From assembly GCF_022012395.1 (NCBI RefSeq), contig NZ_JAKLTQ010000010.1, positions 62,001-126,000 of the forward strand: a DNA stretch of 64,000 nt, read 5' to 3'. The stretch's first letter is position 1. Every line of letters begins with the position of its first letter. Origin of the DNA: Arthrobacter hankyongi (GTDB taxonomy: Bacteria; Actinomycetota; Actinomycetes; Actinomycetales; Micrococcaceae). The notes beneath the pieces are model-generated. The model did not search any database and had not been told where the DNA came from. It saw nothing but the letters and a program-made list of their open reading frames with translations. Both the position numbers and the translations under genes were made by a program. Shown in pieces: positions 1 to 64,000 of this stretch.

Positions 1-1
1 T

Positions 2-241
2 GAAGCCACCACGCTCATCGCCCAATGGATCCGCGAACAGGTCCTGGACGACGGCAGCTATGCCGCCGGCGTCCGGTTCCACTCCAAATTCGGCGGCGGC
101 ACCTGCTGGGCCTGGTGGATGCGCCGCACCGACGACGGCCTCGGCCCCGAACTCGTGGAGATCATCGCCGAGGACGAAATCCACCCCCGCGACCCGGATC
201 TGGACTACGTCCTCAAGCTCTACGGCGCCTCCTGCCGCTGA
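2..241 (+). CDS. C-terminal fragment, RES-like domain protein (partial)
   Basis: An open frame enters from the left edge and ends at TGA 239-241, giving 79 residues without the N-terminus. The segment AAGVRFHSKFGGG followed by CWAWWMRR resembles the strand of RES-domain proteins that reads G-I-R-Y-x-S-R-x-G. RES proteins are NAD-degrading or ADP-ribosylating toxins, or their relatives. The C-terminal YVLKLYGASCR gives no further help. Codon use has the high third-position GC of the surrounding genes, so it is very likely coding. The RES assignment is tentative because the catalytic N-terminal part lies outside the window, and no antitoxin partner can be judged. Confidence 0.55.
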   Translation, partial: EATTLIAQWIREQVLDDGSYAAGVRFHSKFGGGTCWAWWMRRTDDGLGPELVEIIAEDEIHPRDPDLDYVLKLYGASCR

Positions 242-323
242 CCGCGCATTGTCGAGGGCCAAGGCGTCCGGTCCCGACGCAGACGGTCTTTCTGTGCCCG
301 TCCGGGGCTGAGGACCGTAGGGT

Positions 324-1121
324 CTACCGGGCTGTGGTCGAGACCGGGGTGAGGGAGAACCAGCACTGGCCGGGGCTATACTCGCCGACTTCAGCGGTCA
401 CCCGGAATTTGTCGCCTGCGCCCACGTAGGACGGGATGTTCTTGCCGGTGAAGTTGAGGTCGAACATGCTCACGTCCTCGTACCTGAACGCTGGGCCCAC
501 GGCGGTTTCCGGCCCCGCGTTGCCCGGGCCGAGAAGGATGTCATACCGGGTCTTGTATTCCGCGTGATTTTGCATGTTCACGATGGAACCGTCGAACTTG
601 ATTTCCCGGCCCTCGTACTTAGCCGCGAAATCCGCCATCGAGGGATCGCAGGAGTCGGCCTTCAAGAGCGCCGCGAACTCCTTGCTGTTCTTGGCGGTGA
701 TGACCTGGTCGGTTCCTTCAGACGGGGTCGGAGTAGGCGACGGGGCGGGTGCCTCGTCCACGGTCACCGCCTCGGTCGACTTAGCCTCGGCCGACTCAGT
801 AGCGGTGCTCTCGGCACTGGTCTCGCCCCTGTTCTGGGCGGCGGCGATTCCGATGCCGCCGGCAGCCAAGAGCAAGAGAACGGCCGCCGCTCCCGCGAGG
901 GTCCGTTGCTTCGCGGGGGCGAGACCCCGGAACACGTACCATGCCTTCGACAGGAACGTCTCGGGCTTTACGCGCCGGAAGTTCAGCGTGGTCTGCAGAG
1001 TGCCCTGGGCCTGGTCTACGAGTTCCCAGCCGCTCTCTTTCTGCGCCTTGGCAATCGCGCGGTTCTCCATGCCGCGCACTGCCCGGACGGACATGTACTC
1101 GTATTTAATGTCGCCCGACAT
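324..1121 (-). CDS. DUF4839-type membrane-anchored protein
   Basis: Encodes 265 residues from ATG 1121, which is preceded by GGGGAG four bases upstream; an ATG ten codons earlier lacks such a site. The N-terminal ~70 residues (GDIKYEYMSVRAV..) look like the short DUF4177-like module found in small actinobacterial proteins. A single hydrophobic segment (LAGAAAVLLLLAAGGIGIAAA) follows, then a Ser/Thr/Glu/Pro-rich linker, then an exported-looking C-terminal domain beginning VITAKNSKEFAALL, which matches my memory of DUF4839. The exported domain has two cysteines (SCDP and QCWF) that could pair. Function is unknown. It is transcribed alone. The 330 bp upstream of its start carries a copy of the CATATG/GTTATC repeat. 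Confidence 0.7.
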   Translation of the reverse strand: MSGDIKYEYMSVRAVRGMENRAIAKAQKESGWELVDQAQGTLQTTLNFRRVKPETFLSKAWYVFRGLAPAKQRTLAGAAAVLLLLAAGGIGIAAAQNRGETSAESTATESAEAKSTEAVTVDEAPAPSPTPTPSEGTDQVITAKNSKEFAALLKADSCDPSMADFAAKYEGREIKFDGSIVNMQNHAEYKTRYDILLGPGNAGPETAVGPAFRYEDVSMFDLNFTGKNIPSYVGAGDKFRVTAEVGEYSPGQCWFSLTPVSTTAR

Positions 1122-1480
1122 CCGGCTCCCCGACCCCTTAACTGAATTCACTGAAGCGCCCTGGGCCTGATGGAGACTCTCGCTATGTGGTTCCTACCTC
1201 CAGGTCGCAGTTGGCTTGATCAGCATAGAACGTGTTCCCGACCTCTCCAGGCAAGACCCGTCGAGGTAGCCGAAGAGCCGCAAACGGCAAAAGCCGGCAG
1301 GAAACCTCGGGAATACTTGTCATATGCGCTGTTATCGGCGTTCCAGGTCTGATCGCATGTCCGGGCGGTGTTCAGATGGGATAGTCGTGGGCGGGCGCGG
1401 TGACAACAGGGCTCAGGCAGAGGGCTTCGCTGCTCCGGACTGGCTTCGGAAGCAGGGCGGCTGCATGTGGCAAAGCCCGG
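1122..1480. other. Intergenic region with repeat copy A
   Basis: About 360 bp with no convincing gene lie between the start of the DUF4839-type gene and the end of the ribokinase gene. Short frames here lack ribosome-binding sites and coding bias. The only structure seen is copy A of the recurrent motif at 1321-1344. Confidence 0.6.
1320..1344 (+). repeat. Recurrent intergenic motif, copy A
   Basis: Reads TCATATGCGCTGTTATCGGC followed by GTTCC. The preceding CGGGAATAC is shared with copy B. Four related copies occur at 10664, 12878, 14809 and, inverted, at 53301. Confidence 0.6.
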
Positions 1481-2446
1481 TCAGGAGGTTGGTGAGCCGG
1501 GAGCGGAGGGGATGTCTTGTGACAGGACCTGGACCAGGGTCGGATAGGAGGTCTGGGTGCCTTCACGGGTTGCGGCGAGGGCGGCGGCCCTGACGGCGAA
1601 GACGGCGGCCTCCTGCAGTGTCGTGCCGGCGGCGAGCCGGCTGGCGATTGCTCCGAAAAATGCGTCTCCGCAGCCTGTGGTATCGATGGCTTCGACGGGT
1701 ACCGGTTCGACGATGACCGGTCGGCCTTCTCCGGTGGAATCAAGCACGGCGGCACCTTGGGGGCCGAGGGTGACGATGGCCCGGGGCAGGCCCAGCCGGC
1801 GGAATTCCTGCTGCACGGTGTTCCAGTCGGGGTGTTCGGGGAGCGGATGTTTGAGCAGGTTGGATGCCTCGTGGCGGTTCACGAGCAGGATGTCGGTGTC
1901 CCGGAGCAGATCCTGCGGGACTTCGGTGTAGGGCGAGAGGTTCAGGATGACCGTTGTGCCCTGGGTTTTGCCCGTCCGGGCCGCTGCCTGGACGGTGGGC
2001 ATGGGAATCTCCAGGGACAGGCACAGCACTGCCGCATCCGCGAAGAGGTCTTCGGCCTTGAGGACATGGGAGGGGAGCAGCCGGGCGTTGGCGCCCGGGG
2101 AGACAATGATGGTGTTTTCGCCGCGGTCATCGATGGCGATCAGCGCGGATCCGGTGGCGGTTTCCGGCATGATGCTCACATGGGAGGTATCGATACCGTG
2201 CCTTTGGGCTGCGGCGGTCAGGGATGCCCCGTGGTCGTCGTCCCCGACTGCTCCGACAATTGAGACCGGGCAGCCCAGGAGCCGGGCGGCGGTTGCCTGG
2301 TTTGCGCCCTTTCCGCCCGGGGCCATCCTCAGCTGCCCGCCCTGCACTGTCTCACCCGGGCTGGGGAGCCTGGACGTACGGACCGACAGGTCCATGTTGA
2401 GGGATCCGATGACCAGCACGGCTGGCGGGATGGCTGCCTCGTGCAT
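1481..2446 (-). CDS. rbsK: Ribokinase-like PfkB-family sugar kinase
   Basis: 321 residues, the usual ribokinase length. The substrate-binding signature GGKGANQA lies near residue 45 and the catalytic anion-hole motif DTTGCGDAF near residue 260, where the Asp is the general base. The N-terminal VIGSLNMDLSVR is the classical PfkB opening. Ribokinase phosphorylates D-ribose at O5 in the cytosol. GGAG stands five bases before the ATG. It is the last gene of the minus-strand operon that starts at 8493, 37 bp after the fused permease. Its presence suggests the imported compound yields a free sugar or sugar-like alcohol. Substrate specificity cannot be read, and other PfkB activities are possible. 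Confidence 0.85.
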   Translation of the reverse strand: MHEAAIPPAVLVIGSLNMDLSVRTSRLPSPGETVQGGQLRMAPGGKGANQATAARLLGCPVSIVGAVGDDDHGASLTAAAQRHGIDTSHVSIMPETATGSALIAIDDRGENTIIVSPGANARLLPSHVLKAEDLFADAAVLCLSLEIPMPTVQAAARTGKTQGTTVILNLSPYTEVPQDLLRDTDILLVNRHEASNLLKHPLPEHPDWNTVQQEFRRLGLPRAIVTLGPQGAAVLDSTGEGRPVIVEPVPVEAIDTTGCGDAFFGAIASRLAAGTTLQEAAVFAVRAAALAATREGTQTSYPTLVQVLSQDIPSAPGSPTS

Positions 2447-2483
2447 TTGTACTCCGTATTCGTCGTGGGGCGGTGGTTTCCGG

Positions 2484-4328
2484 TCAGGAGGAGCGGAGCG
2501 CGGGCTGTTCCGGGGCGTGTTCTTGCATTCCGCCGTCCCGGGGCCTGTCGGGGAAAGGTACTGTTTTTGTATTTCCGATGGTTTGGGCGGTGAGCCGCCG
2601 GGCGGACAGGAACTGCCAGATGCCCGCGGCCATCATGGCGGCCAGCGCCAGGGCCGTGAAGATGCCTCCGGCGGCTGCCACGGTCGGCGTTACGTTGAAC
2701 GTGAGGCCTTCCCACATCTGCACCGGAAGGGTCTTGAGCCGGACGTCGCTCATGAAGAAGGCGAAGACGAATTCGGTGAACGAGGTCAGGAACGAGAACA
2801 GGAAGGCCGAAAACATGGCGGGCCTGAGCAGCGGGATGTAGATGTCGATGATCCGCCGGCCCAGGGACGCCCCACTCATCCGTGCCGCAAGGTCAAGGCG
2901 CCAGTCGAATCCCCGCAGTGCGGTGCTGATGACCAGGGTGCTGTAGGGCAGGGCGAGCACGACGTGGCCGATGGAGATTCCCGCGTAGGTAAAGGCCACG
3001 CCCAGCGACACGCTTTCGAAGTACAGGCCCAGGGCCGGGACGATCCAGGGAATGACCAGCGGCGCGATGAGCAGCGCGAACAGTGCGCCCTTGCCTTTGA
3101 ACTTTCCGCGGGTGAGGGCCGCCGCGGCGAGGGCGCCGAACACTACCGACACGACTGCGCTGATGAGCGCGATGAGCAGGCTGTTCAGGGCGCTGGTGGT
3201 CCACACCTGGTCGGAGAGGAAGGTCTTGTACCAGCGCAGGGAGAAGCCCTGCGGCGGGAACGTCAGCAGTTCGGTGGTGGTGAAGCTGGCCCCCAGGGAG
3301 ATCACGAGCGGGATGGTGAGGAACACCAGCAGCAGCACGACGGTGGTGCGGGAGAGCACGTAGCCGGCCCAGGTGAAGGCCCTGGTGCCGCTGATGAACG
3401 AGGTTACCCGCTGAACGGGGGAGGAACAGACCAGCGTGCACCAGTACAGGCTCAGGCGGGACTGGCCGGTCCTGGCGGCATCCCGGTGGGCGGGAGCGCC
3501 GTAGAGGCTTTGCATGACGCCGAGTCTGTTCAGGGCGAAGAGGAACAGCAGGATCACTCCCAGCAGCAGCATGCCCAGCGCGGCGGCCTGGCCGTAATCT
3601 CCCAGCAGCTTGATCTGGTTGGCAATCAGCACCGGCAGCACCGTGTCCTGGGGGTTTCCCAGCAGGGCGGGCGTGGCGTAGTAGCCCAGTGTCATCATGA
3701 ACGCGAGCAGCATGCCCGCCAGAATCCCCGGCACCGCGGCCGGCAGAACGGCGTAGAGGAATGCCTGGAACCGGTTGGCGCCCATGAGCACGGCGGCCTG
3801 TTCGATCCTGGCATCGGAGCCCCGGGTGGTCGAATACACGACGAACACGAAGAATGGCAGGAGTATGTGGACCAGGCCGAGCACCACGGCCCCCAGACCG
3901 GGGGCCAGTCCCTGGCCCGGGTCAAGGAAGCCGAGGAATCTGGCGCCGGCGGTGATGGGGCCGGTCGGGCTGAGGCCGATCATCCAGGCCAGGACCCTGA
4001 CCAGTTCGCCGTTGGTGACCAGTGGAATGAGCAGGAAGATGCTGATCACGGCCTGCCATTTCTTTCCCCAGCGGTCCATGGCATAGACCAGGAACAGGCC
4101 CAGCACGGTCGTGTAGAGCGTGGCGTACAGGGCGAGCACGAGGGAGTTCTTCAACCCGCCGGTGTAGGCGGGGTTGGTGACGGACTCGGCGTATTTTTCG
4201 GCGGTGAGCTCCGGCAGCCACAGGCTCTGCCGGACCATGTAGAACAGCGGCAGGATGAAGAACAGGAGCAGGAAGAGCGTCGGTGGGATGGCCGCCCATC
4301 CCACCGACGGCTTTTTGGGTGTGCGCAT
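2484..4328 (-). CDS. Fused ABC importer permease (PotB-PotC-like, two domains in one chain)
   Basis: 614 residues, about twice a normal permease. Two complete permease modules follow each other: the first has an EAA-type loop around EQAAVLMGANRFQAF..VLPAAVPG, the second around LDLAARMSGASLGRRI..IPLLRP. Each module has about six hydrophobic helices, and a linker of roughly 60 polar residues joins them. In the spermidine/putrescine, iron and thiamine importer classes these are usually two proteins or one fused protein. The start ATG at 4328 overlaps the stop of the binding-protein gene as TGATG, so translation is coupled. A perfect 14-bp inverted repeat lies within the first 17 codons. An upstream in-frame start seven codons earlier is less likely. 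Confidence 0.88.
   Translation of the reverse strand: MRTPKKPSVGWAAIPPTLFLLLFFILPLFYMVRQSLWLPELTAEKYAESVTNPAYTGGLKNSLVLALYATLYTTVLGLFLVYAMDRWGKKWQAVISIFLLIPLVTNGELVRVLAWMIGLSPTGPITAGARFLGFLDPGQGLAPGLGAVVLGLVHILLPFFVFVVYSTTRGSDARIEQAAVLMGANRFQAFLYAVLPAAVPGILAGMLLAFMMTLGYYATPALLGNPQDTVLPVLIANQIKLLGDYGQAAALGMLLLGVILLFLFALNRLGVMQSLYGAPAHRDAARTGQSRLSLYWCTLVCSSPVQRVTSFISGTRAFTWAGYVLSRTTVVLLLVFLTIPLVISLGASFTTTELLTFPPQGFSLRWYKTFLSDQVWTTSALNSLLIALISAVVSVVFGALAAAALTRGKFKGKGALFALLIAPLVIPWIVPALGLYFESVSLGVAFTYAGISIGHVVLALPYSTLVISTALRGFDWRLDLAARMSGASLGRRIIDIYIPLLRPAMFSAFLFSFLTSFTEFVFAFFMSDVRLKTLPVQMWEGLTFNVTPTVAAAGGIFTALALAAMMAAGIWQFLSARRLTAQTIGNTKTVPFPDRPRDGGMQEHAPEQPALRSS
4278..4309. promoter_or_regulatory. 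Hairpin inside the 5' end of the permease gene
   Basis: A perfect 14-bp inverted repeat, CGTCGGTGGGATGG (4278-4291) and its complement (4296-4309), with a 4-nt loop. In the operon transcript it lies about 20 nt after the binding-protein stop, inside codons 7-17 of the permease. A T-run follows only on the plus strand, so on the minus-strand mRNA it looks more like a 3'-end stabiliser or processing hairpin than a terminator. Such hairpins are known to raise binding-protein over permease output. Confidence 0.6.
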
Positions 4329-5389
4329 CACTTGGCCGAGTACCACTTCTGCCAGCGGTCATAGACGGCGTCATAGTTTGCTGCCCACCACTGGGCATCC
4401 ATGTTGCCGGCCACTACGTCTTTATTGGCCGGGTTTGATTCCAGGTTCTTCGCGATGTTTTCCGGGATCATCGGGTAGGCCTTGTCATTGGCCGGCGACA
4501 TGCCGGGGAAGGCCTCGGCCAGGGCGGCCCCGGCCTGGGCGCTGGCGGCGTAGTTCATGAACTTCATGGCATTTTCCTGGTTCGGTGCCGTCTTCAGCAC
4601 CGCCCAGGCCGTTCCGCCCGAGAGGGCTCCCTTGATGGTGTAGTCCACCGGCTGGCCCTGCTTCCGGGAGGAGGCGATGCGTCCGTTCCATCCCTCGCCG
4701 ATGACGGAGGTGCCGCTGGAGAAGTTCTGGGTCTGCTGGGCGCCGGAGTCGTACCAGACGATGTTGGTCTTTGCCTTGAGTTCGTCGAGTTTTTTGAAGG
4801 CACGGTCCACGTCCAGCGGGTACATCTTGTCCCAGCTGACCCCGTCGGCCAGCAGGGCGATCTCCAGCACGGACTGGGGGCTGTTCCACAGGCCGCGGGG
4901 ACCGGGGAACTTCGCGGTGTCCCAGAGATCGGCCCATGAGGTGGGGGCGGTCTTGATCGACTCGGTGTTCCAGGCCAGCACGTTGGCGGAGTACACCGAC
5001 CAGAGGAAGTATTTGGAGGCGTCGGCCTCGGAGAAGCCGTTCTTGTCCACGACGGTGTAGTCGATCGGCTGGTAGAGATCGGCGGCTGCATTATCGGCCA
5101 GTGCGGTGGAGGTCGAGACGACGTCCCACTGCTTGGCTCCCTGGACCTGGGCCTTGATGGCGCCCTGGGAGTAGTCGTAGCTCTGGGAAACGACCTTGAT
5201 GCCGGTTTCCTTCTCAAAGGGTTCGTACACGGCCTTGGCCATGGCGTCGTGGTAGGCGCCGCCGCCGTCGACCACGGTGACCGTCTGGGTCTCGGTGGAG
5301 CCGCTGCCGGAGGCGGGGGCGCCGCATCCGGCCAGGACCAGGCCGGCGGAGGCGGCGATGGCGATGCTCGCCCATGTCATTCGTTTCAT
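4328..5389 (-). CDS. ABC transporter substrate-binding lipoprotein (PotD-like)
   Basis: 353 residues from ATG 5389, seven bases after AGAAGGA; the ATG two codons earlier would sit directly on that site. A lipoprotein signal peptide (MKRMTWASIAIAASAGLVLAG) ends in LAGC, so the mature protein is acylated on Cys and anchored outside the membrane. The rest resembles extracellular solute-binding proteins of the PotD/AfuA group, with VTVVDGGGAYHDAMAKAVYEPFEKETGIKV near the start and an NQENAMKFMNYAAS segment late. It would deliver substrate to the fused permease encoded next. Ligands of this family include polyamines, ferric iron and small organic amines, and the ligand here is not readable. Confidence 0.88.
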   Translation of the reverse strand: MKRMTWASIAIAASAGLVLAGCGAPASGSGSTETQTVTVVDGGGAYHDAMAKAVYEPFEKETGIKVVSQSYDYSQGAIKAQVQGAKQWDVVSTSTALADNAAADLYQPIDYTVVDKNGFSEADASKYFLWSVYSANVLAWNTESIKTAPTSWADLWDTAKFPGPRGLWNSPQSVLEIALLADGVSWDKMYPLDVDRAFKKLDELKAKTNIVWYDSGAQQTQNFSSGTSVIGEGWNGRIASSRKQGQPVDYTIKGALSGGTAWAVLKTAPNQENAMKFMNYAASAQAGAALAEAFPGMSPANDKAYPMIPENIAKNLESNPANKDVVAGNMDAQWWAANYDAVYDRWQKWYSAK

Positions 5390-5418
5390 AACCATTCCTT
5401 CTGTGAGGGAACCGGAGC

Positions 5419-6534
5419 CTAGGCGGCTACGAGTCGCAGTGAATCAAGGTCAAGGGTCAGTCCGATCTCCTGCCCGGGCCGGTAGCCCAGGGCCCTTCCG
5501 GAGGGGGCCGTGGCGATGAGGGTTTCGTCCCCGATGCGTACCTCGCACCGCCAGATGCCGCCCATGAACGCGACTGCCGTGAGCGAGCCGAGCAGGTGCC
5601 GATGCGGATCGTCCGGGCCGGTGACGGCGGCCATTTCCGGCCGGACGGCCAGGAAACCGTCACCGTCGGTGCAGGTGTGGTCGGGCGTGGCGGGCAGGCG
5701 CAGGGCCTGTCCGCCGTGCGCCAGCTTCGCCTCGAGCCAGCCGGCCCCGGGGAGCACGGTGCATTCGAGCAGGCTGGTTTCACCGAACGCGGCGGCCACG
5801 TAGGCGTTGCGGGGATTGCGGTACAGCTCCGGCGGGGCGGCCACCTGCACGATCCTGCCGCCGTTGAGCAGCGCCACCTTGTCGCTCATGGACAGGGCCT
5901 CGTCATGGTCGTGGGTGACGTAGATGACCGTTGACCCGGCTTCGAGCTGCAGCTTGCGGATTTCGAACTGCAGGGCTTGGCGCAGGTTCCGGTCCAGGGC
6001 GCCGAGGGGTTCGTCCATCAGCAGGACACGGGGTTCGAAGACCATGGCCCGGGCCAGGGAGACCCGCTGCTGCTGTCCGCCGCTGAGCTGGGACGGCAGC
6101 CGGTCGGCCACATGGTCCAGGGCGACCAGCTGCAGGTACTTCTCGACCCGGGCGCGCCGGTTCCGGGTGTTCAGGTGCCGGATCCGCAGCGGATAGCCCA
6201 CGTTTTCGGCCACCGTGAGGTGGGGGAAGAGGGCGTAGGACTGGAAGACCATGCCAAAGCCCCGCCGGTGGGCGGGCACGTGGGTGAGGTCCCGGCCGTC
6301 GACCTCGATGGTGCCGCCGGTGAGGTTCTCCAGCCCGGCGATCGCGTTGAGCAGGGTTGATTTTCCGGATCCGCTGGGACCGAGCAGGGTGACGAACTCG
6401 CCGGCCTCGATGTCCAGATCCAGGTGCTCCAGCACGGTTGTCGTGCCGTAGCTTTTCCGGGCATTCCGGATCCGGATGGAGGCACCGGCGGGTCGCCGGG
6501 AGGTGGCTGCCCGTTCGGCCATGACCTGGGCCAT
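5419..6534 (-). CDS. ABC importer ATPase (PotA-like)
   Basis: 371 residues. Walker A GPSGSGKST near residue 54, Q-loop VFQSYALFPHLTVAENV, signature LSGGQQQRVSLARA, Walker B VLLMDEPLGALD, and the switch His in YVTHDHDEALSMSDKV are all intact. The C-terminal ~120 residues form the TOBE-type regulatory domain of the PotA/MalK class. It energises the adjacent importer on the cytosolic face. The ATG at 6534 overlaps the TGA of the peptidase-like gene (TGATG); a GTG one codon earlier is the alternative start. It is separated from the binding-protein gene by 29 bp, in one operon. Confidence 0.93.
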   Translation of the reverse strand: MAQVMAERAATSRRPAGASIRIRNARKSYGTTTVLEHLDLDIEAGEFVTLLGPSGSGKSTLLNAIAGLENLTGGTIEVDGRDLTHVPAHRRGFGMVFQSYALFPHLTVAENVGYPLRIRHLNTRNRRARVEKYLQLVALDHVADRLPSQLSGGQQQRVSLARAMVFEPRVLLMDEPLGALDRNLRQALQFEIRKLQLEAGSTVIYVTHDHDEALSMSDKVALLNGGRIVQVAAPPELYRNPRNAYVAAAFGETSLLECTVLPGAGWLEAKLAHGGQALRLPATPDHTCTDGDGFLAVRPEMAAVTGPDDPHRHLLGSLTAVAFMGGIWRCEVRIGDETLIATAPSGRALGYRPGQEIGLTLDLDSLRLVAA

Positions 6535-7694
6535 CACAGGACCTGCTTATCGATCGGCAGGTCGATCAGGGGTTCGCACCCGTCCCCGGTGATGGCCACG
6601 GCCATGCTGCGGTTGACGAATCCGACGTCGGGGACGCACAGGCACGGGACGATGTGGAAGGTCATGCCGGGTTCAAGGACCAGGTCGCTGCCCGGGCGTA
6701 TCTGGGCGATCTCGTTCTCCCACCAGCCCGGCGGGTAGGCGATGCCGATGGAATAGCCGAGCCGGCAGACCCGGTACTGTTCCAGGCCCCGGGCCTCGTA
6801 GAGCTTTTTGGCAAAGTGGTCCGCCTCGGAGGAGACGACGCCCGGCTTCAGGAAGCCCAGGATCTCCGACTGGACCTCAACCACGGCATCAATCACGCCC
6901 TGGGACCGGCCGCGGTCCTGCCCGTAGACGAAGGTCCGTTCCACCGGGCACTGGTAGCGCCCGTAGCTGCCGGCCATGAAGAAGGTGACCACGTCGCCGT
7001 CGGCCGGCTGCTTGCCGTCCCAGTGGCTGTGGGCCCGGGCCGACCCGGGTCCCACCGGCAGCGACGGGGGGTCGGCCAGCAGGGACGCGCCGGCCTCGAG
7101 CATGGCCGCAAACGCTGCCGACACCGCCTGGGTGTCCGTGGCCCCGTTCCGGACGGCGTCGGCCTGGGCGTAGACGCCGGACGCGGCGATCTTCCCGGCT
7201 TCCTTCATGAACCCGATCTCGGTGGCGGATTTGATCCGGCGCATGCCCTCGATGGTCTCGGTAATCGAGTCAAAGGCCTCGGGCCTGATGGCCGAGAGCA
7301 GTTTCTGCACGGTGTCATAGCTCATGGTGGGCCGGTTCAGCTCCAGCCCGAGCCGGCGCACCCCGGTTCCGATCAGCCGTTTGGCCGTTTCGCCGATGAT
7401 CAGGTGGGCATCCTGGTCGTCCCGGTAGGAGGACCAGGCCTTGCACCAGGACCGCTGCGCCCAGTGCTCCTGCCAGGTCATTTCGATTTCCCGCACGACC
7501 AGGACCGGTTCCTTTTCGGCACAGAAGATCAGCGCCTGCGGCGAGAGGAAGCCGCCCAGATCCACCCCGGTCAGGTAGTGGATGCTCAGGGGCGAGGAGA
7601 TGATCGCCGCGTCAAAGCCGGCCCGAAGCATGCGCTCCCGGAACCGGTCCCTGCGCCCGGCCAGTTCCGAAACCGCGGTGATGGCCTCATACAT
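6534..7694 (-). CDS. M24-family creatinase/ectoine-hydrolase-like enzyme
   Basis: 386 residues with the two-domain pita-bread layout: a creatinase N-terminal domain (about 1-140) and an M24 catalytic domain (about 150-380). A strong AAGGAG site precedes ATG 7694. Where metal-dependent M24 aminopeptidases carry Asp ligands (D-x-G, then D-x-T-R-T), this protein reads FFMAGSYGRYQCPVERTFVYG, so those Asp residues are missing. That pattern resembles creatinase (..LERTLF..) and related metal-free C-N hydrolases. The stretch GYSIGIAYPPGWWEN is typical of the creatinase/DoeA side of the family. It probably hydrolyses a C-N bond in the imported compound in the cytosol. It overlaps the preceding gene by 8 bp. 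Confidence 0.8.
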   Translation of the reverse strand: MYEAITAVSELAGRRDRFRERMLRAGFDAAIISSPLSIHYLTGVDLGGFLSPQALIFCAEKEPVLVVREIEMTWQEHWAQRSWCKAWSSYRDDQDAHLIIGETAKRLIGTGVRRLGLELNRPTMSYDTVQKLLSAIRPEAFDSITETIEGMRRIKSATEIGFMKEAGKIAASGVYAQADAVRNGATDTQAVSAAFAAMLEAGASLLADPPSLPVGPGSARAHSHWDGKQPADGDVVTFFMAGSYGRYQCPVERTFVYGQDRGRSQGVIDAVVEVQSEILGFLKPGVVSSEADHFAKKLYEARGLEQYRVCRLGYSIGIAYPPGWWENEIAQIRPGSDLVLEPGMTFHIVPCLCVPDVGFVNRSMAVAITGDGCEPLIDLPIDKQVL

Positions 7695-8493
7695 GGGAGG
7701 TCTCCTTCTGTGCCGCAGCCTCCCGGACCGGCGTGCCGTGGCCGCCGGCCAGCCAGGTGATCAGCGAGGTGAAGATCGTGCGGTAACCGTGCCAGTCGGA
7801 AAAGTCCTGAGGACACCAGTGCGGTGAAATATCGCTGGTCCATGCCGCCGAGCGCCCCCGCCCGGCCCCGCCGACGACCAGCAGCGGGTCTCCGTCAATT
7901 TCGGCCAGCACCTCGGTCCCGGCCTTGGCGGCCACCTTGTTGTACCCGAGCAGATGCGGCCACGGGCCTGCGGGCAGCACGGACAGATCCAGGCCCAGCG
8001 CCTGTTCCCGGAGCAGGACCGGACGGACCCCGGCAGGGCGTTCGGCCCGGTCATCGAACCGCGAGATTTCCACTGGAAGGACCCGCTCAACCGCCGATCC
8101 GGCGTAGAAGGCCTTGGCCTCGATGCCCTGAAAGCTGAGGTACCCGCCCATCATGGCCAGCCCGCCGCCGTTGAGGGTCCAGTCCGCCAGCAGCTCCAGC
8201 CGGTCCGGATGCCGCTGCGATGACAGCCAGGTATTCAGGGGAAGGAGCAGGCTGTTGGCGCCGATATCCGAAAGAATCACGACATCGAACCGGTTCAGGG
8301 CGTCCATGTCCCGGGGAAAGCTTTCGGGCACCTCGTGGCCGGGCATGAACGTCAGGTCAATGTCCGATCCTTCCAGGGCCTTCGCCAGCGGCGCATGCCC
8401 GGTGTGATAGGTGACGCTGGTAAACGAATCGAAGCCTTTGTAGTGGGTCGAATTGCTGATCCACGACTCACCGGCCAGCAGAGCTTTAATCAT
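7687..8493 (-). CDS. Glutamine-amidotransferase-like (class I fold) cytosolic protein
   Basis: 268 residues from the third of three consecutive ATGs; AAGGA is six bases ahead of it. The sequence has the flavodoxin-like topology of GATase1/ThuA-like proteins: VVILSDIGANSLLL mid-N, LLADWTLNGGGLAMMGGYLSFQG around residue 105-125, and a WTSDISPHWCP segment near the C-terminus that could carry His and Cys. No standard nucleophile elbow G-x-C-x-G is visible where GGYLS stands, so it may not be a true amidotransferase. It is the first gene of the operon and overlaps the M24 gene. Similar proteins are often annotated as cytoplasmic proteins of unknown role near sugar or amine catabolism genes. Confidence 0.65.
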   Translation of the reverse strand: MIKALLAGESWISNSTHYKGFDSFTSVTYHTGHAPLAKALEGSDIDLTFMPGHEVPESFPRDMDALNRFDVVILSDIGANSLLLPLNTWLSSQRHPDRLELLADWTLNGGGLAMMGGYLSFQGIEAKAFYAGSAVERVLPVEISRFDDRAERPAGVRPVLLREQALGLDLSVLPAGPWPHLLGYNKVAAKAGTEVLAEIDGDPLLVVGGAGRGRSAAWTSDISPHWCPQDFSDWHGYRTIFTSLITWLAGGHGTPVREAAAQKETSHV

Positions 8494-8570
8494 CATCATC
8501 CTTGAATCGTTGCGGTGTTCCGGGGAGAACCCGGAGGTCTTGCAGGTCGTTGGGGGCTACGCTACGTTTA

Positions 8571-8613
8571 TGCAAAGCGCTTTGGCAAGAGGTTTTGCAA
8601 AGCGGTTTGCAAA
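8571..8613. promoter_or_regulatory. Tandem LacI-type operators in the divergent promoter
   Basis: Two palindromes typical of LacI/GalR regulators lie between the divergent starts at 8493 and 8644: one centred on AAAGCGCTTT at 8574-8583, and TTTGCAAAGCGGTTTGCAAA at 8594-8613, with central GCAAAGCG/GTTTGC. Placement suggests that the LacI protein controls both itself and the minus-strand operon. Confidence 0.75.
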
Positions 8614-8643
8614 CAGCCTGCAACCGAAAGGAGGGGGACCCGG

Positions 8644-9690
8644 ATGGTGTCGATTGCCGATGTTGCCTCCTTGGCCGGAGTGAGCCCCACCACGGTTTCC
8701 CATGCCATCAGCGGCAAGCGGAAGGTCAGCGACAAGGTCCGCCGGCGTGTGGAAGCTGCCATGGCAGAGCTGGGCTACCTGCCGCACCGTGCCGCGCAGA
8801 ACCTCGCCCTGGGCACCACGCGCATCATTGCGCTGCTCGTGCCCGATATCGGCAACGAGTTTTTCGCGGTGCTCGCCAAGGGAGCCGAAGAGATAGCCAG
8901 TTCGCGCGGCTACAACATCCTGCTGTGCAACACCGGATTTAACCACGAACGCGAGGTCCTCTACCTGGAGATGCTCCGGGGCAGGGCCGTGGACGGGGTT
9001 ATCTACGCCGCCGGGGCCGAGATGACGGGCCGGGAACTGACGCGCCTGCTCGGAGCCATCCCGCTGGTCCATGTGGACGAGGAGATCGAGGACTCCCAGA
9101 CCGTCGCGGTCGTCTCGGACAACACCGCCGGCGGACGCCTCGTGGCCGACCATCTGCTGGCTCACGGTCACCGCCGGGCCCTGATCCTGGCCGGGGAAGC
9201 CCATTTGATCAGCAGCACCCAGCGGGTGGAGGGTTTCCTGTCCGTCTGGAACCGGGCCGGCGGGTCGGCAGAAATCAGCCGCGGCACGATGACCATCGAG
9301 GGAGGAACCGCAGCCTTCCGGCAGCATAGCCGCGACATCCTGGACAAGGACATGACGGCTGTTTTCGCCATCAACGACCTGATGGCCCACGCAGCCATCC
9401 AGGAACTGCGCTCCCTCGGTCTGCGCGTCCCCGAGGACGTATCCGTTGTCGGGTTCGACGACATCTCCCTGGCCGCGCGTTCGCATCCGTCCATCACCTC
9501 CGTCCGTCAGGACATCACGGGACTGGGAGCGGCCGCAGTCGAAGTCCTCCTGGATTCGCTCGAGCACAAATCAGCGATGGAGCCCCACCGGGAAGTCCTG
9601 CCCGTCACGCTGGTCATGCGGGAATCGTCCGGCCGGTCACGCACCGGGCCCGGCACCGTGGCAGCGGCCGCCGGAACCGCCGACGCCTGA
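8644..9690 (+). CDS. LacI-family transcriptional regulator
   Basis: 348 residues. The helix-turn-helix SIADVASLAGVSPTTVSHAISGKRKVS occupies residues 2-29, with the hinge helix at about 48-58 (PHRAAQNLALG). A periplasmic-binding-protein-like effector domain follows (IIALLVPDIGNEFFAVLAKGAEE; VVGFDDISLAARSHPSITSVRQ near the end). The ATG at 8644 is chosen because AAAGGAGG precedes it and the HTH starts immediately; longer frames to 8515 lack a site. It is divergent from the ABC/M24/kinase operon, and paired operators lie just upstream. It probably represses that operon and the lactonase gene until a sugar-like effector binds. Confidence 0.92.
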   Translation: MVSIADVASLAGVSPTTVSHAISGKRKVSDKVRRRVEAAMAELGYLPHRAAQNLALGTTRIIALLVPDIGNEFFAVLAKGAEEIASSRGYNILLCNTGFNHEREVLYLEMLRGRAVDGVIYAAGAEMTGRELTRLLGAIPLVHVDEEIEDSQTVAVVSDNTAGGRLVADHLLAHGHRRALILAGEAHLISSTQRVEGFLSVWNRAGGSAEISRGTMTIEGGTAAFRQHSRDILDKDMTAVFAINDLMAHAAIQELRSLGLRVPEDVSVVGFDDISLAARSHPSITSVRQDITGLGAAAVEVLLDSLEHKSAMEPHREVLPVTLVMRESSGRSRTGPGTVAAAAGTADA

Positions 9691-9750
9691 GCGTCATCCC
9701 CGGCGGTCCGCAGTCCGCCGTTCACCGCCGCCAACCATAGGAGAAAACCC

Positions 9751-10575
9751 GTGAGTGTAAAGATCCAGCACATCGTGACCGGGGAGCTGGAAAGCTCCCT
9801 GCCCGTGTCCCTGCTCAACGCGGGAGCGCACCCGGACCTGCCCGTGGAGGAACGGCGCCCCTTCGGCTGGCGCACCGACATCCGGCGCCGCAACGGCGAC
9901 ATCACCGAAGGCGTCATGGTGCCCGTTCCCGTCTGGCTGATCCAGGGAACCGACCAGGTGATCCTCGTCGATACCGGACTCGGGGACATCGACGAGGTCT
10001 CCGAGATGCAGAGCCGCTACGGCGTCGACTTCGTCGCCTCCCGCAGTGACGGCCAGGACCTCGTCCAGGGACTGTCCCGGCACGGGGTTACACCGGAGGA
10101 CGTCGACACCGTCATCCTCACCCACCTGCACTTCGACCACGTCGGCAACAACGAACTGTTCCCCAACGCCACCTTCATCGTCCAAAAGGACGAACTGCCC
10201 CAGGCCGAGGAACCCCCGTCCTTCTGCATGTTCTACTACCCCGAATACAGCTACAAGATCGACGCGGTCCGCGACCGGCTGCAGATCGTCGACGGAGACC
10301 ACCGCATCAACAATTCGGTCCGGCTGGTCAAGATCGGCGGCCACACCCCCGGCTGCATGGTCGTGATGGTCGAAACCGACGCCGGGACCGTGTGCCTGAC
10401 CAGCGACGTCATGTACAACTACCGGAACCTGGAACTCAACTGGCCCATGGGATCATTCTGGGACCTGCCCGAACTCATGAACGGATACGACCGCATCCGC
10501 AAAGAAGCGGACATCATCATCCCGGAACACGACTGGAAATTCCGCGAACTTTACCCCACCGGCGAAATCGGATAG
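9751..10575 (+). CDS. Metallo-beta-lactamase-fold hydrolase (AHL-lactonase-like)
   Basis: 274 residues starting at GTG 9751, with AGGAG nine bases upstream. The zinc-binding motif THLHFDHVG (residues about 126-134) is intact, VDTGLGD precedes it, GHTPGCMVV supplies the next His, TSDVMYN the bridging Asp, and IIPEHDW a final His. Overall it resembles the N-acyl-homoserine lactonase family (AiiA/AttM), whose members also open sugar lactones. It sits 60 bp after the LacI gene, so the substrate may be a lactone in the same pathway rather than a quorum signal. Both readings are inference. Confidence 0.85.
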   Translation: MSVKIQHIVTGELESSLPVSLLNAGAHPDLPVEERRPFGWRTDIRRRNGDITEGVMVPVPVWLIQGTDQVILVDTGLGDIDEVSEMQSRYGVDFVASRSDGQDLVQGLSRHGVTPEDVDTVILTHLHFDHVGNNELFPNATFIVQKDELPQAEEPPSFCMFYYPEYSYKIDAVRDRLQIVDGDHRINNSVRLVKIGGHTPGCMVVMVETDAGTVCLTSDVMYNYRNLELNWPMGSFWDLPELMNGYDRIRKEADIIIPEHDWKFRELYPTGEIG

Positions 10576-10604
10576 CAGCCGCTCCACCCCGCGGATTACT
10601 GGGA

Positions 10605-10640
10605 CTGCCCGCAATAGTATGCGCATGCGAATGCGGGCAG
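10605..10640 (+). terminator. Hairpin after the lactonase gene
   Basis: A perfect 9-bp inverted repeat, CTGCCCGCA (10605-10613) and TGCGGGCAG (10632-10640), begins 30 nt after the lactonase stop. There is no T-run. It lies between convergent genes and could serve both. Confidence 0.45.
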
Positions 10641-10663
10641 GTCCAGACCCCGGGGAATTACTG

Positions 10664-10681
10664 TCATATGCGCCGTTATCG
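10664..10681 (+). repeat. Recurrent intergenic motif, copy B
   Basis: TCATATGCGCCGTTATCG, preceded by GGGGAATTAC. It matches copy A over about 30 bp with small indels. It lies between convergent genes, at the left edge of the nuclease-rich island. Confidence 0.6.
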
Positions 10682-10848
10682 TTTGAGAGCCGCTGCCGTT
10701 GTTCTGACCTGCGTTGACCACGAGCCCCATCCCCAGCGCTGTTCCTAAGCGGTAATGCTATGGAAGGTGATTGGCAGGCAGCCGAGGTGCAATGATGCCT
10801 GTTTAGTGCCGGGCGGGTCGAGCATGGATGGAAATGCCTGTAGCGGTA

Positions 10849-11850
10849 CTAATGTCCGCCAGCTTCTTCCGGGTCCTCGCCGAAAGCTTCTCCCCTTCCC
10901 TTTTTCAGTCGAAGTTTGCCGGCGCTGATCGCCCGGTGAATCTGGTTTGCAGTCCGGTATTTGGCGGCATCGAATTGGCCTTCCACCAGGTCTCTCATGA
11001 ACCGGAACCGGGTGCGGGACCAGAGCGTGATGACCTGTTCGAAGCCAAACGCCGGGAAACCGGATTCGTCGGTGGGATCGGGGGATCCGCTGGGGTCTCC
11101 TCCGAGCGATTGCAGAAGTCCCCGAAGCTCCCGCATATCCTGGGCCGAAGAGCGAAGACGCCGGACCGCGCGTTCTGCTTCCTTGGCTTGATCGGGGGCT
11201 GCTTTCGACACTTTCACTACGAACCCCTCAAGGGCACTAGCGGATTCGATATCCGTCAGGTCGCGCACTTCGTCCATGAGACGCAGGTGCTCACTGGAGC
11301 TCGGTTCCCAGCCGAAGTGCCCGGTCCTGACATACCAGGCGAAGTCGCGGGTCAATTGGGCATGCTTTTCGGTTGCGGTCCGAAGCTGGCGCCCTACGGT
11401 CAGGAGCCTGACGGCATCCCATCCGCTTTCACCGTACGTGGCTTCCAGGATCATTCCGGTCATTGGCATGACCGCCGGCCCGTTCTCGGCAAGCTCAGCC
11501 TCCATGCTTGCCCGGTCATCACTCCATTGGCTCGGCGCATCCAGCCCGGCTACCCAGTCAATAACATCAATGGCTCGGGGGCGAAGCACCTGCTCCTCCC
11601 CGGTGTTGGAGGCAGGAACCGGGGACATCGGCTTGGTGACGTCGAAAAGGATCGCGACGGGTGGGACACGCAGCGCCCGGGAAATGGCCAGAAGCTCGGT
11701 AACAGTGAGGTCATCACGGCGGCCGTTCTCGATGTTCGCAATGACCGACCGGGACATCCCCGTATCCTCTGCCAGTTCTTGCGCCGACAGCCCTTCCCGC
11801 TTGCGGAATGCAGCAATCCGGCGCCCTACACCCTGCACTTTTTGTGTCAT
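10849..11850 (-). CDS. XRE-type helix-turn-helix regulator with long C-terminal domain
   Basis: 333 residues. An N-terminal XRE HTH (about residues 8-63: GRRIAAFRKREGLSAQELAEDTGMSRSVIANIENGRR) is followed by about 260 residues without a recognised domain. The middle has a charged helical stretch (APDQAKEAERAVRRLRSSAQDMRELRGLLQSL) and the C-terminus is Glu/Lys-rich. The first ATG coincides with an inverted repeat, TTGTGTCATGAAAACACAA, so the protein probably represses itself. It is divergent from the gene at 11983, with which it shares the 130-bp AT-rich promoter region. The pairing suggests a regulator/effector unit, but no effector fold is certain. Confidence 0.8.
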   Translation of the reverse strand: MTQKVQGVGRRIAAFRKREGLSAQELAEDTGMSRSVIANIENGRRDDLTVTELLAISRALRVPPVAILFDVTKPMSPVPASNTGEEQVLRPRAIDVIDWVAGLDAPSQWSDDRASMEAELAENGPAVMPMTGMILEATYGESGWDAVRLLTVGRQLRTATEKHAQLTRDFAWYVRTGHFGWEPSSSEHLRLMDEVRDLTDIESASALEGFVVKVSKAAPDQAKEAERAVRRLRSSAQDMRELRGLLQSLGGDPSGSPDPTDESGFPAFGFEQVITLWSRTRFRFMRDLVEGQFDAAKYRTANQIHRAISAGKLRLKKGRGEAFGEDPEEAGGH

Positions 11851-11891
11851 GAAAACACAATATACCAGCTTTTGTGTCTAAATATACACAA
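11842..11891. promoter_or_regulatory. Two inverted-repeat operators at the XRE divergent promoter
   Basis: TTGTGTCATGAAAACACAA (11842-11860) spans the XRE start codon, and TTGTGTCTAAATATACACAA (11872-11891) lies 30 bp further on. They share the half-site TTGTGT. Both sit in a marked AT-rich dip, consistent with divergent promoters under autoregulation. Confidence 0.7.
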
Positions 11892-11982
11892 TATGCTAGA
11901 GTGCTCCAGTGAAGTGCTGGGAAGCAGGAAGGGCAAGGATCGTGCACGGCGAAGGTCCGCACGTATCGCATCGTGCAGGTAA

Positions 11983-12582
11983 GTGGAGGGCATGAAGGAC
12001 AGGATTGCCGCCCCCGGGGCCATAGGTGCCTGGGGAGATGAAAGCATGCGGACCAGCAAAGTCTCTGAGCCCATGTACCTGCTGGGAGCAGCTCTGGCAG
12101 ATGAGGCAACGGCCGCCGAAGCCCGCGAGGCTATGCGCATGATCCATAGGTCCGGCCCGAAACTGCACTGGAGGGACCTCGACCACAAGGCCAAGCTTCA
12201 GTCCGTCGAGACCATAGCCTCGTTGAGTCTGGACCACCTCGTGGTCGTCGCCACTCCCTTGGACCCAAAACGGCAGGAGCGCGCTCGTGCCAAGTGCATC
12301 GAACGGCTTTGCTGGGAGGTCGAAGACCTGGGAGGATCACAGGTGATCCTCGAGGCTCGCACACCATCCCTAAATGCCCGCGATCGCAATCTGATTCCGA
12401 AACTGCGCGGCAAGAGTGCCTTGCCGGTGAATCTGCGCGTTGACTGGCTGCGCGGGTCGGAGGATCCCATGCTTTGGGTCGCTGACCAGGTGCTCGGCGC
12501 TTACGGAGATGCCGAGACAGGAGATGAGCGGTACATGTCAGTCATCATCCAGGATGTCCTGGTGTCACGCATAAAGCTCTAG
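11983..12582 (+). CDS. Hypothetical protein, possibly DUF3800-like
   Basis: 199 residues from GTG 11983; an ATG three codons on is also possible, with GGAGGG close by. The N-terminal GAWGDESMR followed by EPMYLLGAALAD resembles the D-E-S-G opening of DUF3800 proteins, an RNase H-like fold often found near mobile or defence genes. KLHWRDLD and HLVVVATPLDPKRQ follow. The later acidic residues expected of the fold (WVADQVLGAYGDAETGDERYM) are plausible but unproven. It is divergent from the XRE regulator, whose operators would also control it. No toxin or antitoxin role can be read directly. Confidence 0.6.
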   Translation: MEGMKDRIAAPGAIGAWGDESMRTSKVSEPMYLLGAALADEATAAEAREAMRMIHRSGPKLHWRDLDHKAKLQSVETIASLSLDHLVVVATPLDPKRQERARAKCIERLCWEVEDLGGSQVILEARTPSLNARDRNLIPKLRGKSALPVNLRVDWLRGSEDPMLWVADQVLGAYGDAETGDERYMSVIIQDVLVSRIKL

Positions 12583-12591
12583 GCAGCGCGA

Positions 12592-12630
12592 AGGCCAGGT
12601 CCCGTCATTACCGCGCGGGGGTCCTGGCCT
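12592..12630 (+). terminator. Hairpin downstream of the DUF3800-like gene
   Basis: AGGCCAGG (12592-12599) pairs with CCTGGCCT (12623-12630), starting 9 nt after the stop. The sequence after it, CACTTCTTCC, is pyrimidine-rich but has no long T-run. Confidence 0.5.
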
Positions 12631-13172
12631 CACTTCTTCCATCCCGCAGGAAGGAAGCTCGGTAGTAAGCATAGATGTCTGCCATCCAAATAGCAATCCT
12701 TCCGGTAACAGGCCCTGCTTGAGGCCGTTCCGTAAAGCCGCATTTCTACACCGGACGTTGATGGACGGCCGCCCGTCCATAATCGGATACCCAACTCGAT
12801 GGAATAGCTTCGAGCCCCCGGGTGGTGGAGGGCACCTGGTGCGCCTTCCACGGGCAACTGGGGGAACGAGCGCCAGACATATGCGCGGTTACCAGCGAGG
12901 CTGCAGGCTTACACTGTAGCTTTTCTGTCCAGCAGACATGAGCTACGGGAGTTCGCTGCAGCATCTGGACGGCGCCGGCGCCTTGTCCTGCCAGCCTAAC
13001 CCGATGGCACGGCGCTTCGGATGCCGTAGCGGCATGATCCGCCATCCCACCGCCGGTCGAGTTGGCCTGACCGATGTGCTTTTGCGGCAGGTTACGCGGC
13101 GGACCGGAGCCTGCTGCGGCACCCGATAACCTGACAGGAACGGCCGGAGGGCCGGGGTGAAGGAGACGGGGA
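12631..13172. other. Gene-free stretch with repeat copy D
   Basis: About 540 bp hold no frame with a credible ribosome-binding site or coding bias. The overlapping short minus-strand frames here appear to be noise. The only recognisable element is motif copy D. Confidence 0.5.
12878..12898 (+). repeat. Recurrent intergenic motif, copy D
   Basis: ACATATGCGCGGTTACCAGC, then G. It is a slightly diverged copy lying between the DUF3800-like gene and the glycosylase gene. Confidence 0.55.
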
Positions 13173-13709
13173 ATGAACAGGCAGGGCCTGCCGGACCGGG
13201 TGGTGATGGGGCTGCCGGTCCTGGTGTGCGGGGACTACCCGGATGGTGCGAGCCTGGAGGCGGGCCACTACTACGCCGACGGCGGCAACAGGTTCTGGGA
13301 CCTGCTCTACGATTCGGGCCTGACCACCGAGGCGCTGGGCTGGGAGGATGACGGGGTTCTTCCGGAGCTGGGGATCGGCCTGACCGACCTGAACAAAGCC
13401 GACGCACACGGCGCCGGCCACGTGCGCCTGGCTGCCCTGGTACGGGCGGGCCGGCCCGGGTGCGTGGCCTTCAACGGCAGGAACGTTGCCGAAGACTTCA
13501 TCCGCCAGGCAGGCACCGGCCGGCGGGTCGAGATGGGCCTGCAGGACTGGGGCATTGCCGGGGCCAGGGTGTACGTTCTGCCCGGCAGCTCGGGTGCGGA
13601 CACCCACACGCGCCTGGTCGGCAGGGACGGGCTGGTGCTGGACCGGCCCGGGTGGTGGGCCCGGCTGGCAGAGCATCTGGGCAGGCGCAGCGACGGACAA
13701 CGGGAGTAA
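13173..13709 (+). CDS. MUG-type mismatch uracil/thymine DNA glycosylase-like protein
   Basis: 178 residues, the normal size of the MUG family; GAAGGAGACGGGGA precedes the ATG. Family landmarks are GHYYADGGNRFWDLLYDSG (residues 31-49), which matches the GxxF..pgNrFWp.L..SG core, GIGLTDLNK, VAFNGRN, and a late LPGSSGAD at the position of the NPSG loop. MUG enzymes remove U or T from G mismatches. Here the first catalytic motif, normally G-x-N-P, reads GDYPDG, so the usual Asn is replaced and activity may differ. It stands alone within the nuclease-rich region, followed by a convergent NERD gene. Confidence 0.7.
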   Translation: MNRQGLPDRVVMGLPVLVCGDYPDGASLEAGHYYADGGNRFWDLLYDSGLTTEALGWEDDGVLPELGIGLTDLNKADAHGAGHVRLAALVRAGRPGCVAFNGRNVAEDFIRQAGTGRRVEMGLQDWGIAGARVYVLPGSSGADTHTRLVGRDGLVLDRPGWWARLAEHLGRRSDGQRE

Positions 13710-13781
13710 TCCGCCCGGCATCGACAGCAACGGCCGGCCGCGGGAGGCGGCCTGGAAAACCCGGCTGGCCGGTTCCTGCCG

Positions 13782-14657
13782 TCAGGGTGCAAAAACGGTC
13801 AGGAGCACGGTGGCTGCTGCCGGGATCAGTGTGGCCAGCAAGGCGGCCAGGGCGCCCAGAGCCCAGGCGATGCGCCGGCGCCGGGCCGAATCCACCAGCT
13901 GCTGCAGTCCGGCGAAGCCGCGGTGCAGGGCGGCGGTTTCGGCAGGGACAGGCGGGTTCCGGTGCCAGGTTCCCGGCAGGCAGGCCGCCGCACCGATCCG
14001 GGCCACCTGTACGGGGTCGAGGACGGGTTTGCGCCGGGTGAGCCAGCGCAGCAATTGCCGGTCCGTCACCACGGCCACCCCGGCCGGCTGTTCGCGGACC
14101 GTTAGGGTCTTGGCCCCAACAATGACCAGCACCCCGGTAACCGCAACCGGTTCACCGGCGGCGGCAGTCAGGAGCCTGGCTGCGCGGCTGGCCTCGTGTG
14201 CGGCGTTGGGGATGTGGCGCTGGCGGTGGCCGGCCACCATTAGCGTGTTGCCGGCGACCCAGACGGACTGGTTGGCATGGTTTTTGGTATTGAGGGTAAA
14301 CACCCCGGCCGGACCGATCACTACATGGTCGATATCGGAGGTGCCGGCACCGACCGGCACGGCGTGCAGCACCGTCCAGTCCGGACCCAGCCGGGCCAGG
14401 ATTTTGCCGACCCGGATTTCTCCCAGCGCGCCCAGGTACCAGGGGCGGCTGTCCGGGCCAAGCGGATCAGCGCCGAAGACCCGTCCCAGCCGGGACTGGG
14501 GCCGGTCCCGTTCGTGGACGGCCAGCAGCTCGCTGATGACCGACTGCCCGGGTATCCGCTCCTGCAGCGGCGTACTCCCTCCGCTGGCATCCGCTTGAGG
14601 TCCTCCATCTCGACCCGCAAAGGCCGGGTCATCTCCCGGGGCAGGGTTGAAGGTCAT
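13782..14657 (-). CDS. NERD-domain (nuclease-related) protein with C-terminal membrane helix
   Basis: 291 residues. The NERD core spans about 75-170: GALGEIRVGKILARLG, then the active-site-like TSDIDHVVIGPAGVFTLNTKNH, where D, D and T-x-K correspond to the PD-(D/E)xK-type residues. Basic and aromatic residues follow (HANQSVWVAGNTL). Near the C-terminus a hydrophobic segment (ALGALAALLATLIPAAATVLLTVFA) predicts membrane anchoring. NERD proteins are thought to handle DNA, and many lie on plasmids or islands. It is transcribed singly toward the glycosylase gene. The N-terminal 60 residues are low in recognisable structure. Confidence 0.8.
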   Translation of the reverse strand: MTFNPAPGDDPAFAGRDGGPQADASGGSTPLQERIPGQSVISELLAVHERDRPQSRLGRVFGADPLGPDSRPWYLGALGEIRVGKILARLGPDWTVLHAVPVGAGTSDIDHVVIGPAGVFTLNTKNHANQSVWVAGNTLMVAGHRQRHIPNAAHEASRAARLLTAAAGEPVAVTGVLVIVGAKTLTVREQPAGVAVVTDRQLLRWLTRRKPVLDPVQVARIGAAACLPGTWHRNPPVPAETAALHRGFAGLQQLVDSARRRRIAWALGALAALLATLIPAAATVLLTVFAP

Positions 14658-14808
14658 CGATTGCCGCCTGATCGCTGATGCACACGACCGATCCTAGGCC
14701 AGCCTCAAGCACACCCCGCCGAACACGGTGCCGAAACCGAATCTCCGGCAGCGTTAGAGCCTTGGCGTTGGCATTCACCTGCCGGATCGGCAGACTAATC
14801 GGCGAGGG

Positions 14809-14833
14809 ACATATGTGCTGTTATCAGCGTTCC
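14809..14833 (+). repeat. Recurrent intergenic motif, copy C
   Basis: ACATATGTGCTGTTATCAGC, then GTTCC. It shares the GTTCC tail with copy A. It lies in the 270-bp gap between the NERD gene and the 814-residue gene, where nothing else was recognised. Confidence 0.6.
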
Positions 14834-14929
14834 TTACATCCTCCCGTACCTTCAATGGCGTGAGGGGCGGGAATAGAGGGGGCGTACAAGTGGCGGGGAT
14901 TGCCTAGTTTGGTGACGACCGATTCATGG

Positions 14930-17374
14930 TCAACGCTTCCGAGGCTGGCGTTTTTTCCTCTTGCCGCCGGGAGCTCGTGAAGTTGGCCTCCGTGCCGATG
15001 GTGGTACTGCCCTGGTTCTGCCTTCAGCCCGCCTCAGGCCTAAGGCGGTCACAGCTTCATCGAGTGCTGGGTCATCCTGCTCAGGCCCGTTCAGATAAAA
15101 CACGCCCATGACGTCGCCGTTCTCGTCGAGGTGGACGCCCAACGCTCGGTCTGCCTTGAGCTGATATTTCTTCAGACGCATGTACACGTCGAGACGCTCC
15201 AAGGACTCGTCGTGGCCGCCGGCCGATGCGCTGACAAAGAGTAGGGCGTGTCCCCAGTGGCCGACGAATTCCTGGACAACCGAGTGAAACCTACGATCCT
15301 GTCTGGCGTCGTTCACTATCTTGGAAACGTTTGCAGTGAGGGTTGCCTGTCCCTCGCCGGAGAGGTTGAGCAAATCGGCGCCGAACCGAAGCCAACCGGG
15401 TTTATGGTCCTCATCCAGAAACTCAACCAGCTCCTGAACTTGGGAAGCGTCGCGGCGCTGAGGCTTGGGAGCCGGCGTAGTCGAAGTACCGTCAGTGTAG
15501 TAAGCCCAGGCATCGAGAGGGTCCGTAAAAGTTCCTACGCGGCTTGGCTTCTGGCTACGGTAGCGCGCCCGGTCCTTGCCGGAGGGGCGTCCGGACAACG
15601 GGTATCGGGCGTGGATCTCGTCCGGGTCGGGTTCAAAGTACAAGCCGCCTTGGAGGAACCACATCAACAGGTCGAGTTCGTCTGACGCAACGAACAAGCG
15701 TGCGGTGGCGGGATCAGTTCGACGCCGCAGGTAGAGCAGGAACTGCGCGGGGAAATCCAGCAGTTCGCGGATGAGGATCAAATCATGCATGGATACAATC
15801 CACGGCATTGTCGGGCCTGTGAGGATTCCGCCCCGGACGAGGGTATCGGCAGCGATGGCCAAGGGCCCGAAGTCTTCCAAGCAGACAACGACTGTATGAA
15901 CTTCCCGGACCGTCGATAAATCCAGCCACTTGCCGTTGGCCCGCCATATTCCGCCGTTGGTAAGGATCAGCTCCTCAAGCCGCTGGGCCTGTTCCGTTGC
16001 GGCACCGATTGTTTTCCTGATGTCTTCGGTAACGCGCTGGACATTTCCGGTTCGCGCTTTCTCGGACAAGGCCCCGGCTTTGACCTCCAGGCACACTGCC
16101 ACATCGTCGAGGACCAGAAGCCCGTCGCTTTCCACGAGCTGCCCTGCATTTTTGGGGTCGGTAGCATCTGCGGACAAGGTGCTGACGTCCGAGCCGGCAG
16201 GTGCGGTCAGGTACTTCAGGGATTCATAGGTGGGTGAGGCCAGCCCGAATAACTGTGCCAACTCTCTGGCTGCCAGTTTCTCGACCAGATTGTCCCGCTG
16301 CCGGCCGTAGCTCTGCCAAGAGTTTTGCTTGGTCCTGAGGCCCGCCTCGAGACGAGGCCTTACCATCTCGGCGCTGATGCCGGACTGGAGTATCGTGTGG
16401 TTCCCGTCGGCGTCTCGCAAAGCGGCGATCTGGCTTAAACTCGTCACCCCGTGGATCAGCTTAAGGATCTCTTGCGCGGGATCGGCAGTGGCAAAGGGCC
16501 TGCTAAACGTGCGGAGGATCTTGTCGATCTTCTCCACGGGTACGCTGCAGTAGTGGGTCAGGTCTCCGGCTGTGAAAGTTGATGATTCAGCGGGGCTGTT
16601 CAGGGCAGCGTGGAGTGATTTTGCAAGTTCCTCGCGTTCTTGTTCGGTCGGATCGGTCTTCGATTCCATCAGATCGTGGATCCGACCCAGCGAATGGCGC
16701 AACGGGTCAAGTGATTTCTGGTAACACTGCTGAATCGCTTCGGCCACCTGCTCGACGTCCGATAGATCGAAGCCAAACTCCCGGTTGAGAAGTATTTGGA
16801 TGCCGCTTGCTCCGAGAATCTCTCGGTTGATTACCCGGCTGACTCTTTCATAATGTCGCCCCCGGACGACGAGGTCATGGGATACCAACTGGCCGGCGAG
16901 ATCGCGCAACGGTCCAAGCTCAGGCTTATCTCGCATCGCCTTCGACAGCATTATTCCAACGAGCACTATGTCGCGGGCATGACGGGCCAGTTGGGAAACC
17001 AGCGCCTCCGTGGGCTTCTCCGGCTTGGTGTCCGGACTGAGACGCTGGCCCAGGCTGAGGGCCACTATGGCCACAACGTCAATCACAGCCGGAAGCTGTT
17101 CCGACTCACTTTCTCTGTAGTCATCAACTGTCATCGGAATTTCATGCCTGCGGACAAGCTCAATGACATTCAGCAGGTCCTGTCCGGCCAGTAGCCGGAC
17201 CATTGCCTCTACAGATTCCCCAACCACTATCGGTGCTTGGGCTATAAACTCCTCCCAAGAATCGGCGGGGGTGAAGTGTCCGGCCAACCTCTCCACCCGG
17301 GCCATGAATGCATCCGCACCGGCAGGTCCCGGGACAACGACCTGCCGTGGTTGTCTGGGTCCGTCTTGTGTCAT
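14930..17374 (-). CDS. 814-residue protein with PD-(D/E)xK-like domain, coupled to type ISP R-M
   Basis: No family was recognised over the full length. The N-terminal ~350 residues look mainly helical (ARVERLAGHF; LIELVRRHEIPMTVDDY; repeated hydrophobic heptads). Residues about 355-475 read like a restriction-endonuclease-like domain: ESDGLLVLDDVAVCLEVKAG, with candidate D417, D423/D424 and E430-x-K432, then ALSEKARTGN and a helix DIRKTIGAATEQAQRLEELI. The last ~20 residues are strongly basic (GGKRKKRQPRKR). Its ATG overlaps the stop of the upstream restriction-modification gene as ATGA, so the two are made together and probably act together. GC-rich but less codon-biased than the catabolic operons, consistent with transfer. 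It could be a nuclease, a regulator of R-M, or an independent defence gene. Confidence 0.75.
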   Translation of the reverse strand: MTQDGPRQPRQVVVPGPAGADAFMARVERLAGHFTPADSWEEFIAQAPIVVGESVEAMVRLLAGQDLLNVIELVRRHEIPMTVDDYRESESEQLPAVIDVVAIVALSLGQRLSPDTKPEKPTEALVSQLARHARDIVLVGIMLSKAMRDKPELGPLRDLAGQLVSHDLVVRGRHYERVSRVINREILGASGIQILLNREFGFDLSDVEQVAEAIQQCYQKSLDPLRHSLGRIHDLMESKTDPTEQEREELAKSLHAALNSPAESSTFTAGDLTHYCSVPVEKIDKILRTFSRPFATADPAQEILKLIHGVTSLSQIAALRDADGNHTILQSGISAEMVRPRLEAGLRTKQNSWQSYGRQRDNLVEKLAARELAQLFGLASPTYESLKYLTAPAGSDVSTLSADATDPKNAGQLVESDGLLVLDDVAVCLEVKAGALSEKARTGNVQRVTEDIRKTIGAATEQAQRLEELILTNGGIWRANGKWLDLSTVREVHTVVVCLEDFGPLAIAADTLVRGGILTGPTMPWIVSMHDLILIRELLDFPAQFLLYLRRRTDPATARLFVASDELDLLMWFLQGGLYFEPDPDEIHARYPLSGRPSGKDRARYRSQKPSRVGTFTDPLDAWAYYTDGTSTTPAPKPQRRDASQVQELVEFLDEDHKPGWLRFGADLLNLSGEGQATLTANVSKIVNDARQDRRFHSVVQEFVGHWGHALLFVSASAGGHDESLERLDVYMRLKKYQLKADRALGVHLDENGDVMGVFYLNGPEQDDPALDEAVTALGLRRAEGRTRAVPPSARRPTSRAPGGKRKKRQPRKR

Positions 17375-20300
17375 TTGGTGACACCTAGCGGTGGCAAGTC
17401 AGCGATGATCCGGGTGGTCTCCATACTTACTGTGACGACTTTCCTGAGTAAATCGATGATGTACCGGGGATTGCCCACCTCATCACGCCAGTCGTTCGGG
17501 TCGTTGACGATGCCCGAGGCCTTGTCCGTTTTAACCTGATAGCGTTCCATGATCCATTCGATGGCTGACCGAGATCCGAGCATGTACCTGTAAGCCTCCT
17601 CAGGGATGCCGGAAAGGGTGATGTGCTCGTTGTAGACGATCCGGCTGCGGTCTTTGCCCCTGCCGAAGCTCATCTTCCTGACACGATACGGGTCCTGCAC
17701 CTTGGCCCCTACCGGCGTTTCGTCTAGTGGATACGGTTCAGCCTCTTCGTAGCCGATGTGCAGGGCTGCAAGCTCGCGACCGGCAGCGGTGAAAGCTTTG
17801 AAATCAGTGTTCGTGCCGACTTTGGGGATGCGGGGTAACATTTTCTTCAGATCTGCGGCGAAGTTGCTTCGATAGTCCGGGGAATGCAGGATTCCATAGA
17901 CGTAGTAGAAGATGTCGTCCTTGGTGACAGCAGAGCCATAGCTTTCGCGGTAATCGGTGAGTGCCCAATCGGAAATATTATCCAGTCGCCGGTATCCGCG
18001 GTGGAAACCCTCGGAGCCTGACAGTTCGCTCAATAGATCGTGTTCGTCTACTGGCACCGCGATGTATGTATAGCGTGAGAAGAGCTGTGCCGCATCCATG
18101 AACATACCAACATCCGGGAGTGCGTCCACGGCGATGACTGAAAACGGCGTCCTTGGTGTAGGAGCAATGACGTAAAGTCCAATGTTCTCTAGGTCGGAAA
18201 CGGGAAAATTGCTGGGCAATTTGTATACCATGTCGTTGAATTGCCGGTCGAAGTAGACGCGCTGCTTGTTGAATGGGCGGTACATCGAGGTCCGCATGGC
18301 GTCCTGCCGGAACTCGTATCGGGTGCCGCGGCCGATCTGTACCTTGTCCGCCCGGTTCCAACTGAAGTTGGCGGGGTCGAGGTTGATGAACGCGTCAACG
18401 GTGAGCGAGGGATCCGCGGCCCGGGCGGACTGGTAGTCACGAGACTGGGTATTGAAGAACTCGATGGACTGGCGGACGTTCTCTTCGAGCTTTGATTTGG
18501 AAGAGTTGTAGACCCAGGCATCACGCGCCGTTGCCAGACCGCGCGAGTAGGTAGCAAAGATGCCGCTGTTGCCTGCTGTCTTATCCCCAATCGGGGTGAA
18601 GGTTTCAAAGGAGGTGTTGCGCTGGTTGATCCAATCGCCGTCGGCGTTGGGTGCAATGGTCTGCCAGTCGATGGAGGCGATGGTGCTGTTGTCGATCATG
18701 GCGAGCTTGTCTTCGCGGGTGAGGTAGTCGCCGATGTCCCTGTAGCGGATGGCTGCTCCGGTGCTGGTGCCAGGTTTCTTCACGAGCAGCATGATGGCGA
18801 CGGTGTTGCGGCTGCCCGAGGCGAAGATCTTGCCGCCTTCTTTACGGGAGAGTTCGCCGGCGGTGCGCTGGTTGCCGCGGAGATTGTAGATGTAGATGGA
18901 ATGGAATTCGTCGGCGAGGGTTTTGCGGAGGCCGTCGGCGGTGTTGGAGTCGATGTAGCCGCCGTTGGAGACGTAGCAGATGATGCCGCCGTGTTCGGAG
19001 CCTTCGATCCGGTTGGAGGCCCAGCGGATGGCGCGGATGTAGGAGTCGTAGAGCGAGTTTTTGTTGACCGCCGTCGACCGGGCGGCGTAGGTGCGGCTGA
19101 TGGATTCGTCCAGACTCGGGTATTTCAGGTTGGCGTTCCCGTCATTGCCGCTGGTCTGTCCCACGGAGTAGGGCGGATTGCCCATAATCACGCGGATGTC
19201 GAGGGCTTTCTGGTGGGCGGCGCGTTCGTTGTTCTGCGGGAAGATGGCCTCGTCCATGGTGTCACCGTCTTCGGACATCTGGAACGTGTCGGTCAGGACG
19301 ATCCCTTGGAAGGGGACGTAGCCGGCGTCGGGGTCTTGTTCGCGGGTGATGCCGTGGAAGGTGGCTTCGATGTTGATTGCGGCGATGTAGTAGGCCAGCA
19401 GCAGGATTTCGTTGGCGTGCAGTTCGTTGGTGTACTTGTACAGCAGGTCTTCGGGCCGGATCAGGCCGGACTGCAGGAGCCGGACGATGAAGGTGCCGGT
19501 GCCGGTGAACGGGTCCAGCACGTGCACGCCCTTATCGGACAGGGAGGCGCCGAATTCGGCACGGAGCACGTCGTCGACGGACCGGATGATGAAGTCCACG
19601 ACCTCGACCGGGGTGTAGACGATGCCCAGGGACTCGGCGGCGCGGGGGAAGGCGTACTTGAAGAACTTCTCGTAAAGTTCGGTGATGATCTGCTGCTTGC
19701 CCTCGGCGTTGTCGATGCCCTCGGCCCGCATCCTCACCGAGGCGTAGAACTTCTCCAGGGACCCGGTCTCGGTCTCCAGGGACCTGCCCCGGAGCACGTC
19801 GAGCATCCGTTCCATCACCTGCGAGACCGGGTTGTGGGCCGCGAAGGAGTAGTCCTGGAAGAGGGCGTCGAAGACCGGCTTGGTGATCAGATGCTGCGAG
19901 AGCATGTCGACCGCGTCATTGCGGGTGATGCCGTCGTTGAGGTTCCCGCGCAGGCCTTCGAGGAACTTCTCGAACTCGTCCTGGACTCCGGAGCCGGGAT
20001 CGTCGAGGATGCCGCGGATGCGCAGGGTGTGGCGTTCGGCAATGTCCTTGACGTCTTTGGCCCAGTCTTCCCAGTAGCGGCGGTCGCCGACCTTCTGGAC
20101 GATGCGGGCGTAGATGGCGTTGCGCCAGTCTTCCAGGTTCGGGAAATTCAGGCGCGTCTGCTCGCCGGACTGCAGGTCTGTCTTGCCCGGCTCGTCCCCG
20201 GCGTCTCCAGTGCCGCCGACGCCGATGATCTGGAGCTTGTCGTCTTTGGCCTTGTTCAGTTCGAGCTTGTTGACCATGGCGTTGAAGCGGTCATCGTGGG

Positions 20301-22161
20301 CGCGCAGCGCCTGCAGAACGTCCCAGACGACCTTGTACTTCCGGTTGTCCTTCAGCGCCTCCTCCGGCGCTATGTCGGTGGGCACCGCGATGGGCAGGAT
20401 GATGTAGCCGTACTCTTTGCCGGGGGCCTTGCGCATAACGCGGCCGACGGACTGGACGACGTCGACCTGGGAGTTGCGCGGGTTCAGGAACAGCACTGCG
20501 TCCAGGGCTGGCACGTCCACGCCTTCGGAGAGGCAGCGGGCGTTGGAGAGGATCCGGCAGACTTCGCCGTCTTCGGCGGTGTCGGACTTGAGCCAGTCGA
20601 GCTTTTCGTTGCGTTCGAGCACGTTGTAGGTGCCGTCGACGTGTTCGCCCTCGCAGCGCAGTGAGCCTTCGTGTTCGCGGGCGAGCTGGTCGGTGACGTC
20701 GGCGAACATGCCGGCGATCTTTTTGGATTCTTTGATGTTCTGGGCGAAGGCGACGGCCCGGCGCATGGGGGCGCCGGTGACCTCGAGCCGGTTTTGGTCG
20801 ATGCCGCGTTTGGCGAGCCCGTTCCAGCAGCCGACGATCTTGGCCACATCGTCCAGGGTCAGTTCGTTGTTTTCGTCGGTGAGCAGTTGCTGGAAGGTCT
20901 TGTTGACCGATTCCTCGTTCACGGCCAGGACGAGGACCTTGTAGTCGGCCAGCAGGTTCTTCTCGACGGCCTCGCCGAAGCCGAGGTGGTGGAACTCGGG
21001 GCCGTAGGTGGCTTCGTCGTCCATGGAGAAGACCTTCACGTCGTTCTCCGCGGCCTTGGCCTTGGAGTCCTGGACGTAGATCCGCGGGGTGGCGGTCATG
21101 TAGAGGCGCTTCCGGGCCTTGATGAAGTCTTGGTCGTGGACCCGGACGAACGCCGAGTCATCGTCGTCGCCCTGGGTGAGGCCGGTGGTGCGGTGCGCCT
21201 CGTCGCAGATGATCAGGTCGAACTCGGGCAGCCCCAGAGCCTGGGCCTGGGCGACGACGTCGATGGACTGGTAGGTGGAGAAGACCACGGTGACCGCGTC
21301 CTGGCCGGAGCTGATCCGGGAACGGGCATAGAGCTTCTGCGGATCGGTGGAGGCAGGGAACGCCAGGTCGTGGACACTCAGGTCCTCATGTTTTTTCCCG
21401 ACCTTGGTGTCCGAGCAGACGGCCAACGGGCGCAGCGGCAACTCGGCCTCGGCCGTCCACTCGCTCAGGGTCTGCTGCAGCAGGGAAATGGAGGGAACCA
21501 GGAACAGCACGCTGCCGCCGACCGGGACCTGGTCCTCGACGATCCGCAGGGAGGTATAGGTCTTGCCGGTGCCGCAGGCCATGATCAGTTTGCCCCGGTC
21601 CCGGGTTCGGAAGCCGTCGCGGACCTTCTCGATGGCGGTGCGCTGGTGCGGGCGGGGCCGCTTCTTGTCCTTGCGCTCCATCTCCTCGGGCTGGTCCGGA
21701 TCAAAGGTGGACCAGTCCACGACCGAGTTCTCCAGGTCCTGGAACCGCAGCCGGGTCACCGGCTTGGACTGGTTCCGCAGCGCGTCCTCGGCGTGCTTGC
21801 TCCAGTTATCCGTGGTCGAAATGATCATGCCGTAGCTGAAATCGGCCTTGCCGGCGGCCGTGAAGAAGGAGTCGATCTGTTTCTTCTCCAGCCTGCGGGC
21901 CGGATCGTAGAACTTGCATTGGATCGCCACGAGATCACCGGTGCCGCGTTCCCGGGCCACCAGGTCGATTCCGGTATCGACCTGCCCGTTGCGGCCGGGC
22001 CACTCGCGCCACAGCCACACGTCGCTGTACTGGTCCGCGTACTGCGGATCCAGCTTCAGGTAGGACTGAATCAGGCGCTCAAACTTGCTTCCCTTGTCAT
22101 GCTCATCGGATGCGGCGAAGTACAGCTTGTCCAAAAGAGCAGCAAAAGAAGATGAGGCCAT
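17371..22161 (-). CDS. Type ISP single-polypeptide restriction-modification enzyme (LlaGI-like)
   Basis: 1596 residues from ATG 22161, the size of the LlaGI/LlaBIII class; the frame extends 54 codons upstream without homology-like sequence. Domains in order: an Mrr-like nuclease (GIDLVAR with D66 and QCK at 81-83); an SF2 helicase/translocase with Walker A ACGTGKT (195-201), DEAH at 320-323, TATPR at 356-360 and QSVGRVMRKAPG near 570; a helical coupler; a gamma-class N6-adenine methyltransferase with YTPVEVVDFI (849), VLDPFTGTG (881-889) and NPPY (995-998); and a C-terminal target-recognition region (about 1200-1596). Such enzymes methylate one strand of an asymmetric site, translocate with ATP and cleave on head-to-head collision. 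The 3' end overlaps the next gene by 4 bp. All key motifs are intact. Confidence 0.92.
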   Translation of the reverse strand: MASSSFAALLDKLYFAASDEHDKGSKFERLIQSYLKLDPQYADQYSDVWLWREWPGRNGQVDTGIDLVARERGTGDLVAIQCKFYDPARRLEKKQIDSFFTAAGKADFSYGMIISTTDNWSKHAEDALRNQSKPVTRLRFQDLENSVVDWSTFDPDQPEEMERKDKKRPRPHQRTAIEKVRDGFRTRDRGKLIMACGTGKTYTSLRIVEDQVPVGGSVLFLVPSISLLQQTLSEWTAEAELPLRPLAVCSDTKVGKKHEDLSVHDLAFPASTDPQKLYARSRISSGQDAVTVVFSTYQSIDVVAQAQALGLPEFDLIICDEAHRTTGLTQGDDDDSAFVRVHDQDFIKARKRLYMTATPRIYVQDSKAKAAENDVKVFSMDDEATYGPEFHHLGFGEAVEKNLLADYKVLVLAVNEESVNKTFQQLLTDENNELTLDDVAKIVGCWNGLAKRGIDQNRLEVTGAPMRRAVAFAQNIKESKKIAGMFADVTDQLAREHEGSLRCEGEHVDGTYNVLERNEKLDWLKSDTAEDGEVCRILSNARCLSEGVDVPALDAVLFLNPRNSQVDVVQSVGRVMRKAPGKEYGYIILPIAVPTDIAPEEALKDNRKYKVVWDVLQALRAHDDRFNAMVNKLELNKAKDDKLQIIGVGGTGDAGDEPGKTDLQSGEQTRLNFPNLEDWRNAIYARIVQKVGDRRYWEDWAKDVKDIAERHTLRIRGILDDPGSGVQDEFEKFLEGLRGNLNDGITRNDAVDMLSQHLITKPVFDALFQDYSFAAHNPVSQVMERMLDVLRGRSLETETGSLEKFYASVRMRAEGIDNAEGKQQIITELYEKFFKYAFPRAAESLGIVYTPVEVVDFIIRSVDDVLRAEFGASLSDKGVHVLDPFTGTGTFIVRLLQSGLIRPEDLLYKYTNELHANEILLLAYYIAAINIEATFHGITREQDPDAGYVPFQGIVLTDTFQMSEDGDTMDEAIFPQNNERAAHQKALDIRVIMGNPPYSVGQTSGNDGNANLKYPSLDESISRTYAARSTAVNKNSLYDSYIRAIRWASNRIEGSEHGGIICYVSNGGYIDSNTADGLRKTLADEFHSIYIYNLRGNQRTAGELSRKEGGKIFASGSRNTVAIMLLVKKPGTSTGAAIRYRDIGDYLTREDKLAMIDNSTIASIDWQTIAPNADGDWINQRNTSFETFTPIGDKTAGNSGIFATYSRGLATARDAWVYNSSKSKLEENVRQSIEFFNTQSRDYQSARAADPSLTVDAFINLDPANFSWNRADKVQIGRGTRYEFRQDAMRTSMYRPFNKQRVYFDRQFNDMVYKLPSNFPVSDLENIGLYVIAPTPRTPFSVIAVDALPDVGMFMDAAQLFSRYTYIAVPVDEHDLLSELSGSEGFHRGYRRLDNISDWALTDYRESYGSAVTKDDIFYYVYGILHSPDYRSNFAADLKKMLPRIPKVGTNTDFKAFTAAGRELAALHIGYEEAEPYPLDETPVGAKVQDPYRVRKMSFGRGKDRSRIVYNEHITLSGIPEEAYRYMLGSRSAIEWIMERYQVKTDKASGIVNDPNDWRDEVGNPRYIIDLLRKVVTVSMETTRIIADLPPLGVTK

Positions 22162-22459
22162 GCATTTATCTTGCCGCACCTTGAGAGCTGTTCCGTTTAC
22201 GGCCACCCGGGCGAGCGTGTCACCTGACTTGTGTTTGCTTTCTGCGAGGGGCTGGACAAAAGGATGGCCGGCCGGGAAGTGTCCAAACCTTGAACCTCGG
22301 CGCTGCCGCTGCGTTGCCGCCACCCGTTATGCGTTCGTCGGTGGCGGCTTCTGGCCAGGGGATGCATCATGTTCGAGTGTCTTACGATAGTGTTATACTG
22401 TATTGCAGGTATGACCGTATTATCTCTCGATGGGTATGGGCCCAGAAAGGACGACTTCA
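22162..22459. promoter_or_regulatory. Divergent promoter region between R-M and YfbU/Mrr genes
   Basis: This 300-bp intergenic region serves both directions. An AT-rich dip at 22381-22425 contains TATACT (22394-22399), a good -10, with a weak -35 TTCGAG at 22372-22377. The GGTATGACCGTATTATC stretch just after it could be an RHH operator, which is a guess. Confidence 0.45.
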
Positions 22460-23227
22460 ATGGCAACGGTAACTATTAGGCTGGAGGATGAGGCGCGGGA
22501 TCGGATCGCCGAAGCCGCAGAGGAACGCGGTGTCACGCTCAGCAATTACATTCGCGAAGCGCTCGAACTGCACCTGGCGGTCGAGCAGCCGGATGAATTG
22601 GGGAGCTCCCGTCCCGGTGGCGAAGAGGCGGTGTCTTTGACGTTGTTCCAGCGCAAGGTACTCCAGCTGCTTCACCGCAACCTTCTCGCCACTCAGGGCG
22701 GCCTCACGGAGTCTTACTACGACCACGATCAGGAAGTGCGGTCGCTAAAGGTCCTCGAGAACGGTTTCGCAGGAGAGTATGCCGAGGAATTTGCAGATAT
22801 CAGCGAGCCGATGACACGGGCCGAATGCGAGCTGGTCTGGGACATTCTGGATATGTTCCGCATCATCCAGGGCAGCGTGTACGAGCTTGGTGAGGGCGGC
22901 TGGGACCATATCGGCGTGGAGAACGCTGAGCGTTACGGGACATTCCGCGGATTCGACCTCAATGATTCCCTGGAATCCCGCCTTCTCGCTTATGCCAAGT
23001 ACCTGATCAAGACGGACCGGTGGACCGAACAGAGTAGCGCTTTCAGCCGCGAGAACAAGGGGGGCAACTCCCACACGCCAAGGCTTCCCACCTACCGCGC
23101 CATGCTGCGGGTCTTCAAACCTCTTTGGCGTCAGGCCGTCCGGGGCGGCAGCCGTTTTCACCTCTCCGCAGAGGATCTCCGGCAGGTCCTGCTGGCGGCC
23201 CCCGGCGCGCAGCCGACAGGGGAGTAG
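22460..23227 (+). CDS. RHH-YfbU fusion protein
   Basis: 255 residues from ATG 22460, preceded by AGAAAGGA. The first ~45 residues form a ribbon-helix-helix DNA-binding domain (ATVTIRLEDEARDRIAEAAEERGVTLSNYIREALEL). From about residue 60 to 185 the sequence matches the YfbU family: LTLFQRKVLQLLHRNLLA, YYDHDQEVRSLKVLENGF, DISEPMTRAECELVWDILDMF, WDHIGVENAERYGTFRGFDLNDSLESRLLAYAKYL. E. coli YfbU has been connected to MazF-mediated cell death, but its biochemical role is unknown. The fused RHH suggests DNA-binding autoregulation. The next gene, an Mrr-like nuclease, starts 2 bp after its stop, so the two form a transcription unit. Confidence 0.85.
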   Translation: MATVTIRLEDEARDRIAEAAEERGVTLSNYIREALELHLAVEQPDELGSSRPGGEEAVSLTLFQRKVLQLLHRNLLATQGGLTESYYDHDQEVRSLKVLENGFAGEYAEEFADISEPMTRAECELVWDILDMFRIIQGSVYELGEGGWDHIGVENAERYGTFRGFDLNDSLESRLLAYAKYLIKTDRWTEQSSAFSRENKGGNSHTPRLPTYRAMLRVFKPLWRQAVRGGSRFHLSAEDLRQVLLAAPGAQPTGE

Positions 23228-23229
23228 GC

Positions 23230-24978
23230 ATGCACGAAGGCAGTATCAACTGGAAGCACATCAGCGAAGAGGACTTTAACCGCGTGGTTGAAGCGTTGCT
23301 GTTGCGCATGTATCACCGGCCGCCTGAATCTACAGCCGCGGCGCTGGACGGGCGGGGCGGAGACGGGGGCATTGATGTTGCCGTCTACGACGAAACCGGC
23401 AAGATCAAGCACATCTTCCAGCTCAAGCACTTTCCCGAGGGTTTTTCCGGTGGATTCCGGGACACCCGGCGGCGGCAGATCAAGGAATCGTTTGACGCCG
23501 CATGGACGAACCACGCACCGCCCGTGTGGACGTTGGTAGTGCCATGCAATCCGACGGACAAGGAAAGCATTTATGTGAGTGGCTTGGGCAAGGGCAAGGA
23601 GGTGACTCCGGCCATCTGGGGAGAACGGCTTCTGGACATCCATCTTGCCCGGCGTGAGAACCGCGACATCCTGGACGCGGCCACGCGAAATCCCTTGCTG
23701 GACGCCCTGAAGTTCATTGGGCAGGAGAATGCCGCCCTGGCTGGAGCTGGAGACCTATCGACCAGGCTTTCCAACCTTCACGGGCTGGCTGCGGGGCGCA
23801 GCTTGTACTGGGACACGGATTTCCACGTGTCCAGGGACGGGGTAACCGAAGCGTATCGGGCGAAGCATCCGCGCGCCGGGGAGCTGGAACCGCTCGGATT
23901 CAAATTCGCAGTGAAGAAGAACGCCTTTGGTGTCGAAGACATCCAGCGCGTGCTCGACTACGGAGTCCGTAGACGGGTCACGATTCCGGGAGCAGCCGTC
24001 GAGGGGTTCAAAACGGTTGGCCCGGAATGGTTCCAGCACGAAGGTACCGTTGACCGGATCGAGATCAGTCCGGCCCATCCGCTGCCGGCAGATCAGCGGA
24101 TTTCAGTGACGCTGGAGTTCCTGGATGAGGACGGTTTTACCCGTGCCAGCCACCAGGGCATGATGCACGCTAAGAGTGACGGTGGCCGCGGAGTGGCATT
24201 CGTTGCGCGTTTCTACGGAATTTTGGAGCTTGACGCCGAGATTCCATACGCCCTGTCGGCTCCGGGGAACTTTGGCTTGAACATGGAGTTCGCCAATGCC
24301 CGTGTAACCGATGCCCAGGGCGTTTTGCGGCTTCTTCGGGACTTCGACTCCGGATCCGTCATCCAGGTGCTGTTCGAAGACAAGAAGCTACTGAAGGGGT
24401 TCACCAACGGGGGTGCGCAGTTGATGGACCCTGCCACAGAGCTGTTGGTCGAGGACCTTGCAGTGCTCGAGGATAAAATGAACGCCACGTTCAGATTTCC
24501 TGTTTCGCTGACTAACCGACAACGCGTGATGATACGTGTCGCTCGCCTGTTGGCGGAAGGCCAGGCTACCTGGATGCCGCCCGAAACCTCGCTCACAGGC
24601 ATTCTCTCCGGGGAACCCTACGCAGGCCTGAACACCTTGCTCTCAGGGTCATGCGCGATCACTATGCCCATCCCGGCCTTTCCCGTCGAGATTCAGGGCA
24701 GTCGGTTCAACCTCGGGCCTGCCGTCCTCTATCATCCCCATACGGCAGTACGCGACGTCGACGACCTGAAGAAGGCGTTCCGAAAAGGTACGGCGGCCGG
24801 CCGGGAAGTAATCTTTGCTCCGCAGGGAGAAAAACTCATTTGGGTCATGCCGGGGAAATATGAGGGCGGGGAGAGGGTCCCTGATACCGTGCCGTGGGAT
24901 TTGCCCGGTATCCCGATGCCCGATTTCGGAGATCAGGAGTTGCCGTCAGGTCCGTCAGCCCTGAAGGGGCTTTCTTAG
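23230..24978 (+). CDS. Mrr-like PD-(D/E)xK nuclease with long unknown C-terminal region
   Basis: 582 residues from ATG 23230; the GGGGAG site overlaps the end of the YfbU gene. Residues 10-140 form a type IV restriction (Mrr-like) endonuclease domain: E21 in RVVEALLLRMY, GGDGGID with D49, and QLKHF with Q64 and K66, in proper D-(x)-QxK spacing. The remaining ~430 residues are unfamiliar: a beta-rich region (FKFAVKKNAFGVEDIQRVLDYG; RISVTLEFLDEDGFTRAS) and a late segment that could be sensor-like. The architecture is a nuclease plus a sensing/effector region. With its RHH-YfbU partner and the neighbouring R-M, a phage-defence role is likely, but the trigger is not visible. Confidence 0.8.
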   Translation: MHEGSINWKHISEEDFNRVVEALLLRMYHRPPESTAAALDGRGGDGGIDVAVYDETGKIKHIFQLKHFPEGFSGGFRDTRRRQIKESFDAAWTNHAPPVWTLVVPCNPTDKESIYVSGLGKGKEVTPAIWGERLLDIHLARRENRDILDAATRNPLLDALKFIGQENAALAGAGDLSTRLSNLHGLAAGRSLYWDTDFHVSRDGVTEAYRAKHPRAGELEPLGFKFAVKKNAFGVEDIQRVLDYGVRRRVTIPGAAVEGFKTVGPEWFQHEGTVDRIEISPAHPLPADQRISVTLEFLDEDGFTRASHQGMMHAKSDGGRGVAFVARFYGILELDAEIPYALSAPGNFGLNMEFANARVTDAQGVLRLLRDFDSGSVIQVLFEDKKLLKGFTNGGAQLMDPATELLVEDLAVLEDKMNATFRFPVSLTNRQRVMIRVARLLAEGQATWMPPETSLTGILSGEPYAGLNTLLSGSCAITMPIPAFPVEIQGSRFNLGPAVLYHPHTAVRDVDDLKKAFRKGTAAGREVIFAPQGEKLIWVMPGKYEGGERVPDTVPWDLPGIPMPDFGDQELPSGPSALKGLS

Positions 24979-25326
24979 CCAAGACCTTCCTGGAGTAGTG
25001 GAACCGCTGCGTCTCGCTAATTGGACTCGACCATGACCGCTGCCTCCTAAGCGTCGGTCCTTGCCTCGTTCGATGCAGAGACTCCCGGGCCAGCGGGCAG
25101 TCTGAAAAGATGTCGCATCAAGGACCGTCTCTTGAGGCAGCAGGTGCTCCCGGGTTCCCGTCGCCCGGAGTGTAAATCGAAGCGGTAAGCGGAGGTGTTT
25201 TCGTAGCGCTAAACGTCACCCCTGGTGCCCGTAAGCCGATCGCCTTCCGTCACACCGTCCGCCTGGACAGGTTTCCGCTCTGACCTCGCCCCTGCGTCCG
25301 TCAGGGCCGGGCGTCGCTGACGGCGC
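24979..25326. other. Gene-free gap
   Basis: About 350 bp between convergent genes. No frame, hairpin or repeat stands out. Confidence 0.5.
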
Positions 25327-26280
25327 TCACCCCTTATTGGTCAGCAGGACGGCAAAATCCGCTCGGAGACTCGGGAGCGCCTCACTCGCATCCTCGTCGA
25401 GGAGGTCGTCCAGGGTCCAGGCCGCGAAGTAGGGCTGTCTGGGGAGCAGGATGCCGACCCTGCGGATGCCCAGCGAATCGTCGAGGTCGAGGAGTGCGTA
25501 GCCAAGCAGCTGGAATAGAGTGTCCCTGATCCAGGAGCTGGTGATCTCTTCCCTCGTCTTTAGGTCCACGAGCATGTCTCCGACAGCCCAATCAGCGTCT
25601 GCCCCTCCTACTGCCACGCTTCCAAGGAAGCGCGGGTTGGGCACGTAGTCACCGCCTGCCTCGATGCCCCGGTTCCACGCATCCAGGAGCGGCTCAACCG
25701 CGTCTCGCATGACGGCGATGTCGACGAGCAGCGAGTCGTCGATACTCAGCATGAGATCGACGGCGTCTTTCGCTTGTTTGATCCGTCGGCCCAGTTCACC
25801 CGAGAGCGCCTCGTACGGTCCTGTCCGCGCGATACTCTCGCACCATGCGAGAGGAACCGACGCCCTGGCGAGGTTCAGCGGGTGGCTGTCCCGCTTCTGC
25901 AAGGTGAGATAGGCGAAGTTGAAGGCATCATTCAGCACCTTGTGAATGTGCTTTCCCCTGTGAACCACGCCCGGATCCGCGGCAAGGATGTCGAGTCCTC
26001 TCTGTGCCACCGTCTCCACGAAGTTGAAGCCGGGCAGGTCCATCCGGAGGCGATAGTCGAGAGCCATGCCCGCCACAACGGCGTGGCTCTTGCGATCCTT
26101 CACCTCTTCAGGGATGGGGAGCTGCGTTCTAAGCGCAAGGAGCTCGTCGAAGCCGAAAGACGAGGCCACCACGTGGCCCCGGCGACCACGGGTTCCAGCC
26201 AGTGCGAGCTGCGGAGCGCACTCGTAGATGAATTGCCGAATCGGCGATTCCTTGCTGCTGAGGTGGTTCGTGAGGGACAT
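25327..26280 (-). CDS. Hypothetical protein with PD-(D/E)xK-like C-terminal domain
   Basis: 317 residues. The N-terminal ~200 residues are helical and unfamiliar (VHRGKHIHKVLNDAFNFAYL; ELGRRIKQAKDAVDLMLSID). Residues about 220-300 read ADADWAVGDMLVDLKT followed by IRDTLFQLLGYALLDLDD and RVGILLPRQPYFAAW. The D-x-L-V-D-L-K core with a following helix (D235, D239-x-K241) is the usual pattern of the restriction-endonuclease-like fold in uncharacterised defence proteins. It is a single gene between the Mrr-like nuclease and a small membrane protein. Function unknown; a nuclease or DNA-binding role is inferred. Confidence 0.7.
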   Translation of the reverse strand: MSLTNHLSSKESPIRQFIYECAPQLALAGTRGRRGHVVASSFGFDELLALRTQLPIPEEVKDRKSHAVVAGMALDYRLRMDLPGFNFVETVAQRGLDILAADPGVVHRGKHIHKVLNDAFNFAYLTLQKRDSHPLNLARASVPLAWCESIARTGPYEALSGELGRRIKQAKDAVDLMLSIDDSLLVDIAVMRDAVEPLLDAWNRGIEAGGDYVPNPRFLGSVAVGGADADWAVGDMLVDLKTREEITSSWIRDTLFQLLGYALLDLDDSLGIRRVGILLPRQPYFAAWTLDDLLDEDASEALPSLRADFAVLLTNKG

Positions 26281-26347
26281 GGTGCGACCCTACCGCGGAC
26301 GTCCGACAGGCGATTCTTCACCGGGCGCTTCCGGGAACGAGCCGCAG

Positions 26348-26653
26348 TCAAGCAGCAAGCGTCGCCCAAATGAGACCAGCAGTGCATACGACCAAGGCGA
26401 CTGTCGCGGCGACTAGGGCCCAAGAGGTGATGCGGATTCGCTCGGACATCCGCTGATCGAGTCTGGCACGCTGCTCTATTACCCAGACGTCAAGGGATTC
26501 CTTTGCACCCCAAATCACTTGCTGTCCGCCGATGTGACGCAATAGTTTGCCAATTCTTTCCAGGTCCTCGACCGTGGGCTCGGGAATCTGGTGATCTATC
26601 TGTGGTCGTCGCACATGCTCAAGGATCGCATTAAACCGATGTTCACATTTCAC
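26348..26653 (-). CDS. Small membrane-anchored hypothetical protein
   Basis: 101 residues. The first ~70 are charged and helical (VEDLERIGKLLRHIGGQQVIWGAKESLDVWVIEQRARLDQRMSERIR), probably amphipathic. The last 25 form one clean transmembrane helix (ITSWALVAATVALVVCTAGLIWATLAA), giving a tail-anchored shape with the charged part in the cytosol. No family recognised. It is transcribed in the same direction as the neighbouring gene at 25327, 67 bp upstream of it. Confidence 0.55.
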   Translation of the reverse strand: MKCEHRFNAILEHVRRPQIDHQIPEPTVEDLERIGKLLRHIGGQQVIWGAKESLDVWVIEQRARLDQRMSERIRITSWALVAATVALVVCTAGLIWATLAA

Positions 26654-26691
26654 ATAACCATCGGTCTAACGCTTCGTTGCTGCACCGACAG

Positions 26692-27139
26692 TCATGCCCG
26701 ATCGGCTTTGGCCTGGTCGATCCAACAGGCAAGCAAGTTGAAGGCTGCTAGGCGACATCCCAACCGAGGCTCCACAACAGACCATTCCGTTCCCGGGCGG
26801 ATGTCGGCGGTGACCGATGCACAGCCTTCGTCGCAGCAGAACCGGCAGAACAGCAGGCATGCCCGGTTCCGGTACTGGTGGGGGAGGCGACCGAGCAGTC
26901 GCTCGATCTGCTCGACGGCCAGGTCCGGGCAGTCCGAGGCGAGAAAGAAGACCTCCCCGGGAGGGGTGTCCGTGACTTCCCACTCCTGGATCCAGTCCTG
27001 TGGGGGGCCTGCCGTCGATGACGAAATCGAGGTGGACGTCATCGGTCTGCACCATGCGCTGGAAGAAGAGCCGATGCCGCTTCCAAGCTGTGGAGATCAC
27101 ATGCTGCTCAACGAGGGCCAGCACATTGGCCGGGGTCAT
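26692..27139 (-). pseudogene. Frameshifted hypothetical gene
   Basis: The coding signal starts at ATG 27139 (MTPANVLALVEQHV..HLDFVIDGRPP) and continues in another frame as QDWIQEWEVTDTPPGEVFFLASDC..LLFCRFCCDEGCASVTADIRPG. The switch falls at a run of six G on the plus strand (27002-27007; C6 in the gene). Removing one base joins both halves into a single ~149-residue protein. The C-terminal half has a cysteine cluster CRFCCDEGC. This is either a true frameshift mutation, a phase-variable tract, or a sequence error. No family recognised. Confidence 0.6.
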
Positions 27140-27183
27140 GCAGCCATTATCCCGAGGAACACCGCCGACTTTGGCAATGCACC

Positions 27184-27762
27184 TTAGGTGGTAGGCGTGC
27201 GCTGCACGATGCGGTACACCGTGGAGCGGGCGACGTTGAACAGGGAAGCGATCTCGGTTGTGGTGTGCTGGCCTCCCTTATATAGGGAGACGAGGTGGGC
27301 TTCCTGGGCCTTGGTGAGCTTGGGCTGCTTGCCGCGCAGCCTTCCCTTGGCCTTGGCCACCTGCATGCCTTCCCGGGTGCGGGCGCGGATGAGGTCGGCT
27401 TCGAACTCGGCGACCATGGCCAGGACGTTGAAGAGCAGCCGGCCGACCGGGTCGGTCGGGTCGTGGACGGATCCGCCGATGCTCAGCTTCACATTCTTCT
27501 TTGTCAGTTCTTCGACGATGTTGCGGGCGTCGGGCAGGGACCGGGCGAGCCGGTCGAGCTTGGTGACCACCAGGGTGTCGCCGGCGCGGACGGCGGCCAG
27601 GGCCTCGCGCAGGCCGGGCCGGTCGCGGCTGGTACCGGTGAGCCCGTGGTCGGTATAGATCCTGTCGTCGGGCACTCCGAGGGCGGCCAGCCCGTTCCGT
27701 TGCGCGGTGAGGTCCTGGTCATTGGTCGAGACGCGGGCGTAGCCGACGATGTGGGCCGTCAT
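27184..27762 (-). CDS. Serine recombinase, resolvase/invertase type
   Basis: 192 residues from ATG 27762, the normal small-resolvase length. The catalytic Ser lies in VGYARVSTNDQDLTAQR (residue about 10), with the Arg residues of KLDRLARS and the following FEADLIRARTREGM helix. A C-terminal HTH (TTTEIASLFNVARSTVYRIVQR) completes it. Small resolvases recombine res sites in Tn3-like transposons or plasmids. No transposase gene accompanies it here, so it may be a relic of a Tn3-type element or work on a local res site. It marks the right side of the nuclease-rich island. Confidence 0.9.
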   Translation of the reverse strand: MTAHIVGYARVSTNDQDLTAQRNGLAALGVPDDRIYTDHGLTGTSRDRPGLREALAAVRAGDTLVVTKLDRLARSLPDARNIVEELTKKNVKLSIGGSVHDPTDPVGRLLFNVLAMVAEFEADLIRARTREGMQVAKAKGRLRGKQPKLTKAQEAHLVSLYKGGQHTTTEIASLFNVARSTVYRIVQRTPTT

Positions 27763-27799
27763 AGCTTCAACTGTAGCGTTTAGGGTACCTTCACCGGGC

Positions 27800-27940
27800 T
27801 TTTTTGCGGGCGGGGTATACGCGAATCTGACAAGCCCGAAAATCCGCTCCTTATTAACTGTCGGCAACTGACGGGGGAGTGGTGCGCTGAAGGACCGGCT
27901 TGTGCGACAGTGGGGGTCTGTCAGGAAGCACGCCTTAGTT
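27800..27940. promoter_or_regulatory. Upstream region of the resolvase, possible res site
   Basis: The region upstream of the resolvase start has an AT-rich patch with GTATAC (27815-27820), an inverted TGACA (27828-27832) / TGTCG (27859-27863) pair, and GGGGTCTGTCAGGAAG near 27913. Small resolvases usually bind a res site next to their own gene. No clear three-subsite array is visible. Confidence 0.3.
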
Positions 27941-28430
27941 GAGGGAATGGTTTGGCCGGTGCCGGATCCGGACCTGGCAGGGGATGAGGTCCGGACCCGG
28001 CACGGCCGCCGGCAGTAACCGGCCGAACGGACGCCCGGGGAGCACCGTCAGGCCTCAGGGAGGTGTGGCGCCTGGCAGGGCGGGTATTCCTTAGGGCATT
28101 CCCCGGTCTTCCCGTTCATGGGTCATGCCGTAGGGGACCTCGGCACTGACGGTGACGGTATACGTATCGTGGCTGTGCCGGGTGACGAGTAGTCCGTGTC
28201 GTCGGCCGGTTATGGCCAGGGACCGGACTTCTTCATGTGCGGTGTCCAGCTGCTCCTGGAGGGCCTTCCAGCCGGTTCCGGCAGCTACTTTGAGGGTGAC
28301 TTTGTGTGTCATGGATCGATATTTCCGGGTCAGAGGGGCTGGGGGACCGGATGAGGTCCCGTGAAGTGCTTTGGTGCCGTTGACCGCGTGCCGGTAAACA
28401 GCGATATGAAATTCAGGCTCATATTTCAAT
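27880..28430. repeat. Small-gene module, copy R1
   Basis: The segment includes AGGACCGGCTT, a GCCGGATCCGGACC/GGTCCGG inverted repeat (about 27960-28000), the line CAGTAACCGGC, and the small gene at 28091-28312. The same order recurs at 28490-28960 and 53960-54520, at DNA similarity visible by eye. Confidence 0.65.
28091..28312 (-). CDS. Small repeat-module protein (R1 paralogue)
   Basis: 73 residues from ATG 28312. The sequence reads MTHKVTLKVAAGTGWKALQ, then EQLDTAHEEVRSLAITGRRHG, then LLVTRHSHDTYTVTVSAEVPYG. It is about three-quarters identical to the 76-residue product at 54203, while the DNA has diverged more at third positions, which points to selection on the protein. The mix of an amphipathic helix (EQLDTAHEEV) and beta strands (LLVTRHS, YTVTVS) suggests a compact alpha/beta fold. 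No known family. A longer frame from 28429 lacks conservation with the paralogue, so the shorter start is chosen. Confidence 0.65.
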   Translation of the reverse strand: MTHKVTLKVAAGTGWKALQEQLDTAHEEVRSLAITGRRHGLLVTRHSHDTYTVTVSAEVPYGMTHEREDRGMP

Positions 28431-28489
28431 CACAGCCGTACCGAGCATTGTGCGAATCTTGACCGCGAGGGGTCGGATCGGAGTGCCGT

Positions 28490-28960
28490 GCCGGAGGACC
28501 GGCTTATGCAGCAACGTGACGACTCCTGCGGGAGCCGGCTCTTCGTGGGAAACAGTGCTTTAGCCAGAGCCGGATCCGGACCCTATAGGGGAGTCCGGAT
28601 CCGGCGCGCCTACCGGTAGTAACCGGCGGAACGGATGCCCGGGGAGCACCGGCAGGGGTTAATCTGCGCGTTGCCCTTAGCGGCGGCATCCGTCTCCGAC
28701 GGCGCTGTTCCAAGCGCCGCCAAGTCTCGGTGAGGTGCGGGCTGTGGCAGGGGCAGCGGTCCTTATGGCGTTTCCGGTATTTCCGCTCATAGGTCGTGTG
28801 ATAGGGAGTGCTTGCAGGGACCAGGCATCGTGGCGGTGCCGGGTGATGACTACTCCGCGTCGTCCGTCGGGCACGGCCAAAGGCAGGGCTTCTTCACGGG
28901 CGATGTCCAGCTGTTCCTGGCAGACCTTTAACCGGTTCCGGCGGTTGCTTTGTATTTGTC
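28490..28960 (-). pseudogene. Small-gene module, copy R2 (decayed)
   Basis: Homologous to R1 and R3 along its length. The inverted repeat GCCGGATCCGGACC/GGTCCGGATCCGGC variant (about 28568-28600) and the CCGGTAGTAACCGG line are kept. The coding part still reads QEQLDIAREEALPLAV..GRRGVVITRHRHDAW, but a stop interrupts the start region and about 20 nt are missing where R1 encodes TYTVTVS. It is therefore a degenerate copy directly beside R1. Confidence 0.6.
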
Positions 28961-28970
28961 TAAGGATGCA

Positions 28971-29957
28971 TCAGGCTGCGAGCTCTACGTGCGTTCCGAG
29001 GCCCGCATTATGTGCGGCGTCGACCATGATTCCTCCTATGGCGAGGTCAAGCATGCCGATGCCCACGGAATTGAACAGCGTGATTTCCTGAGGGCTCGTC
29101 CGACCTAACGCTTTTCCAACTATGACGTGTCCGAGTTCTGCACGGATAGCAGAGGCGTCTATGTATCTTTCGGATACTGCGCAGAGAAAGTCGCCGGATT
29201 TGGTTGACGCCGTCTCAAGACTGTCGACGAATACGGCTGCCTTTTGCATGGCGTGTCCGTCCACTTCCCGGTGCGTGGGTCTGGGACGCGCACCGACGAC
29301 ATTTAGGTGCTGTCCCTCCCTTAGCCATTCTCCCCGCACTATAGGGTCCTCCGAGGGGGTGAGTGTGCACACCACGTCGCTGGCGTCAACAATGTCCCTG
29401 GGGTTTGCAGCGATGGACACCGCGACGGGCAGGTGGCTGACCTGTTCCCGGAACTTCCGCAGGGTTGATGCTGTTCTTGACCATACGACCACGTTTTTGA
29501 TGGGGAGTACATGGCTGATTGATTCGACGTGTGCCACAGCCAACGCCCCCGCTCCGACAAGGCCGAGTGTTGCGGCGTCCTTTCTTGCCAGATAGCGGCT
29601 GGCAACCGCAGATGCTGCCGCAGTGCGGATGCGGGTCGGTACACGGCCGTCAAGCAGGGCTCGCAGTTCGCCGGTAACACGATCCACAAGAACGATGGCC
29701 GAACGCTGGGATGGCAGGCCGGCTGAGGCATTAGCCGGCAGATCGGCCAAGAGCTTGGTCACGGCCAGTTCGGGGCCTGTGGCGAGACCGGCCATGACGA
29801 TGAAGCAGGCGTCATCGCCGGATAATTGCATGGAGGTGGGCTGTGGTTGGACGGCGGTTCCGGAGCCAATCGCTTTGAAAGCCTTCTCGACCGCCGCGAT
29901 GGTTTTGGGCATGTCCGAGATGGTTTCCAGTTCGGACGCGGTCAGGATCAGGGTCAT
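28971..29957 (-). CDS. Ornithine cyclodeaminase / mu-crystallin family protein
   Basis: 328 residues from ATG 29957, five bases after AAGGAG. The Rossmann segment TLGLVGAGALAVAHVESI (around residue 125-142) and the substrate-side RTAAASAVASRYLAR are typical. Family members are NAD(P)-dependent: ornithine cyclodeaminase, alanine dehydrogenase (archaeal), ketimine reductase. The N-terminal VMAGLATGPELAVTKLL includes the Lys region, and the DGRVPTRIRTAAASA segment the Arg used for carboxylate binding. It is transcribed alone and ends near the R2 module. Substrate is not assigned; a ketimine or amino-acid role is likely. Confidence 0.85.
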   Translation of the reverse strand: MTLILTASELETISDMPKTIAAVEKAFKAIGSGTAVQPQPTSMQLSGDDACFIVMAGLATGPELAVTKLLADLPANASAGLPSQRSAIVLVDRVTGELRALLDGRVPTRIRTAAASAVASRYLARKDAATLGLVGAGALAVAHVESISHVLPIKNVVVWSRTASTLRKFREQVSHLPVAVSIAANPRDIVDASDVVCTLTPSEDPIVRGEWLREGQHLNVVGARPRPTHREVDGHAMQKAAVFVDSLETASTKSGDFLCAVSERYIDASAIRAELGHVIVGKALGRTSPQEITLFNSVGIGMLDLAIGGIMVDAAHNAGLGTHVELAA

Positions 29958-30126
29958 CAACACTCCTTGAGATATTGGTTGCTGGGAATCAGCCGGTTAA
30001 GCGGCCATCAGCGCGGGCTGACTGGCCCGTAGTTCGAGTGTGCTTTGGTCCTAATAGGCCGGGAGGGAACGCGGTGACAGGCGACATGAAGGTCCCAGGC
30101 AAGAGGTTAGGGACGAAGACTGCGCC

Positions 30127-30852
30127 CTACCGAATGACCGTGCTGCGGCTGGCCAAGTAGGCGTCGAGGAAGGCCATGGTCCGCTCCCAAGCTAACTTGG
30201 TGGCCAGACTGTCGAACGAGTCCCTTTCATAGGTGGCGAAGGCGTGTCCCATGCCCGGATACAAATACATTTCGGTATTGCGCCTTCCCCTGAACGCCTG
30301 CCTGATCAGTTCCCGCGCCGGTTCCGGGCAGTAGTGGTCGTGCTCGGCGAAATGGAACAGCACCGGTATGTCGATATGCTCCGCAAGCCCGATTCGGTCC
30401 TGGACGCCCACGCCGTAGTAGCTCACCGCGCAGTCGAGGTCCAGTTCCCTGGCGGCCATGAAGGCCAGCCCGCCGCCGAGGCAGTAGCCTAGGGCGCCGG
30501 TGCGGCCGGTGGAACGTTCTCCGGCATGGGTCCAGCCGATCGCGGCGGCAATGTCCTCGAGCACCAGGGCGAAGTCCAGATTGTCGCGCAACTCGATGGC
30601 ATGGTCGAAGTCCGCTCCGGTGTAGGCCAGTTCCACGTCCTTTTCCTGCCGGGCGAACAGGTCCGGAACGATCGCCAGGTAGCCGGCCTCGGCGAATTCG
30701 CGGGCCATGGTCCGCATGTACTTGTTGATGCCGAAAATCTCGTGCAGCAGCACGATGGCGTCCACCGGTTCCGCGCCGTCTGGGGCGGACGTGTAGGCGC
30801 GGAACGTGTGCCCGTCGGTGGCGGTGAGGGTGACGAACTGTTCGTGGGTCAT
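30127..30852 (-). CDS. Dienelactone hydrolase-family protein
   Basis: 241 residues, the usual size. The Cys nucleophile lies in GYCLGGG, the catalytic Asp in AEHDHYCP and the His in GMGHAFATY; the Glu of LLHEIFGIN that activates the Cys is also present. Such enzymes hydrolyse lactone or thioester-like intermediates in the cytosol. The start ATG overlaps the stop of the deaminase gene as ATGA, and it is the last gene of the nine-gene operon beginning at 37924. In this setting it may act on a ring-opened product, analogous to the hydrolase step of the Rut pathway; that is inference. Confidence 0.9.
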   Translation of the reverse strand: MTHEQFVTLTATDGHTFRAYTSAPDGAEPVDAIVLLHEIFGINKYMRTMAREFAEAGYLAIVPDLFARQEKDVELAYTGADFDHAIELRDNLDFALVLEDIAAAIGWTHAGERSTGRTGALGYCLGGGLAFMAARELDLDCAVSYYGVGVQDRIGLAEHIDIPVLFHFAEHDHYCPEPARELIRQAFRGRRNTEMYLYPGMGHAFATYERDSFDSLATKLAWERTMAFLDAYLASRSTVIR

Positions 30853-31334
30853 GAGGGATCCTTCCGGCAGTCAAGGTGGACTTCCCTGGCGGCGGCCAGG
30901 GGCACATACTCCGAGACGGTCAGCCCGTCTCCGGCTTGCAGGGCGGCGTCGAGGGAGAATGGGAGCATCCGCACGCCGGGGTTGGGGCCGGAGAGCCGGT
31001 CCAGCTCCGCGGACCGTAGGGCGTAGACCACCCGGCTGATCCCGGCGAGGTACAGGGCACCGGTGCACATGATGCACGGTTCGGTGCTGGAGTAGAGGGT
31101 GTGGCCGGCCAGCGGGATTCCGGTCGCCGGGGTGCCGGCTTGGGCGAGGGCGGCCCGCACGGCGTTGGTCTCGGAGTGCCCGGTGACGTCGCCGCTGGTC
31201 ACCGCCGTGTTCAGGCCGGTGGCGACCAGGGTTCCGGCCGGATCGACGACGGCGGAGCCGAACGGCCGGTTCCCGGCGCGCCGGGCCTGCCAGGCCAGGT
31301 CGACGGCGAGCTCGAGGAAGACGGTGTCGCTCAT
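30849..31334 (-). CDS. Nucleoside/cytosine-type deaminase
   Basis: 161 residues from ATG 31334, overlapping the upstream stop. The zinc site is complete: HSETNAVR carries the His and the proton-shuttling Glu in the H-x-E position, and PCIMCTGAL the two Cys ligands. The protein matches the cytidine/deoxycytidylate/guanine deaminase-like superfamily of the tRNA-adenosine/guanine deaminase branch. It releases ammonia from an amino-substituted heterocycle. It sits between the RutE-like reductase and the dienelactone hydrolase in the nine-gene operon, hinting that the operon degrades an amino-substituted N-heterocycle. Confidence 0.88.
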   Translation of the reverse strand: MSDTVFLELAVDLAWQARRAGNRPFGSAVVDPAGTLVATGLNTAVTSGDVTGHSETNAVRAALAQAGTPATGIPLAGHTLYSSTEPCIMCTGALYLAGISRVVYALRSAELDRLSGPNPGVRMLPFSLDAALQAGDGLTVSEYVPLAAAREVHLDCRKDPS

Positions 31335-31945
31335 CCAAGCACCTCCACCACGTCGTCGTAGCCGAGCCGCGGCAGCCGCGGCTCGCGCCATGCACCGGGA
31401 AGCGGGTGGCCGAGGTTCACCACCAGGAAGCTCTCCCGCGTGCCTGCGGGGAAGAACTCCCGGTCCACCCCGGCCCGGTCGAAGCCGCCCATCGGGCCCA
31501 CCGCCAGCCCGGCGGCCCGGGCGGCCAGCAGGTAGTAACCGGCCTGCACGTGCGCGTTCTCCCAGCCGGTGCGCCGCCGTTCCGCCGGGTCGGCGGCGAG
31601 GCGATCGCGCACCGCGGGGGCATGGGCGAAGACCTCGGCCAGCCGCTCGTGCCAGGCCGTGTCCACGGACAGGATGGCGGTCAGCGGCGCGGCCAGCGCC
31701 TTGTCCCGGTTACGCTCGGTCAGGTGGCCGGCCAAGCGTTCCCGTGCCGCACCCTGGCGCAGGTAGCTCACCCGCAGCGGCTGGCCGTTGAACGCCGTCG
31801 GGCCGAAGCGCGCCAGCTCGTGCAGCCGGCGCAGCTGCGCCTCGGTGACCGGCCCGTCGCCGAAGGCCAACGCGGTGCGTGCCTCGATGAAGACCGCGGC
31901 GAGCGGCGCCGCCAGGCCGGTTTCAGTCCGGGCTACCAGGCTCAT
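31331..31945 (-). CDS. RutE-like nitroreductase-family reductase
   Basis: 204 residues. It belongs to the FMN-dependent nitroreductase fold: FIEARTALAFGDGPVTEAQLRRLHELARFGPTAFNGQPLRV is the family entry with the RutE-like EART and GPTAFN pattern, and ENAHVQAGYYLLAARAAGLAVGPMGGFD is the central core. E. coli RutE is thought to reduce malonic semialdehyde to 3-hydroxypropionate in uracil degradation. Its ATG overlaps the ATPase stop, and its own stop overlaps the deaminase start, so it is tightly coupled. The exact substrate here is unknown. Confidence 0.85.
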   Translation of the reverse strand: MSLVARTETGLAAPLAAVFIEARTALAFGDGPVTEAQLRRLHELARFGPTAFNGQPLRVSYLRQGAARERLAGHLTERNRDKALAAPLTAILSVDTAWHERLAEVFAHAPAVRDRLAADPAERRRTGWENAHVQAGYYLLAARAAGLAVGPMGGFDRAGVDREFFPAGTRESFLVVNLGHPLPGAWREPRLPRLGYDDVVEVLG

Positions 31946-32763
31946 GCTGTCTCCTCCGGCTTCCGGATCAGGCCCATCACGTGGGTGCGCAGGGCGGCGA
32001 AGGCCGGGGTGGACTTGGTGTGCACCTGGTCGCGCGGGTAGGGCAGGTCCACCGGCACGATTTCCGAGACGCTGGTCGGGGTGCCGGACAGGACGATGAC
32101 CCGGTCCGCCAGGTACACCGATTCCTCGATGTCGTGGGTCACCAGCAGGATCGTCATGTTGTAACGCTCCTTAATGGTGTGGGTGAGGTCTTCCAGGTCG
32201 GCGCGGGTCTGCGCGTCCACGGAGGCGAAGGGCTCGTCCATCAGCAGCACCGCGGGTTCGTAGGCCAGCGCCCGGGCGATCGCCACACGCTGCTGCATGC
32301 CGCCGGAGAGCTGCCACGGGTACTGGTGGCCGCAGCCGTCCAGCCCCACGCTGGCCAGCGCCGTCAACGCCCGCTCCCGGCGGCCGGCCTTGGACAGCCC
32401 GGGCGTCCCGCGCAGCGGCAGTTCCACGTTGGCGCGCACCGTCATCCAGGGCATCAGCGAGCGGCTGTAGTCCTGGAAGACGACGGCGAGCCCGGCCGGC
32501 GGCTCGGTGACCGTCTCGTCCCGCAGCCGCACGGTGCCGCCGGAGGCCGGCATGAGGCCGGAGAGGCAGCGCAGCAGCGTGGTCTTGCCGGCGCCGGACG
32601 GGCCGACGATGCACACCGTTTCGCCGTCGTACACCTCGAAGGAGATGTCGCCGAGCACTTGGCGGGCCGCCTGTCCGGTGCCGTAGGTCTTGGCCAGGCC
32701 GTTGGCGGACAGCACCGGGGTGCCCAGGCCCGCCTGCTGGGTTTGGATGGTGGATTCGGTCAT
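31942..32763 (-). CDS. ABC importer ATPase (SsuB/TauB-like)
   Basis: 273 residues from ATG 32763; the much longer frame that reaches 33573 runs over the permease gene and is not translated there. Walker A GPSGAGKTT, signature LSGGMQQRVAIARA, Walker B VLLMDEPFASVD and switch His VTHDIEES are intact. It is the ATPase of an aliphatic sulfonate/nitrate/taurine-class importer together with the two permeases and the binding protein upstream. All boundaries overlap by 4 bp. Confidence 0.92.
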   Translation of the reverse strand: MTESTIQTQQAGLGTPVLSANGLAKTYGTGQAARQVLGDISFEVYDGETVCIVGPSGAGKTTLLRCLSGLMPASGGTVRLRDETVTEPPAGLAVVFQDYSRSLMPWMTVRANVELPLRGTPGLSKAGRRERALTALASVGLDGCGHQYPWQLSGGMQQRVAIARALAYEPAVLLMDEPFASVDAQTRADLEDLTHTIKERYNMTILLVTHDIEESVYLADRVIVLSGTPTSVSEIVPVDLPYPRDQVHTKSTPAFAALRTHVMGLIRKPEETA

Positions 32764-33548
32764 GACCGGCCTCCTTGGTTGTTGCCCCGGGCCCCGCGGT
32801 GCCAGCGCAGGACCACGTGTTCGACGTAGCGGAAAAGAATATTGACGAGGTAACCCAGCACGCCCAGCAGCAGCAGCGCCGCCCACATCAGATCCATCTG
32901 GAACAGCCGCGCGGACTGCAGCTGGACGTAGCCGATGCCCTCGGTGGAGGCGATGTATTCGCTGGCCACGATGAGTACGACTGCCAGCGAGACGCTGATC
33001 CGGATGCCCGAGATGATCTGGGGCGAGGCCGCCGGCAGCACCACCCGCCACAGGTAGTCCGCCAGGCGCAGGCGGTAGCTGCGGGAGACCTCCCGCACCA
33101 GCCCATCCACGCTCCGCACGCCGTCGACGGTGTTCAGCAGCACCGGCCACAGCGCGCCGAAGGCGATCACCGCCACCTTCATTTCGGTACCGATGCCGAA
33201 GATGAATAGCATCACCGGCAGGATCGCCACGCCGGGGATGGCCCGCAGGAATTCCAGCAGGGGCTGCAGCGGCCGATACAGGGCCGGGACCAGGCCCAGC
33301 AGCATCCCGAGGCCAATGCCCAGGACGACGGCGATGAGCAGTCCCAGCCCGAAGTTCTGCAGGCTGGGCAACACGTCGGAGGCGAAGCGCGAGGCCAGCA
33401 GCTCGCCCAACTGGCTGACGATGCGTGGCAGCGGCGGGAAGTATAGCGACTGGCTGCCGGCGCTGGCCGCCCACCACAGGGCGAACACGAGCACGGGCAT
33501 CCAGATTTCGATCAGCAGCGTCCGGCTGCGGGCGAGCACGGCGTTCAT
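32760..33548 (-). CDS. ABC importer permease 1 (SsuC/TauC-like)
   Basis: 262 residues with about six transmembrane helices. The family segment FLRAIPGVAILPVMLFIFGIGTEMKV and the EAA-like loop VREVSRSYRLRLADYLWRVVLPAASPQIISGIRIS are clear. It starts by overlapping the stop of permease 2, and its stop overlaps the ATPase start. Two distinct permeases suggest a heterodimeric channel, which is less usual than the homodimer of SsuC. Confidence 0.9.
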   Translation of the reverse strand: MNAVLARSRTLLIEIWMPVLVFALWWAASAGSQSLYFPPLPRIVSQLGELLASRFASDVLPSLQNFGLGLLIAVVLGIGLGMLLGLVPALYRPLQPLLEFLRAIPGVAILPVMLFIFGIGTEMKVAVIAFGALWPVLLNTVDGVRSVDGLVREVSRSYRLRLADYLWRVVLPAASPQIISGIRISVSLAVVLIVASEYIASTEGIGYVQLQSARLFQMDLMWAALLLLGVLGYLVNILFRYVEHVVLRWHRGARGNNQGGRS

Positions 33549-34420
33549 GCTGCATCACCGCGCACCGAGGCATGCCAGAACAGGACTCTTCGTGACGAAG
33601 CGTTCAGCACCAGGTTCAAGGCGACTCCCAACAGTCCGATGAAGACGATGTAGGCGTAGGTCAGGCTCAGGTCGCCGCCGGTCTGCGCCAGGGCGAGCTC
33701 CAGGCCCAGGCCGGGCGCCGAGCCGAGGATCTCGCTGGAGATCGTCAGCAGCAGGCCCGTCACCGCCGCGATCCGCAGGCCGGTGACCGCGAACGGCAGC
33801 GCGGACGGGGAGAACACGTACCACGCCGCGCGGCCGGTGGAGAGCCGGAATGAGCGGACCGTGTCCACGAGCACCTTGTCGGTGTCCTGCACCCCGTAGG
33901 CGACTTGGAGCATAAACGGCCAGAACGAGCCGAAGGCCACGAGCATGACCTTCATCTCCAGGGTCGCCCCGAAGAGCAGGGTGACCAGCGGAATGACGGC
34001 CACCGACGGGATGGTGCGCAGGAAGTCGACCATCAGGCGGGAGGAGCGGTAGAGCAGACCGATCCGTCCCAGCAGCATCCCCACCGGCAGGCCGAGGCCG
34101 ACGGCGATCAGCACGCCGAGGATCCAGCCGGCCATAGTCTGCCCGAACGCGGCCCAGAATCCCGCCTCGCCCAGCAGCTGCCCGAGCCGGGCAAATGTCT
34201 GGGACATGGCGGGGAACACGCTTGCCGGCAGCAACCCGGTCCGGATCCCGGCTTCCCAGCACACGAGCGCACCGGCTACCGCGGCGGCGCCCTTCCACCA
34301 GCCGGCGCCGGTTCCCCGGTTCCTGGGGCGGGCCCCGGCCGTCCCCGCGGGAGCGGCCGGGCGGCCCGGCCTGGGCACTACCGGAGGTGCGGCGTGCGGG
34401 GACGCCGCAGACTCAGCCAC
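33545..34420 (-). CDS. ABC importer permease 2 (SsuC/TauC-like)
   Basis: 291 residues from GTG 34420, one base after the binding-protein stop, with AGAGG nine bases upstream; an ATG at 34447 would overlap the binding-protein gene by 26 bp. A Pro/Ala-rich N-terminal tail of ~50 residues precedes six helices. The segments FLRTIPSVAVIPLVTLLFGATLEMKV and VDTVRSFRLSTGRAAWYVFSPSALPFAVTGLRIA parallel those of permease 1. The two are paralogues and probably form a heterodimer. Confidence 0.88.
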   Translation of the reverse strand: MAESAASPHAAPPVVPRPGRPAAPAGTAGARPRNRGTGAGWWKGAAAVAGALVCWEAGIRTGLLPASVFPAMSQTFARLGQLLGEAGFWAAFGQTMAGWILGVLIAVGLGLPVGMLLGRIGLLYRSSRLMVDFLRTIPSVAVIPLVTLLFGATLEMKVMLVAFGSFWPFMLQVAYGVQDTDKVLVDTVRSFRLSTGRAAWYVFSPSALPFAVTGLRIAAVTGLLLTISSEILGSAPGLGLELALAQTGGDLSLTYAYIVFIGLLGVALNLVLNASSRRVLFWHASVRGDAA

Positions 34421-34421
34421 G

Positions 34422-35405
34422 CTACCGGACCTCTGCCACAAGCTCATCGACGTTCACTTCCTTCTTGACGAAGCCGTACCTGAGCATCAGGTCGGACCAG
34501 ATCCTGACCCGCTCCACCGTCAGGTCCGGGTCGAAGACCGGCAGCTGCATGGTGTCGGCCACCTTCTGCGGCGTCTTGCTGAAGGTCGGCAGGATCTTGC
34601 GCACGGCCTGGGGATTCTCGGCCGCATACTCGGTGGCTTCCGCCATGGCGTCGACGAAGTCCTTGGCCGCCTCCGGGTCCTTGCCCAGGTAGTCCTGCGT
34701 GGTCACCAGGATCTGCTGGGTGGCACCGGGCACGGCCAGGGCGCCCGGGGACATGATCTCGCGCGCCCCGCTGGCCTTCGCGGCGTCGGTGAACGGGGCG
34801 ACGGTGCTGATTGCATCCACCTGCCCGGTTTCCAGGGAGTTGAGCATGCTGTCGAACGGCACCTCCAGGAATTTCACCTTGGAGCTGTCCGCGCCCGCCT
34901 CGTCCAGGGCCGCGCGCAGCGAGAGCTCGCCGCCGCCGCCCAGCCCGCCGACGGCAACGGCGCGCCCGTTCAGGTCGGCAGGGTCCTTCACGTCGCTGTC
35001 GGCGGCGACGAAGACCTTGCCGGTGTCCCGGGCCGGATCCTTGGTGGTCACCGAGGTGGTGCCCACGGCGCGCAGCGGGATGCCGGCGGAGGCGGCCTGC
35101 AGCACGTCGGCCGATCCCACCAGGCCGAACTGGGCGGCCCCGGAGACCAGGGCCGGGATGCGCGCCCCGGCGGTCGGGGCCACGCTGATGGTCACCTCTA
35201 GGTTCTTCTTCTTGAACAGCCCCTGCTGCTGCGCGAGGTAGACGGGGCTGGTATCTACCACGGGGGCCACTGTCACATTGATCTTCCGGGTTTCCCCGGC
35301 GTCGGCACTATTGGACGTGGAGGCGGCCGTCCCGCCGCAGGCGGTCAGGGCGAGCAGGCCGGCTCCGAGCAGGCCCGCTGTGAGGAGGTTCCGGGTCTTG
35401 GTCAT
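34422..35405 (-). CDS. ABC substrate-binding lipoprotein (NMT1/SsuA-like)
   Basis: 327 residues from ATG 35405, preceded by AAAGGA seven bases upstream. A lipoprotein signal (NLLTAGLLGAGLLALTAC) ends at LTAC. The mature part has INVTVAPVVDTSPVYLAQQQGLFKKKNLEVTI and VDAISTVAPFTDAA, typical of NMT1/SsuA proteins that bind sulfonates, nitrate, thiamine precursors or small heterocycles. It supplies the permease pair encoded downstream and lies 76 bp after the flavin-reductase gene. Ligand identity is not readable. Confidence 0.9.
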   Translation of the reverse strand: MTKTRNLLTAGLLGAGLLALTACGGTAASTSNSADAGETRKINVTVAPVVDTSPVYLAQQQGLFKKKNLEVTISVAPTAGARIPALVSGAAQFGLVGSADVLQAASAGIPLRAVGTTSVTTKDPARDTGKVFVAADSDVKDPADLNGRAVAVGGLGGGGELSLRAALDEAGADSSKVKFLEVPFDSMLNSLETGQVDAISTVAPFTDAAKASGAREIMSPGALAVPGATQQILVTTQDYLGKDPEAAKDFVDAMAEATEYAAENPQAVRKILPTFSKTPQKVADTMQLPVFDPDLTVERVRIWSDLMLRYGFVKKEVNVDELVAEVR

Positions 35406-35481
35406 GGTGATTCCTTTGTTCGGGGCCGCAGCGCGGCCTGCGCGCCCGGTGACCGGACGCGTGGTAGAGGACAAATGGTGC

Positions 35482-36705
35482 TTAGTGGTGGTGCAGGTTC
35501 TGTTGCCGGGACGCCGGAACTGTGCCGCCGATGGCTGCAGTGATGGCCGCCGCGGCCCGGCGCAGCCCGGCCAGCCGGCAGGGGTGCCCGGCCGAGTCCT
35601 GGCCGTCCAGTGAGTTCAGGGTCAGCAGCAGTGCCACCTGGCCGTCCGGGCCGAAGACCGGCACGGTCAGCGAATGCAGTGGGCCCGCCAACGGATCCGC
35701 TTCCACGGGGTGGCTGTGCGGCAGGCCACCGAGCAGCTGCGTCAGTTCCCGTTCGGCCGCCGGCAGCGGGCCGTGCGCCGCGAGCCGGTCCACGATCCCT
35801 TCCACGACCTGCCGCCGTTCGTCCGCCGGGACCGCCAGCCAGCCGCGCTCCCGGATACCGGCGAGCATCCGCGCCAAGGCTGCCCGGCTGCTGGCCGTGC
35901 CGTCTGTTCCGGCTTGGTGCTCCCCGCCGGCCATCCAGCGCTCGACCGCCGGCGGGTCCGCCCAGGCCACGAACCCTGCGCCCATCGGCGGCAGGAAGGG
36001 CAGCCGCAGTCCCACCTTGGTGACGTGGGCCGACGGGCCGCTGAAGGCCAGCTGGATCAGGTTCCCGCCGGCCCTGCCGGTGGCATGGCACTCGACGCCG
36101 AAGCGCCGGGACAGCTCCTCGATGTGCGGCCGGGCCAGGTCGGCCAGCAGCAGGTTCCCGGCCAGGACGTCCTCGCCGCCGGCGGTCAGCGTCAGGTTGC
36201 TGAAGCGGCCGTAGCCGCCTTGGAAGAACAGCAGAGGGACCCCTCCTCCGCCGTCGGCGTCAAGTCCGTCGACGGCGCCGACGGCGATGTAGTGGTCCCC
36301 GGCCGGGTGCACGTCGGTGAGCGTGCAGTCGATCCAGGCCAGCGAACCGTCGATCACCGGTGCACCCGACGGCGCGGGGTGCCAGGCCAGGTCGGCGAAG
36401 CGTTCGCCGTCGTGCCGGGCGAACCGGCGGCAGGTTTCGGCCTGCCCTGCGGACAGGACGTTGACGCAGAACCGGCCCAGGCTGCGGATCCGCTCGAAGG
36501 TGCCAGAGTTCCGCATCGGCATAAAGGACACCAGCGGCGGGTCCAGCGACACCGAGGCGAAGGAGCCCACTGTCATCCCGATGGGACCGCGCTCCGGGTC
36601 CAGCGCCGTGACGATGCAGACCCCGGTGGGATAGTTGCCCAGCACGCGCCGGAAGTGCAGCGGATCGGCAGTCGGCGGCGCGGCGGTGTGTTGTTCGGTG
36701 ATCAT
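35482..36705 (-). CDS. Flavin reductase fused to IclR-like effector domain
   Basis: 407 residues; GGAGGGGCC precedes ATG. The first ~170 residues are a flavin-reductase domain (FRRVLGNYPTGVCIVTALD; GMTVGSFASVSLDPPLVSFMP; FCVNVLSAGQ), which would reduce FMN with NAD(P)H for the neighbouring monooxygenase. The remaining ~225 residues resemble the ligand-binding domain of IclR regulators (DLARPHIEELSRRFGVECHATGRAGGN; VPADERRQVVEGI; LTVPVFGPDGQVALLLTLN), without an HTH. The IclR-like part may gate reductase activity by substrate. It is 10 bp after the monooxygenase gene. Confidence 0.85.
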   Translation of the reverse strand: MITEQHTAAPPTADPLHFRRVLGNYPTGVCIVTALDPERGPIGMTVGSFASVSLDPPLVSFMPMRNSGTFERIRSLGRFCVNVLSAGQAETCRRFARHDGERFADLAWHPAPSGAPVIDGSLAWIDCTLTDVHPAGDHYIAVGAVDGLDADGGGGVPLLFFQGGYGRFSNLTLTAGGEDVLAGNLLLADLARPHIEELSRRFGVECHATGRAGGNLIQLAFSGPSAHVTKVGLRLPFLPPMGAGFVAWADPPAVERWMAGGEHQAGTDGTASSRAALARMLAGIRERGWLAVPADERRQVVEGIVDRLAAHGPLPAAERELTQLLGGLPHSHPVEADPLAGPLHSLTVPVFGPDGQVALLLTLNSLDGQDSAGHPCRLAGLRRAAAAITAAIGGTVPASRQQNLHHH

Positions 36706-36715
36706 GGCCCCTCCG

Positions 36716-37924
36716 CTAGATCATCCGGCGGTTCTCGGGCGTCTGCAGCCCCAGGATGAATTCGCCGTGGAGCTCGAAGCCGACCTCGCCGAGCACCCCG
36801 TGGGCCAGGATCGTGTTGATGTCGCGCAGTAGGCGGGGCAGCACGCCGGTTTCCATGATGGCCTCCGCGCCGGCATGCCGGAAGGCCCGGGTGATCACCC
36901 GCTGGGCCGTCTGACCGGCGTGGGAGGAGGCGGTCTGCATGTAGTCCTGCAGCTCCAGGTCCATGGCACCGCCGGCGGCGAGCTGGTCTCGGACCCGCCC
37001 AGTGGCCTCCAGCCCGAGGGCGCGGGCCGCGCGCAGGGCGGCATCCAGCTCCCCCAGTTCGCGCTGGAACCAGGACGAGTCGGCCAGGCTGGTGGCCGCG
37101 CCGATGTTAATGCGGCTGCCGCGGCGCTTGGTCGGTGCCATCCGGGTGATTTCGTCCAGGGCCCGGCGTCCGGCTCCCAGGACCATGCCCATGTGCATCT
37201 GCAGTACGTAGGGCACCATGCCCAGGCGCGCCAGCGGGGTGTCGCTGCGCTTGACCGGACCCAGCGGGTTGAACACCATCGCATCGGAGACGAAGACCTC
37301 GTCGGCACGGAAGGTCGTGGATCCGGTGGCCTTCATGCCCAGGACGTGCCAGGTGTCCAGCACCTCGACCTCGGCGACGGGGATCAGGGCCATCCGCCGC
37401 TCAGTGCCGCCGTCCGCGTCGTCGACCAGGAACGACGCCGAAACGAAGTCGGCGTGATGGATGCCGCTGACGAAGTCCCACTGGCCGGCCACCCGGTAGC
37501 CGCCGTCGACGCGCTGCGCAGAGCCGGGGCGGAGGGAACCTGCCTTCAGCGGCAGCCGGTCGCGGAAGACGACGGCGGCCTGGGCCGGCTCCAGCTGGGT
37601 GGCCAGCTGGCCGGCGCCCTCGAGCAGGATCGTGGTGGTCCAGGCGGTGCTCGGATCGATGTAGCCGATGGCCTCGATGATTTCGAACGCCGTGGGCGGA
37701 TCGACCACGTTGCCGCCCAGGTCATCCGGGGTCATGATGCCCAGGATGCCGCTCTCCCGCAGGGCGGCGACAGCGTCGTCGGCCAGCCGGCCCTCCCGCT
37801 GGCCCTGCTCCACGCCCGCCGCGAGGCGTTCGCTGATCTTCTGCACCTGGGCCAGGGCGTGGGCCCGCCGTTCCAGCGGCGCTTGCGGCCAGTTCGATGT
37901 CTGCTTCACTGCGACTGTGGTCAC
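36716..37924 (-). CDS. Acyl-CoA-dehydrogenase-fold FMN-dependent monooxygenase (DszC-like)
   Basis: 402 residues starting at GTG 37924 after AAGGAGAAGTTCC. The three-domain acyl-CoA dehydrogenase fold is recognisable: helical N-terminus (ALRESGILGIMTPDDLGGN), middle beta domain (GSLRPGSAQRVDGGYRVAGQWDFVSGIHHADFVSASFLV; VLGMKATGSTTFRADEVFV) and helical C-terminus. The residues fit the two-component FMNH2-dependent hydroxylases (DszC, HsaA, HpaB-like) rather than true dehydrogenases. With the flavin reductase next door it makes a two-component oxygenase, probably opening or hydroxylating the imported ring. First gene of the nine-gene operon. Confidence 0.88.
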   Translation of the reverse strand: MTTVAVKQTSNWPQAPLERRAHALAQVQKISERLAAGVEQGQREGRLADDAVAALRESGILGIMTPDDLGGNVVDPPTAFEIIEAIGYIDPSTAWTTTILLEGAGQLATQLEPAQAAVVFRDRLPLKAGSLRPGSAQRVDGGYRVAGQWDFVSGIHHADFVSASFLVDDADGGTERRMALIPVAEVEVLDTWHVLGMKATGSTTFRADEVFVSDAMVFNPLGPVKRSDTPLARLGMVPYVLQMHMGMVLGAGRRALDEITRMAPTKRRGSRINIGAATSLADSSWFQRELGELDAALRAARALGLEATGRVRDQLAAGGAMDLELQDYMQTASSHAGQTAQRVITRAFRHAGAEAIMETGVLPRLLRDINTILAHGVLGEVGFELHGEFILGLQTPENRRMI

Positions 37925-38030
37925 GGAACTTCTCCTTGGAAAGGGTGGATCGGGTTACTCCATGGTTCGGCAAATGTGACGCGCTCCACATCACTGGAAC
38001 TCCGTATCTTTGGCGTACCCCTGCGCAGAC

Positions 38031-38058
38031 ACCCATCATGATAGGGACCATGATGGGT
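38031..38058. promoter_or_regulatory. Perfect 10-bp inverted repeat in the LuxR/monooxygenase promoter
   Basis: ACCCATCATG (38031-38040) and CATGATGGGT (38049-38058) with an 8-bp spacer lie 43 bp before the regulator start, within the 176-bp divergent region. It is the strongest operator candidate for the regulator. Confidence 0.65.
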
Positions 38059-38100
38059 GCTGGGCCGCCGGGTGGCCCCGACTGAAGGCGGTGAACGGAC

Positions 38101-40488
38101 ATGGAGTGGCCCGTGCGGGGACGTGGCGTGGAGGCGGACGAGGTTCTGGCCCTGCTGGAGTCGGCGCGGCTGGTGACCGTGACAGGTCCGGCCGGCGTGG
38201 GTAAGACGGTGCTGGCCCGCCGGGTGCTCTCCCGCGCCGGCGGGACCGAACAGGACTGGTTCACGCCCGACGGCGTGCCCGGGGACGCGCTGCGCGAACG
38301 CATTGGTGTGCGCCTGGACGCGCAGGGTGCCGGGGCGCGGCCGCTGATCGTCCTGGACACGGCCCCCGGGGATGCCGCCGTGCCCGCGCTGGTGTCCGCG
38401 CTGCTGGATGACCGGCCGGCCCTGCGGATCCTGGCCACCTCCCGCGGCCGCCTGGCCCTGCCGACCGAACGCCAGTTCTGCCTGCGTCCGTTCGACGTGC
38501 CGGAGCTTCCGCGCCACGGCATGCCGGACGACGAGTGGTTCGAGCGCGCGCCTGCCGTGGCCCTGTACCTGGACCGCGCGGCCTCCGCCGCCCGCAGCCT
38601 CACCCCGGACAGGGAAACCTGCGCGGCCGCCATCGCCGTCTGCCGCCGGCTCGGCGGCCTGCCCCTGGCCATCCACCTCGCCGCGCTGCGCGCCAATGTG
38701 CTCTCCGCCGAGGCACAGCTGCGGGAGCTGGAACGGCCGCTGGACTTCCTCACGGTCCGGGGTCCTGCCTCCGCAGATCCCGAGGGTTCCTCCCGCCACA
38801 GTTCGCTGCGGCGGAGCCTGGAGGCCGGGCTGGACGGACTGCCGGCCGGCGCCCTTGAGGTGCTCTCCGTGCTGGCCCGCTTCCCCGAGGGCTGCTCGCT
38901 GCGGACCCTGCGCTGCGCACAGCTACCCGGCGGCGGGGACCCGCTGGACGAGCTTTCCGTCCTGGCCGACGCGGCCCTCGTGACCCCCGAAGCCGAGCCC
39001 GCGGGCGGGACCCGCTTCCGCACGGACCTCTTCTACCAGGAGCTGTTCCGGGAGGCGGCAGCATCCGAGAGGGTCTGTGCCGCCGTACAGCGGATCCGGC
39101 AGGCGGTGCTCGCTAGGTGTAGCACCGCCGCTGCTGCCCGCGGCCCCGCCTGGGAAGAGGCCTCGCGCTGGTTCACCGCAGAATACGGGAACCTCCTGGA
39201 GCACTTCGCGGACTGCCTGCGCCGGCAGGACATCGTCGAGGCGATCGGGATCGTGGACCTGCTCTGCCGGTTCTGGGTCCATTCCGGCCGGATCGAGGAG
39301 GGCATACACACCGTGGAAGCTCTCGGGGAGCCGGACGGCCTGGATTTCCCCGCCCGGGCCAAGCTGGCAGGCACCCGCGGCCGGCTCCTGGCCCACCACG
39401 CCTCGTATACCAGTGCCTATTCGGACCTGGCCGACGCCGTCGCCTTCTGGCGGCAGGCGGGGGACGCACCCAGGATTGCCGAGGCGCTGGCGGCCTTCGC
39501 CGCGGCGGCGCTGGAGGTCGACGGCTGGCCCGCCGCCCGGCAGGCCGCCGAAGAGGCGGTGCGGCTGTTCCGCGGACTGGGCGACGAGTGGTCGGTGGCC
39601 CGCACCCTCGGCCAGCTCGGCGCCTTCGCCGCGGACGTGCCCGGCGAGGAGGAGTTCGCCCGGCGCTGCCTGGAATCCTCGGCCGCGGACCTGCAGACGC
39701 TGGGCGACGCCGGGGCGGCGAGCCTGCCGCTGGAACAGCTGGGCCGGCTGCTGCTCGACGACGGCAACTACCAGCAGGCACAGCTGGTGCTTGAGCACGG
39801 GCTGCGGGAAATGCGCACCGTCGCCGACCACTTCCGGGTCTCGGCGCACCTGAACCTGTTAGCCCTGGTGGACATGGCCTCCGGCCGCGCGACCGATGCC
39901 ACCGGCAGGTACTTCGAGAGCCTGCAGCTCACCGTGGAGCTGGGCCTCAAGGGCAGGGCGGTCTGGTGCCTGGAGGGACTGCACGACTCCCTGACGGCCC
40001 TGGGCTGTACGGAGGCGGCGGCCGCTGCCGCGGCGTGTGCGGTCTCGTTGCGGGAGGAACTGGACCTGCACGATTGGGTGGAGGCCTGTTCCCCGAAACG
40101 GTCCACGGCACACGGCGGGCCGGACCTGCCACGGGCGGTACGGATGGTGCTCACGGGCCGGACGGTGTGGCCGCCGGCGGCGGTCCTGGACCAGGTCCCG
40201 GCGGTGTTGTCCGGGCTGGCGGAAGCGGCCGCCGCGGAGGAGGCGCCCATCCGCTCCGGGCCGCGCCCGGACGGCCTGACCCCGCGGGAGATCGAAATCC
40301 TCGGGCTGATCGGCAGCGGCATGACCAGCCGGGCCATCGCGGCCCGGCTGGTCATCAGCATCGACACCGTCGGCCGGCACATCACCAACCTGTACCGGAA
40401 GATCGGCGCCCGTGGCCGGGCCGACGCCACCGCCTACGCCCTGCACATGGGGCTGGTGCCCGAACCCACTGGCGGACCCAGACCTTAG
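38101..40488 (+). CDS. LuxR-family regulator with N-terminal STAND-type ATPase
   Basis: 795 residues. Walker A GPAGVGKT (29-36) opens a STAND/NB-ARC-like ATPase (LIVLDTAPGD; ILATSRGRLALPTERQFCLRPFDVPEL), followed by a winged-helix-like region and an alpha-helical TPR-like part (about 370-680), and ending in a LuxR HTH (LTPREIEILGLIGSGMTSRAIAARLVISIDTVGRHITNLYRKIG). MalT is a comparable ATP- and ligand-switched activator. It is divergent from the nine-gene operon, which it probably activates. A ribosome-binding site is weak, so the start could be a few codons off. Confidence 0.9.
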   Translation: MEWPVRGRGVEADEVLALLESARLVTVTGPAGVGKTVLARRVLSRAGGTEQDWFTPDGVPGDALRERIGVRLDAQGAGARPLIVLDTAPGDAAVPALVSALLDDRPALRILATSRGRLALPTERQFCLRPFDVPELPRHGMPDDEWFERAPAVALYLDRAASAARSLTPDRETCAAAIAVCRRLGGLPLAIHLAALRANVLSAEAQLRELERPLDFLTVRGPASADPEGSSRHSSLRRSLEAGLDGLPAGALEVLSVLARFPEGCSLRTLRCAQLPGGGDPLDELSVLADAALVTPEAEPAGGTRFRTDLFYQELFREAAASERVCAAVQRIRQAVLARCSTAAAARGPAWEEASRWFTAEYGNLLEHFADCLRRQDIVEAIGIVDLLCRFWVHSGRIEEGIHTVEALGEPDGLDFPARAKLAGTRGRLLAHHASYTSAYSDLADAVAFWRQAGDAPRIAEALAAFAAAALEVDGWPAARQAAEEAVRLFRGLGDEWSVARTLGQLGAFAADVPGEEEFARRCLESSAADLQTLGDAGAASLPLEQLGRLLLDDGNYQQAQLVLEHGLREMRTVADHFRVSAHLNLLALVDMASGRATDATGRYFESLQLTVELGLKGRAVWCLEGLHDSLTALGCTEAAAAAAACAVSLREELDLHDWVEACSPKRSTAHGGPDLPRAVRMVLTGRTVWPPAAVLDQVPAVLSGLAEAAAAEEAPIRSGPRPDGLTPREIEILGLIGSGMTSRAIAARLVISIDTVGRHITNLYRKIGARGRADATAYALHMGLVPEPTGGPRP

Positions 40489-40913
40489 GCCTTGGGCCGG
40501 GCGAACACCTGCCGGGACTCCCGGGCCGCGATCCGCCACACGCCGTCCTCGCGGCGGTAGGTGTCGATGTACTCGCCCACTGCGGCGGGATCCGCCGGCT
40601 TGGGCCCTTCCTGCGGCCCCATGAACAGGATGTAGTCGAGCCTGCCGGTGATCTCATCGGCCGAGACCAACTGGAGCCGGTGGATGCCCAGGATGGTCCG
40701 GGAGACCTTGTCCTGCGCGGTCCGGTTGTCTGCGAAACACTGCAACTGCTCGGTGCCCTGATGGGTTTTGCCTGCTGCGGTAAAGCTGCCGTCCCGCGTA
40801 AACAGGCTGGCGAACCCCTCTGGAATCCCGTGGTCCAGCCGCCAGTTGAACTCGCCCACGAGATCCTCGATGCTGGTCCGGGTCTCTGTGTTGATGCCGG
40901 CGCCAAAGGCCAT
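40485..40913 (-). CDS. SnoaL/NTF2-like protein
   Basis: 142 residues, preceded by a strong GAAGGAGGAGGAACC. The NTF2-like cone fold is suggested by IEDLVGEFNWRLDHGIPEGFASLFTRDGSF, HQGTEQLQCFADNR and the late GEYIDTYRREDGVWRIAARESRQVF. Such proteins are small isomerases, dehydratases or ring-hydroxylase-type helpers. Its stop overlaps that of the LuxR gene in convergent orientation. It may assist the oxidative pathway, but no catalytic residue is certain. Confidence 0.8.
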   Translation of the reverse strand: MAFGAGINTETRTSIEDLVGEFNWRLDHGIPEGFASLFTRDGSFTAAGKTHQGTEQLQCFADNRTAQDKVSRTILGIHRLQLVSADEITGRLDYILFMGPQEGPKPADPAAVGEYIDTYRREDGVWRIAARESRQVFARPKA

Positions 40914-41309
40914 GGTTCCTCCTCCTTCGATACTTCGGACGCCCCGGCGGCGCCCAGCATCAAACTACGCCCAATGGAAGGCGCGCCGCTTCACAGGAAA
41001 TCGGGATTCTTTTGGCCAATGGCTGCTCCCTTTCGGCAGATCCTGTCCAACAGAAGTCCCTTCCCGGAAAAGCGGGCGTGTCCTTGCTGTTGCGGTACGG
41101 ACGCAGCTCGAAGTGCTTGGGCCGGGGACGCCCGCAGCGGCGTCCGCTGAGCAGGCCCGAGCGCCAGCGGCTGTTTGGGCACACGGACGACGAGGTGGTC
41201 AGGCTGCGGCAGAAAGGAAAGGGCTGGTTGTCCCGGCGCCGGTCCGTGCCCACCGCCATTCCCCTGTAGTCAGTTCGATAAACGGGCGGGGAAACGCGTC
41301 CTGGCCTAG
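40914..41309. other. Gene-free gap
   Basis: About 400 bp between the SnoaL-like start and the GntR stop. Short frames here lack ribosome-binding sites. It presumably holds the promoter of the SnoaL-like gene; nothing else was recognised. Confidence 0.45.
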
Positions 41310-41996
41310 CTAGGAGGCTTCCTGCGTTTCGGCGAGGGATTCGACGAGCCCGGATTCCAGCACCACGCGTACCGTTGCCTCGTAGTGCGACCGTAGCAGT
41401 TCGGCAAGCTTCCCGGCATCGCGTGCCAGGGCTGCGTTGAGGATGTCCCGGTGTTCGCCCTCCACGTCGCGGGCATTCGGCTTCACGTACGGTGCGGCCC
41501 AGCAGCGGTAGAGCTCAGTCGAGTCGGCTAGATCGGAGGCCAGCTTGACCATGGGCGGGCACCCGCAGGCCTCGAGCAGCTTGAGGTGGAATGCCTTGTG
41601 TGCCTTCTGCCAGTCTGCGTCGACGTGAGCCGGATCCTCGGGGCTGCGGCGCGGCGTGCGGGCCAGCTGGTGGTGGGCTGCAGTGAGCTCGGACTCCCAG
41701 ACGACGTCCCCCCGTTCCAGCGCCAGCCGGGTGGCGAGCTCCTCGGTGACGCAACGCAGTTCGGTGAGGTCGGCCAACTCACGGAGATTCAGCTCGCGGA
41801 CAAAAAACCCGCGGTTCGGCCTTGTGACGACCAGCCCGTCGCCGGCCAGCCGGGTCAGGGCCTCGCGCACCACGGTGCTGCTGGTGCCCAGGCGCTCCGC
41901 CATCGCCACCGGCTGGAGCTTCTCGCCCGGCCGCCAGTCACCTCGAAGGATTCCGGCGCGGATCTTATCCACGATCCGCGGTCCCGCTTTCACCAT
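41310..41996 (-). CDS. GntR-family regulator, FadR/FCD type (copy 1)
   Basis: 228 residues; GGGAGGACC precedes the ATG. The winged HTH lies at 8-70 (IRAGILRGDWRPGEKLQPVAMAERLGTSSTVVREALTRLAGDGLV) and the helical FCD effector domain at 85-215, including the metal-site-type His in AHHQL, KAHKAFHLKLL and GEHRDILNAAL. It is divergent from the aromatic catabolic operon at 42204 and probably represses it. Strong sequence similarity to the second GntR at 46751 (TSSTVVREAL, ERGD.VWES, AAHH.L..TPR) indicates a paralogous pair serving neighbouring operons. Confidence 0.9.
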   Translation of the reverse strand: MVKAGPRIVDKIRAGILRGDWRPGEKLQPVAMAERLGTSSTVVREALTRLAGDGLVVTRPNRGFFVRELNLRELADLTELRCVTEELATRLALERGDVVWESELTAAHHQLARTPRRSPEDPAHVDADWQKAHKAFHLKLLEACGCPPMVKLASDLADSTELYRCWAAPYVKPNARDVEGEHRDILNAALARDAGKLAELLRSHYEATVRVVLESGLVESLAETQEAS

Positions 41997-42059
41997 CGGT
42001 CCTCCCTCTGTGCCGTTCTTTTCCTGGGCGCTTCCCTCTATAGTCTACAAAATTACAAA

Positions 42060-42103
42060 TAGTATTTTTTTCCTTGACTAGTATTCTATTTTGAGTTTAG
42101 GGT
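42060..42103 (+). promoter_or_regulatory. Promoter and direct repeats before the aromatic operon
   Basis: TTGACT (42074-42079) and TAGGGT (42098-42103), 18 bp apart, form a good promoter for the operon at 42204. TAGTATT occurs twice (42060-42066 and 42079-42085), 19 bp apart, overlapping the -35, and may bind the GntR protein. The area is a sharp AT-rich dip. Confidence 0.6.
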
Positions 42104-42203
42104 TGTGGCCAGCCCCACAGCGTAGGCAATCGTGCCGGCGCAGCTGGCAAACCCAATCCCGGTCCTGCAGCGGGCATCCGCCGTGACGAAAGGAAACACC
42201 ATC

Positions 42204-43058
42204 ATGAAATACGCATCTTTCACTGCCGCGGACGGGTCCGCCACCTGGGGCGTCATCGAGGAGGGGCGGGCGTTTGACCTCGGCCCGTCGGGCGCCGGCC
42301 TGGCCCCGAGCCTGCGGGCGGCCGTGGAGCAGGGCCTGTTCGGCGCCGTCACCGCCGGGCAGTACCAGGCCGCCCCGGCGCGGCCGGAGGACGGGATCGG
42401 GTTCCTGCCGGCGATCACCGATCCGGGCAAGATCATCTGCATCGGGGTGAACTACAGGACCCACCAGGAGGAGTCGGGCAAGACCGGGCAGACCGCGCCC
42501 ACGGTCTTCACCCGGTTTGCCGATACCCAGATGGGCCACCGGGCCCCGGCGGTGATGCCGGCCAGCACCACGAAGTTCGACTACGAGGGCGAAATGGCCC
42601 TGGTCATCGGCCGGGAGGCCTGGCACGTGGCCGAGGAGGAGGCCTGGGACTACATCGCCGGCTACGGGGCCTACAACGACTTCTCGGTCCGGGACTGGCA
42701 GAAGGCCGCCAGCCAGTGGATCCCGGGCAAGAACTTCCCCTCCACCGGCGCCTTCGGCCCCTACCTGGTCCCGGCCGCGGACCTGGGCGGCGTTAACAGG
42801 CTCACCCTGGAGACCCGGGTCAACGGCGAAACCCGGCAGAAGGCCTCGGTGGCCGACCTGTACTTCCCCATCCCGCAGCTGATCGCCTACGTCACCGGCT
42901 TCACCCGGCTCTCCCCGGGCGACGTGATCGTCACCGGCACCCCCGGCGGCGTGGGCCTGTTCTGGGGCGAGGGCGGCCTGCTGGCCGACGGCGACGTCGT
43001 CGAGGTCGAAATCACCGGCCTGGGCACCCTGGCCAACACCGTCGAACGCGAACGCTAA
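42204..43058 (+). CDS. Fumarylacetoacetate hydrolase-family protein
   Basis: 284 residues from ATG 42204 after AAAGGA. The FAH signature is present: ICIGVNYRTHQEESG, FDYEGEMALVIGREAW (Glu and Asp metal ligands) and VIVTGTPGGVGLF. FAH proteins hydrolyse carbon-carbon bonds of ring-cleavage products or act as 2-hydroxyhepta-2,4-diene-1,7-dioate isomerases. It heads an operon with an FAD hydroxylase, a quinone reductase and an extradiol dioxygenase, so it most likely processes the meta-cleavage product. The GntR protein facing it probably regulates it. Confidence 0.93.
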   Translation: MKYASFTAADGSATWGVIEEGRAFDLGPSGAGLAPSLRAAVEQGLFGAVTAGQYQAAPARPEDGIGFLPAITDPGKIICIGVNYRTHQEESGKTGQTAPTVFTRFADTQMGHRAPAVMPASTTKFDYEGEMALVIGREAWHVAEEEAWDYIAGYGAYNDFSVRDWQKAASQWIPGKNFPSTGAFGPYLVPAADLGGVNRLTLETRVNGETRQKASVADLYFPIPQLIAYVTGFTRLSPGDVIVTGTPGGVGLFWGEGGLLADGDVVEVEITGLGTLANTVERER

Positions 43059-43091
43059 GCGCGGCCGGAAGAGCCCAGGAAGGACTGGTTG

Positions 43092-44660
43092 ATGGACAAC
43101 CTCATCGAGACCGACGTACTGGTGGTCGGGGCCGGGCCCGTCGGCCTGGCCGCGGCCTGCCTGCTGGCCGACCAGGGCGTGCGCGTCACCGTGGTCGAGA
43201 AGCGCGCCGGCACCTCCGACGAACCGCGCGCGATCAGCATCACCGACGAATCGCTGCGGATCCTGGCCCAGATCGGCATCCTGGAGGAGTTCCTCCAGGA
43301 CGTGCTGCCGGACACCGGCGCCCGCTACTACGGGCGCCGCGGCCAGCTGCTGGCCCAGGTCCGCCCCGGCGGCCGGCGGCTGGGCCAGCCCGGCAAGTCC
43401 CAGTTCGACCAGCCGGTCCTCGAAGCCCTGCTGCTGGCAGCGGCCCGGGAACGGGACCTGATCGACCTCCGCTTCAACACCGAGGCCTTCGGCATCAGCG
43501 ACGCACCCGAGCACGCGGACACCGTGGTCATCGACGCAGCCGGCCGGCACACGGTCCGCGCCCGGTGGGTGATCGCCTGCGACGGCGGGCGCAGCCCGGT
43601 CCGGGCCCAGCTGGGCATCCCGATGGAAGGCTCCACCCAGGTGCAGAAGTGGATCGTGGTGGACATTGTCAACACGCCGGGCGAGCCGGAAAAGTTCGCC
43701 GAGTTCCACTGCAACGCCACCCGCCCGGCGGTCGTGGTGCCCGGGGTCAAGGGCCGGCGCCGCTACGAGTTCATGCTGCTGCCCGGCGAGGACGCCCGCA
43801 CCGTCACCGCCCCGGACTCGATCATCGCCCTGACCGCCCCGTTCCAGAGGATCACCGCCGCCGACATCCGCCGCTCCGCGGTCTACGTGGCCCACCAGCG
43901 GGTGGCACTGAACTACCGGGCCGGGCACGTGCTGCTGGCCGGGGACGCCGCGCACATGATGCCCCCGTTCGCCGGCCAGGCCCTGAACGCCGGGATGCGC
44001 GACGTGGCCAACCTGGCCTGGAAAATCGCCGCCAACGTCAATGGCACCGGCACCGAGGCCCTGGTGGACACCTACCAGGCCGAACGGCGCCCGCACGCGG
44101 TGGACATGGTGCGCCTGTCCCAGCGCATCGGCACCGTCGTCATGGGCACCAACCCGACCCTGACCGCCCTGCGCGACACCGCGGTCACCGCCCTGGGCAT
44201 CATGCCCGCGGCCAAGAACTGGCTCACCGCCATGAAATTCCTCAAACAGCCCCACTACACCCACGGCTGCGTGCTCAAACCTGCAGCCAGTGTCCCTGCG
44301 GCTGCCGCCGGCCTCGTCGGCGCTTCGCTGCCGCAGCCGAACGTCCGGACCGGCGACGGCGGTGTCCTGCCGCTGGACCGGATCCTGGGCGCGGGTTGGG
44401 CGATGCTACGGTTCCAGGCAGGGGGACGGTTGAGCATCGTTCCCTTCGGCTCCGCCCCCGATTCCGGCGGCCAGGTCCACGTGACGGACGCCGACGGAGC
44501 CTTCGCGGCGATCCCGCCAGGCAGCTCCCTGGTGGTACGTCCGGACCGATACGTCGCCGCCGCGGCGGACACCACGGACGAGCACGCTGTGCTGGCCCGG
44601 TTGGGGACGCTGCTGCCCGACCTTCCGCGGCAGGCGGCCGCCCAGCTCGTGGGGGCCTGA
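43092..44660 (+). CDS. FAD-dependent aromatic hydroxylase (MhpA/PheA-like)
   Basis: 522 residues; AAGGA stands seven bases before ATG 43092. The FAD site is GAGPVGLAAA (about 14-23), the middle motif is CDGGRSPVR, and the second FAD site is LAGDAAHMMPPFAGQALNAGMRDVANLAWKIA. The C-terminal domain is a thioredoxin-like fold of the phenol hydroxylase/MhpA class. It hydroxylates an aromatic ring using NAD(P)H and O2, giving a catechol-type substrate for the dioxygenase at 45695. Start and stop are 33 and 3 bp from the flanking genes. The exact aromatic substrate (for example phenylpropionate- or resorcinol-like) is not readable. Confidence 0.92.
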   Translation: MDNLIETDVLVVGAGPVGLAAACLLADQGVRVTVVEKRAGTSDEPRAISITDESLRILAQIGILEEFLQDVLPDTGARYYGRRGQLLAQVRPGGRRLGQPGKSQFDQPVLEALLLAAARERDLIDLRFNTEAFGISDAPEHADTVVIDAAGRHTVRARWVIACDGGRSPVRAQLGIPMEGSTQVQKWIVVDIVNTPGEPEKFAEFHCNATRPAVVVPGVKGRRRYEFMLLPGEDARTVTAPDSIIALTAPFQRITAADIRRSAVYVAHQRVALNYRAGHVLLAGDAAHMMPPFAGQALNAGMRDVANLAWKIAANVNGTGTEALVDTYQAERRPHAVDMVRLSQRIGTVVMGTNPTLTALRDTAVTALGIMPAAKNWLTAMKFLKQPHYTHGCVLKPAASVPAAAAGLVGASLPQPNVRTGDGGVLPLDRILGAGWAMLRFQAGGRLSIVPFGSAPDSGGQVHVTDADGAFAAIPPGSSLVVRPDRYVAAAADTTDEHAVLARLGTLLPDLPRQAAAQLVGA

Positions 44661-44662
44661 GC

Positions 44663-45637
44663 ATGCGCGCCGTACGCTTCCGCCACGCCGGCGGCCCGGA
44701 GACCCTGGCCGTTGAAGAACTACCCGATCCCGTCGCCGGACCCGGTGAAGTGCTCATCGACGTCACGGCGGCCGGACTGAACCGTGCCGACGCCCTGCAA
44801 CGCCGGGGACGGTACAACCTCCCGCCCGGTGCCAGCGACATTTTCGGCATGGAGGTCTCCGGGACGGTAGCGCAGCTTGGACCAGGGACCGGCGGCTTCA
44901 CCATCGGTGATAAGGTCGTGGCGCTGTTGGCTTCCGGCGGATACGCGACGAAAGTCGCGGTACCTGCCGGGCAGGTCCTGCCCGCACCGCAGGCCACCGG
45001 CCTTCTCGAAGCCGGGGGGATCCCCGAGGTCGCGGCGACCTTGGTCGCCAACATCTGCATGCTCGGGCAGTTCCGTCCGGGAGAAACCGTCCTTATCCAC
45101 GGCGCGACCGGAGGAATCGGAACCTTCGGCATCCAGTTAATCAAGGCCCTGGGCGGCCGGGTCGCGGTCACCGCCTCCACGCCGGAGAAACTCGACACCG
45201 CGCGGCAGCTGGGCGCGGACATCCTGATCAACTACCGGGAGCAGGACTTCGGGGAAATCCTGGAGGCCGCCGGGGGAGCCGACATCGTCCTGGACACGGT
45301 GGCGGGCCCCTACCTGCCGGCCAACCTCCGGGCACTGGCACCGTTCGGACGGATCATCACCATCGGCCGGCAGGGCGGAGCCGAAGGCACACTGGACTTT
45401 GCCGCCCTCATGAAGAAGAAGGCCACGATCACGGGCACGCTGCTCCGCGACCGGCCAGCCGGGCAGAAGGCGGAGATCATGCACGAAACGCACACCACCG
45501 TCTGGCCGCTGCTCGAAGCCGGGGCCATCAGAACACCCACCGACCGGGTCTTCGGGCTCTCCGACGTGGCCGCGGCCCACGAGTACTTCGAGGCCGGGGG
45601 ACACATCGGCAAGATCCTGCTCGACTGCCGGACCTGA
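44663..45637 (+). CDS. Quinone oxidoreductase-like MDR family protein
   Basis: 324 residues. GHES/GroES-like N-terminal domain (AGLNRADALQRRGRYNLPPGASDIFGMEVSG) and a Rossmann domain with HGATGGIGTFGIQLIKALGG. The zinc-binding residues of true alcohol dehydrogenases are absent, as in the QOR/PIG3 group. It reduces quinones or unsaturated carbonyls with NADPH. It begins two bases after the hydroxylase stop and precedes the dioxygenase by 57 bp. It may remove quinones formed by autooxidation of the catechol intermediates. Confidence 0.9.
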   Translation: MRAVRFRHAGGPETLAVEELPDPVAGPGEVLIDVTAAGLNRADALQRRGRYNLPPGASDIFGMEVSGTVAQLGPGTGGFTIGDKVVALLASGGYATKVAVPAGQVLPAPQATGLLEAGGIPEVAATLVANICMLGQFRPGETVLIHGATGGIGTFGIQLIKALGGRVAVTASTPEKLDTARQLGADILINYREQDFGEILEAAGGADIVLDTVAGPYLPANLRALAPFGRIITIGRQGGAEGTLDFAALMKKKATITGTLLRDRPAGQKAEIMHETHTTVWPLLEAGAIRTPTDRVFGLSDVAAAHEYFEAGGHIGKILLDCRT

Positions 45638-45694
45638 CCCGCCATCCACCACAACACCCGCTAAACAGCACACGACGACGAACAGGAGACTCCC

Positions 45695-46585
45695 ATGTCT
45701 TGGGGACTGATCAGCGAAATGGGCCATGTCGGCCTCCAGACCACCAACCTCCAGGGCTCGGTGTTCGACGCCACCCAAATCCTGGGCCTGCGCGAAACAG
45801 AACGCACCGACGGAACGGTCTACCTGTCCGCCGGCGACGTGCACCACGAACTGGTGTACGTGGAATCGGACATCGACGGCGTCGACAGCTTCGGCCTCGT
45901 GGCCCGGGACGGCGATGCCCTGCGGGAAATCCGCAGGCGCGTCGACGCCGAAGGATTCCACATCGTCAGCAACACCCCGCGCGGGGCCGGAATCCAGGAC
46001 GGATTCTCCTTTGTCGGCCCCGAGGACTTCGTCTTCGAAATCTACATTGGCATGCAGACCGACACCGCCGCACTGAAGTCCTTCGGCCCGGACCGCTACG
46101 GCCACATCAACATCCACCCCCGCGACGTGACCGGGATGATGAAGTTCCTCCACCGGGTGCTGGACTTCCGGCTCTCGGACGTGATCGGGGACGACTTCGC
46201 CTACTTCATGCGCTGCAACCCTGACCACCACGGCATCGCCCTGGTCAAGGGCCGAGGCACGCTGCACCACCACGCCTGGCAGGCCCAGTCCATCGCGGAC
46301 CTGGGCAAGCTCGGCGACCGACTGCACAAGCTGGGGCGCGACCTGATCTGGGGCCCGGTACGCCACGGGGCCGGCCACAACATCGCCGCCTACTACGTCG
46401 AGACCTCCGGCGCGGTCGTTGAGCTCTACACCGACCTGGAGCAGATCTACGACGACAACCGCGACCCGGTCATCTGGGGTGCCGACGAGAACTGGTGGAA
46501 CATGTGGAGCTCCTACCGCCCCGAGGAATTCCGCCAGCACGGCATCGCCCCCGTGGTGCGCCGGCCGCAAAACCTGCTCCGCTGA
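45695..46585 (+). CDS. Type I extradiol dioxygenase (VOC family)
   Basis: 296 residues, the two-domain VOC fold of BphC/XylE enzymes. Likely iron ligands are H137 (GHINIH), H192 or H193 (LHHHAW) and E243 (VVELYTD), with H224/H228 and Y234/Y245 nearby. It cleaves a catechol-type ring beside the hydroxyls using Fe(II) and O2. GGAG precedes the ATG. A strong terminator follows directly, so it is the last gene of the operon starting at 42204. Together with the hydroxylase and the FAH protein it forms a classic meta-cleavage path. Confidence 0.92.
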   Translation: MSWGLISEMGHVGLQTTNLQGSVFDATQILGLRETERTDGTVYLSAGDVHHELVYVESDIDGVDSFGLVARDGDALREIRRRVDAEGFHIVSNTPRGAGIQDGFSFVGPEDFVFEIYIGMQTDTAALKSFGPDRYGHINIHPRDVTGMMKFLHRVLDFRLSDVIGDDFAYFMRCNPDHHGIALVKGRGTLHHHAWQAQSIADLGKLGDRLHKLGRDLIWGPVRHGAGHNIAAYYVETSGAVVELYTDLEQIYDDNRDPVIWGADENWWNMWSSYRPEEFRQHGIAPVVRRPQNLLR

Positions 46586-46587
46586 TT

Positions 46588-46635
46588 CCTGAAGGTGTTG
46601 CCTGCCGGCTGTCCGCCGGCAGCAACACCTTCAGG
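46588..46635 (+). terminator. Strong terminator after the dioxygenase gene
   Basis: A 21-bp stem: CCTGAAGGTGTTGC..GCCGGC (46588-46609, one bulged C) pairs with GCCGGC..AACACCTTCAGG (46615-46635), with a 5-nt loop, starting 3 nt after the stop. No long T-run, but the stem is very stable. Confidence 0.8.
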
Positions 46636-46750
46636 AAGGCACCGCGGAATCCCGCCAAGGAAAACTTTTACGGCCCCGAGGACTGAATCCGCCAAGCTGT
46701 CGTCCCAGGCTGCACCGGCGGTGACGGATGACCGCCCGCCCGGCCGGCGA

Positions 46751-47497
46751 CTAGTAAGCCCCCCGGACTGTCCGGCCCGCAGCTGCCCTCCGGGGCTCGG
46801 GCCTTTCAGCCTCGGGCAGGAGTCCGGCGTCAAGAATCAGTTTCACCGAGGCCTCGTAGTGCCTGCGGAGCAAGCCCACGGCGCGGTCCGCATCCTTGGC
46901 CACCACGGCCTGGACAATCCCGTCGTGCTCGTCAGCCAGGTTGCGGGTAACCGTATCGGCCGATTCCCTCGACCAGAGCCTGTAGAGCGATGTGGCGTCC
47001 TCCAAGGCATCGGCAAGATCGGTCAGGATGGTTACGCCGCAGGCCGAAATCAGGGTCCGGTGAAAATCCTTAGCCCCTTCCAGCCAGGCATCCGATATGC
47101 CACGGTGGTCGCCCGCACCCCACCGCGGGGTCTGCTGCAGCCGGTGGTGTGCGGCGACAACGTCGGATTCCCACATCAGATCGCCGCGTTCGAAAGACAT
47201 GCGCAGCGCAAGGTCCTCGCAATGACAGCGCACCCTGTTCAGGTCCGCCAGGTTCCCGATCGAGAGGTAGGGGACCGAAAAACCATGATTGGCCTCGTTG
47301 GCCACCAGATACTTGCTCGACATCTGCATGAGGGACTCCCGTACGACAGTGGTGCTGGTGTCGTACTTTTTCGCCAAGGGGACCAACGGCAGCCGTTCCC
47401 CGGGCTTCCAGATGCCCACCAGAATGTCGTGGCGGATCGCTGCAATGGCCTGCGAAACCCGGGATTCGTCATTGTGATGGGGCATAGCAGTGAGCAT
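46751..47497 (-). CDS. GntR-family regulator, FadR/FCD type (copy 2)
   Basis: 248 residues from ATG 47497; ATG 47485 is also possible and no clear site decides. HTH at about 15-80 (IAAIRHDILVGIWKPGERLPLVPLAKKYDTSTTVVRESLMQM), FCD domain following, with AHHRL, AKDFHRTLISACG and DEHDGIVQAVV as likely metal-site helices. Clearly paralogous to the GntR at 41310. It is divergent from the SDR/MHS-permease locus, whose promoter region has a CGTT-GT-AACG palindrome. The Arg-rich C-terminal tail (RPEPRRAAAGRTVRG) is unusual. Confidence 0.88.
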   Translation of the reverse strand: MLTAMPHHNDESRVSQAIAAIRHDILVGIWKPGERLPLVPLAKKYDTSTTVVRESLMQMSSKYLVANEANHGFSVPYLSIGNLADLNRVRCHCEDLALRMSFERGDLMWESDVVAAHHRLQQTPRWGAGDHRGISDAWLEGAKDFHRTLISACGVTILTDLADALEDATSLYRLWSRESADTVTRNLADEHDGIVQAVVAKDADRAVGLLRRHYEASVKLILDAGLLPEAERPEPRRAAAGRTVRGAY

Positions 47498-47523
47498 ACC
47501 GCTCAAAACATTGTATTGTTTCG

Positions 47524-47552
47524 TTGACGTTGTAACGTTTGTCGTTTATTGT
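47524..47552 (+). promoter_or_regulatory. Promoter of the SDR gene, with palindrome
   Basis: TTGACG (47524-47529) and TATTGT (47547-47552), 17 bp apart, form a near-consensus promoter. CGTTGTAACG (47528-47537) is a short palindrome within the spacer and is a candidate operator for the GntR protein. Confidence 0.6.
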
Positions 47553-47690
47553 GTTGAACATGTCACAAAGCAATGACGCGTACAGGCTGCGATGGATGGA
47601 CGGGGTTTCTCCCGCGCAAAACCTCTCCCGGCCGGCGGTCTCTACTGAAGCCAATCCATTTGCCTCCACCCGTGGAATCGGGGCAGGGAA

Positions 47691-48461
47691 ATGAGCCGGC
47701 GTTTGGAAGGGCGGACCATTATCGTGACCGGGGCCGGCTCCGGTATTGGGGCCTGTTTCGCCGCAGGATTCGCGGCCGAAGGGGCTTCGGTTGGAGTCCT
47801 GGACCGGGACCTTGAACCAGCACAACAGGTCGCCTCCGACATAGCTGAAGCTGGCGGCTCCTGCATCGCGGTGCCGGCTGACGTGACCGACCAATTGGCG
47901 GTCAGGGATGCGTTTTCGACAGTGCGCGATTCCTTCGGCCGGTTGGATGCCGTGTTCAATAACGCCGGAATCACGTTCAACAGCCCGTTCTTGGAAACCA
48001 GCGCCGAGGATTTCCGCAGGCTGCACGAAGTGAACGTGCTGGGAGTCGTCATCGGCATGCAGGAGGCGGCCCGGATATTCATGCAGGACGGGCGGAGCGG
48101 CAAGATCGTCAATACGTGCTCTGTTGCTTCCCGTCGGGCAAATGCGAACTTCGCAGCGTACGCTGCCTCCAAGTTCGCCGTCCACGCGCTCGTCCAATCA
48201 GGGGCGCGGTCCTTGGCAGAACATCGCATCACGGTCAATGGATTCGCTCCCGGCATCGTGGATACCGCCTTGTGGGACGCCCAGGCATCCACCCGGGCCG
48301 CACGTAGTGCGCTGTTTGACAAGTACGGCGAAACCATCCCCATAGGCCGCACCGCGGTGCCGGCCGATCTCTTGCCCACCGGGATTTACCTCGCCGGCAA
48401 TGATTCCGACTACATGACCGGGCAGGTCGTCATGATCGACGGCGGGATCGAGATGGTCTAA
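47691..48461 (+). CDS. Short-chain dehydrogenase/reductase
   Basis: 256 residues. The cofactor motif TGAGSGIG (13-20), NNAG (90-93) and the catalytic S144, Y157, K161 (YAASK) are all present. The Asp after the second strand (VLDRD) suggests NAD rather than NADP. Such enzymes oxidise or reduce alcohols, dihydrodiols or steroid-type ketones. It is divergent from the second GntR and about 345 bp ahead of the MHS permease gene. The ribosome-binding site is weak (CAGGGAA). Confidence 0.9.
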   Translation: MSRRLEGRTIIVTGAGSGIGACFAAGFAAEGASVGVLDRDLEPAQQVASDIAEAGGSCIAVPADVTDQLAVRDAFSTVRDSFGRLDAVFNNAGITFNSPFLETSAEDFRRLHEVNVLGVVIGMQEAARIFMQDGRSGKIVNTCSVASRRANANFAAYAASKFAVHALVQSGARSLAEHRITVNGFAPGIVDTALWDAQASTRAARSALFDKYGETIPIGRTAVPADLLPTGIYLAGNDSDYMTGQVVMIDGGIEMV

Positions 48462-48805
48462 CTCCCACGCAGCCCCGCTCCCATTCCCGCCGGCAGATTT
48501 CGAAGGGTTCCATCGGCAATCTCCGTACTGCAGACAGCCGCAGAGCGGCAATAAGTCCCAAAGGTAAACGCCCATGAACCGGAACTTATCAGCGAGACGG
48601 AACACCGCAGAGGCCGCGGGTCTGGGAACGCTGTCAATCATCGCCGAGCGGAAAAGGCGTAGGTGCGGCCAATTGCCGCTGGCCGCCGCAACCAAACTAC
48701 GAAGCCGATTTGGGACCAGTGGCTGGTCACAAATCAGAGCCCCTCGTCCCTTCCCTCCTACACCGGCTTCCAACGCCAACCTCATCACGTCACGAAGGAG
48801 TGATC
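48462..48805. other. Gap between SDR and permease genes
   Basis: About 340 bp without a convincing gene. It ends in the strong site GAAGGAGTGATC of the permease. No hairpin stands out. Confidence 0.45.
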
Positions 48806-50146
48806 ATGGCTAGAACAAGTGAAGCACTAACCACACAGGCCGTATCATCGGCCTCACCGCGGAGCAAGGCCCGCCGCACCGCACTCGGCAGCCTCGTCGG
48901 CACCACGATCGAGTATTACGATTTCATGCTTTACGGGCTGACCGCGGCGCTCGTTTTCCCGAAAGTCTTCTTCCCGGCCCAAACCCCCCTGGTCGCGGCA
49001 CTGCTGGCCTTTGCGACCTTCGGCATCGGGTTTCTGGCCCGCCCGCTGGGAGGCATCGTCTTCGGCCACTTCGGGGACAGAGTAGGGCGAAAGAAGATGC
49101 TCGTCATCACCCTGATCGGCATGGGATCCTGCACTTTCCTGATGGGCCTGCTGCCCGGGTACAGCCTGCTCGGCGAGACGGCAGTCGTGCTGCTGGTCGT
49201 CCTGCGCTTCATCCAGGGATTCATGGTCGGCGGCGAATGGGGCGGGGCTACGCTGATGAGCGTCGAGCACGCACCGCCCGGCCGCAAGGGGCTGTATGGA
49301 ACATTCGCGCAGATGGGCGCACCGTCCGGAGTGACCCTCGCGGCAGTGGTGTTCATGGCCACGTCATCCCTGCCCGATGCAGACTACTTCTCGTGGGGCT
49401 GGCGGGTGCCGTTCCTGCTTAGCATCCTGCTGGTAGGCGTCGGACTCATCGTGCGGACCACACTCGACGAGAGCCCTGAATTCGCTGCCGCAGTCAAGAA
49501 GGAAGCTGTTGTCAAGGTGCCATTCATTGAAGCATGGCGGACTCATTGGAAGCAGATCCTGCTGGTCGCAGGAACCTACCTAAGCCAGGGTGTCATGGCT
49601 TACGTGGCCCTCACCTATCTGGTCAGCTACGGCGCGAACACTGCCCACCTCGACCGCACAATGACGCTGCTGGGCGTCGCGATAGCTTCTGCGATCTGCG
49701 CCGCAGTCCACCCCGTTTTTGGCCTGCTCTCCGACTACATCGGACGCAAGACGGTATATATGATCGGCGCGGTCCTGCTGCTCGTCATGATTGTCCCGGC
49801 CTTCCTGCTCGTCAACACGGGCATGAGCGTGGCCTTCATTATTGCGATCGTCCTCATCCAGGGCATCGCCATGCCGCTCACCTCGGCCGTGACCGGCCCA
49901 TTGTTCACGACGCTCTTCCCGGAACGCATCCGCTACACCGGCAGCTCTGTCGGATACACCATCGCACAGATCGCCGGCCCGGCGTTCGCCCCAATGATTG
50001 CGACGGCTATCTATGGTGCGACCGGCCAGTGGACGAGCGTCGCAGGCTACTTGGCCGTTATCTGCCTGATCTCGATCGTCTGCGTAACCTTGCTCGGAGG
50101 AGCCTGGGGCAAGAAGGAAGCGGAACTGCAACGGCGAAACGGCTGA
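48806..50146 (+). CDS. MFS transporter, MHS family (ShiA/ProP-like)
   Basis: 446 residues from ATG 48806 after GAAGGAG. The opening LGSLVGTTIEYYDFMLYGLTAALVFPKVFF is the typical start of the metabolite:H+ symporter family, which includes ShiA, KgtP, CitA and ProP. The A-loop motif FGHFGDRVGRKKMLV and a second loop GLLSDYIGRKTVYMI lie between twelve hydrophobic helices. It probably imports an organic acid, plausibly an aromatic or dicarboxylic acid used with the SDR. An IS110 element follows in opposite orientation. Confidence 0.92.
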   Translation: MARTSEALTTQAVSSASPRSKARRTALGSLVGTTIEYYDFMLYGLTAALVFPKVFFPAQTPLVAALLAFATFGIGFLARPLGGIVFGHFGDRVGRKKMLVITLIGMGSCTFLMGLLPGYSLLGETAVVLLVVLRFIQGFMVGGEWGGATLMSVEHAPPGRKGLYGTFAQMGAPSGVTLAAVVFMATSSLPDADYFSWGWRVPFLLSILLVGVGLIVRTTLDESPEFAAAVKKEAVVKVPFIEAWRTHWKQILLVAGTYLSQGVMAYVALTYLVSYGANTAHLDRTMTLLGVAIASAICAAVHPVFGLLSDYIGRKTVYMIGAVLLLVMIVPAFLLVNTGMSVAFIIAIVLIQGIAMPLTSAVTGPLFTTLFPERIRYTGSSVGYTIAQIAGPAFAPMIATAIYGATGQWTSVAGYLAVICLISIVCVTLLGGAWGKKEAELQRRNG

Positions 50147-50253
50147 GCCGACTTCCGTCTGCCTAATCCGAAAATGAGGTGACCTGCCGGTTGGTGGGCA
50201 GGGGTGGATGGCCGGCGGGGTGGGTTGGTGTGCCGGTCGGGATGCCTATGGGA

Positions 50254-51522
50254 TTAGGCGGCCGGGGTGAGGGTGACGGCGTAGCCGAGGGCTTCGAGCT
50301 GGCGCACGTGGTTGCGTTTTTTGGTGTCGGGGTCGGTGCTGCGGGTGAAGTGGTCGGGACCGAGGTCGCGGTAGCGGGTTTCGGGATTGGCCAGCAGGTG
50401 CCAGACGATGACGAGGATGGAGCGTCCCACGGCCACGATGGCGCGTTGTTTGCCCCGCCGTCTGGCCAGGCGCCGGGAGCGTTCGCCGAGGAAGGTATTG
50501 GTTTTGCCGGCCCCGGCCGCGGCTTCGCCCAGGGTTCGGGCCAGGTAGCGGTTGCCGTGCCCGGTGGAGCCGTTGCCCTTGTTCCGCCCGGCGGAGGACT
50601 TGATCCCCGGGGAGAACTTCGCCCAGGAGCATAGGTGTCCGGGGCTCGGGAACCGGGACATGTCGGTGCCGACCTCGGCGATGATGGCCGCGGCGGCGAC
50701 CGGCCCGATGCCGGGTATCTCATCCAGGCGTGCCGCCGCTGCCGAGAAAGGGGCCAGCTGGGCCCCGATCCGGTCGCCCACGGCGGCGATGTCGGCGTCG
50801 ATGCCGTCGATCCGGGCCAGCATGCGCCCCAGCAGGAACGCGTGGTGGTCATCGAAGTGCCCGGTGAAGGCTTCCTCCAGGGCACCGATCCTGGTGCGCA
50901 TCCTCGACCTGGCCAGCTGTGCGAGCACCGTCGGGTTCCTCTCCCCGGCGATCAGCGCGGCCATCATCTCCCGTCCGGAGACTCCGAAGATGTCCGAGGC
51001 CACGGATGAGAGCTTGATGCAGGCGTCCTCGAGCAGCTTTTCGACCCGGTTCTTCTCCGCGGTGCGTTCCCCGACCAGGTCGGCCCGGTAGCGGGTCAGG
51101 TCCCGCAGCCGGCGGACCGGGGCCGGCGGGACGAAGCTGGGCCGGAGCATCTGCCGCTCGGCGACCTTGCAGAGCCAGACCGCGTCCAGCACGTCGGTCT
51201 TGGGCCGGCCCGGCAGGTGCTTCACGTCCCGGGCGTTGACCAGCCAGGGCTGCAGCCCGTGGGCCTCCAGCAGGTAGAACACCGGCTTCCAGTAGTCGCT
51301 GGTCGCCTCCATCACCACCCGCTCGATGCCCAGGTCCACCAAATGGTTGGCCAGTTCCGCCAGGGACCGGGTCATCGTCGAGTGCGTGCTCACCTCCTGC
51401 AAACGTCGTCGCGTGTTCCCCGGGCCGGGAATCCGGACGCAGCACACCAGTTCGGCCTTGCCGATATCGATGGCGGCGACCCGGGCGATGAGCCGTTCCT
51501 CATCCTGGGATTCGGCCAGCAT
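50254..51522 (-). mobile_element. IS110-family transposase gene
   Basis: 422 residues. The N-terminal DEDD/RuvC-like domain has AAIDIGKAE (D19), MEATSDYW (E72) and KTDVLDAVWLCK (D110, D113). The C-terminal Tnp domain contains IPGIGPVAAAAIIAEVG and SSAGRNKGNGSTGHGN with the candidate catalytic Ser. This is the IS110 family, which lacks terminal inverted repeats and uses a bridge RNA from the element's noncoding end. The transposase appears intact. Element ends cannot be fixed by eye. Confidence 0.92.
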
Positions 51523-51720
51523 GGTCCTGTCCCTCTCCTCACTGCCTGCATCATGGGTTTACGGCGTGGCCGCCCCAGGGGGCCGGAGGGGAAAACGGAA
51601 TCTAATCCGCGTGCTCGGCAACGGGTGCCGCAACAATGAAGGGCCCGCAGGCGGCTCCCGGCGCCCGGCTAGATGACGGCCTCAGGAAGACCATAGGTGG
51701 ACGGCGTCGGCAGGCGGCCA
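51523..51720 (-). ncRNA. Possible bridge-RNA region of the IS110 element
   Basis: IS110-group elements carry the bridge RNA upstream of the transposase. This 200-bp stretch upstream of the transposase start has no gene and contains a GC-rich imperfect hairpin (GGCCGCCCC / GGGGGCCGG at about 51569-51587). The call rests mostly on position. Confidence 0.35.
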
Positions 51721-51833
51721 CAGGCACATTTTCAACCCGGAACGGGCGTCCGACAAGGACAAATAGGCTAGATGTAAAGACCACCGGACTGGTACCGCAC
51801 AGGGTCCTCCGGGATGAACGAACGATTTACGGT

Positions 51834-51862
51834 GTGCCCCCGACGTTTACGCGTCGGGGCAC
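51834..51862. terminator. GC-rich hairpin between the two insertion sequences
   Basis: GTGCCCCCGACG (51834-51845) pairs with CGTCGGGGCAC (51852-51862), one base bulged. A second 8-bp hairpin, CCGGTGGG/CCCACCGG, lies at 51959-51978. No T-runs. The 51523-52017 interval otherwise holds no credible gene. Confidence 0.4.
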
Positions 51863-52017
51863 GCCAATGTCCGGCATCAAACGGGTGCGTCGACCGCTTG
51901 TCACGCCTTCACCGGAGTTCACGATGCCTCGTGCCATCCGTGGACCACGGCCCTGAGGCCGGTGGGAACGCCCACCGGGGCCGAACCCGGCGCTGACTGG
52001 GCACAACTACCGCTGGC

Positions 52018-53231
52018 TAGTGCGGTGACCGCGAAGGTTCACAGGGTTTGAGGCCGGTGCCACGCTGGTGGCATGGCTGAACGTGTGAAGGTCCGGCGCC
52101 TGACGCCGGAGGAAGGCCGGCGGCTGCAGCGGATCGTGCGCCGCGGCGGCCCGGGCCAGGGCGGGAACGTGGTGCGGTGGCGGCGGGCCACGATGATCCT
52201 GGCCTCGGCCGGCGGGAACACGGTGCCGGTGATCGCCCGACTGCTGGCCGCCGACGAGGACACGGTGCGCCAGGTGATCCGCCGCTTCAACGAGATCGGG
52301 CTGGACTGCCTGGACCCTGAGTGGGCGGGAGGCCGTCCCCGCCTGCTCACCGACGGCGACGAGGAGTTCATCGCCGCGACGGCCGCCATCCGTCCCGGTG
52401 CCCTGGGGCTGCCGTTCACCCGCTGGTCGCTGCGCAAGCTGGCCGGCTGGCTGGCCGCCTGCCCGCACCCGGTCCGGATCGGGCGGGAGGCCCTGCGGGC
52501 CCTGCTGCACCGGCACGGGATCAGCTTCCAACGCACCGCCACCTGGAAGGAATCGCCGGACCCCGAGTACGAGGCCAAACTTCAGGTGATCGAGGACGTG
52601 GTGGAAAACCACCCGGACCGCACCTTCGCGTTCGATGAGTTCGGACCCCTGGGCATCCGCCCCACGGCCGGGTCCGGCTGGGCTCCGGCAGGCAAACCGC
52701 AGCGGATCCCGGCAAATTACCACCGCACCGCGGGCGTGAGGTACTTCCACGGCTGCTACTCGGTCGGCTCAGACACCCTGTGGGGCGTCAACCGCTGCCG
52801 CAAGGGCACCGGGAACAGCCTCGCCGCGCTCAAGAGCATCCGGGCCTCGGTCCCGGACGGGCAGCCGGTCTTCGTGATCCTGGACAACCTCTCGGCGCAC
52901 AAGGCCCCGGCCATCCGGCACTGGGCGGAATCCCACGCCGTGCGGCTGTGCTTCACCCCGACCTACGCGTCCTGGGCCAACCCGATCGAGGCCCACTTCG
53001 GGGTGCTGCGCCAGTTCACCCTGGCCAACTCCGTCCACCCCAACCACACGGTGCAGACCCGCAAACTTCACGAGTACCTGAACTGGCGCAACACCCACGC
53101 CCGGACTCCCGAGATCCTCGAGGCCGAACGCCGCGAACGCACCCGGGTCCGCAGCGAAAAACACCACCGCTGGGGCCGGCACGAGGCCACAGCAGCATGA
53201 AACACCGCCAACCTATCCGGCCACCGCACTA
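52018..53231 (+). mobile_element. IS630-family insertion sequence with terminal repeats and TA duplication
   Basis: Ends are clear. The left end reads TA then GTGCGGTGACCG (52018 onward), and the right end, inverted, TA then GTGCGGTGGCCG (ending 53231). The flanking TA dinucleotides are the expected target duplication. The single transposase gene fills the 1.2 kb. Confidence 0.85.
52073..53200 (+). CDS. IS630-family transposase
   Basis: 375 residues. N-terminal helix-turn-helix (GNTVPVIARLLAADEDTVRQVIRRFNEIG) and a DDE catalytic domain with D188 (FAFDEFG), D271 (VILDNLSAH) and E306 (NPIEAHFG). All three residues are present and the frame is intact, so the element may be active. ATG 52073 lies 55 bp from the left end. 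Confidence 0.92.
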   Translation: MAERVKVRRLTPEEGRRLQRIVRRGGPGQGGNVVRWRRATMILASAGGNTVPVIARLLAADEDTVRQVIRRFNEIGLDCLDPEWAGGRPRLLTDGDEEFIAATAAIRPGALGLPFTRWSLRKLAGWLAACPHPVRIGREALRALLHRHGISFQRTATWKESPDPEYEAKLQVIEDVVENHPDRTFAFDEFGPLGIRPTAGSGWAPAGKPQRIPANYHRTAGVRYFHGCYSVGSDTLWGVNRCRKGTGNSLAALKSIRASVPDGQPVFVILDNLSAHKAPAIRHWAESHAVRLCFTPTYASWANPIEAHFGVLRQFTLANSVHPNHTVQTRKLHEYLNWRNTHARTPEILEAERRERTRVRSEKHHRWGRHEATAA

Positions 53232-53548
53232 GCTGGTATGCACGGGTATTGATGGGACGGGAGTATGTGACTTCGGCTACTTCTACCCCCGTTGTTTAGG
53301 CGCCGATAACCGCGACTATGTCGCCCGGGCGGTCCGTCGGAACCTGTTACCGGGAGGAAACTGTGACAACAGCTGTAGTGGTTGCCGCTGCCAACATCTG
53401 TCGGTACCTGCTGGACGTACGGTGCAGGTGTTGGAACTGGCGCAGGGGACAGGCCCGGACCTGGGCGGAATCCTGAGCAGTTTCACCGCACCGTGCAGCA
53501 GACCGCCGAACAGGTCAACCCTGAGGTCGAAGCCTGCATCTGACTGAA
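53232..53548. other. Gap with motif copy E and possible ORF remnants
   Basis: About 320 bp between the IS630 end and the next small gene. Besides repeat copy E, a GTG-led frame near 53362 (VTTAVVVAAANICRYLL) and a segment near 53490 (FHRTVQQTAEQVNPEVEACI) look like broken coding pieces in different frames. No family recognised. Confidence 0.35.
53301..53325 (-). repeat. Recurrent intergenic motif, copy E (inverted)
   Basis: CGCCGATAACCGCGACTATG, then TCGCC. Read on the minus strand it gives GACATAGTCGCGGTTATCGG, matching the other copies apart from one inserted base. Confidence 0.5.
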
Positions 53549-53758
53549 TCAGGTCACGTTCCGGATGATGCGGCACTCGTTGGTGAAGAGCATTCTGCGT
53601 TCCCCTGTCCGCAGGTCGCGGACCCACACAACGTTGAATTGCGGCAGGGTGTCCTCCACGTAGCCGCTGCAGTAAATATATCCATTCCCGTGGACGTCGA
53701 CACGGTCGCCGTGTTGGAGGGCGGCGGAGTCGGCAGCGCTGCCGGTGATGTCTGTCAT
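53549..53758 (-). CDS. Small conserved-looking hypothetical protein
   Basis: 69 residues from ATG 53758, ten bases after AAAGG. The sequence HGDRVDVHGNGYIYCSGYVED, then FNVVWVRDLRTGERRMLF, then TNECRIIRNV is beta-rich with a regular alternation of charged and hydrophobic residues, like a small SH3-like barrel (KOW- or DUF-type). No family is certain. It lies just left of module R3, in the same orientation as the R3 gene, and could be part of that module. Confidence 0.6.
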   Translation of the reverse strand: MTDITGSAADSAALQHGDRVDVHGNGYIYCSGYVEDTLPQFNVVWVRDLRTGERRMLFTNECRIIRNVT

Positions 53759-53959
53759 GGTGCCATGGCCTTTCTGCGGGTTGCCGGGGGTGCCCCGGTG
53801 AAGGATGTACGTTTTGACGGCATTTGTCGGAGGGCGTGGGCCGCCCGGGGCAGAGGTGGGGGCGGCTCCGGGCAGCCCATGCCCTCCAGGTGCTGGGATG
53901 CCGGGGCCATGGTGCTGTCCGGGCCGGAACGCACCCCGAAGGGTCCGGTGACGGACAGG

Positions 53960-54520
53960 CTGGCGCGGCAGCGGGGCGCCGCATCTTCGTGAAAACAGCG
54001 TGTTGGTCGCACCGGATCCGCACCCTGCAGGGGGGGGTCCGGATCCGGCGCGGCTGCCGGTGATAACCGGCGGAACGGACGTCTGGGGGCACCGGGCAGG
54101 GGGCAGTGCCGGCGTTGCCCTTGGCGGAGGCATCCGTCTCCGGCGGCGCCGTTCAGGAGCCGCCAGGTCTTCGAGTGCGAGGTGTGGCAGGGCGGGTATT
54201 CCTTAGTGGGTACCCGCCTCGTCTCGCTCATAGGTCATACCGTAGGGAACCTCGGGACTGACGGAGACGGTATACGTATCGCGGCTGTGCCGGGTGACGA
54301 GTATCCCGTGCCGTCTGCCGGATACGGCCAGGGACCGGACTTCTTCATAGGCGGTGTCCAGCTGTTCCTGGAAGGCATTCCAGCCGGTTCCGGCAGCTGC
54401 TTTGAGGGTGACTATGCGAAGGGGGTGTGTCATGGAACGTTGTTTCTGCGTCAGAGGAGTTCAGTGCCGGATCAGATCCCGTGAAGGTACCTTGGGTACG
54501 GTGACCGCATGCCGATGGCA
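53960..54520. repeat. Small-gene module, copy R3
   Basis: Contains the CCGGATCCG/GTCCGGATCCGG inverted repeat near 54017-54053, GATAACCGGCGGAACGGAC, and the gene at 54203-54433. Similarity to R1 continues past the gene start to about 54515 (CCCGTGAAG..TGACCGC.TGCCG). Confidence 0.65.
54203..54433 (-). CDS. Small repeat-module protein (R3 paralogue)
   Basis: 76 residues, reading MTHPLRIVTLKAAAGTGW, then NAFQEQLDTAYEEVRSLAV, then GRRHGILVTRHSRDTYTVSV, then PEVPYGMTYERDE. It aligns with the R1 product over nearly its full length, with three extra residues near the N-terminus. Conservation of GTGW, EQLDTA.EEVRSLA, GRRHG and VPYGMT.ER marks the likely core. No homologous known family is recalled. 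Confidence 0.65.
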   Translation of the reverse strand: MTHPLRIVTLKAAAGTGWNAFQEQLDTAYEEVRSLAVSGRRHGILVTRHSRDTYTVSVSPEVPYGMTYERDEAGTH

Positions 54521-54770
54521 TGGATACGTCCGGCTCGATACCAGGCGTGTCCGTTGCCAAGTGCGTGCAGCAGCCGATCATGGGGACCGGCCCCTTGGAA
54601 CCGGCATCGGCCCGCACGAGACGGCCCGCTGCGGTAAGAACCGGTTCAAGAGCCGGCTTTCGGGCGTCCGCTTGCGTCGAGATTCGGGCGGCCGCCGGGA
54701 GGAGTGCCCGCGGCGGCGAATTCGTGCTTCAAGGGGCAGGCCTTGCCATGGTGTCGCCGGATGGCAGGAA

Positions 54771-54796
54771 CGGGAGCCTGCCGCGGCAGGCTCCCG
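54771..54796 (-). terminator. Perfect palindrome terminator after the aminotransferase gene
   Basis: A perfect 13-bp-arm palindrome (arm CGGGAGCCTGCCG) lies 12 bp past the aminotransferase stop. It has no T-run but is very stable, and it ends the minus-strand unit started at 57705. Confidence 0.75.
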
Positions 54797-54807
54797 CCTG
54801 GTGGGAG

Positions 54808-56178
54808 CTAGTTCGTGTGCCTGTCGGCGGCGTCCAAGGCGGCGTCGAGGATTTCCAGGCCGTGGAGGACGTCCGCATCGGAGGTGTTGAGCGGGGGGAC
54901 GACGTGGATCCGGTTGAAGTTGGCGAACGGCATCAGGCCTCCGGCCTTCAGTTCCGCGACCAACTCGTTCATCGCGGGGGAGGATCCTCCGTAGGCTGCC
55001 AGCGGCTCGCGGGTGGCACGGTCCTTGACCAGTTCTACGGACCAGAAGCAGCCCAGGCCGCGGACTTCGCCGACCGAGGGGTGGCGCGCGGCGATTTCGC
55101 GCAGCCGGGGTCCGATCACTTCTTCGCCGAGCCTGGCTGCGTTTTCCACCATCTTGTCGTCACGCATCGCGTTGATGGTTGCCACCGCGGCCGCGCAGGC
55201 CAGCGGGTGGCCGGAGTAGGTCAGTCCGCCCGGATACACCCGCTCGCGGAAGGTGTCGAAGATGGCCTCGCTGACGGCCACCCCGCCCAGGGGCACGTAG
55301 CCGGAGTTCACGCCCTTGGCAAAGGTGAGCAGATCCGGGACCACGTCCCAGTGCTCGACGGCGAACCACCGGCCGGTGCGGCCGAACCCGGCCATGACCT
55401 CGTCGGCAATGTAGACGATCCCGTATTTTCGGGTCAGTTCCCGCACGCCCTGCAGGTAGCCGGCCGGCGGGACGTAGATGCCGGCGGTGCCCGGGACGGT
55501 TTCCAGGATCAGCGCGGCGATGTTCTGCGGTCCCTCGAGCACGATCATGTCCTCGAGGTGCCGCAGGGCCCGCTCGGTCTCCTCTGCCTCGGTGGTCGAG
55601 CCGAAGTAGGAGCGGTACGGGTACGCAGGCATGAAGTGCACGACACCCTCGGAGGAGTAGTCGTTGGGGAAGCGCCGCGGGTCGCCGGTGACGTTGACCG
55701 CCAGCTGGGTACCGCCGTGGTAGCTGCGGTACGCGGAGAGGACCTTCTGCCGGCCGGTGTGCAGCCGGGCCATCCGGATCGCGTGCTCCACCGCGTCCGC
55801 GCCCCCGTTGGTGAAGAAGACGTGGTTCAGGTCCCCGGGGGTGATGCCGGCGATCAGGCGGGCGGCCTCGGAGCGGGCGTCGTTGACGTGCTGCGGGGCG
55901 ATGGTGCACAGCTTCGCCGCCTGCTCCTGGATCGCGGCCACCACCTTCGGATGCTGGTGGCCGATGTTGGTGTTCACCAGCTGCGAGGAGAAGTCCAGCA
56001 GCCGGTTGCCCTCCCCGTCCCAGATGTGGGAGCCCTCGGCGCGCAGCACGGTCATCGGTTTGATCTGGTCCTGGGCCGACCAGGAGTGGAACACGTGGGC
56101 ACGGTCGAGCAGCCAGGCCTGCCGGCCTGCCTCGATCTCGGCATCGGTGACGAGGGGGGTGGTCGTTTCGGTGGTCAT
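54808..56178 (-). CDS. Class III (omega) aminotransferase, beta-alanine/taurine-pyruvate type
   Basis: 456 residues. The PLP fold I landmarks are present: TNGGADAVEHAIRMAR (phosphate-binding), YRSYHGGTQ, ILETVPGTAGIYVPPAGYLQ, IADEVMAGFGRTG (Asp contacting the PLP nitrogen) and LTFAKGVNSGYVPLGG (Schiff-base Lys). It lies 33 bp after the semialdehyde dehydrogenase gene, in the same unit. This pairing is the usual route for beta-alanine: transamination to malonic semialdehyde, then oxidation to acetyl-CoA. Taurine or GABA remain possible amino donors. Confidence 0.92.
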   Translation of the reverse strand: MTTETTTPLVTDAEIEAGRQAWLLDRAHVFHSWSAQDQIKPMTVLRAEGSHIWDGEGNRLLDFSSQLVNTNIGHQHPKVVAAIQEQAAKLCTIAPQHVNDARSEAARLIAGITPGDLNHVFFTNGGADAVEHAIRMARLHTGRQKVLSAYRSYHGGTQLAVNVTGDPRRFPNDYSSEGVVHFMPAYPYRSYFGSTTEAEETERALRHLEDMIVLEGPQNIAALILETVPGTAGIYVPPAGYLQGVRELTRKYGIVYIADEVMAGFGRTGRWFAVEHWDVVPDLLTFAKGVNSGYVPLGGVAVSEAIFDTFRERVYPGGLTYSGHPLACAAAVATINAMRDDKMVENAARLGEEVIGPRLREIAARHPSVGEVRGLGCFWSVELVKDRATREPLAAYGGSSPAMNELVAELKAGGLMPFANFNRIHVVPPLNTSDADVLHGLEILDAALDAADRHTN

Positions 56179-56211
56179 GGTGGGTCCTTTCGCGGCGGTG
56201 GCAGTCCGTGC

Positions 56212-57705
56212 CTAGGCGTTGGTCGGGAAGCCGAGGTTGATGCCGCCGTGGCTGGGGTCCAGCCAGCGGGAGGTGACGACCTTGCCGCGGGTGAAGAAGT
56301 GCACGCCCTCGGCGCCGTGGGCGTGGGTGTCGCCGAAGAGCGAGTTCTTCCAGCCGCCGAAGGAGTAGTAGGCCATCGGGACCGGGATGGGCACGTTGAT
56401 GCCGACCATGCCGACCTGGATCTCGTTCTCGAAGCGGCGGGCGGCGCCGCCGTCGTTGGTGAAGATGGCGGTGCCGTTGCCGTACGGGTTGGCGTTGATC
56501 AGGGACACGGCCTCGTCGTAGCCGGCCACCCGCACCACGGCCAGGACGGGTCCGAAGATCTCGTCGGTGTAGATCGACATGTCGGGGGTGACGTGGTCGA
56601 AGAGGGTGGGGCCGAGGAAGAAGCCGTCGCCCTCGGCGTCCGGGGAGACCTGCCGGCCGTCCAGGACCATGGTCGCGCCGGCGGCCTCGCCGGCGTCGAT
56701 GTAGCCGGCGACCTTGTCCCGGTGCGCCCGGGTGACCAGCGGGCCCATGTCGGCACCGCGGGTGCCGTCGCCCACGCGCAGCGTGCGGGTGCGCTCGGCG
56801 ATCTTGGCGACCAGCTCGTCGGCGATGGATTCGACGGCGACGACGGCGGAGATCGCCATGCAGCGTTCCCCGGCGGCACCGTAGCCGGCGTTCACCGCGG
56901 CATCGGCGGCCAGGTCCAGGTCGGCATCGGGCAGGACGAGCATGTGGTTCTTGGCCCCGCCCAGGGCCTGGACGCGCTTGCCGGCCGCGGTGCCGCGCTG
57001 GTACACGTACTTGGCGATCGGGGTGGAGCCGACGAAGGACACGGAGGCGACGTCCGGACTATCCAGCAGCGTGTCGACGGCCTCCTTGTCCCCGTGGACC
57101 ACATTGAAGACCCCGTCCGGCAGGCCTGCTTCCTGCCACAGCTCGGCCATCCAGTTCGCGGCGCTGGGGTCCTTCTCGGAGGGCTTGATCACCACGGTGT
57201 TCCCGGCGGCGATGGCGACCGGGAAGAACCACATCGGCACCATGGCCGGGAAGTTGAACGGGGAGATGACCGCGGTCACGCCCAGCGGCTGGCGCAGCGA
57301 GTGCACGTCAACCTTGGTGGAGGCATTCTCGGTGTAGCCGCCCTTGAGCAGGTGCGGGATCCCGCAGGCGAACTCCACGACTTCCTGGCCCCGGCTGACC
57401 TCGCCCAGGGCATCGGCGAGGACCTTGCCGTGCTCCTCGGTAATGATGGCGGCGAGCTCGCCCTTGCGGGCGTTGAGCAGCTCGCGGAAGGCGAACAGGA
57501 TCTGGGTGCGCCGGGCGATCGAGGTGTCCCGCCAGGCGGGGAAGGCGGCGGCCGCCGCGGCCACCGCGTCGTTGACCGTGGCGGCCGGGGCCAGGGCGAC
57601 CCGGGAAGTGGTCTTGCCCGTGGCCGGATTGGTCACCTCGCCGAAGCGGGAGTCGTTGCCGGGCCGGGTGTACTTGCCGTTGATCCAGTGGGTGATGGTC
57701 TGCAT
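56212..57705 (-). CDS. mmsA: CoA-acylating (methyl)malonate-semialdehyde dehydrogenase
   Basis: 497 residues from ATG 57705 after AGAGGA; an earlier in-frame start lacks homology. The sequence matches MmsA: PFNFPAMVPMWFFPVAIAAGNTVVIKPSEKDP, FVGSTPIAKYVY, GYGAAGERCMAIS with the catalytic Cys, and PVPMAYYSFGGWKNSLFGD near the C-terminus. It converts malonate or methylmalonate semialdehyde to acetyl- or propionyl-CoA with NAD and CoA, releasing CO2. It is divergent from the PucR regulator and first in the unit with the aminotransferase. Confidence 0.94.
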   Translation of the reverse strand: MQTITHWINGKYTRPGNDSRFGEVTNPATGKTTSRVALAPAATVNDAVAAAAAAFPAWRDTSIARRTQILFAFRELLNARKGELAAIITEEHGKVLADALGEVSRGQEVVEFACGIPHLLKGGYTENASTKVDVHSLRQPLGVTAVISPFNFPAMVPMWFFPVAIAAGNTVVIKPSEKDPSAANWMAELWQEAGLPDGVFNVVHGDKEAVDTLLDSPDVASVSFVGSTPIAKYVYQRGTAAGKRVQALGGAKNHMLVLPDADLDLAADAAVNAGYGAAGERCMAISAVVAVESIADELVAKIAERTRTLRVGDGTRGADMGPLVTRAHRDKVAGYIDAGEAAGATMVLDGRQVSPDAEGDGFFLGPTLFDHVTPDMSIYTDEIFGPVLAVVRVAGYDEAVSLINANPYGNGTAIFTNDGGAARRFENEIQVGMVGINVPIPVPMAYYSFGGWKNSLFGDTHAHGAEGVHFFTRGKVVTSRWLDPSHGGINLGFPTNA

Positions 57706-57843
57706 GTGCGGTCCTCTCGGTCGCTGGTCCTGCATGGGGATCCGGCGGGGCTGCCGGCTGATGAAAACCATCCTGACGGCGGCAGGCAGGTTCCGGTAGC
57801 GACAAAATGTATGTTCTTTCCACATCGGCTATACAGTTCGTCT
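57706..57843. promoter_or_regulatory. Divergent promoter between mmsA and PucR genes
   Basis: TATACA at 57830-57835 lies just seven to eight bases before the PucR ATG, so the regulator mRNA is probably leaderless, in keeping with the absence of a Shine-Dalgarno site. No clear -35. The mmsA promoter must lie in the same 138 bp. Confidence 0.5.
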
Positions 57844-59622
57844 ATGACGATTTTGTGGGAGGAGAGCAGTGCCCGCCTTGGCGGTCGACCCGAGGCCCCT
57901 GGCGTGACCGTGCGGGGGATTCTCACCTTGGACGAGGTGCGCTCGGGCTGGCCGGAGTTGCTGAGCGGGGAAGATGCCCTGGGATCGGCCGTGCGCTGGG
58001 TCCACATTGCCGACTCGGAGCGCGTGGGACCGCTGCTCGAGGGCGGCGAGCTCGTGCTCAGCACCGGCCTGTCGTTCCGCGCCTCAGCAGCCGCGGCGGG
58101 CCGGTTCCTCGACGACCTCGAAAACGCCGGGGCGGCCGGTGCCATCATCGAACTGGTGGATGCCCAAGGCCGGCCCGACGCGGCCGCGGTCGAGGTGCTG
58201 CGCGGCGCCGCTGCCGGGCGTGCGCTGCCCGTGGTGGTGCTCACCCGGACGATCAAGTTCGTCCGGGTGACGCAGGTGGCCCACCGGCTGCTGGTCGGCG
58301 AGCAGCTGGCCCGGGTGGAGCGTGCCCGCCGGGTCCACGAGGTCTTCACCCAGCTCAGCCTCGAGGGCGCCAGTGAGCAGCGCATCGTGGACCGCACTGC
58401 GGAGCTTCTGGGGGCCGCGGTCGTGCTCGAGGACGTCGCGCACCGGGTCCTGGCGTTCAACCCCGCCGGAACGGACGCCGGGGAGCTGCTCCATGACTGG
58501 GCCGGGCGGGCCCGCCACGTCGGATACCGGGAGGACACCGGCCGCCGCGCCGGCACGGCGGACTGGCTGCAGACCCCCGTCGGCGTGCACGGCCGCCGGT
58601 GGGGCCGGCTGGTGGTCCCGGGCGATCTGCCCAACGATGCGGATGCCGCCCAGGTCCTGGAACGGGCGGGGCAGGCCCTGACCCTGGCCCGGATGGCCGG
58701 CCGGGACGAGCAGGACCTGCTGCAGCAGGCGCAGGCCGGGCTGATGCACGATCTGCGCCAGCCGCACGCGTTGGACGAGCGGGAGGCCGTCACCCGCGCC
58801 CAAGCCTTGGGACTCGAGCCCAGCGCCCTGTACGTCCCGATCGTCGTGCGGCTGGACCGGCTGCCGGGGGAGAACCCCACCGGCCTGCAGCTGCGCGAAC
58901 GGGCGCTGCTGGAGCAGTTCGCGGCCCTGGTCCGGCAGGCACGCCGTTCCCTGCTGGCCACCGGCCTCCAATCCGGGTCATTCGGTGTCCTGCTGGGGGC
59001 GCCGGCGCGGCAGTTGGAGGACGGCATCCTGGAAAGGATCTTCGGACAGCTTGCCGAGGAACAGGCGCCGGACGTCAGTGATGGCCGGACGAACCCGGAG
59101 GAGGGCACCCCGGACTGGACCGCGGGCGTGGGCCGGACCAGCAGTTCGCTGCTGGAGGCCGCAGCGGGTCTGGACGGGGCCACCCAGGTGGCCGATATCG
59201 CCGCGACCCTGGAGGTCCGCCAGCGCCGCTACTACCGCTTTGCGGACATCCGGCTTCGGGGACTGATGGCCGCCCTGCACAGCGATGCCAGGGTCAAGGC
59301 GTTCGCCGAGGCCGAACTGGGGCCCCTGCTGGCAGAACAGGACGCCGGAACCCTGGACTTCCTCGAGCTCTACCTGCGCCACGGCGGCAACAAGACCTCG
59401 GTCGCGCGCACCGGGTACCTGAGCCGCGCCGCGCTCTACGCCCGGGTAGCGAACCTGCAGGAACGGCTAGGTGTCTCCCTGGACGATGCGGAGTCCCGTG
59501 CCGCCCTGCACGTGGCACTGCTGTGGCACCGGATGCGCGGGCAGGTGCCGGACGGGGACGCTCTTCACGGTCCGGCCCGAAATTATGGACCACGGGTAAG
59601 CGGCACCGAACCGGCGCCATGA
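57844..59622 (+). CDS. PucR-family transcriptional regulator
   Basis: 592 residues from ATG 57844. The PucR N-terminal domain starts VTVRGILTLDEVRSGWPELLSGEDALGSAVRWVHIADS (about 20-130), followed by a GGDEF-like CdaR middle region, and the C-terminal PucR-type HTH (LDFLELYLRHGGNKTSVARTGYLSRAALYARVANLQERLG). Regulators of this family control purine, GABA and beta-alanine use in Gram-positive bacteria. It faces the mmsA/aminotransferase unit, which it most likely activates. A frame continuing upstream to 54520 is antisense to those genes and not real. Confidence 0.92.
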   Translation: MTILWEESSARLGGRPEAPGVTVRGILTLDEVRSGWPELLSGEDALGSAVRWVHIADSERVGPLLEGGELVLSTGLSFRASAAAAGRFLDDLENAGAAGAIIELVDAQGRPDAAAVEVLRGAAAGRALPVVVLTRTIKFVRVTQVAHRLLVGEQLARVERARRVHEVFTQLSLEGASEQRIVDRTAELLGAAVVLEDVAHRVLAFNPAGTDAGELLHDWAGRARHVGYREDTGRRAGTADWLQTPVGVHGRRWGRLVVPGDLPNDADAAQVLERAGQALTLARMAGRDEQDLLQQAQAGLMHDLRQPHALDEREAVTRAQALGLEPSALYVPIVVRLDRLPGENPTGLQLRERALLEQFAALVRQARRSLLATGLQSGSFGVLLGAPARQLEDGILERIFGQLAEEQAPDVSDGRTNPEEGTPDWTAGVGRTSSSLLEAAAGLDGATQVADIAATLEVRQRRYYRFADIRLRGLMAALHSDARVKAFAEAELGPLLAEQDAGTLDFLELYLRHGGNKTSVARTGYLSRAALYARVANLQERLGVSLDDAESRAALHVALLWHRMRGQVPDGDALHGPARNYGPRVSGTEPAP

Positions 59623-59664
59623 AGCGCCAACAGGCCAGGCAACGGCGCCCATGAAGACTATGGT

Positions 59665-60067
59665 TCCAGCAGGATTGGCCCCGTCACCGCCGCCATCGTC
59701 CTCGTTAACTTTCTCATAAGCATCTATGGCGGCTACTTCGGGGCTGCGCGGGGAATCCTGTTAATCGGGCGGCTCGGAGTGCTCTCGCGGCTTGACCTCC
59801 AGGAGTTCAACGCGGTCAAGAACCTGGTGATCCTGCCTTATTGCCGGGGTTGTGTTCGCCATCGTTGCGCCGGGGATGATCGACTGGGCGCCGGTGGGGC
59901 TCATCGCCGCCGGAGCGGCCTGCGGCGGGCTGGTGGGCGGGCGGTTCGCCAAACGGCTGTCCCGCCGGTTCCTGCGCACCTTGACCGTGGGCGCGACCAC
60001 GATCACATTCATGATTGCCGCCCGCCGAACGGCAGGCTTGGCGCCGGGAATGCCGTGTGGTTCCTAA
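59665..60067 (+). pseudogene. TauE/SafE (TSUP) permease remnant
   Basis: Two frames together give a recognisable TSUP segment: VTAAIVLVNFLISIYGGYFGAARGILLIG..RLDLQEFNAVKNLV in one frame, then VVFAIVAPGMIDWAPVGLIAAGAACGGLVGGRFAKRLSRR in the next. The frame changes near 59841. The N-terminal half is absent, so the gene is truncated as well as shifted. Intact TSUP proteins export sulfite or sulfonates, often near taurine genes, which fits the neighbouring aminotransferase. Confidence 0.7.
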
Positions 60068-60510
60068 TCTGCTTCACGTGCCCGTAGAGGATGCAATTGC
60101 CGTCGGAGTAACGCACCATCGACACTGAAGTTCCCTCTTTTCAGGCTTTCAGCCCGGTCCTCGAGACCGGCCACTTGAAACTGGGAATTCCGCCAGCCGT
60201 TGAGTACCTTGTCACGCCAGCACCCCGCAGGGGCGTTTCTATGAATGGCCGTCTCACCGGTGAAAATCCAGGCCAATGGATTCATCGGCCAGAATTTTGA
60301 CAGTCCGCTCGGCCGGCAATAGGCGGCAGCCAGCAGCGAGTGTGTCGTTACGGATGAGGCTTCGTTCGAGGCGGGAGATGATCGAGGGCCGTTGGCCGGG
60401 GTGCCAGCCGGCGGTTGTGATGGTGCAACCGGGAGAGGCACGTACCTTCGGCTCCTATGATGAAGAATCAAAGCTTGTGTAAACATTTAGGCAACCTTGA
60501 AGGAAGCATC
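60068..60510. other. Gap before the MerR/LuxR regulator
   Basis: About 440 bp. A 140-codon minus-strand frame exists here but its sequence is low in coding character and lacks a ribosome-binding site. The promoter of the regulator should lie near the right end. Nothing else stands out. Confidence 0.45.
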
Positions 60511-62082
60511 GTGGATCGATTGGTCACCATACGCGACGCGGCGGCGGAATCGGGAGCTTCTGCCTGGAGGTTGCGCGCATGGGAAGCTGCAGGACTTCTC
60601 CACCCTTCGCGGTCGTCCGCCGGTTACCGGCTCTACAGCGATGAGGACATTCAGCTGGCTTCGTCCTTGCGTGAAGCCGAAGATCAAGGTGACCGGGTGC
60701 GCCTGCGGGCCGCGGCTCCGGTGACCACTGGGGCTTCGGGCCGGGAGCAGGATTTTGCTGCGCTGGCATACGTCTCCCCTTCCCCGGGACGCGGGATGGA
60801 CTTGGGGCACGGGGTCGGGCGGCCCCTGCGCAGGCTGGCCCACGGAATTTCCCATAGGGAAGAGGAATCCGCGGTGCTGCATGTCGCCCTGGACAGCGCG
60901 TTGGAGGTTGCAGGCGCCACGGTCGGGGCGCTTTCCCTGGCCGACATGGCAACCCAGCGGTACGGCCTTGTCGCGAGCAGGGGCCTGTCGGAAGCGTACG
61001 TCAAGGGAATCACGACCTGGAGGCTCCACGAGGGCCTTGCCGGAGAGTCTTTCGGGCTGCGCGAGCCGCTGGCCATCCCGGATCTGAGCGTCAGCCCCGG
61101 GGTGGCGCGCGCGATCGTACACCAGGAGGGATTGCGGGGATACATCTGTTTGCCGCTCCTGCGGGGGCAGCGGCGGCTGGGAATTCTGGAAGTCTTTTCG
61201 AAGTCGCCCCGCGATTTCGGCCATGAAGAGCTGGCGCCGCTCGAGGTCGTCGCCTCGATCGCGGCGGCTTTGCTGGAAACCTTCGTCATCAAGCGTGACG
61301 CCCAGCAGCTGCGCAGTGAGCGGTACCGGGTGATCAGCGACTGGACTTCCCAGTCGACAAGGGTGCTGCAGGAGGAGCGCCGGACGTTGGCGGCGGACAT
61401 CCGGGGCGAGGCAATCTTGGCAGCACGGGAGGGAAGGAACAACGCCGCGGCGCACCGTCTCAGTGCCCTCGCGGACCGTTTGGAGAGCGGTGGGGCCGCT
61501 GAAGTCGACGTAGTTCCGGCGATCCGAAACGAGCTCTTGCCCAGGCTCGCGGCGGGTACGGCCAAGGAGATCGAACTGCGGGTCGACGGGTGGCCTGCCC
61601 GAATCGGGGTCGACCTTTCCACCCGGATCTACCAGGTCGTCGATGCGCTGGCCGGCCCCGCGGCGGGGGCGGCCAAGTCAGCGGTTCTGGTGGTGTTGGG
61701 CGAGCGGAACGGGCAGTTGGTACTTGAGGTCCATGACGACCGGTTGGCTCCCGACGACATCAACCGCCTGGCCACAGTGGCCACAGAAGCACGGCTGGCC
61801 GTGCGGGGGATGGAAGGGAAGCTGGAACGTGCCATCGAAGCACCATGGAACTGCGGGGTGAAGGCGATTCTCCCGTTCGTTCCCGCTGATTCCCGGCTGG
61901 CCGCGCTCACCCCCCGGGAGCGGGCTGTCCTGGAGAGCATGGACCTGGGGCAGCCGAATCGGGAGCTGGCCGCCGCCTTGGGCATCTCAACGAAGACTCT
62001 CCAGAACCACCTGACCGCCATCTACCGCAAGTTGATGGTGAGCAACCGCGGCCAGGCGATGCGACTTCTGCGCGGTGACTAG
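60511..62082 (+). CDS. MerR-GAF-ATPase-like-LuxR multidomain regulator
   Basis: 523 residues from GTG 60511, six bases after AAGGA; the earlier ATGs at 60457 have no such site. Domains: a MerR-type HTH at about 4-60 (VTIRDAAAESGASAWRLRAWEAAGLLHPSRSSAGYRLYSDEDI); a GAF domain at about 125-255 (HREEESAVLHVALDSALEVAGATVGALSLAD; GYICLPLLRGQRRLGILEVFS); a region at about 330-445 resembling a histidine-kinase ATPase with the G-boxes lost (LVLEVHDDRLAPDDI); and a LuxR HTH at about 462-518 (LTPRERAVLESMDLGQPNRELAAALGISTKTLQNHLTAIYRKL). Two DNA-binding domains in one chain is odd. It precedes the aldehyde dehydrogenase gene by 150 bp and probably regulates it. Confidence 0.85.
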   Translation: MDRLVTIRDAAAESGASAWRLRAWEAAGLLHPSRSSAGYRLYSDEDIQLASSLREAEDQGDRVRLRAAAPVTTGASGREQDFAALAYVSPSPGRGMDLGHGVGRPLRRLAHGISHREEESAVLHVALDSALEVAGATVGALSLADMATQRYGLVASRGLSEAYVKGITTWRLHEGLAGESFGLREPLAIPDLSVSPGVARAIVHQEGLRGYICLPLLRGQRRLGILEVFSKSPRDFGHEELAPLEVVASIAAALLETFVIKRDAQQLRSERYRVISDWTSQSTRVLQEERRTLAADIRGEAILAAREGRNNAAAHRLSALADRLESGGAAEVDVVPAIRNELLPRLAAGTAKEIELRVDGWPARIGVDLSTRIYQVVDALAGPAAGAAKSAVLVVLGERNGQLVLEVHDDRLAPDDINRLATVATEARLAVRGMEGKLERAIEAPWNCGVKAILPFVPADSRLAALTPRERAVLESMDLGQPNRELAAALGISTKTLQNHLTAIYRKLMVSNRGQAMRLLRGD

Positions 62083-62230
62083 CGGACGGTTTTTGGTCTA
62101 GGAGGGGTCCTGACTGGAAGCATGGACAGAAATCCCATAGAGACGCAGATCACGGAATATTAGCGTCTTCTCTAGGTACAACGGCCTGCCTCTTGTGACA
62201 CCGGGCAGGATGATCGGACGGAGAAACGTT

Positions 62231-63778
62231 ATGCACATGCTTGTCGACGGACAGTGGGTAGCCGCCTCGAACGGGGCTACGATCGACGTGGTCAACCCGG
62301 CGACTGGAGAGATTATCGGCACGGTCCCCGAGGCCAGCGAGGCCGACGTGGATCGCGCCGTTGAAGCCGCGGTGAGAGCGCAACGGGTGTGGGAGCAGAC
62401 CTCCGCGCTGGCCCGGGCGGCCGTGATGCACGAATTCGCGGCCAAGGTCCGTGCGAACCAGCGCGAACTCGCCGAACTGCTCACCCGCGAGGGCGGGTCA
62501 TCCCTGGCCGAGAACATGGATGAGATCCGCTGGGTTGCAGAGGCGACGGAATACTACGCGGAGATGGGCCGCAACATCGGGGGCCGCGTAGTCCCGTCCC
62601 AGGAGCCGACACTGACGAACCTTGTGCTCAAGCGCCCTGTCGGGGTCGTTGCAGCCATCGCGCCCTGGAACTATCCGGCCCTGCTCCTGTCGTGGAAGCT
62701 GGCACCGGCCCTGGCCGCCGGCAACGCCGTTGTCATCAAGCCACCGGCGGAGACTCCGCTGACCGTGCTGCGGCTCATCGAAATGCTCAATACGCCGGCC
62801 GGCGTGGTCCAGGTGGTTACCGGCGGCATCCCCGTCGGGAAGCATCTGGCCGAACACCCCCAGACGGACATGGTGGCCTTCACCGGATCCCTGTCCGCCG
62901 GCCAGGCGATCATCAGCTCCACCGCCCAGCAGGTCAAACGCCTCTCCCTGGAACTCTCGGGCCAGGACCCGATGATTGTCTGCGACGATGTCGACATCGA
63001 CGACGCGGTCGAGGCGGTGCTCTGGGCAGGCTTCACCAATGCCGGGCAGGTGTGCACGTCCTCAGAACGCATCTACGTCATGCGCAACATCTACGACGAG
63101 TTCTCCAGAAAGCTGGCGCGTCGTGCCGACGAACTGATCGTCGGCGACCCGATGGACACCAGCACGGACGTCGGGGCTCTCGGCACTCCGGCGCAGCTGG
63201 AGAAGACCCGGACCTACGTCGAGACCGCCCGCGCGCTCGGCGCCACGGTCCTCGCCGGCGGGCAAGCGGCGGAGGGTGTGGGAACATTCTACCGGCCCAC
63301 CGTCCTCGAGGGCCTGAGCCACGAACAACTCACCGAACTCGGTGAGATCTTCGGCCCGATCGTGCCGCTGGTGCCGGTCGACTCCTTTGACGAGGCGCTC
63401 ACCGTGGCCAACGACAGCCAGTTCGGTCTCGGCGCCAACGTCCTGACCACCAACATGGAGCGCGCCTGGCGCGCCGCCAAGGAGCTGCGCTTCGGCCAGG
63501 TCTGGATCAACAACCCCCTGGTGGACAACGACGCCGGCCCGTTCGGCGGCCAGCGCCGCAGCGGGCTCGGCCGCGAGCTCGGTGAAGAAGGCCTGCAGGC
63601 CTTCATGGAAACTAGCCACGTGAGCTTCGACTACCAGCTCGAGCGCAAGTACTGGTGGTACCCGTACTCCCGGTACTCCGAGACCATGGGCCTGACCGAC
63701 GGCCGCTCCAGCGGATTCCTGGGAGGACACGCGGGCGCCGTCGCCGTTCCCGCCGCTGCGGGCAGCGTGGAGGCCTGA
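62231..63778 (+). CDS. NAD-dependent aldehyde dehydrogenase
   Basis: 515 residues from ATG 62231, seven bases after GGAG. The family landmarks are complete: PWNYPALLLSWKLAPALAAGNAVVIKPPAETP, FTGSLSAGQ, LELSGQDP (general-base Glu), AGQVCTSSERIYV (catalytic Cys) and EIFGPIVPLVPV. It oxidises an aldehyde to the acid in the cytosol. A C-terminal ~30-residue Gly/Ala-rich extension is atypical. The alcohol dehydrogenase gene begins one base after its stop, so an alcohol-to-acid path is likely. Betaine aldehyde or aryl aldehydes are possible substrates. Confidence 0.93.
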   Translation: MHMLVDGQWVAASNGATIDVVNPATGEIIGTVPEASEADVDRAVEAAVRAQRVWEQTSALARAAVMHEFAAKVRANQRELAELLTREGGSSLAENMDEIRWVAEATEYYAEMGRNIGGRVVPSQEPTLTNLVLKRPVGVVAAIAPWNYPALLLSWKLAPALAAGNAVVIKPPAETPLTVLRLIEMLNTPAGVVQVVTGGIPVGKHLAEHPQTDMVAFTGSLSAGQAIISSTAQQVKRLSLELSGQDPMIVCDDVDIDDAVEAVLWAGFTNAGQVCTSSERIYVMRNIYDEFSRKLARRADELIVGDPMDTSTDVGALGTPAQLEKTRTYVETARALGATVLAGGQAAEGVGTFYRPTVLEGLSHEQLTELGEIFGPIVPLVPVDSFDEALTVANDSQFGLGANVLTTNMERAWRAAKELRFGQVWINNPLVDNDAGPFGGQRRSGLGRELGEEGLQAFMETSHVSFDYQLERKYWWYPYSRYSETMGLTDGRSSGFLGGHAGAVAVPAAAGSVEA

Positions 63779-63779
63779 G

Positions 63780-64000
63780 ATGCACTTCAAGGCCGCCGTC
63801 TTCGACGGCCCCGGAACACCCCTGGCCATCGAGGAGCTCTCGGTCGAAAGCCCCCGCTTCGGCGAAGTCCTGGTACGTATGACCGCCAGCGGGGTCTGCC
63901 ACAGCGACTACCATGTGGTTCTGGGCGAATGGGGAGCGAAGTTCCCGCTGGTGCTGGGACACGAGGGCGCCGGAGTCATCGTCGAAACCGGCCCGGGGGT
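63780..64000 (+). CDS. Zinc-dependent alcohol dehydrogenase (partial)
   Basis: 73 codons are visible before the window ends; GGAGG precedes ATG 63780. The start MHFKAAVFDGPGTPLAIEEL and the zinc ligands in GVCHSDYHVVLGEW (Cys, His) and LGHEGAGVI (His-Glu) are those of class III/NDMA-dependent or aryl alcohol dehydrogenases. It would supply aldehyde to the preceding dehydrogenase. The C-terminal part is outside the window. Confidence 0.9.
   Translation, partial: MHFKAAVFDGPGTPLAIEELSVESPRFGEVLVRMTASGVCHSDYHVVLGEWGAKFPLVLGHEGAGVIVETGPG

Follow-up and report, generated by a model that had tools for sequence, protein, structure and literature searches.

A predicted NERD-like nuclease gene, probably captured once behind a type ISP restriction-modification gene in Arthrobacter hankyongi

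Gene arrangement and the type ISP enzyme

In a 64,000-nucleotide stretch of the Arthrobacter hankyongi genome (the window), the gene for a type ISP restriction-modification (R-M) enzyme is followed by an overlapping gene for an 814-residue protein, which raises the question of whether the two form one dedicated system. A sequence-only reading of this DNA had regarded the second protein as a fixed, nuclease-like partner of the enzyme. Both minus-strand ORFs that it described, and their 4-bp overlap, are present, with the following features.

17371-22323, minus strand: ISP ORF of 1650 aa with a GTG start (ORF call)
17371-22161, minus strand: type ISP R-M enzyme, 1596 aa from the ATG at 22161 (Pfam, PADLOC; start by comparison with pTC1)
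21685-22056, minus strand: ISP nuclease domain, Mrr_cat_2 (Pfam, E 4.3e-49)
20428-21663, minus strand: ISP SF2 helicase-like ATPase (Pfam ResIII, DEAD, Helicase_C)
19699-20076, minus strand: ISP coupler (Pfam ISP_coupler, E 1.7e-51)
18874-19695, minus strand: ISP N6-adenine methyltransferase (Pfam N6_Mtase; Eco57I below its cut-off; NPPY motif)
17449-18561, minus strand: ISP C-terminal specificity domain (Pfam Type_ISP_C, E 1.5e-100)
17371-17374, minus strand: ATGA overlap of the ISP stop and the partner start (4 bp)
14930-17374, minus strand: partner gene, 814 aa, ATG start; predicted NERD-like PD-(D/E)xK nuclease of an uncharacterised family (ORF, homologues, AlphaFold2)

The ATG at 22161, residue 55 of the GTG-started ORF, is the likely ISP start, because the closest ISP relative, on plasmid pTC1, begins with an identical MASS motif and its DNA similarity to the window ends near 22179; the end coordinate of 22161 proposed earlier agrees with this. 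An Mrr-family nuclease, SF2 helicase, coupler, N6 methyltransferase and specificity domain were all found in one chain, together with the motifs GTGKT, DEAH, DPFTGTG, NPPY and D-x(n)-QCK, so that the enzyme is complete, as it had looked in the earlier reading. Its PADLOC match was PDLC03597 (labelled REase_MTase_IIG) at 2267.9 bits. The same single-chain set of domains is seen in LlaGI and LlaBIII, the type ISP architecture being that outlined in excerpts from PMC4666363. By itself the enzyme, like relatives that lack a second gene, would restrict unmethylated DNA by a route of recognition, ATP-driven translocation, collision and shredding.

The G+C content of the two genes is 0.59 and 0.61, compared with 0.66-0.68 in the flanks, and promoter and terminator scans gave background levels only. 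As ten other proteins from the same stretch gave only weak PADLOC matches, the island, ISP gene aside, is not a recognised defence island; the Hma model was absent among the PADLOC matches of the twelve window proteins scanned. The ORF neighbouring the partner gene (13782-14657) encodes an ordinary NERD protein. We regard the pair as probably two independent genes on one shared transcript, and the overlap, found in a single genome, suggests co-expression rather than a conserved two-component system.

Structure and predicted active site of the 814-residue protein

The protein had been called unfamiliar, and it reached no Pfam, NCBIfam or PADLOC cut-off: Pfam and PADLOC gave no family at E <= 1, and NCBIfam gave one chance-level match (E 0.054). 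When an alignment of 59 members was searched, six Pfam families and one PADLOC family matched one member each (E 0.012-0.093). This alignment comprised the window protein and 58 of the 60 loci with an ORF of 750-905 aa, with L049 and L063 left out, from 73 loci overall. The ORF is more than a chance reading frame, since an alignment-based scan of genome contigs recovered 73 relatives (a single-sequence scan of the contigs recovered none) and the AlphaFold2 model was confident (pLDDT 90.3, pTM 0.90). Four parts were distinguished.

16337-17329, minus strand: residues 16-346, mostly helical N-terminal part, candidate sensor or regulator (AlphaFold2 secondary structure)
15875-16327, minus strand: residues 350-500, predicted nuclease core with E365, E415, D417, E430, K432 and Q462 (conservation, domain model, hhalign, Foldseek)
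15035-15874, minus strand: residues 501-780, conserved C-terminal part with a beta-beta-alpha-beta-beta-alpha unit near 697-777 (model)
14933-15034, minus strand: residues 781-814, basic tail of low model confidence (model and composition)

Mean column conservation was 0.39-0.45 in the N-terminal part, against 0.58-0.60 in residues 346-650. A PD-(D/E)xK core has the order alpha-beta-beta-beta-alpha-beta, and its D and (D/E)xK residues sit on neighbouring strands. The AlphaFold2 model runs helix 350-375, strands 383-390, 412-422 and 425-432, helix 445-473 and strand 491-498, and the core modelled as a separate domain reached a pLDDT of 92.7. The predicted topology thus has the order of a PD-(D/E)xK core, and the residues at the catalytic positions are kept in 59/59 sequences. 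E365, E415, D417, E430, K432 and Q462 are invariant across the alignment (window and 58 loci). Of the catalytic candidates named beforehand, D417, E430 and K432 are therefore confirmed as invariant, D424 is kept in 56 of the 59 sequences, and E365, E415 and Q462 had been overlooked.

Foldseek searches with the core model returned weak matches throughout (best E 0.007), the top ones being mostly PD-(D/E)xK nucleases. The whole model, N- and C-terminal parts included, gave nothing at E <= 0.001 against PDB and BFVD, and when solved structures were searched by sequence every E was 0.088 or higher. With Foldseek E-values this weak, we base the fold assignment on the topology, on the conserved residues and on the mutual agreement of the matches; on these grounds a PD-(D/E)xK-like core is supported by the model. 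Structure prediction, proposed earlier as a check, thus yielded a model with such a core.

In the C-terminal part S528, D531, L532, R552, D565, E566, D568, K735 and R743 are invariant. The tail is as strongly basic as described, with 11 K/R in the last 20 residues, and at least six K/R occur among the last 20 residues in 57/68 near-full-length homologues. Plasmid homologues carry a SecA/SEC-C annotation, and SEC-C was present in two of the three distant relatives scanned; since none of the four cysteines of the window protein (217, 276, 428 and 498) lies in the tail, it has no SEC-C tail and this annotation was rejected for it.

Relationship to NERD, Shedu and Mrr nucleases

Using hhalign, the core profile matched NERD (PF08378) with E 5.8e-5 and a probability of 66%, and the whole-protein profile with E 4.1e-4 and 35% (the NERD set comprised 19 of 30 fetched loci). 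E365, D417 and E430/K432 were paired with conserved NERD positions, so that the catalytic pattern E...D...(E)xK and the following helix align; the window protein differs in its length of about 810 aa, with N- and C-terminal parts of its own. With Pfam, the window protein had no NERD match at E <= 1, short of the gathering cut-off, and one of the 59 alignment members matched NERD at E 0.091. The distant relative L013, from a Vibrio plasmid, matched NERD at E 0.0012, under Pfam's cut-off, and also has a SEC-C motif.

Shedu (SduA) is a single-gene system whose PD-(D/E)xK nuclease varies in its N-terminal part, and the window protein may resemble it in this plan. A Shedu identity was nevertheless ruled out by sequence: the window family has no SduA_C (PF14082) in Pfam and no PADLOC Shedu match, and hhalign against PF14082 gave E 0.15 and 0.36. 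Kinship with the Mrr domain of the ISP enzyme itself is likewise unsupported, as the core matched Mrr_cat_2 (profile from eight ISP loci and the window) at E 0.75. Among these three profiles, the core thus appears nearest, by sequence profile, to the NERD nucleases.

Association with type ISP genes

Homologues were located at 82 loci, 79 of them distinct, and a type ISP gene was detected at none. Conversely, among 36 loci fetched by ISP similarity a partner-like gene was found only in the window's own; of the other 35, 17 hold a near-full-length ISP gene, none of them with this overlapping second gene. These 17 include the pTC1 relative (78.7% identity), which has no nuclease gene beside it, and 16 further loci, on five plasmids and in 11 same-class loci, where it is also absent. 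In a comparison of ten genomes of the genus the nuclease occurred in two and a full ISP gene only in the window's own genome, and no ISP gene is present in the examined flanks of L017-L020, the four homologues closest to the window protein in the tree. Conserved co-occurrence was thus not found in homologue loci, ISP loci, genus genomes or pTC1, and a two-component ISP system was rejected as a conserved arrangement; counting homologues beside type ISP genes, the check that had been suggested, returned the window pair alone, and the notion of a fixed type ISP partner fails. The outcome named beforehand as refuting it, that homologues mostly lie apart from R-M genes, is the one obtained as far as type ISP is concerned.

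In a dedicated system of the kind first proposed, ISP translocation would expose or nick DNA for the nuclease to cut, or a failure of R-M would trigger it. The ATGA overlap on a shared strand, the low G+C of both genes, the predicted nuclease core and the homologue embedded in the operon of Hma, itself an R-M-like system, are consistent with it, and a single clean ATGA coupling could mark a real partnership in this lineage. We nonetheless consider it improbable, given that no second pair appeared from either side, that the closest ISP gene does without the nuclease and that the nearest homologues do without the ISP. The pair looks like a one-off capture, not a two-part machine, and a 4-bp overlap from one genome should not be taken as a conserved two-component machine.

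Distribution of the nuclease family

Homologues come mostly from Actinomycetota. A gene in the same orientation, 150 aa or longer and no more than 50 bp away, was found upstream of 2/68 near-full-length homologues and downstream of 0/68, although four upstream and eight downstream sides had no such gene within the available sequence; the 66 homologues with no abutting large upstream gene thus include four for which the available sequence held none. Integrase clusters were present in 15/78 homologue loci, and Tn7-like clusters also occurred. Fourteen plasmid records contain homologues, some adjoining relaxase, ParA/ParB or Tn7-like genes. Six of 73 loci lie on contigs larger than 2 Mb, and the gene therefore also occurs outside plasmids of ordinary size. 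One homologue lies beside Druantia genes, and mads-, PifA- and GajA/Old-like proteins each account for two to three of 136 neighbours, a raw count with no background for comparison (four proteins above 1300 aa were dropped, and L024 had no called core ORF). A phage origin for the gene was also considered and rejected: phage records held no homologue, and none of 21 stretches from a pattern scan of viral contigs was a relative. Among the titles and abstracts listed in searches of the open-access literature, none named this nuclease family or an extra nuclease linked to type ISP, and the family may be undescribed.

The plasmid records, with their relaxase, ParA/ParB and Tn7-like neighbours, and the absence of homologues from phage records and the viral-contig scan would fit a gene for plasmid or transposon upkeep (maintenance, transfer or DNA processing) with no anti-phage role. 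Such a role seems unlikely, as integrases and transposases are the only recurrent mobile-element partners, known defence systems (Hma, Druantia, GajA- or PifA-like) contain or adjoin some of the homologues, and there are loci on the very large contigs. A functionless chance fusion, with the gene hitch-hiking behind the ISP gene and perhaps decaying, has in its favour the single ISP pairing and the short or split ORFs seen away from a contig edge in 9/78 homologue loci. It is very improbable for the window copy, an intact 814-codon ORF that keeps every invariant residue at the catalytic positions and has an exact stop-start overlap.

The reading that we favour, with some confidence, is that a NERD-like nuclease gene, self-contained and mobile and with a probable role in defence, was captured once behind a type ISP gene. 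Members of the family would begin with a helical N-terminal part and continue through a NERD-like PD-(D/E)xK core into a conserved C-terminal part, usually followed by a basic tail; their genes are normally solitary on mobile or variable DNA, and the protein is probably a self-contained effector. Its N- and/or C-terminal parts may sense an invasion cue and restrain the nuclease, the basic tail may bind nucleic acid and, once released, D417/E430/K432, with E365 and Q462, would cleave DNA. As the gene appears to have been captured behind the ISP stop codon in the window, translation of the nuclease is likely coupled to that of the ISP enzyme, and the nuclease may provide a further layer of defence against DNA that escapes restriction. 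If this is right, a nuclease family with no PADLOC 2.0 or Pfam model is a candidate for stand-alone defence in Actinomycetota.

Possible recruitment by Hma and other systems

On plasmid pGKT2 the Hma operon carries a homologue, placed between HmaA and HmaB, that is absent from the two close Hma operons viewed. Of 83 homologue loci, HmaA, HmaB and HmaC occur together only at L009, while L027 has a partial HmaA-like match; in the midpoint-rooted tree the window and L009 fall in different halves. Judged from sequence, the pGKT2 homologue would be a second, separate capture. If so, nature offers two cases of solitary effectors joining operons, one behind type ISP and the other inside Hma. A bolder version, which we hold only tentatively and think rather doubtful, is a single-gene nuclease immunity family, as yet undescribed, whose NERD-like core is flanked by a helical sensor on one side and a basic C-terminal module on the other; mobile and repeatedly captured in unrelated ATP-dependent R-M-like operons (type ISP; Hma on pGKT2), it would be set off as a backup effector when DNA is nicked or broken or when the main enzyme is inhibited.

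Auxiliary PD-(D/E)xK nucleases are common in BREX/BR loci according to excerpts from PMC12839542, which also mention Shedu. The pGKT2 homologue resembles these embedded nucleases of Hma and BREX-related systems, whereas the window pair is a type ISP and not a DUF499 system, and its nuclease family is mostly solitary. Excerpts from PMC12799240 describe nuclease-protease pairs recurrently acquired by unrelated immune systems; the likeness is a nuclease module recruited by unrelated defence systems, but the nuclease there is of the MBL type and is activated by a protease. Among the window neighbours and the 25 of 114 homologue-neighbour families listed, no protease is conspicuous. Small co-oriented ORFs of 104-132 aa abut or overlap a few homologues.

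Type ISP enzyme and the overlapping gene

Two genes on the same strand of the window overlap end to end.
17371-22323 (-): type ISP restriction-modification ORF, 1650 codons
14930-17374 (-): nuclease-like partner ORF, 814 codons

The type ISP enzyme is complete, with Mrr_cat_2, helicase, ISP_coupler, N6 methyltransferase and Type_ISP_C domains found by Pfam in one chain and the expected motifs present. Comparison with its relative on plasmid pTC1 places the probable start at the ATG at 22161, the same start as in that protein. The ISP stop and the partner start share an ATGA overlap, and together the two ORFs and the Pfam domains confirm what had been observed from the sequence alone, a complete ISP enzyme overlapping an 814-residue gene. 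With LlaGI and LlaBIII as the working model (PMC4666363), the enzyme would be expected to act as they do.

Distribution of the partner family

The nuclease family of the partner is itself the point of interest at this locus, beyond its pairing with ISP. The 814-residue protein stayed below every curated cut-off of Pfam, NCBIfam and PADLOC. A tblastn search of plasmids found homologues in 14 records, all below 60% identity, with query coverage of at least 80% in seven; five records from Vibrio, Photobacterium, Salimicrobium and Exiguobacterium matched over 34-42% only. An alignment-based pattern scan of genome contigs gave 73 loci, nearly all from Actinomycetota, one of which (L082) is labelled as a Halomonadaceae MAG. 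When whole genomes were sampled, the partner was present in 6 of 296 at class level (2 of the 6 partial) and 8 of 396 at phylum level (4 of the 8 partial), its own genome counted in each case. Relatives were absent from the phage records and viral contigs searched.

Fold, active site and clan

The AlphaFold2 model of the partner (pLDDT 90.3, pTM 0.90) has a helix at 350-375, strands at 383-390, 412-422 and 425-432, a helix at 445-473 and a strand at 491-498, which is the order of a PD-(D/E)xK core. Residues E365, E415, D417, E430, K432 and Q462 are kept in 59/59 proteins of an alignment of the window protein with 58 of the 73 contig homologues. When the set is widened to 15 proteins, five of them distant, E365, E415, D417, K432 and Q462 are still invariant and E430 nearly so. 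The nuclease reading of this protein, made before any structure was predicted, is supported by the core order and the active-site residues in all 59 proteins, among them the proposed D417, E430 and K432. Modelled alone, residues 346-560 reached pLDDT 92.7, and their Foldseek matches were dominated by R2 endonuclease, VC1899, Can2, Nt.BspD6I, FokI, PfoI, SgrAI, Cap4 and viral cap-snatching endonucleases, every one at E 0.007 or worse; all are presumably PD-(D/E)xK proteins. Structure searches with the whole model gave nothing at E <= 0.001. The core and the C-terminal part are conserved, the helical N-terminal part less so, and 57 of 68 near-full-length homologues carry at least six K/R among their last 20 residues.

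Profile comparison by hhalign, a guide to clan only as the alignments are of unequal depth, brought the partner core closest to NERD (PF08378; 19 of 30 fetched sequences, from matches in related genomes) at E 5.8e-5 and probability 66, against E 0.75 for the Mrr domains of the ISP enzyme itself and E 0.15 and 0.36 for the Shedu domain SduA_C. Conserved NERD positions fall opposite E365, D417 and E430/K432. The whole-protein profile reached NERD at E 4.1e-4 (probability 35), and NERD itself reached Mrr at E 0.0078 and Shedu at E 0.0052. Among three distant relatives scanned, the one on the Vibrio plasmid (L013) reached NERD at E 0.0012, below the Pfam cut-off. By these profiles the family is NERD-like, and is not called NERD because it falls short of the NERD gathering score. 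A SEC-C motif was found in two of the three distant relatives scanned; it ends the proteins of the Vibrio plasmid and of a Photobacterium plasmid (L016), and is a possible source of the 'SecA' label that some actinobacterial homologues carry.

The conservation pattern and basic tail suggest that the nuclease would be an autoinhibited or cue-dependent effector. In BREX-related systems, auxiliary PD-(D/E)xK nucleases that sit within the core loci are described as a recurring pattern, with a proposed backup role (PMC12839542); by analogy, the nuclease behind the ISP gene could serve as such a backup.

Association with type ISP genes

The ISP protein was searched by tblastn against 82 partner-homologue loci (73 from genome contigs, six from plasmids and three from whole genomes; 79 distinct after three duplicates), with flanks of up to 9-10 kb, shorter at contig ends. 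No type ISP gene was found in any of them, and the only matches were two short helicase matches (L054 and L011), both from one cluster; the protein from L011 is a helicase carrying HA domains. Conversely, the partner profile matched only the window's own locus among 36 ISP-relative loci (30 genome, flanks 1.5 kb; six plasmid, flanks up to 7 kb); 17 of the 35 others hold a near-full-length ISP gene (L101-L111, L132-L137), the rest being mostly partial or helicase-only. The closest ISP enzyme, 78.7% identical, is on pTC1, where the next gene behind it lies 370 bp on and on the opposite strand. Within the genus the nuclease was found in two of ten genomes and a full ISP gene in one, a further genome (G660) giving short helicase matches only. 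The census of homologues beside type ISP genes that the sequence-only reading had proposed thus came to 0/82, and with no partner at the 35 other ISP loci its suggestion of a fixed partner is not supported; as far as these data go, the protein does not appear to be a partner of type ISP enzymes generally.

Arrangement and neighbours of the homologues

Genes in the homologue loci were called with a home-made caller that gives rough starts; L024, with its core ORF uncalled, was left out, and 78 distinct loci were examined. In 68 of them the homologue's ORF has 740 aa or more, in nine it is short or split within the contig, and in one it is cut by the edge. Within 50 bp upstream, 2/68 (L009, L083) have a gene of 150 aa or more on the same strand; downstream, 0/68 do. 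The available sequence contains no gene of this size upstream in four of the 68 and downstream in eight, and in 36 the first one upstream is transcribed away from the homologue. With looser limits (100 aa, 60 bp), ORFs of 104-132 aa abut or overlap the homologues of L011, L037, L084 and L087, and L055 and L058 show fragments of the split homologue itself.

The neighbours that recur are genes of mobile elements. A cluster with a Phage_integrase-matching representative occurs in 15 of the 78 loci; an AAA_22 cluster and a Mu-transpos_C cluster each occur in six, and TniQ in three. In raw counts over 136 nearest neighbours, four proteins above 1300 aa being left out, Pfam gave five integrases and four DDE_Tnp_1 transposases (among the best 25 of 114 families), and PADLOC gave mads-, PifA-, GajA/Old- and TnsB-like proteins with 2-3 members each (among the best 25 of 173).

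Homologues in other defence loci

On Gordonia plasmid pGKT2 (L009) the homologue is flanked by a helicase gene, with which it shares 1 base as annotated, and a DUF1156 methylase gene; PADLOC assigns the neighbours to HmaA, HmaB and HmaC. Relatives of HmaB occur in 115 plasmid records, of which three besides pGKT2 were viewed. In two close ones HmaA adjoins HmaB and the nuclease is absent; in the third, from the cyanobacterium Gloeocapsa (L170), what fills the slot includes an AAA ATPase and a DUF4435 protein, a PARIS-like pair. The HmaA-HmaB gap (L009 9830-12289, L170 5199-7575) appears to accept unrelated cargo: the nuclease, the ATPase and DUF4435 pair, or nothing. In L083 (5-13185) Druantia DruD/DruE genes and the homologue point away from each other; a 186-aa gene precedes the homologue with a 4-bp overlap, and a PifA/KAP-like ATPase follows it.

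In a midpoint-rooted tree built by a quick method, the window protein groups with four homologues (support 98), none with an ISP gene in the examined flanks, and L009 falls in the opposite half. Because the window clade, with no ISP in its relatives, and L009 lie in different halves, capture beside ISP and capture by Hma look like separate events.

Surroundings in the window

From about 10.8 to 27.9 kb the G+C of the genes measured is 0.59-0.62, with the NERD gene as the exception; the flanks lie at 0.66-0.68.
13782-14657 (-): NERD-domain protein (E 2e-13), 272 bp past the 3' end of the partner gene, host-like G+C 0.697
22430-24978 (+): ORF for a ribbon-helix-helix and YfbU protein, with an overlapping 617-aa ORF; both divergent from ISP
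25327-26280 (-): 317-aa ORF, weakly similar (E 0.0032) to a PADLOC model for RT-associated PD-(D/E)xK (DRT)
27184-27867 (-): recombinase of the resolvase type, at the margin of the low-G+C stretch

This looks like a variable stretch, for which an empty site and borders were not found, and the resolvase may be a remnant of its mobilisation. The 617-aa ORF has a sub-threshold Mrr_cat match (E 0.0061), and 22430-24978 is possibly another nuclease operon. Ten proteins of the stretch gave weak PADLOC matches only. When 5000-29900 was compared with plasmids by megablast, the best place was in the ISP gene for each of the best 15 of 47 records. The window's own genome has four NERD matches. Farther along, about 50256-53196 is similar to IS110- and IS630-family transposases of Rhodococcus and Streptomyces plasmids, and ARAGORN called a tRNA-Val at 42290-42381 (-), inside a long ORF at 42078-44264 (-); this tRNA may be genuine or spurious.
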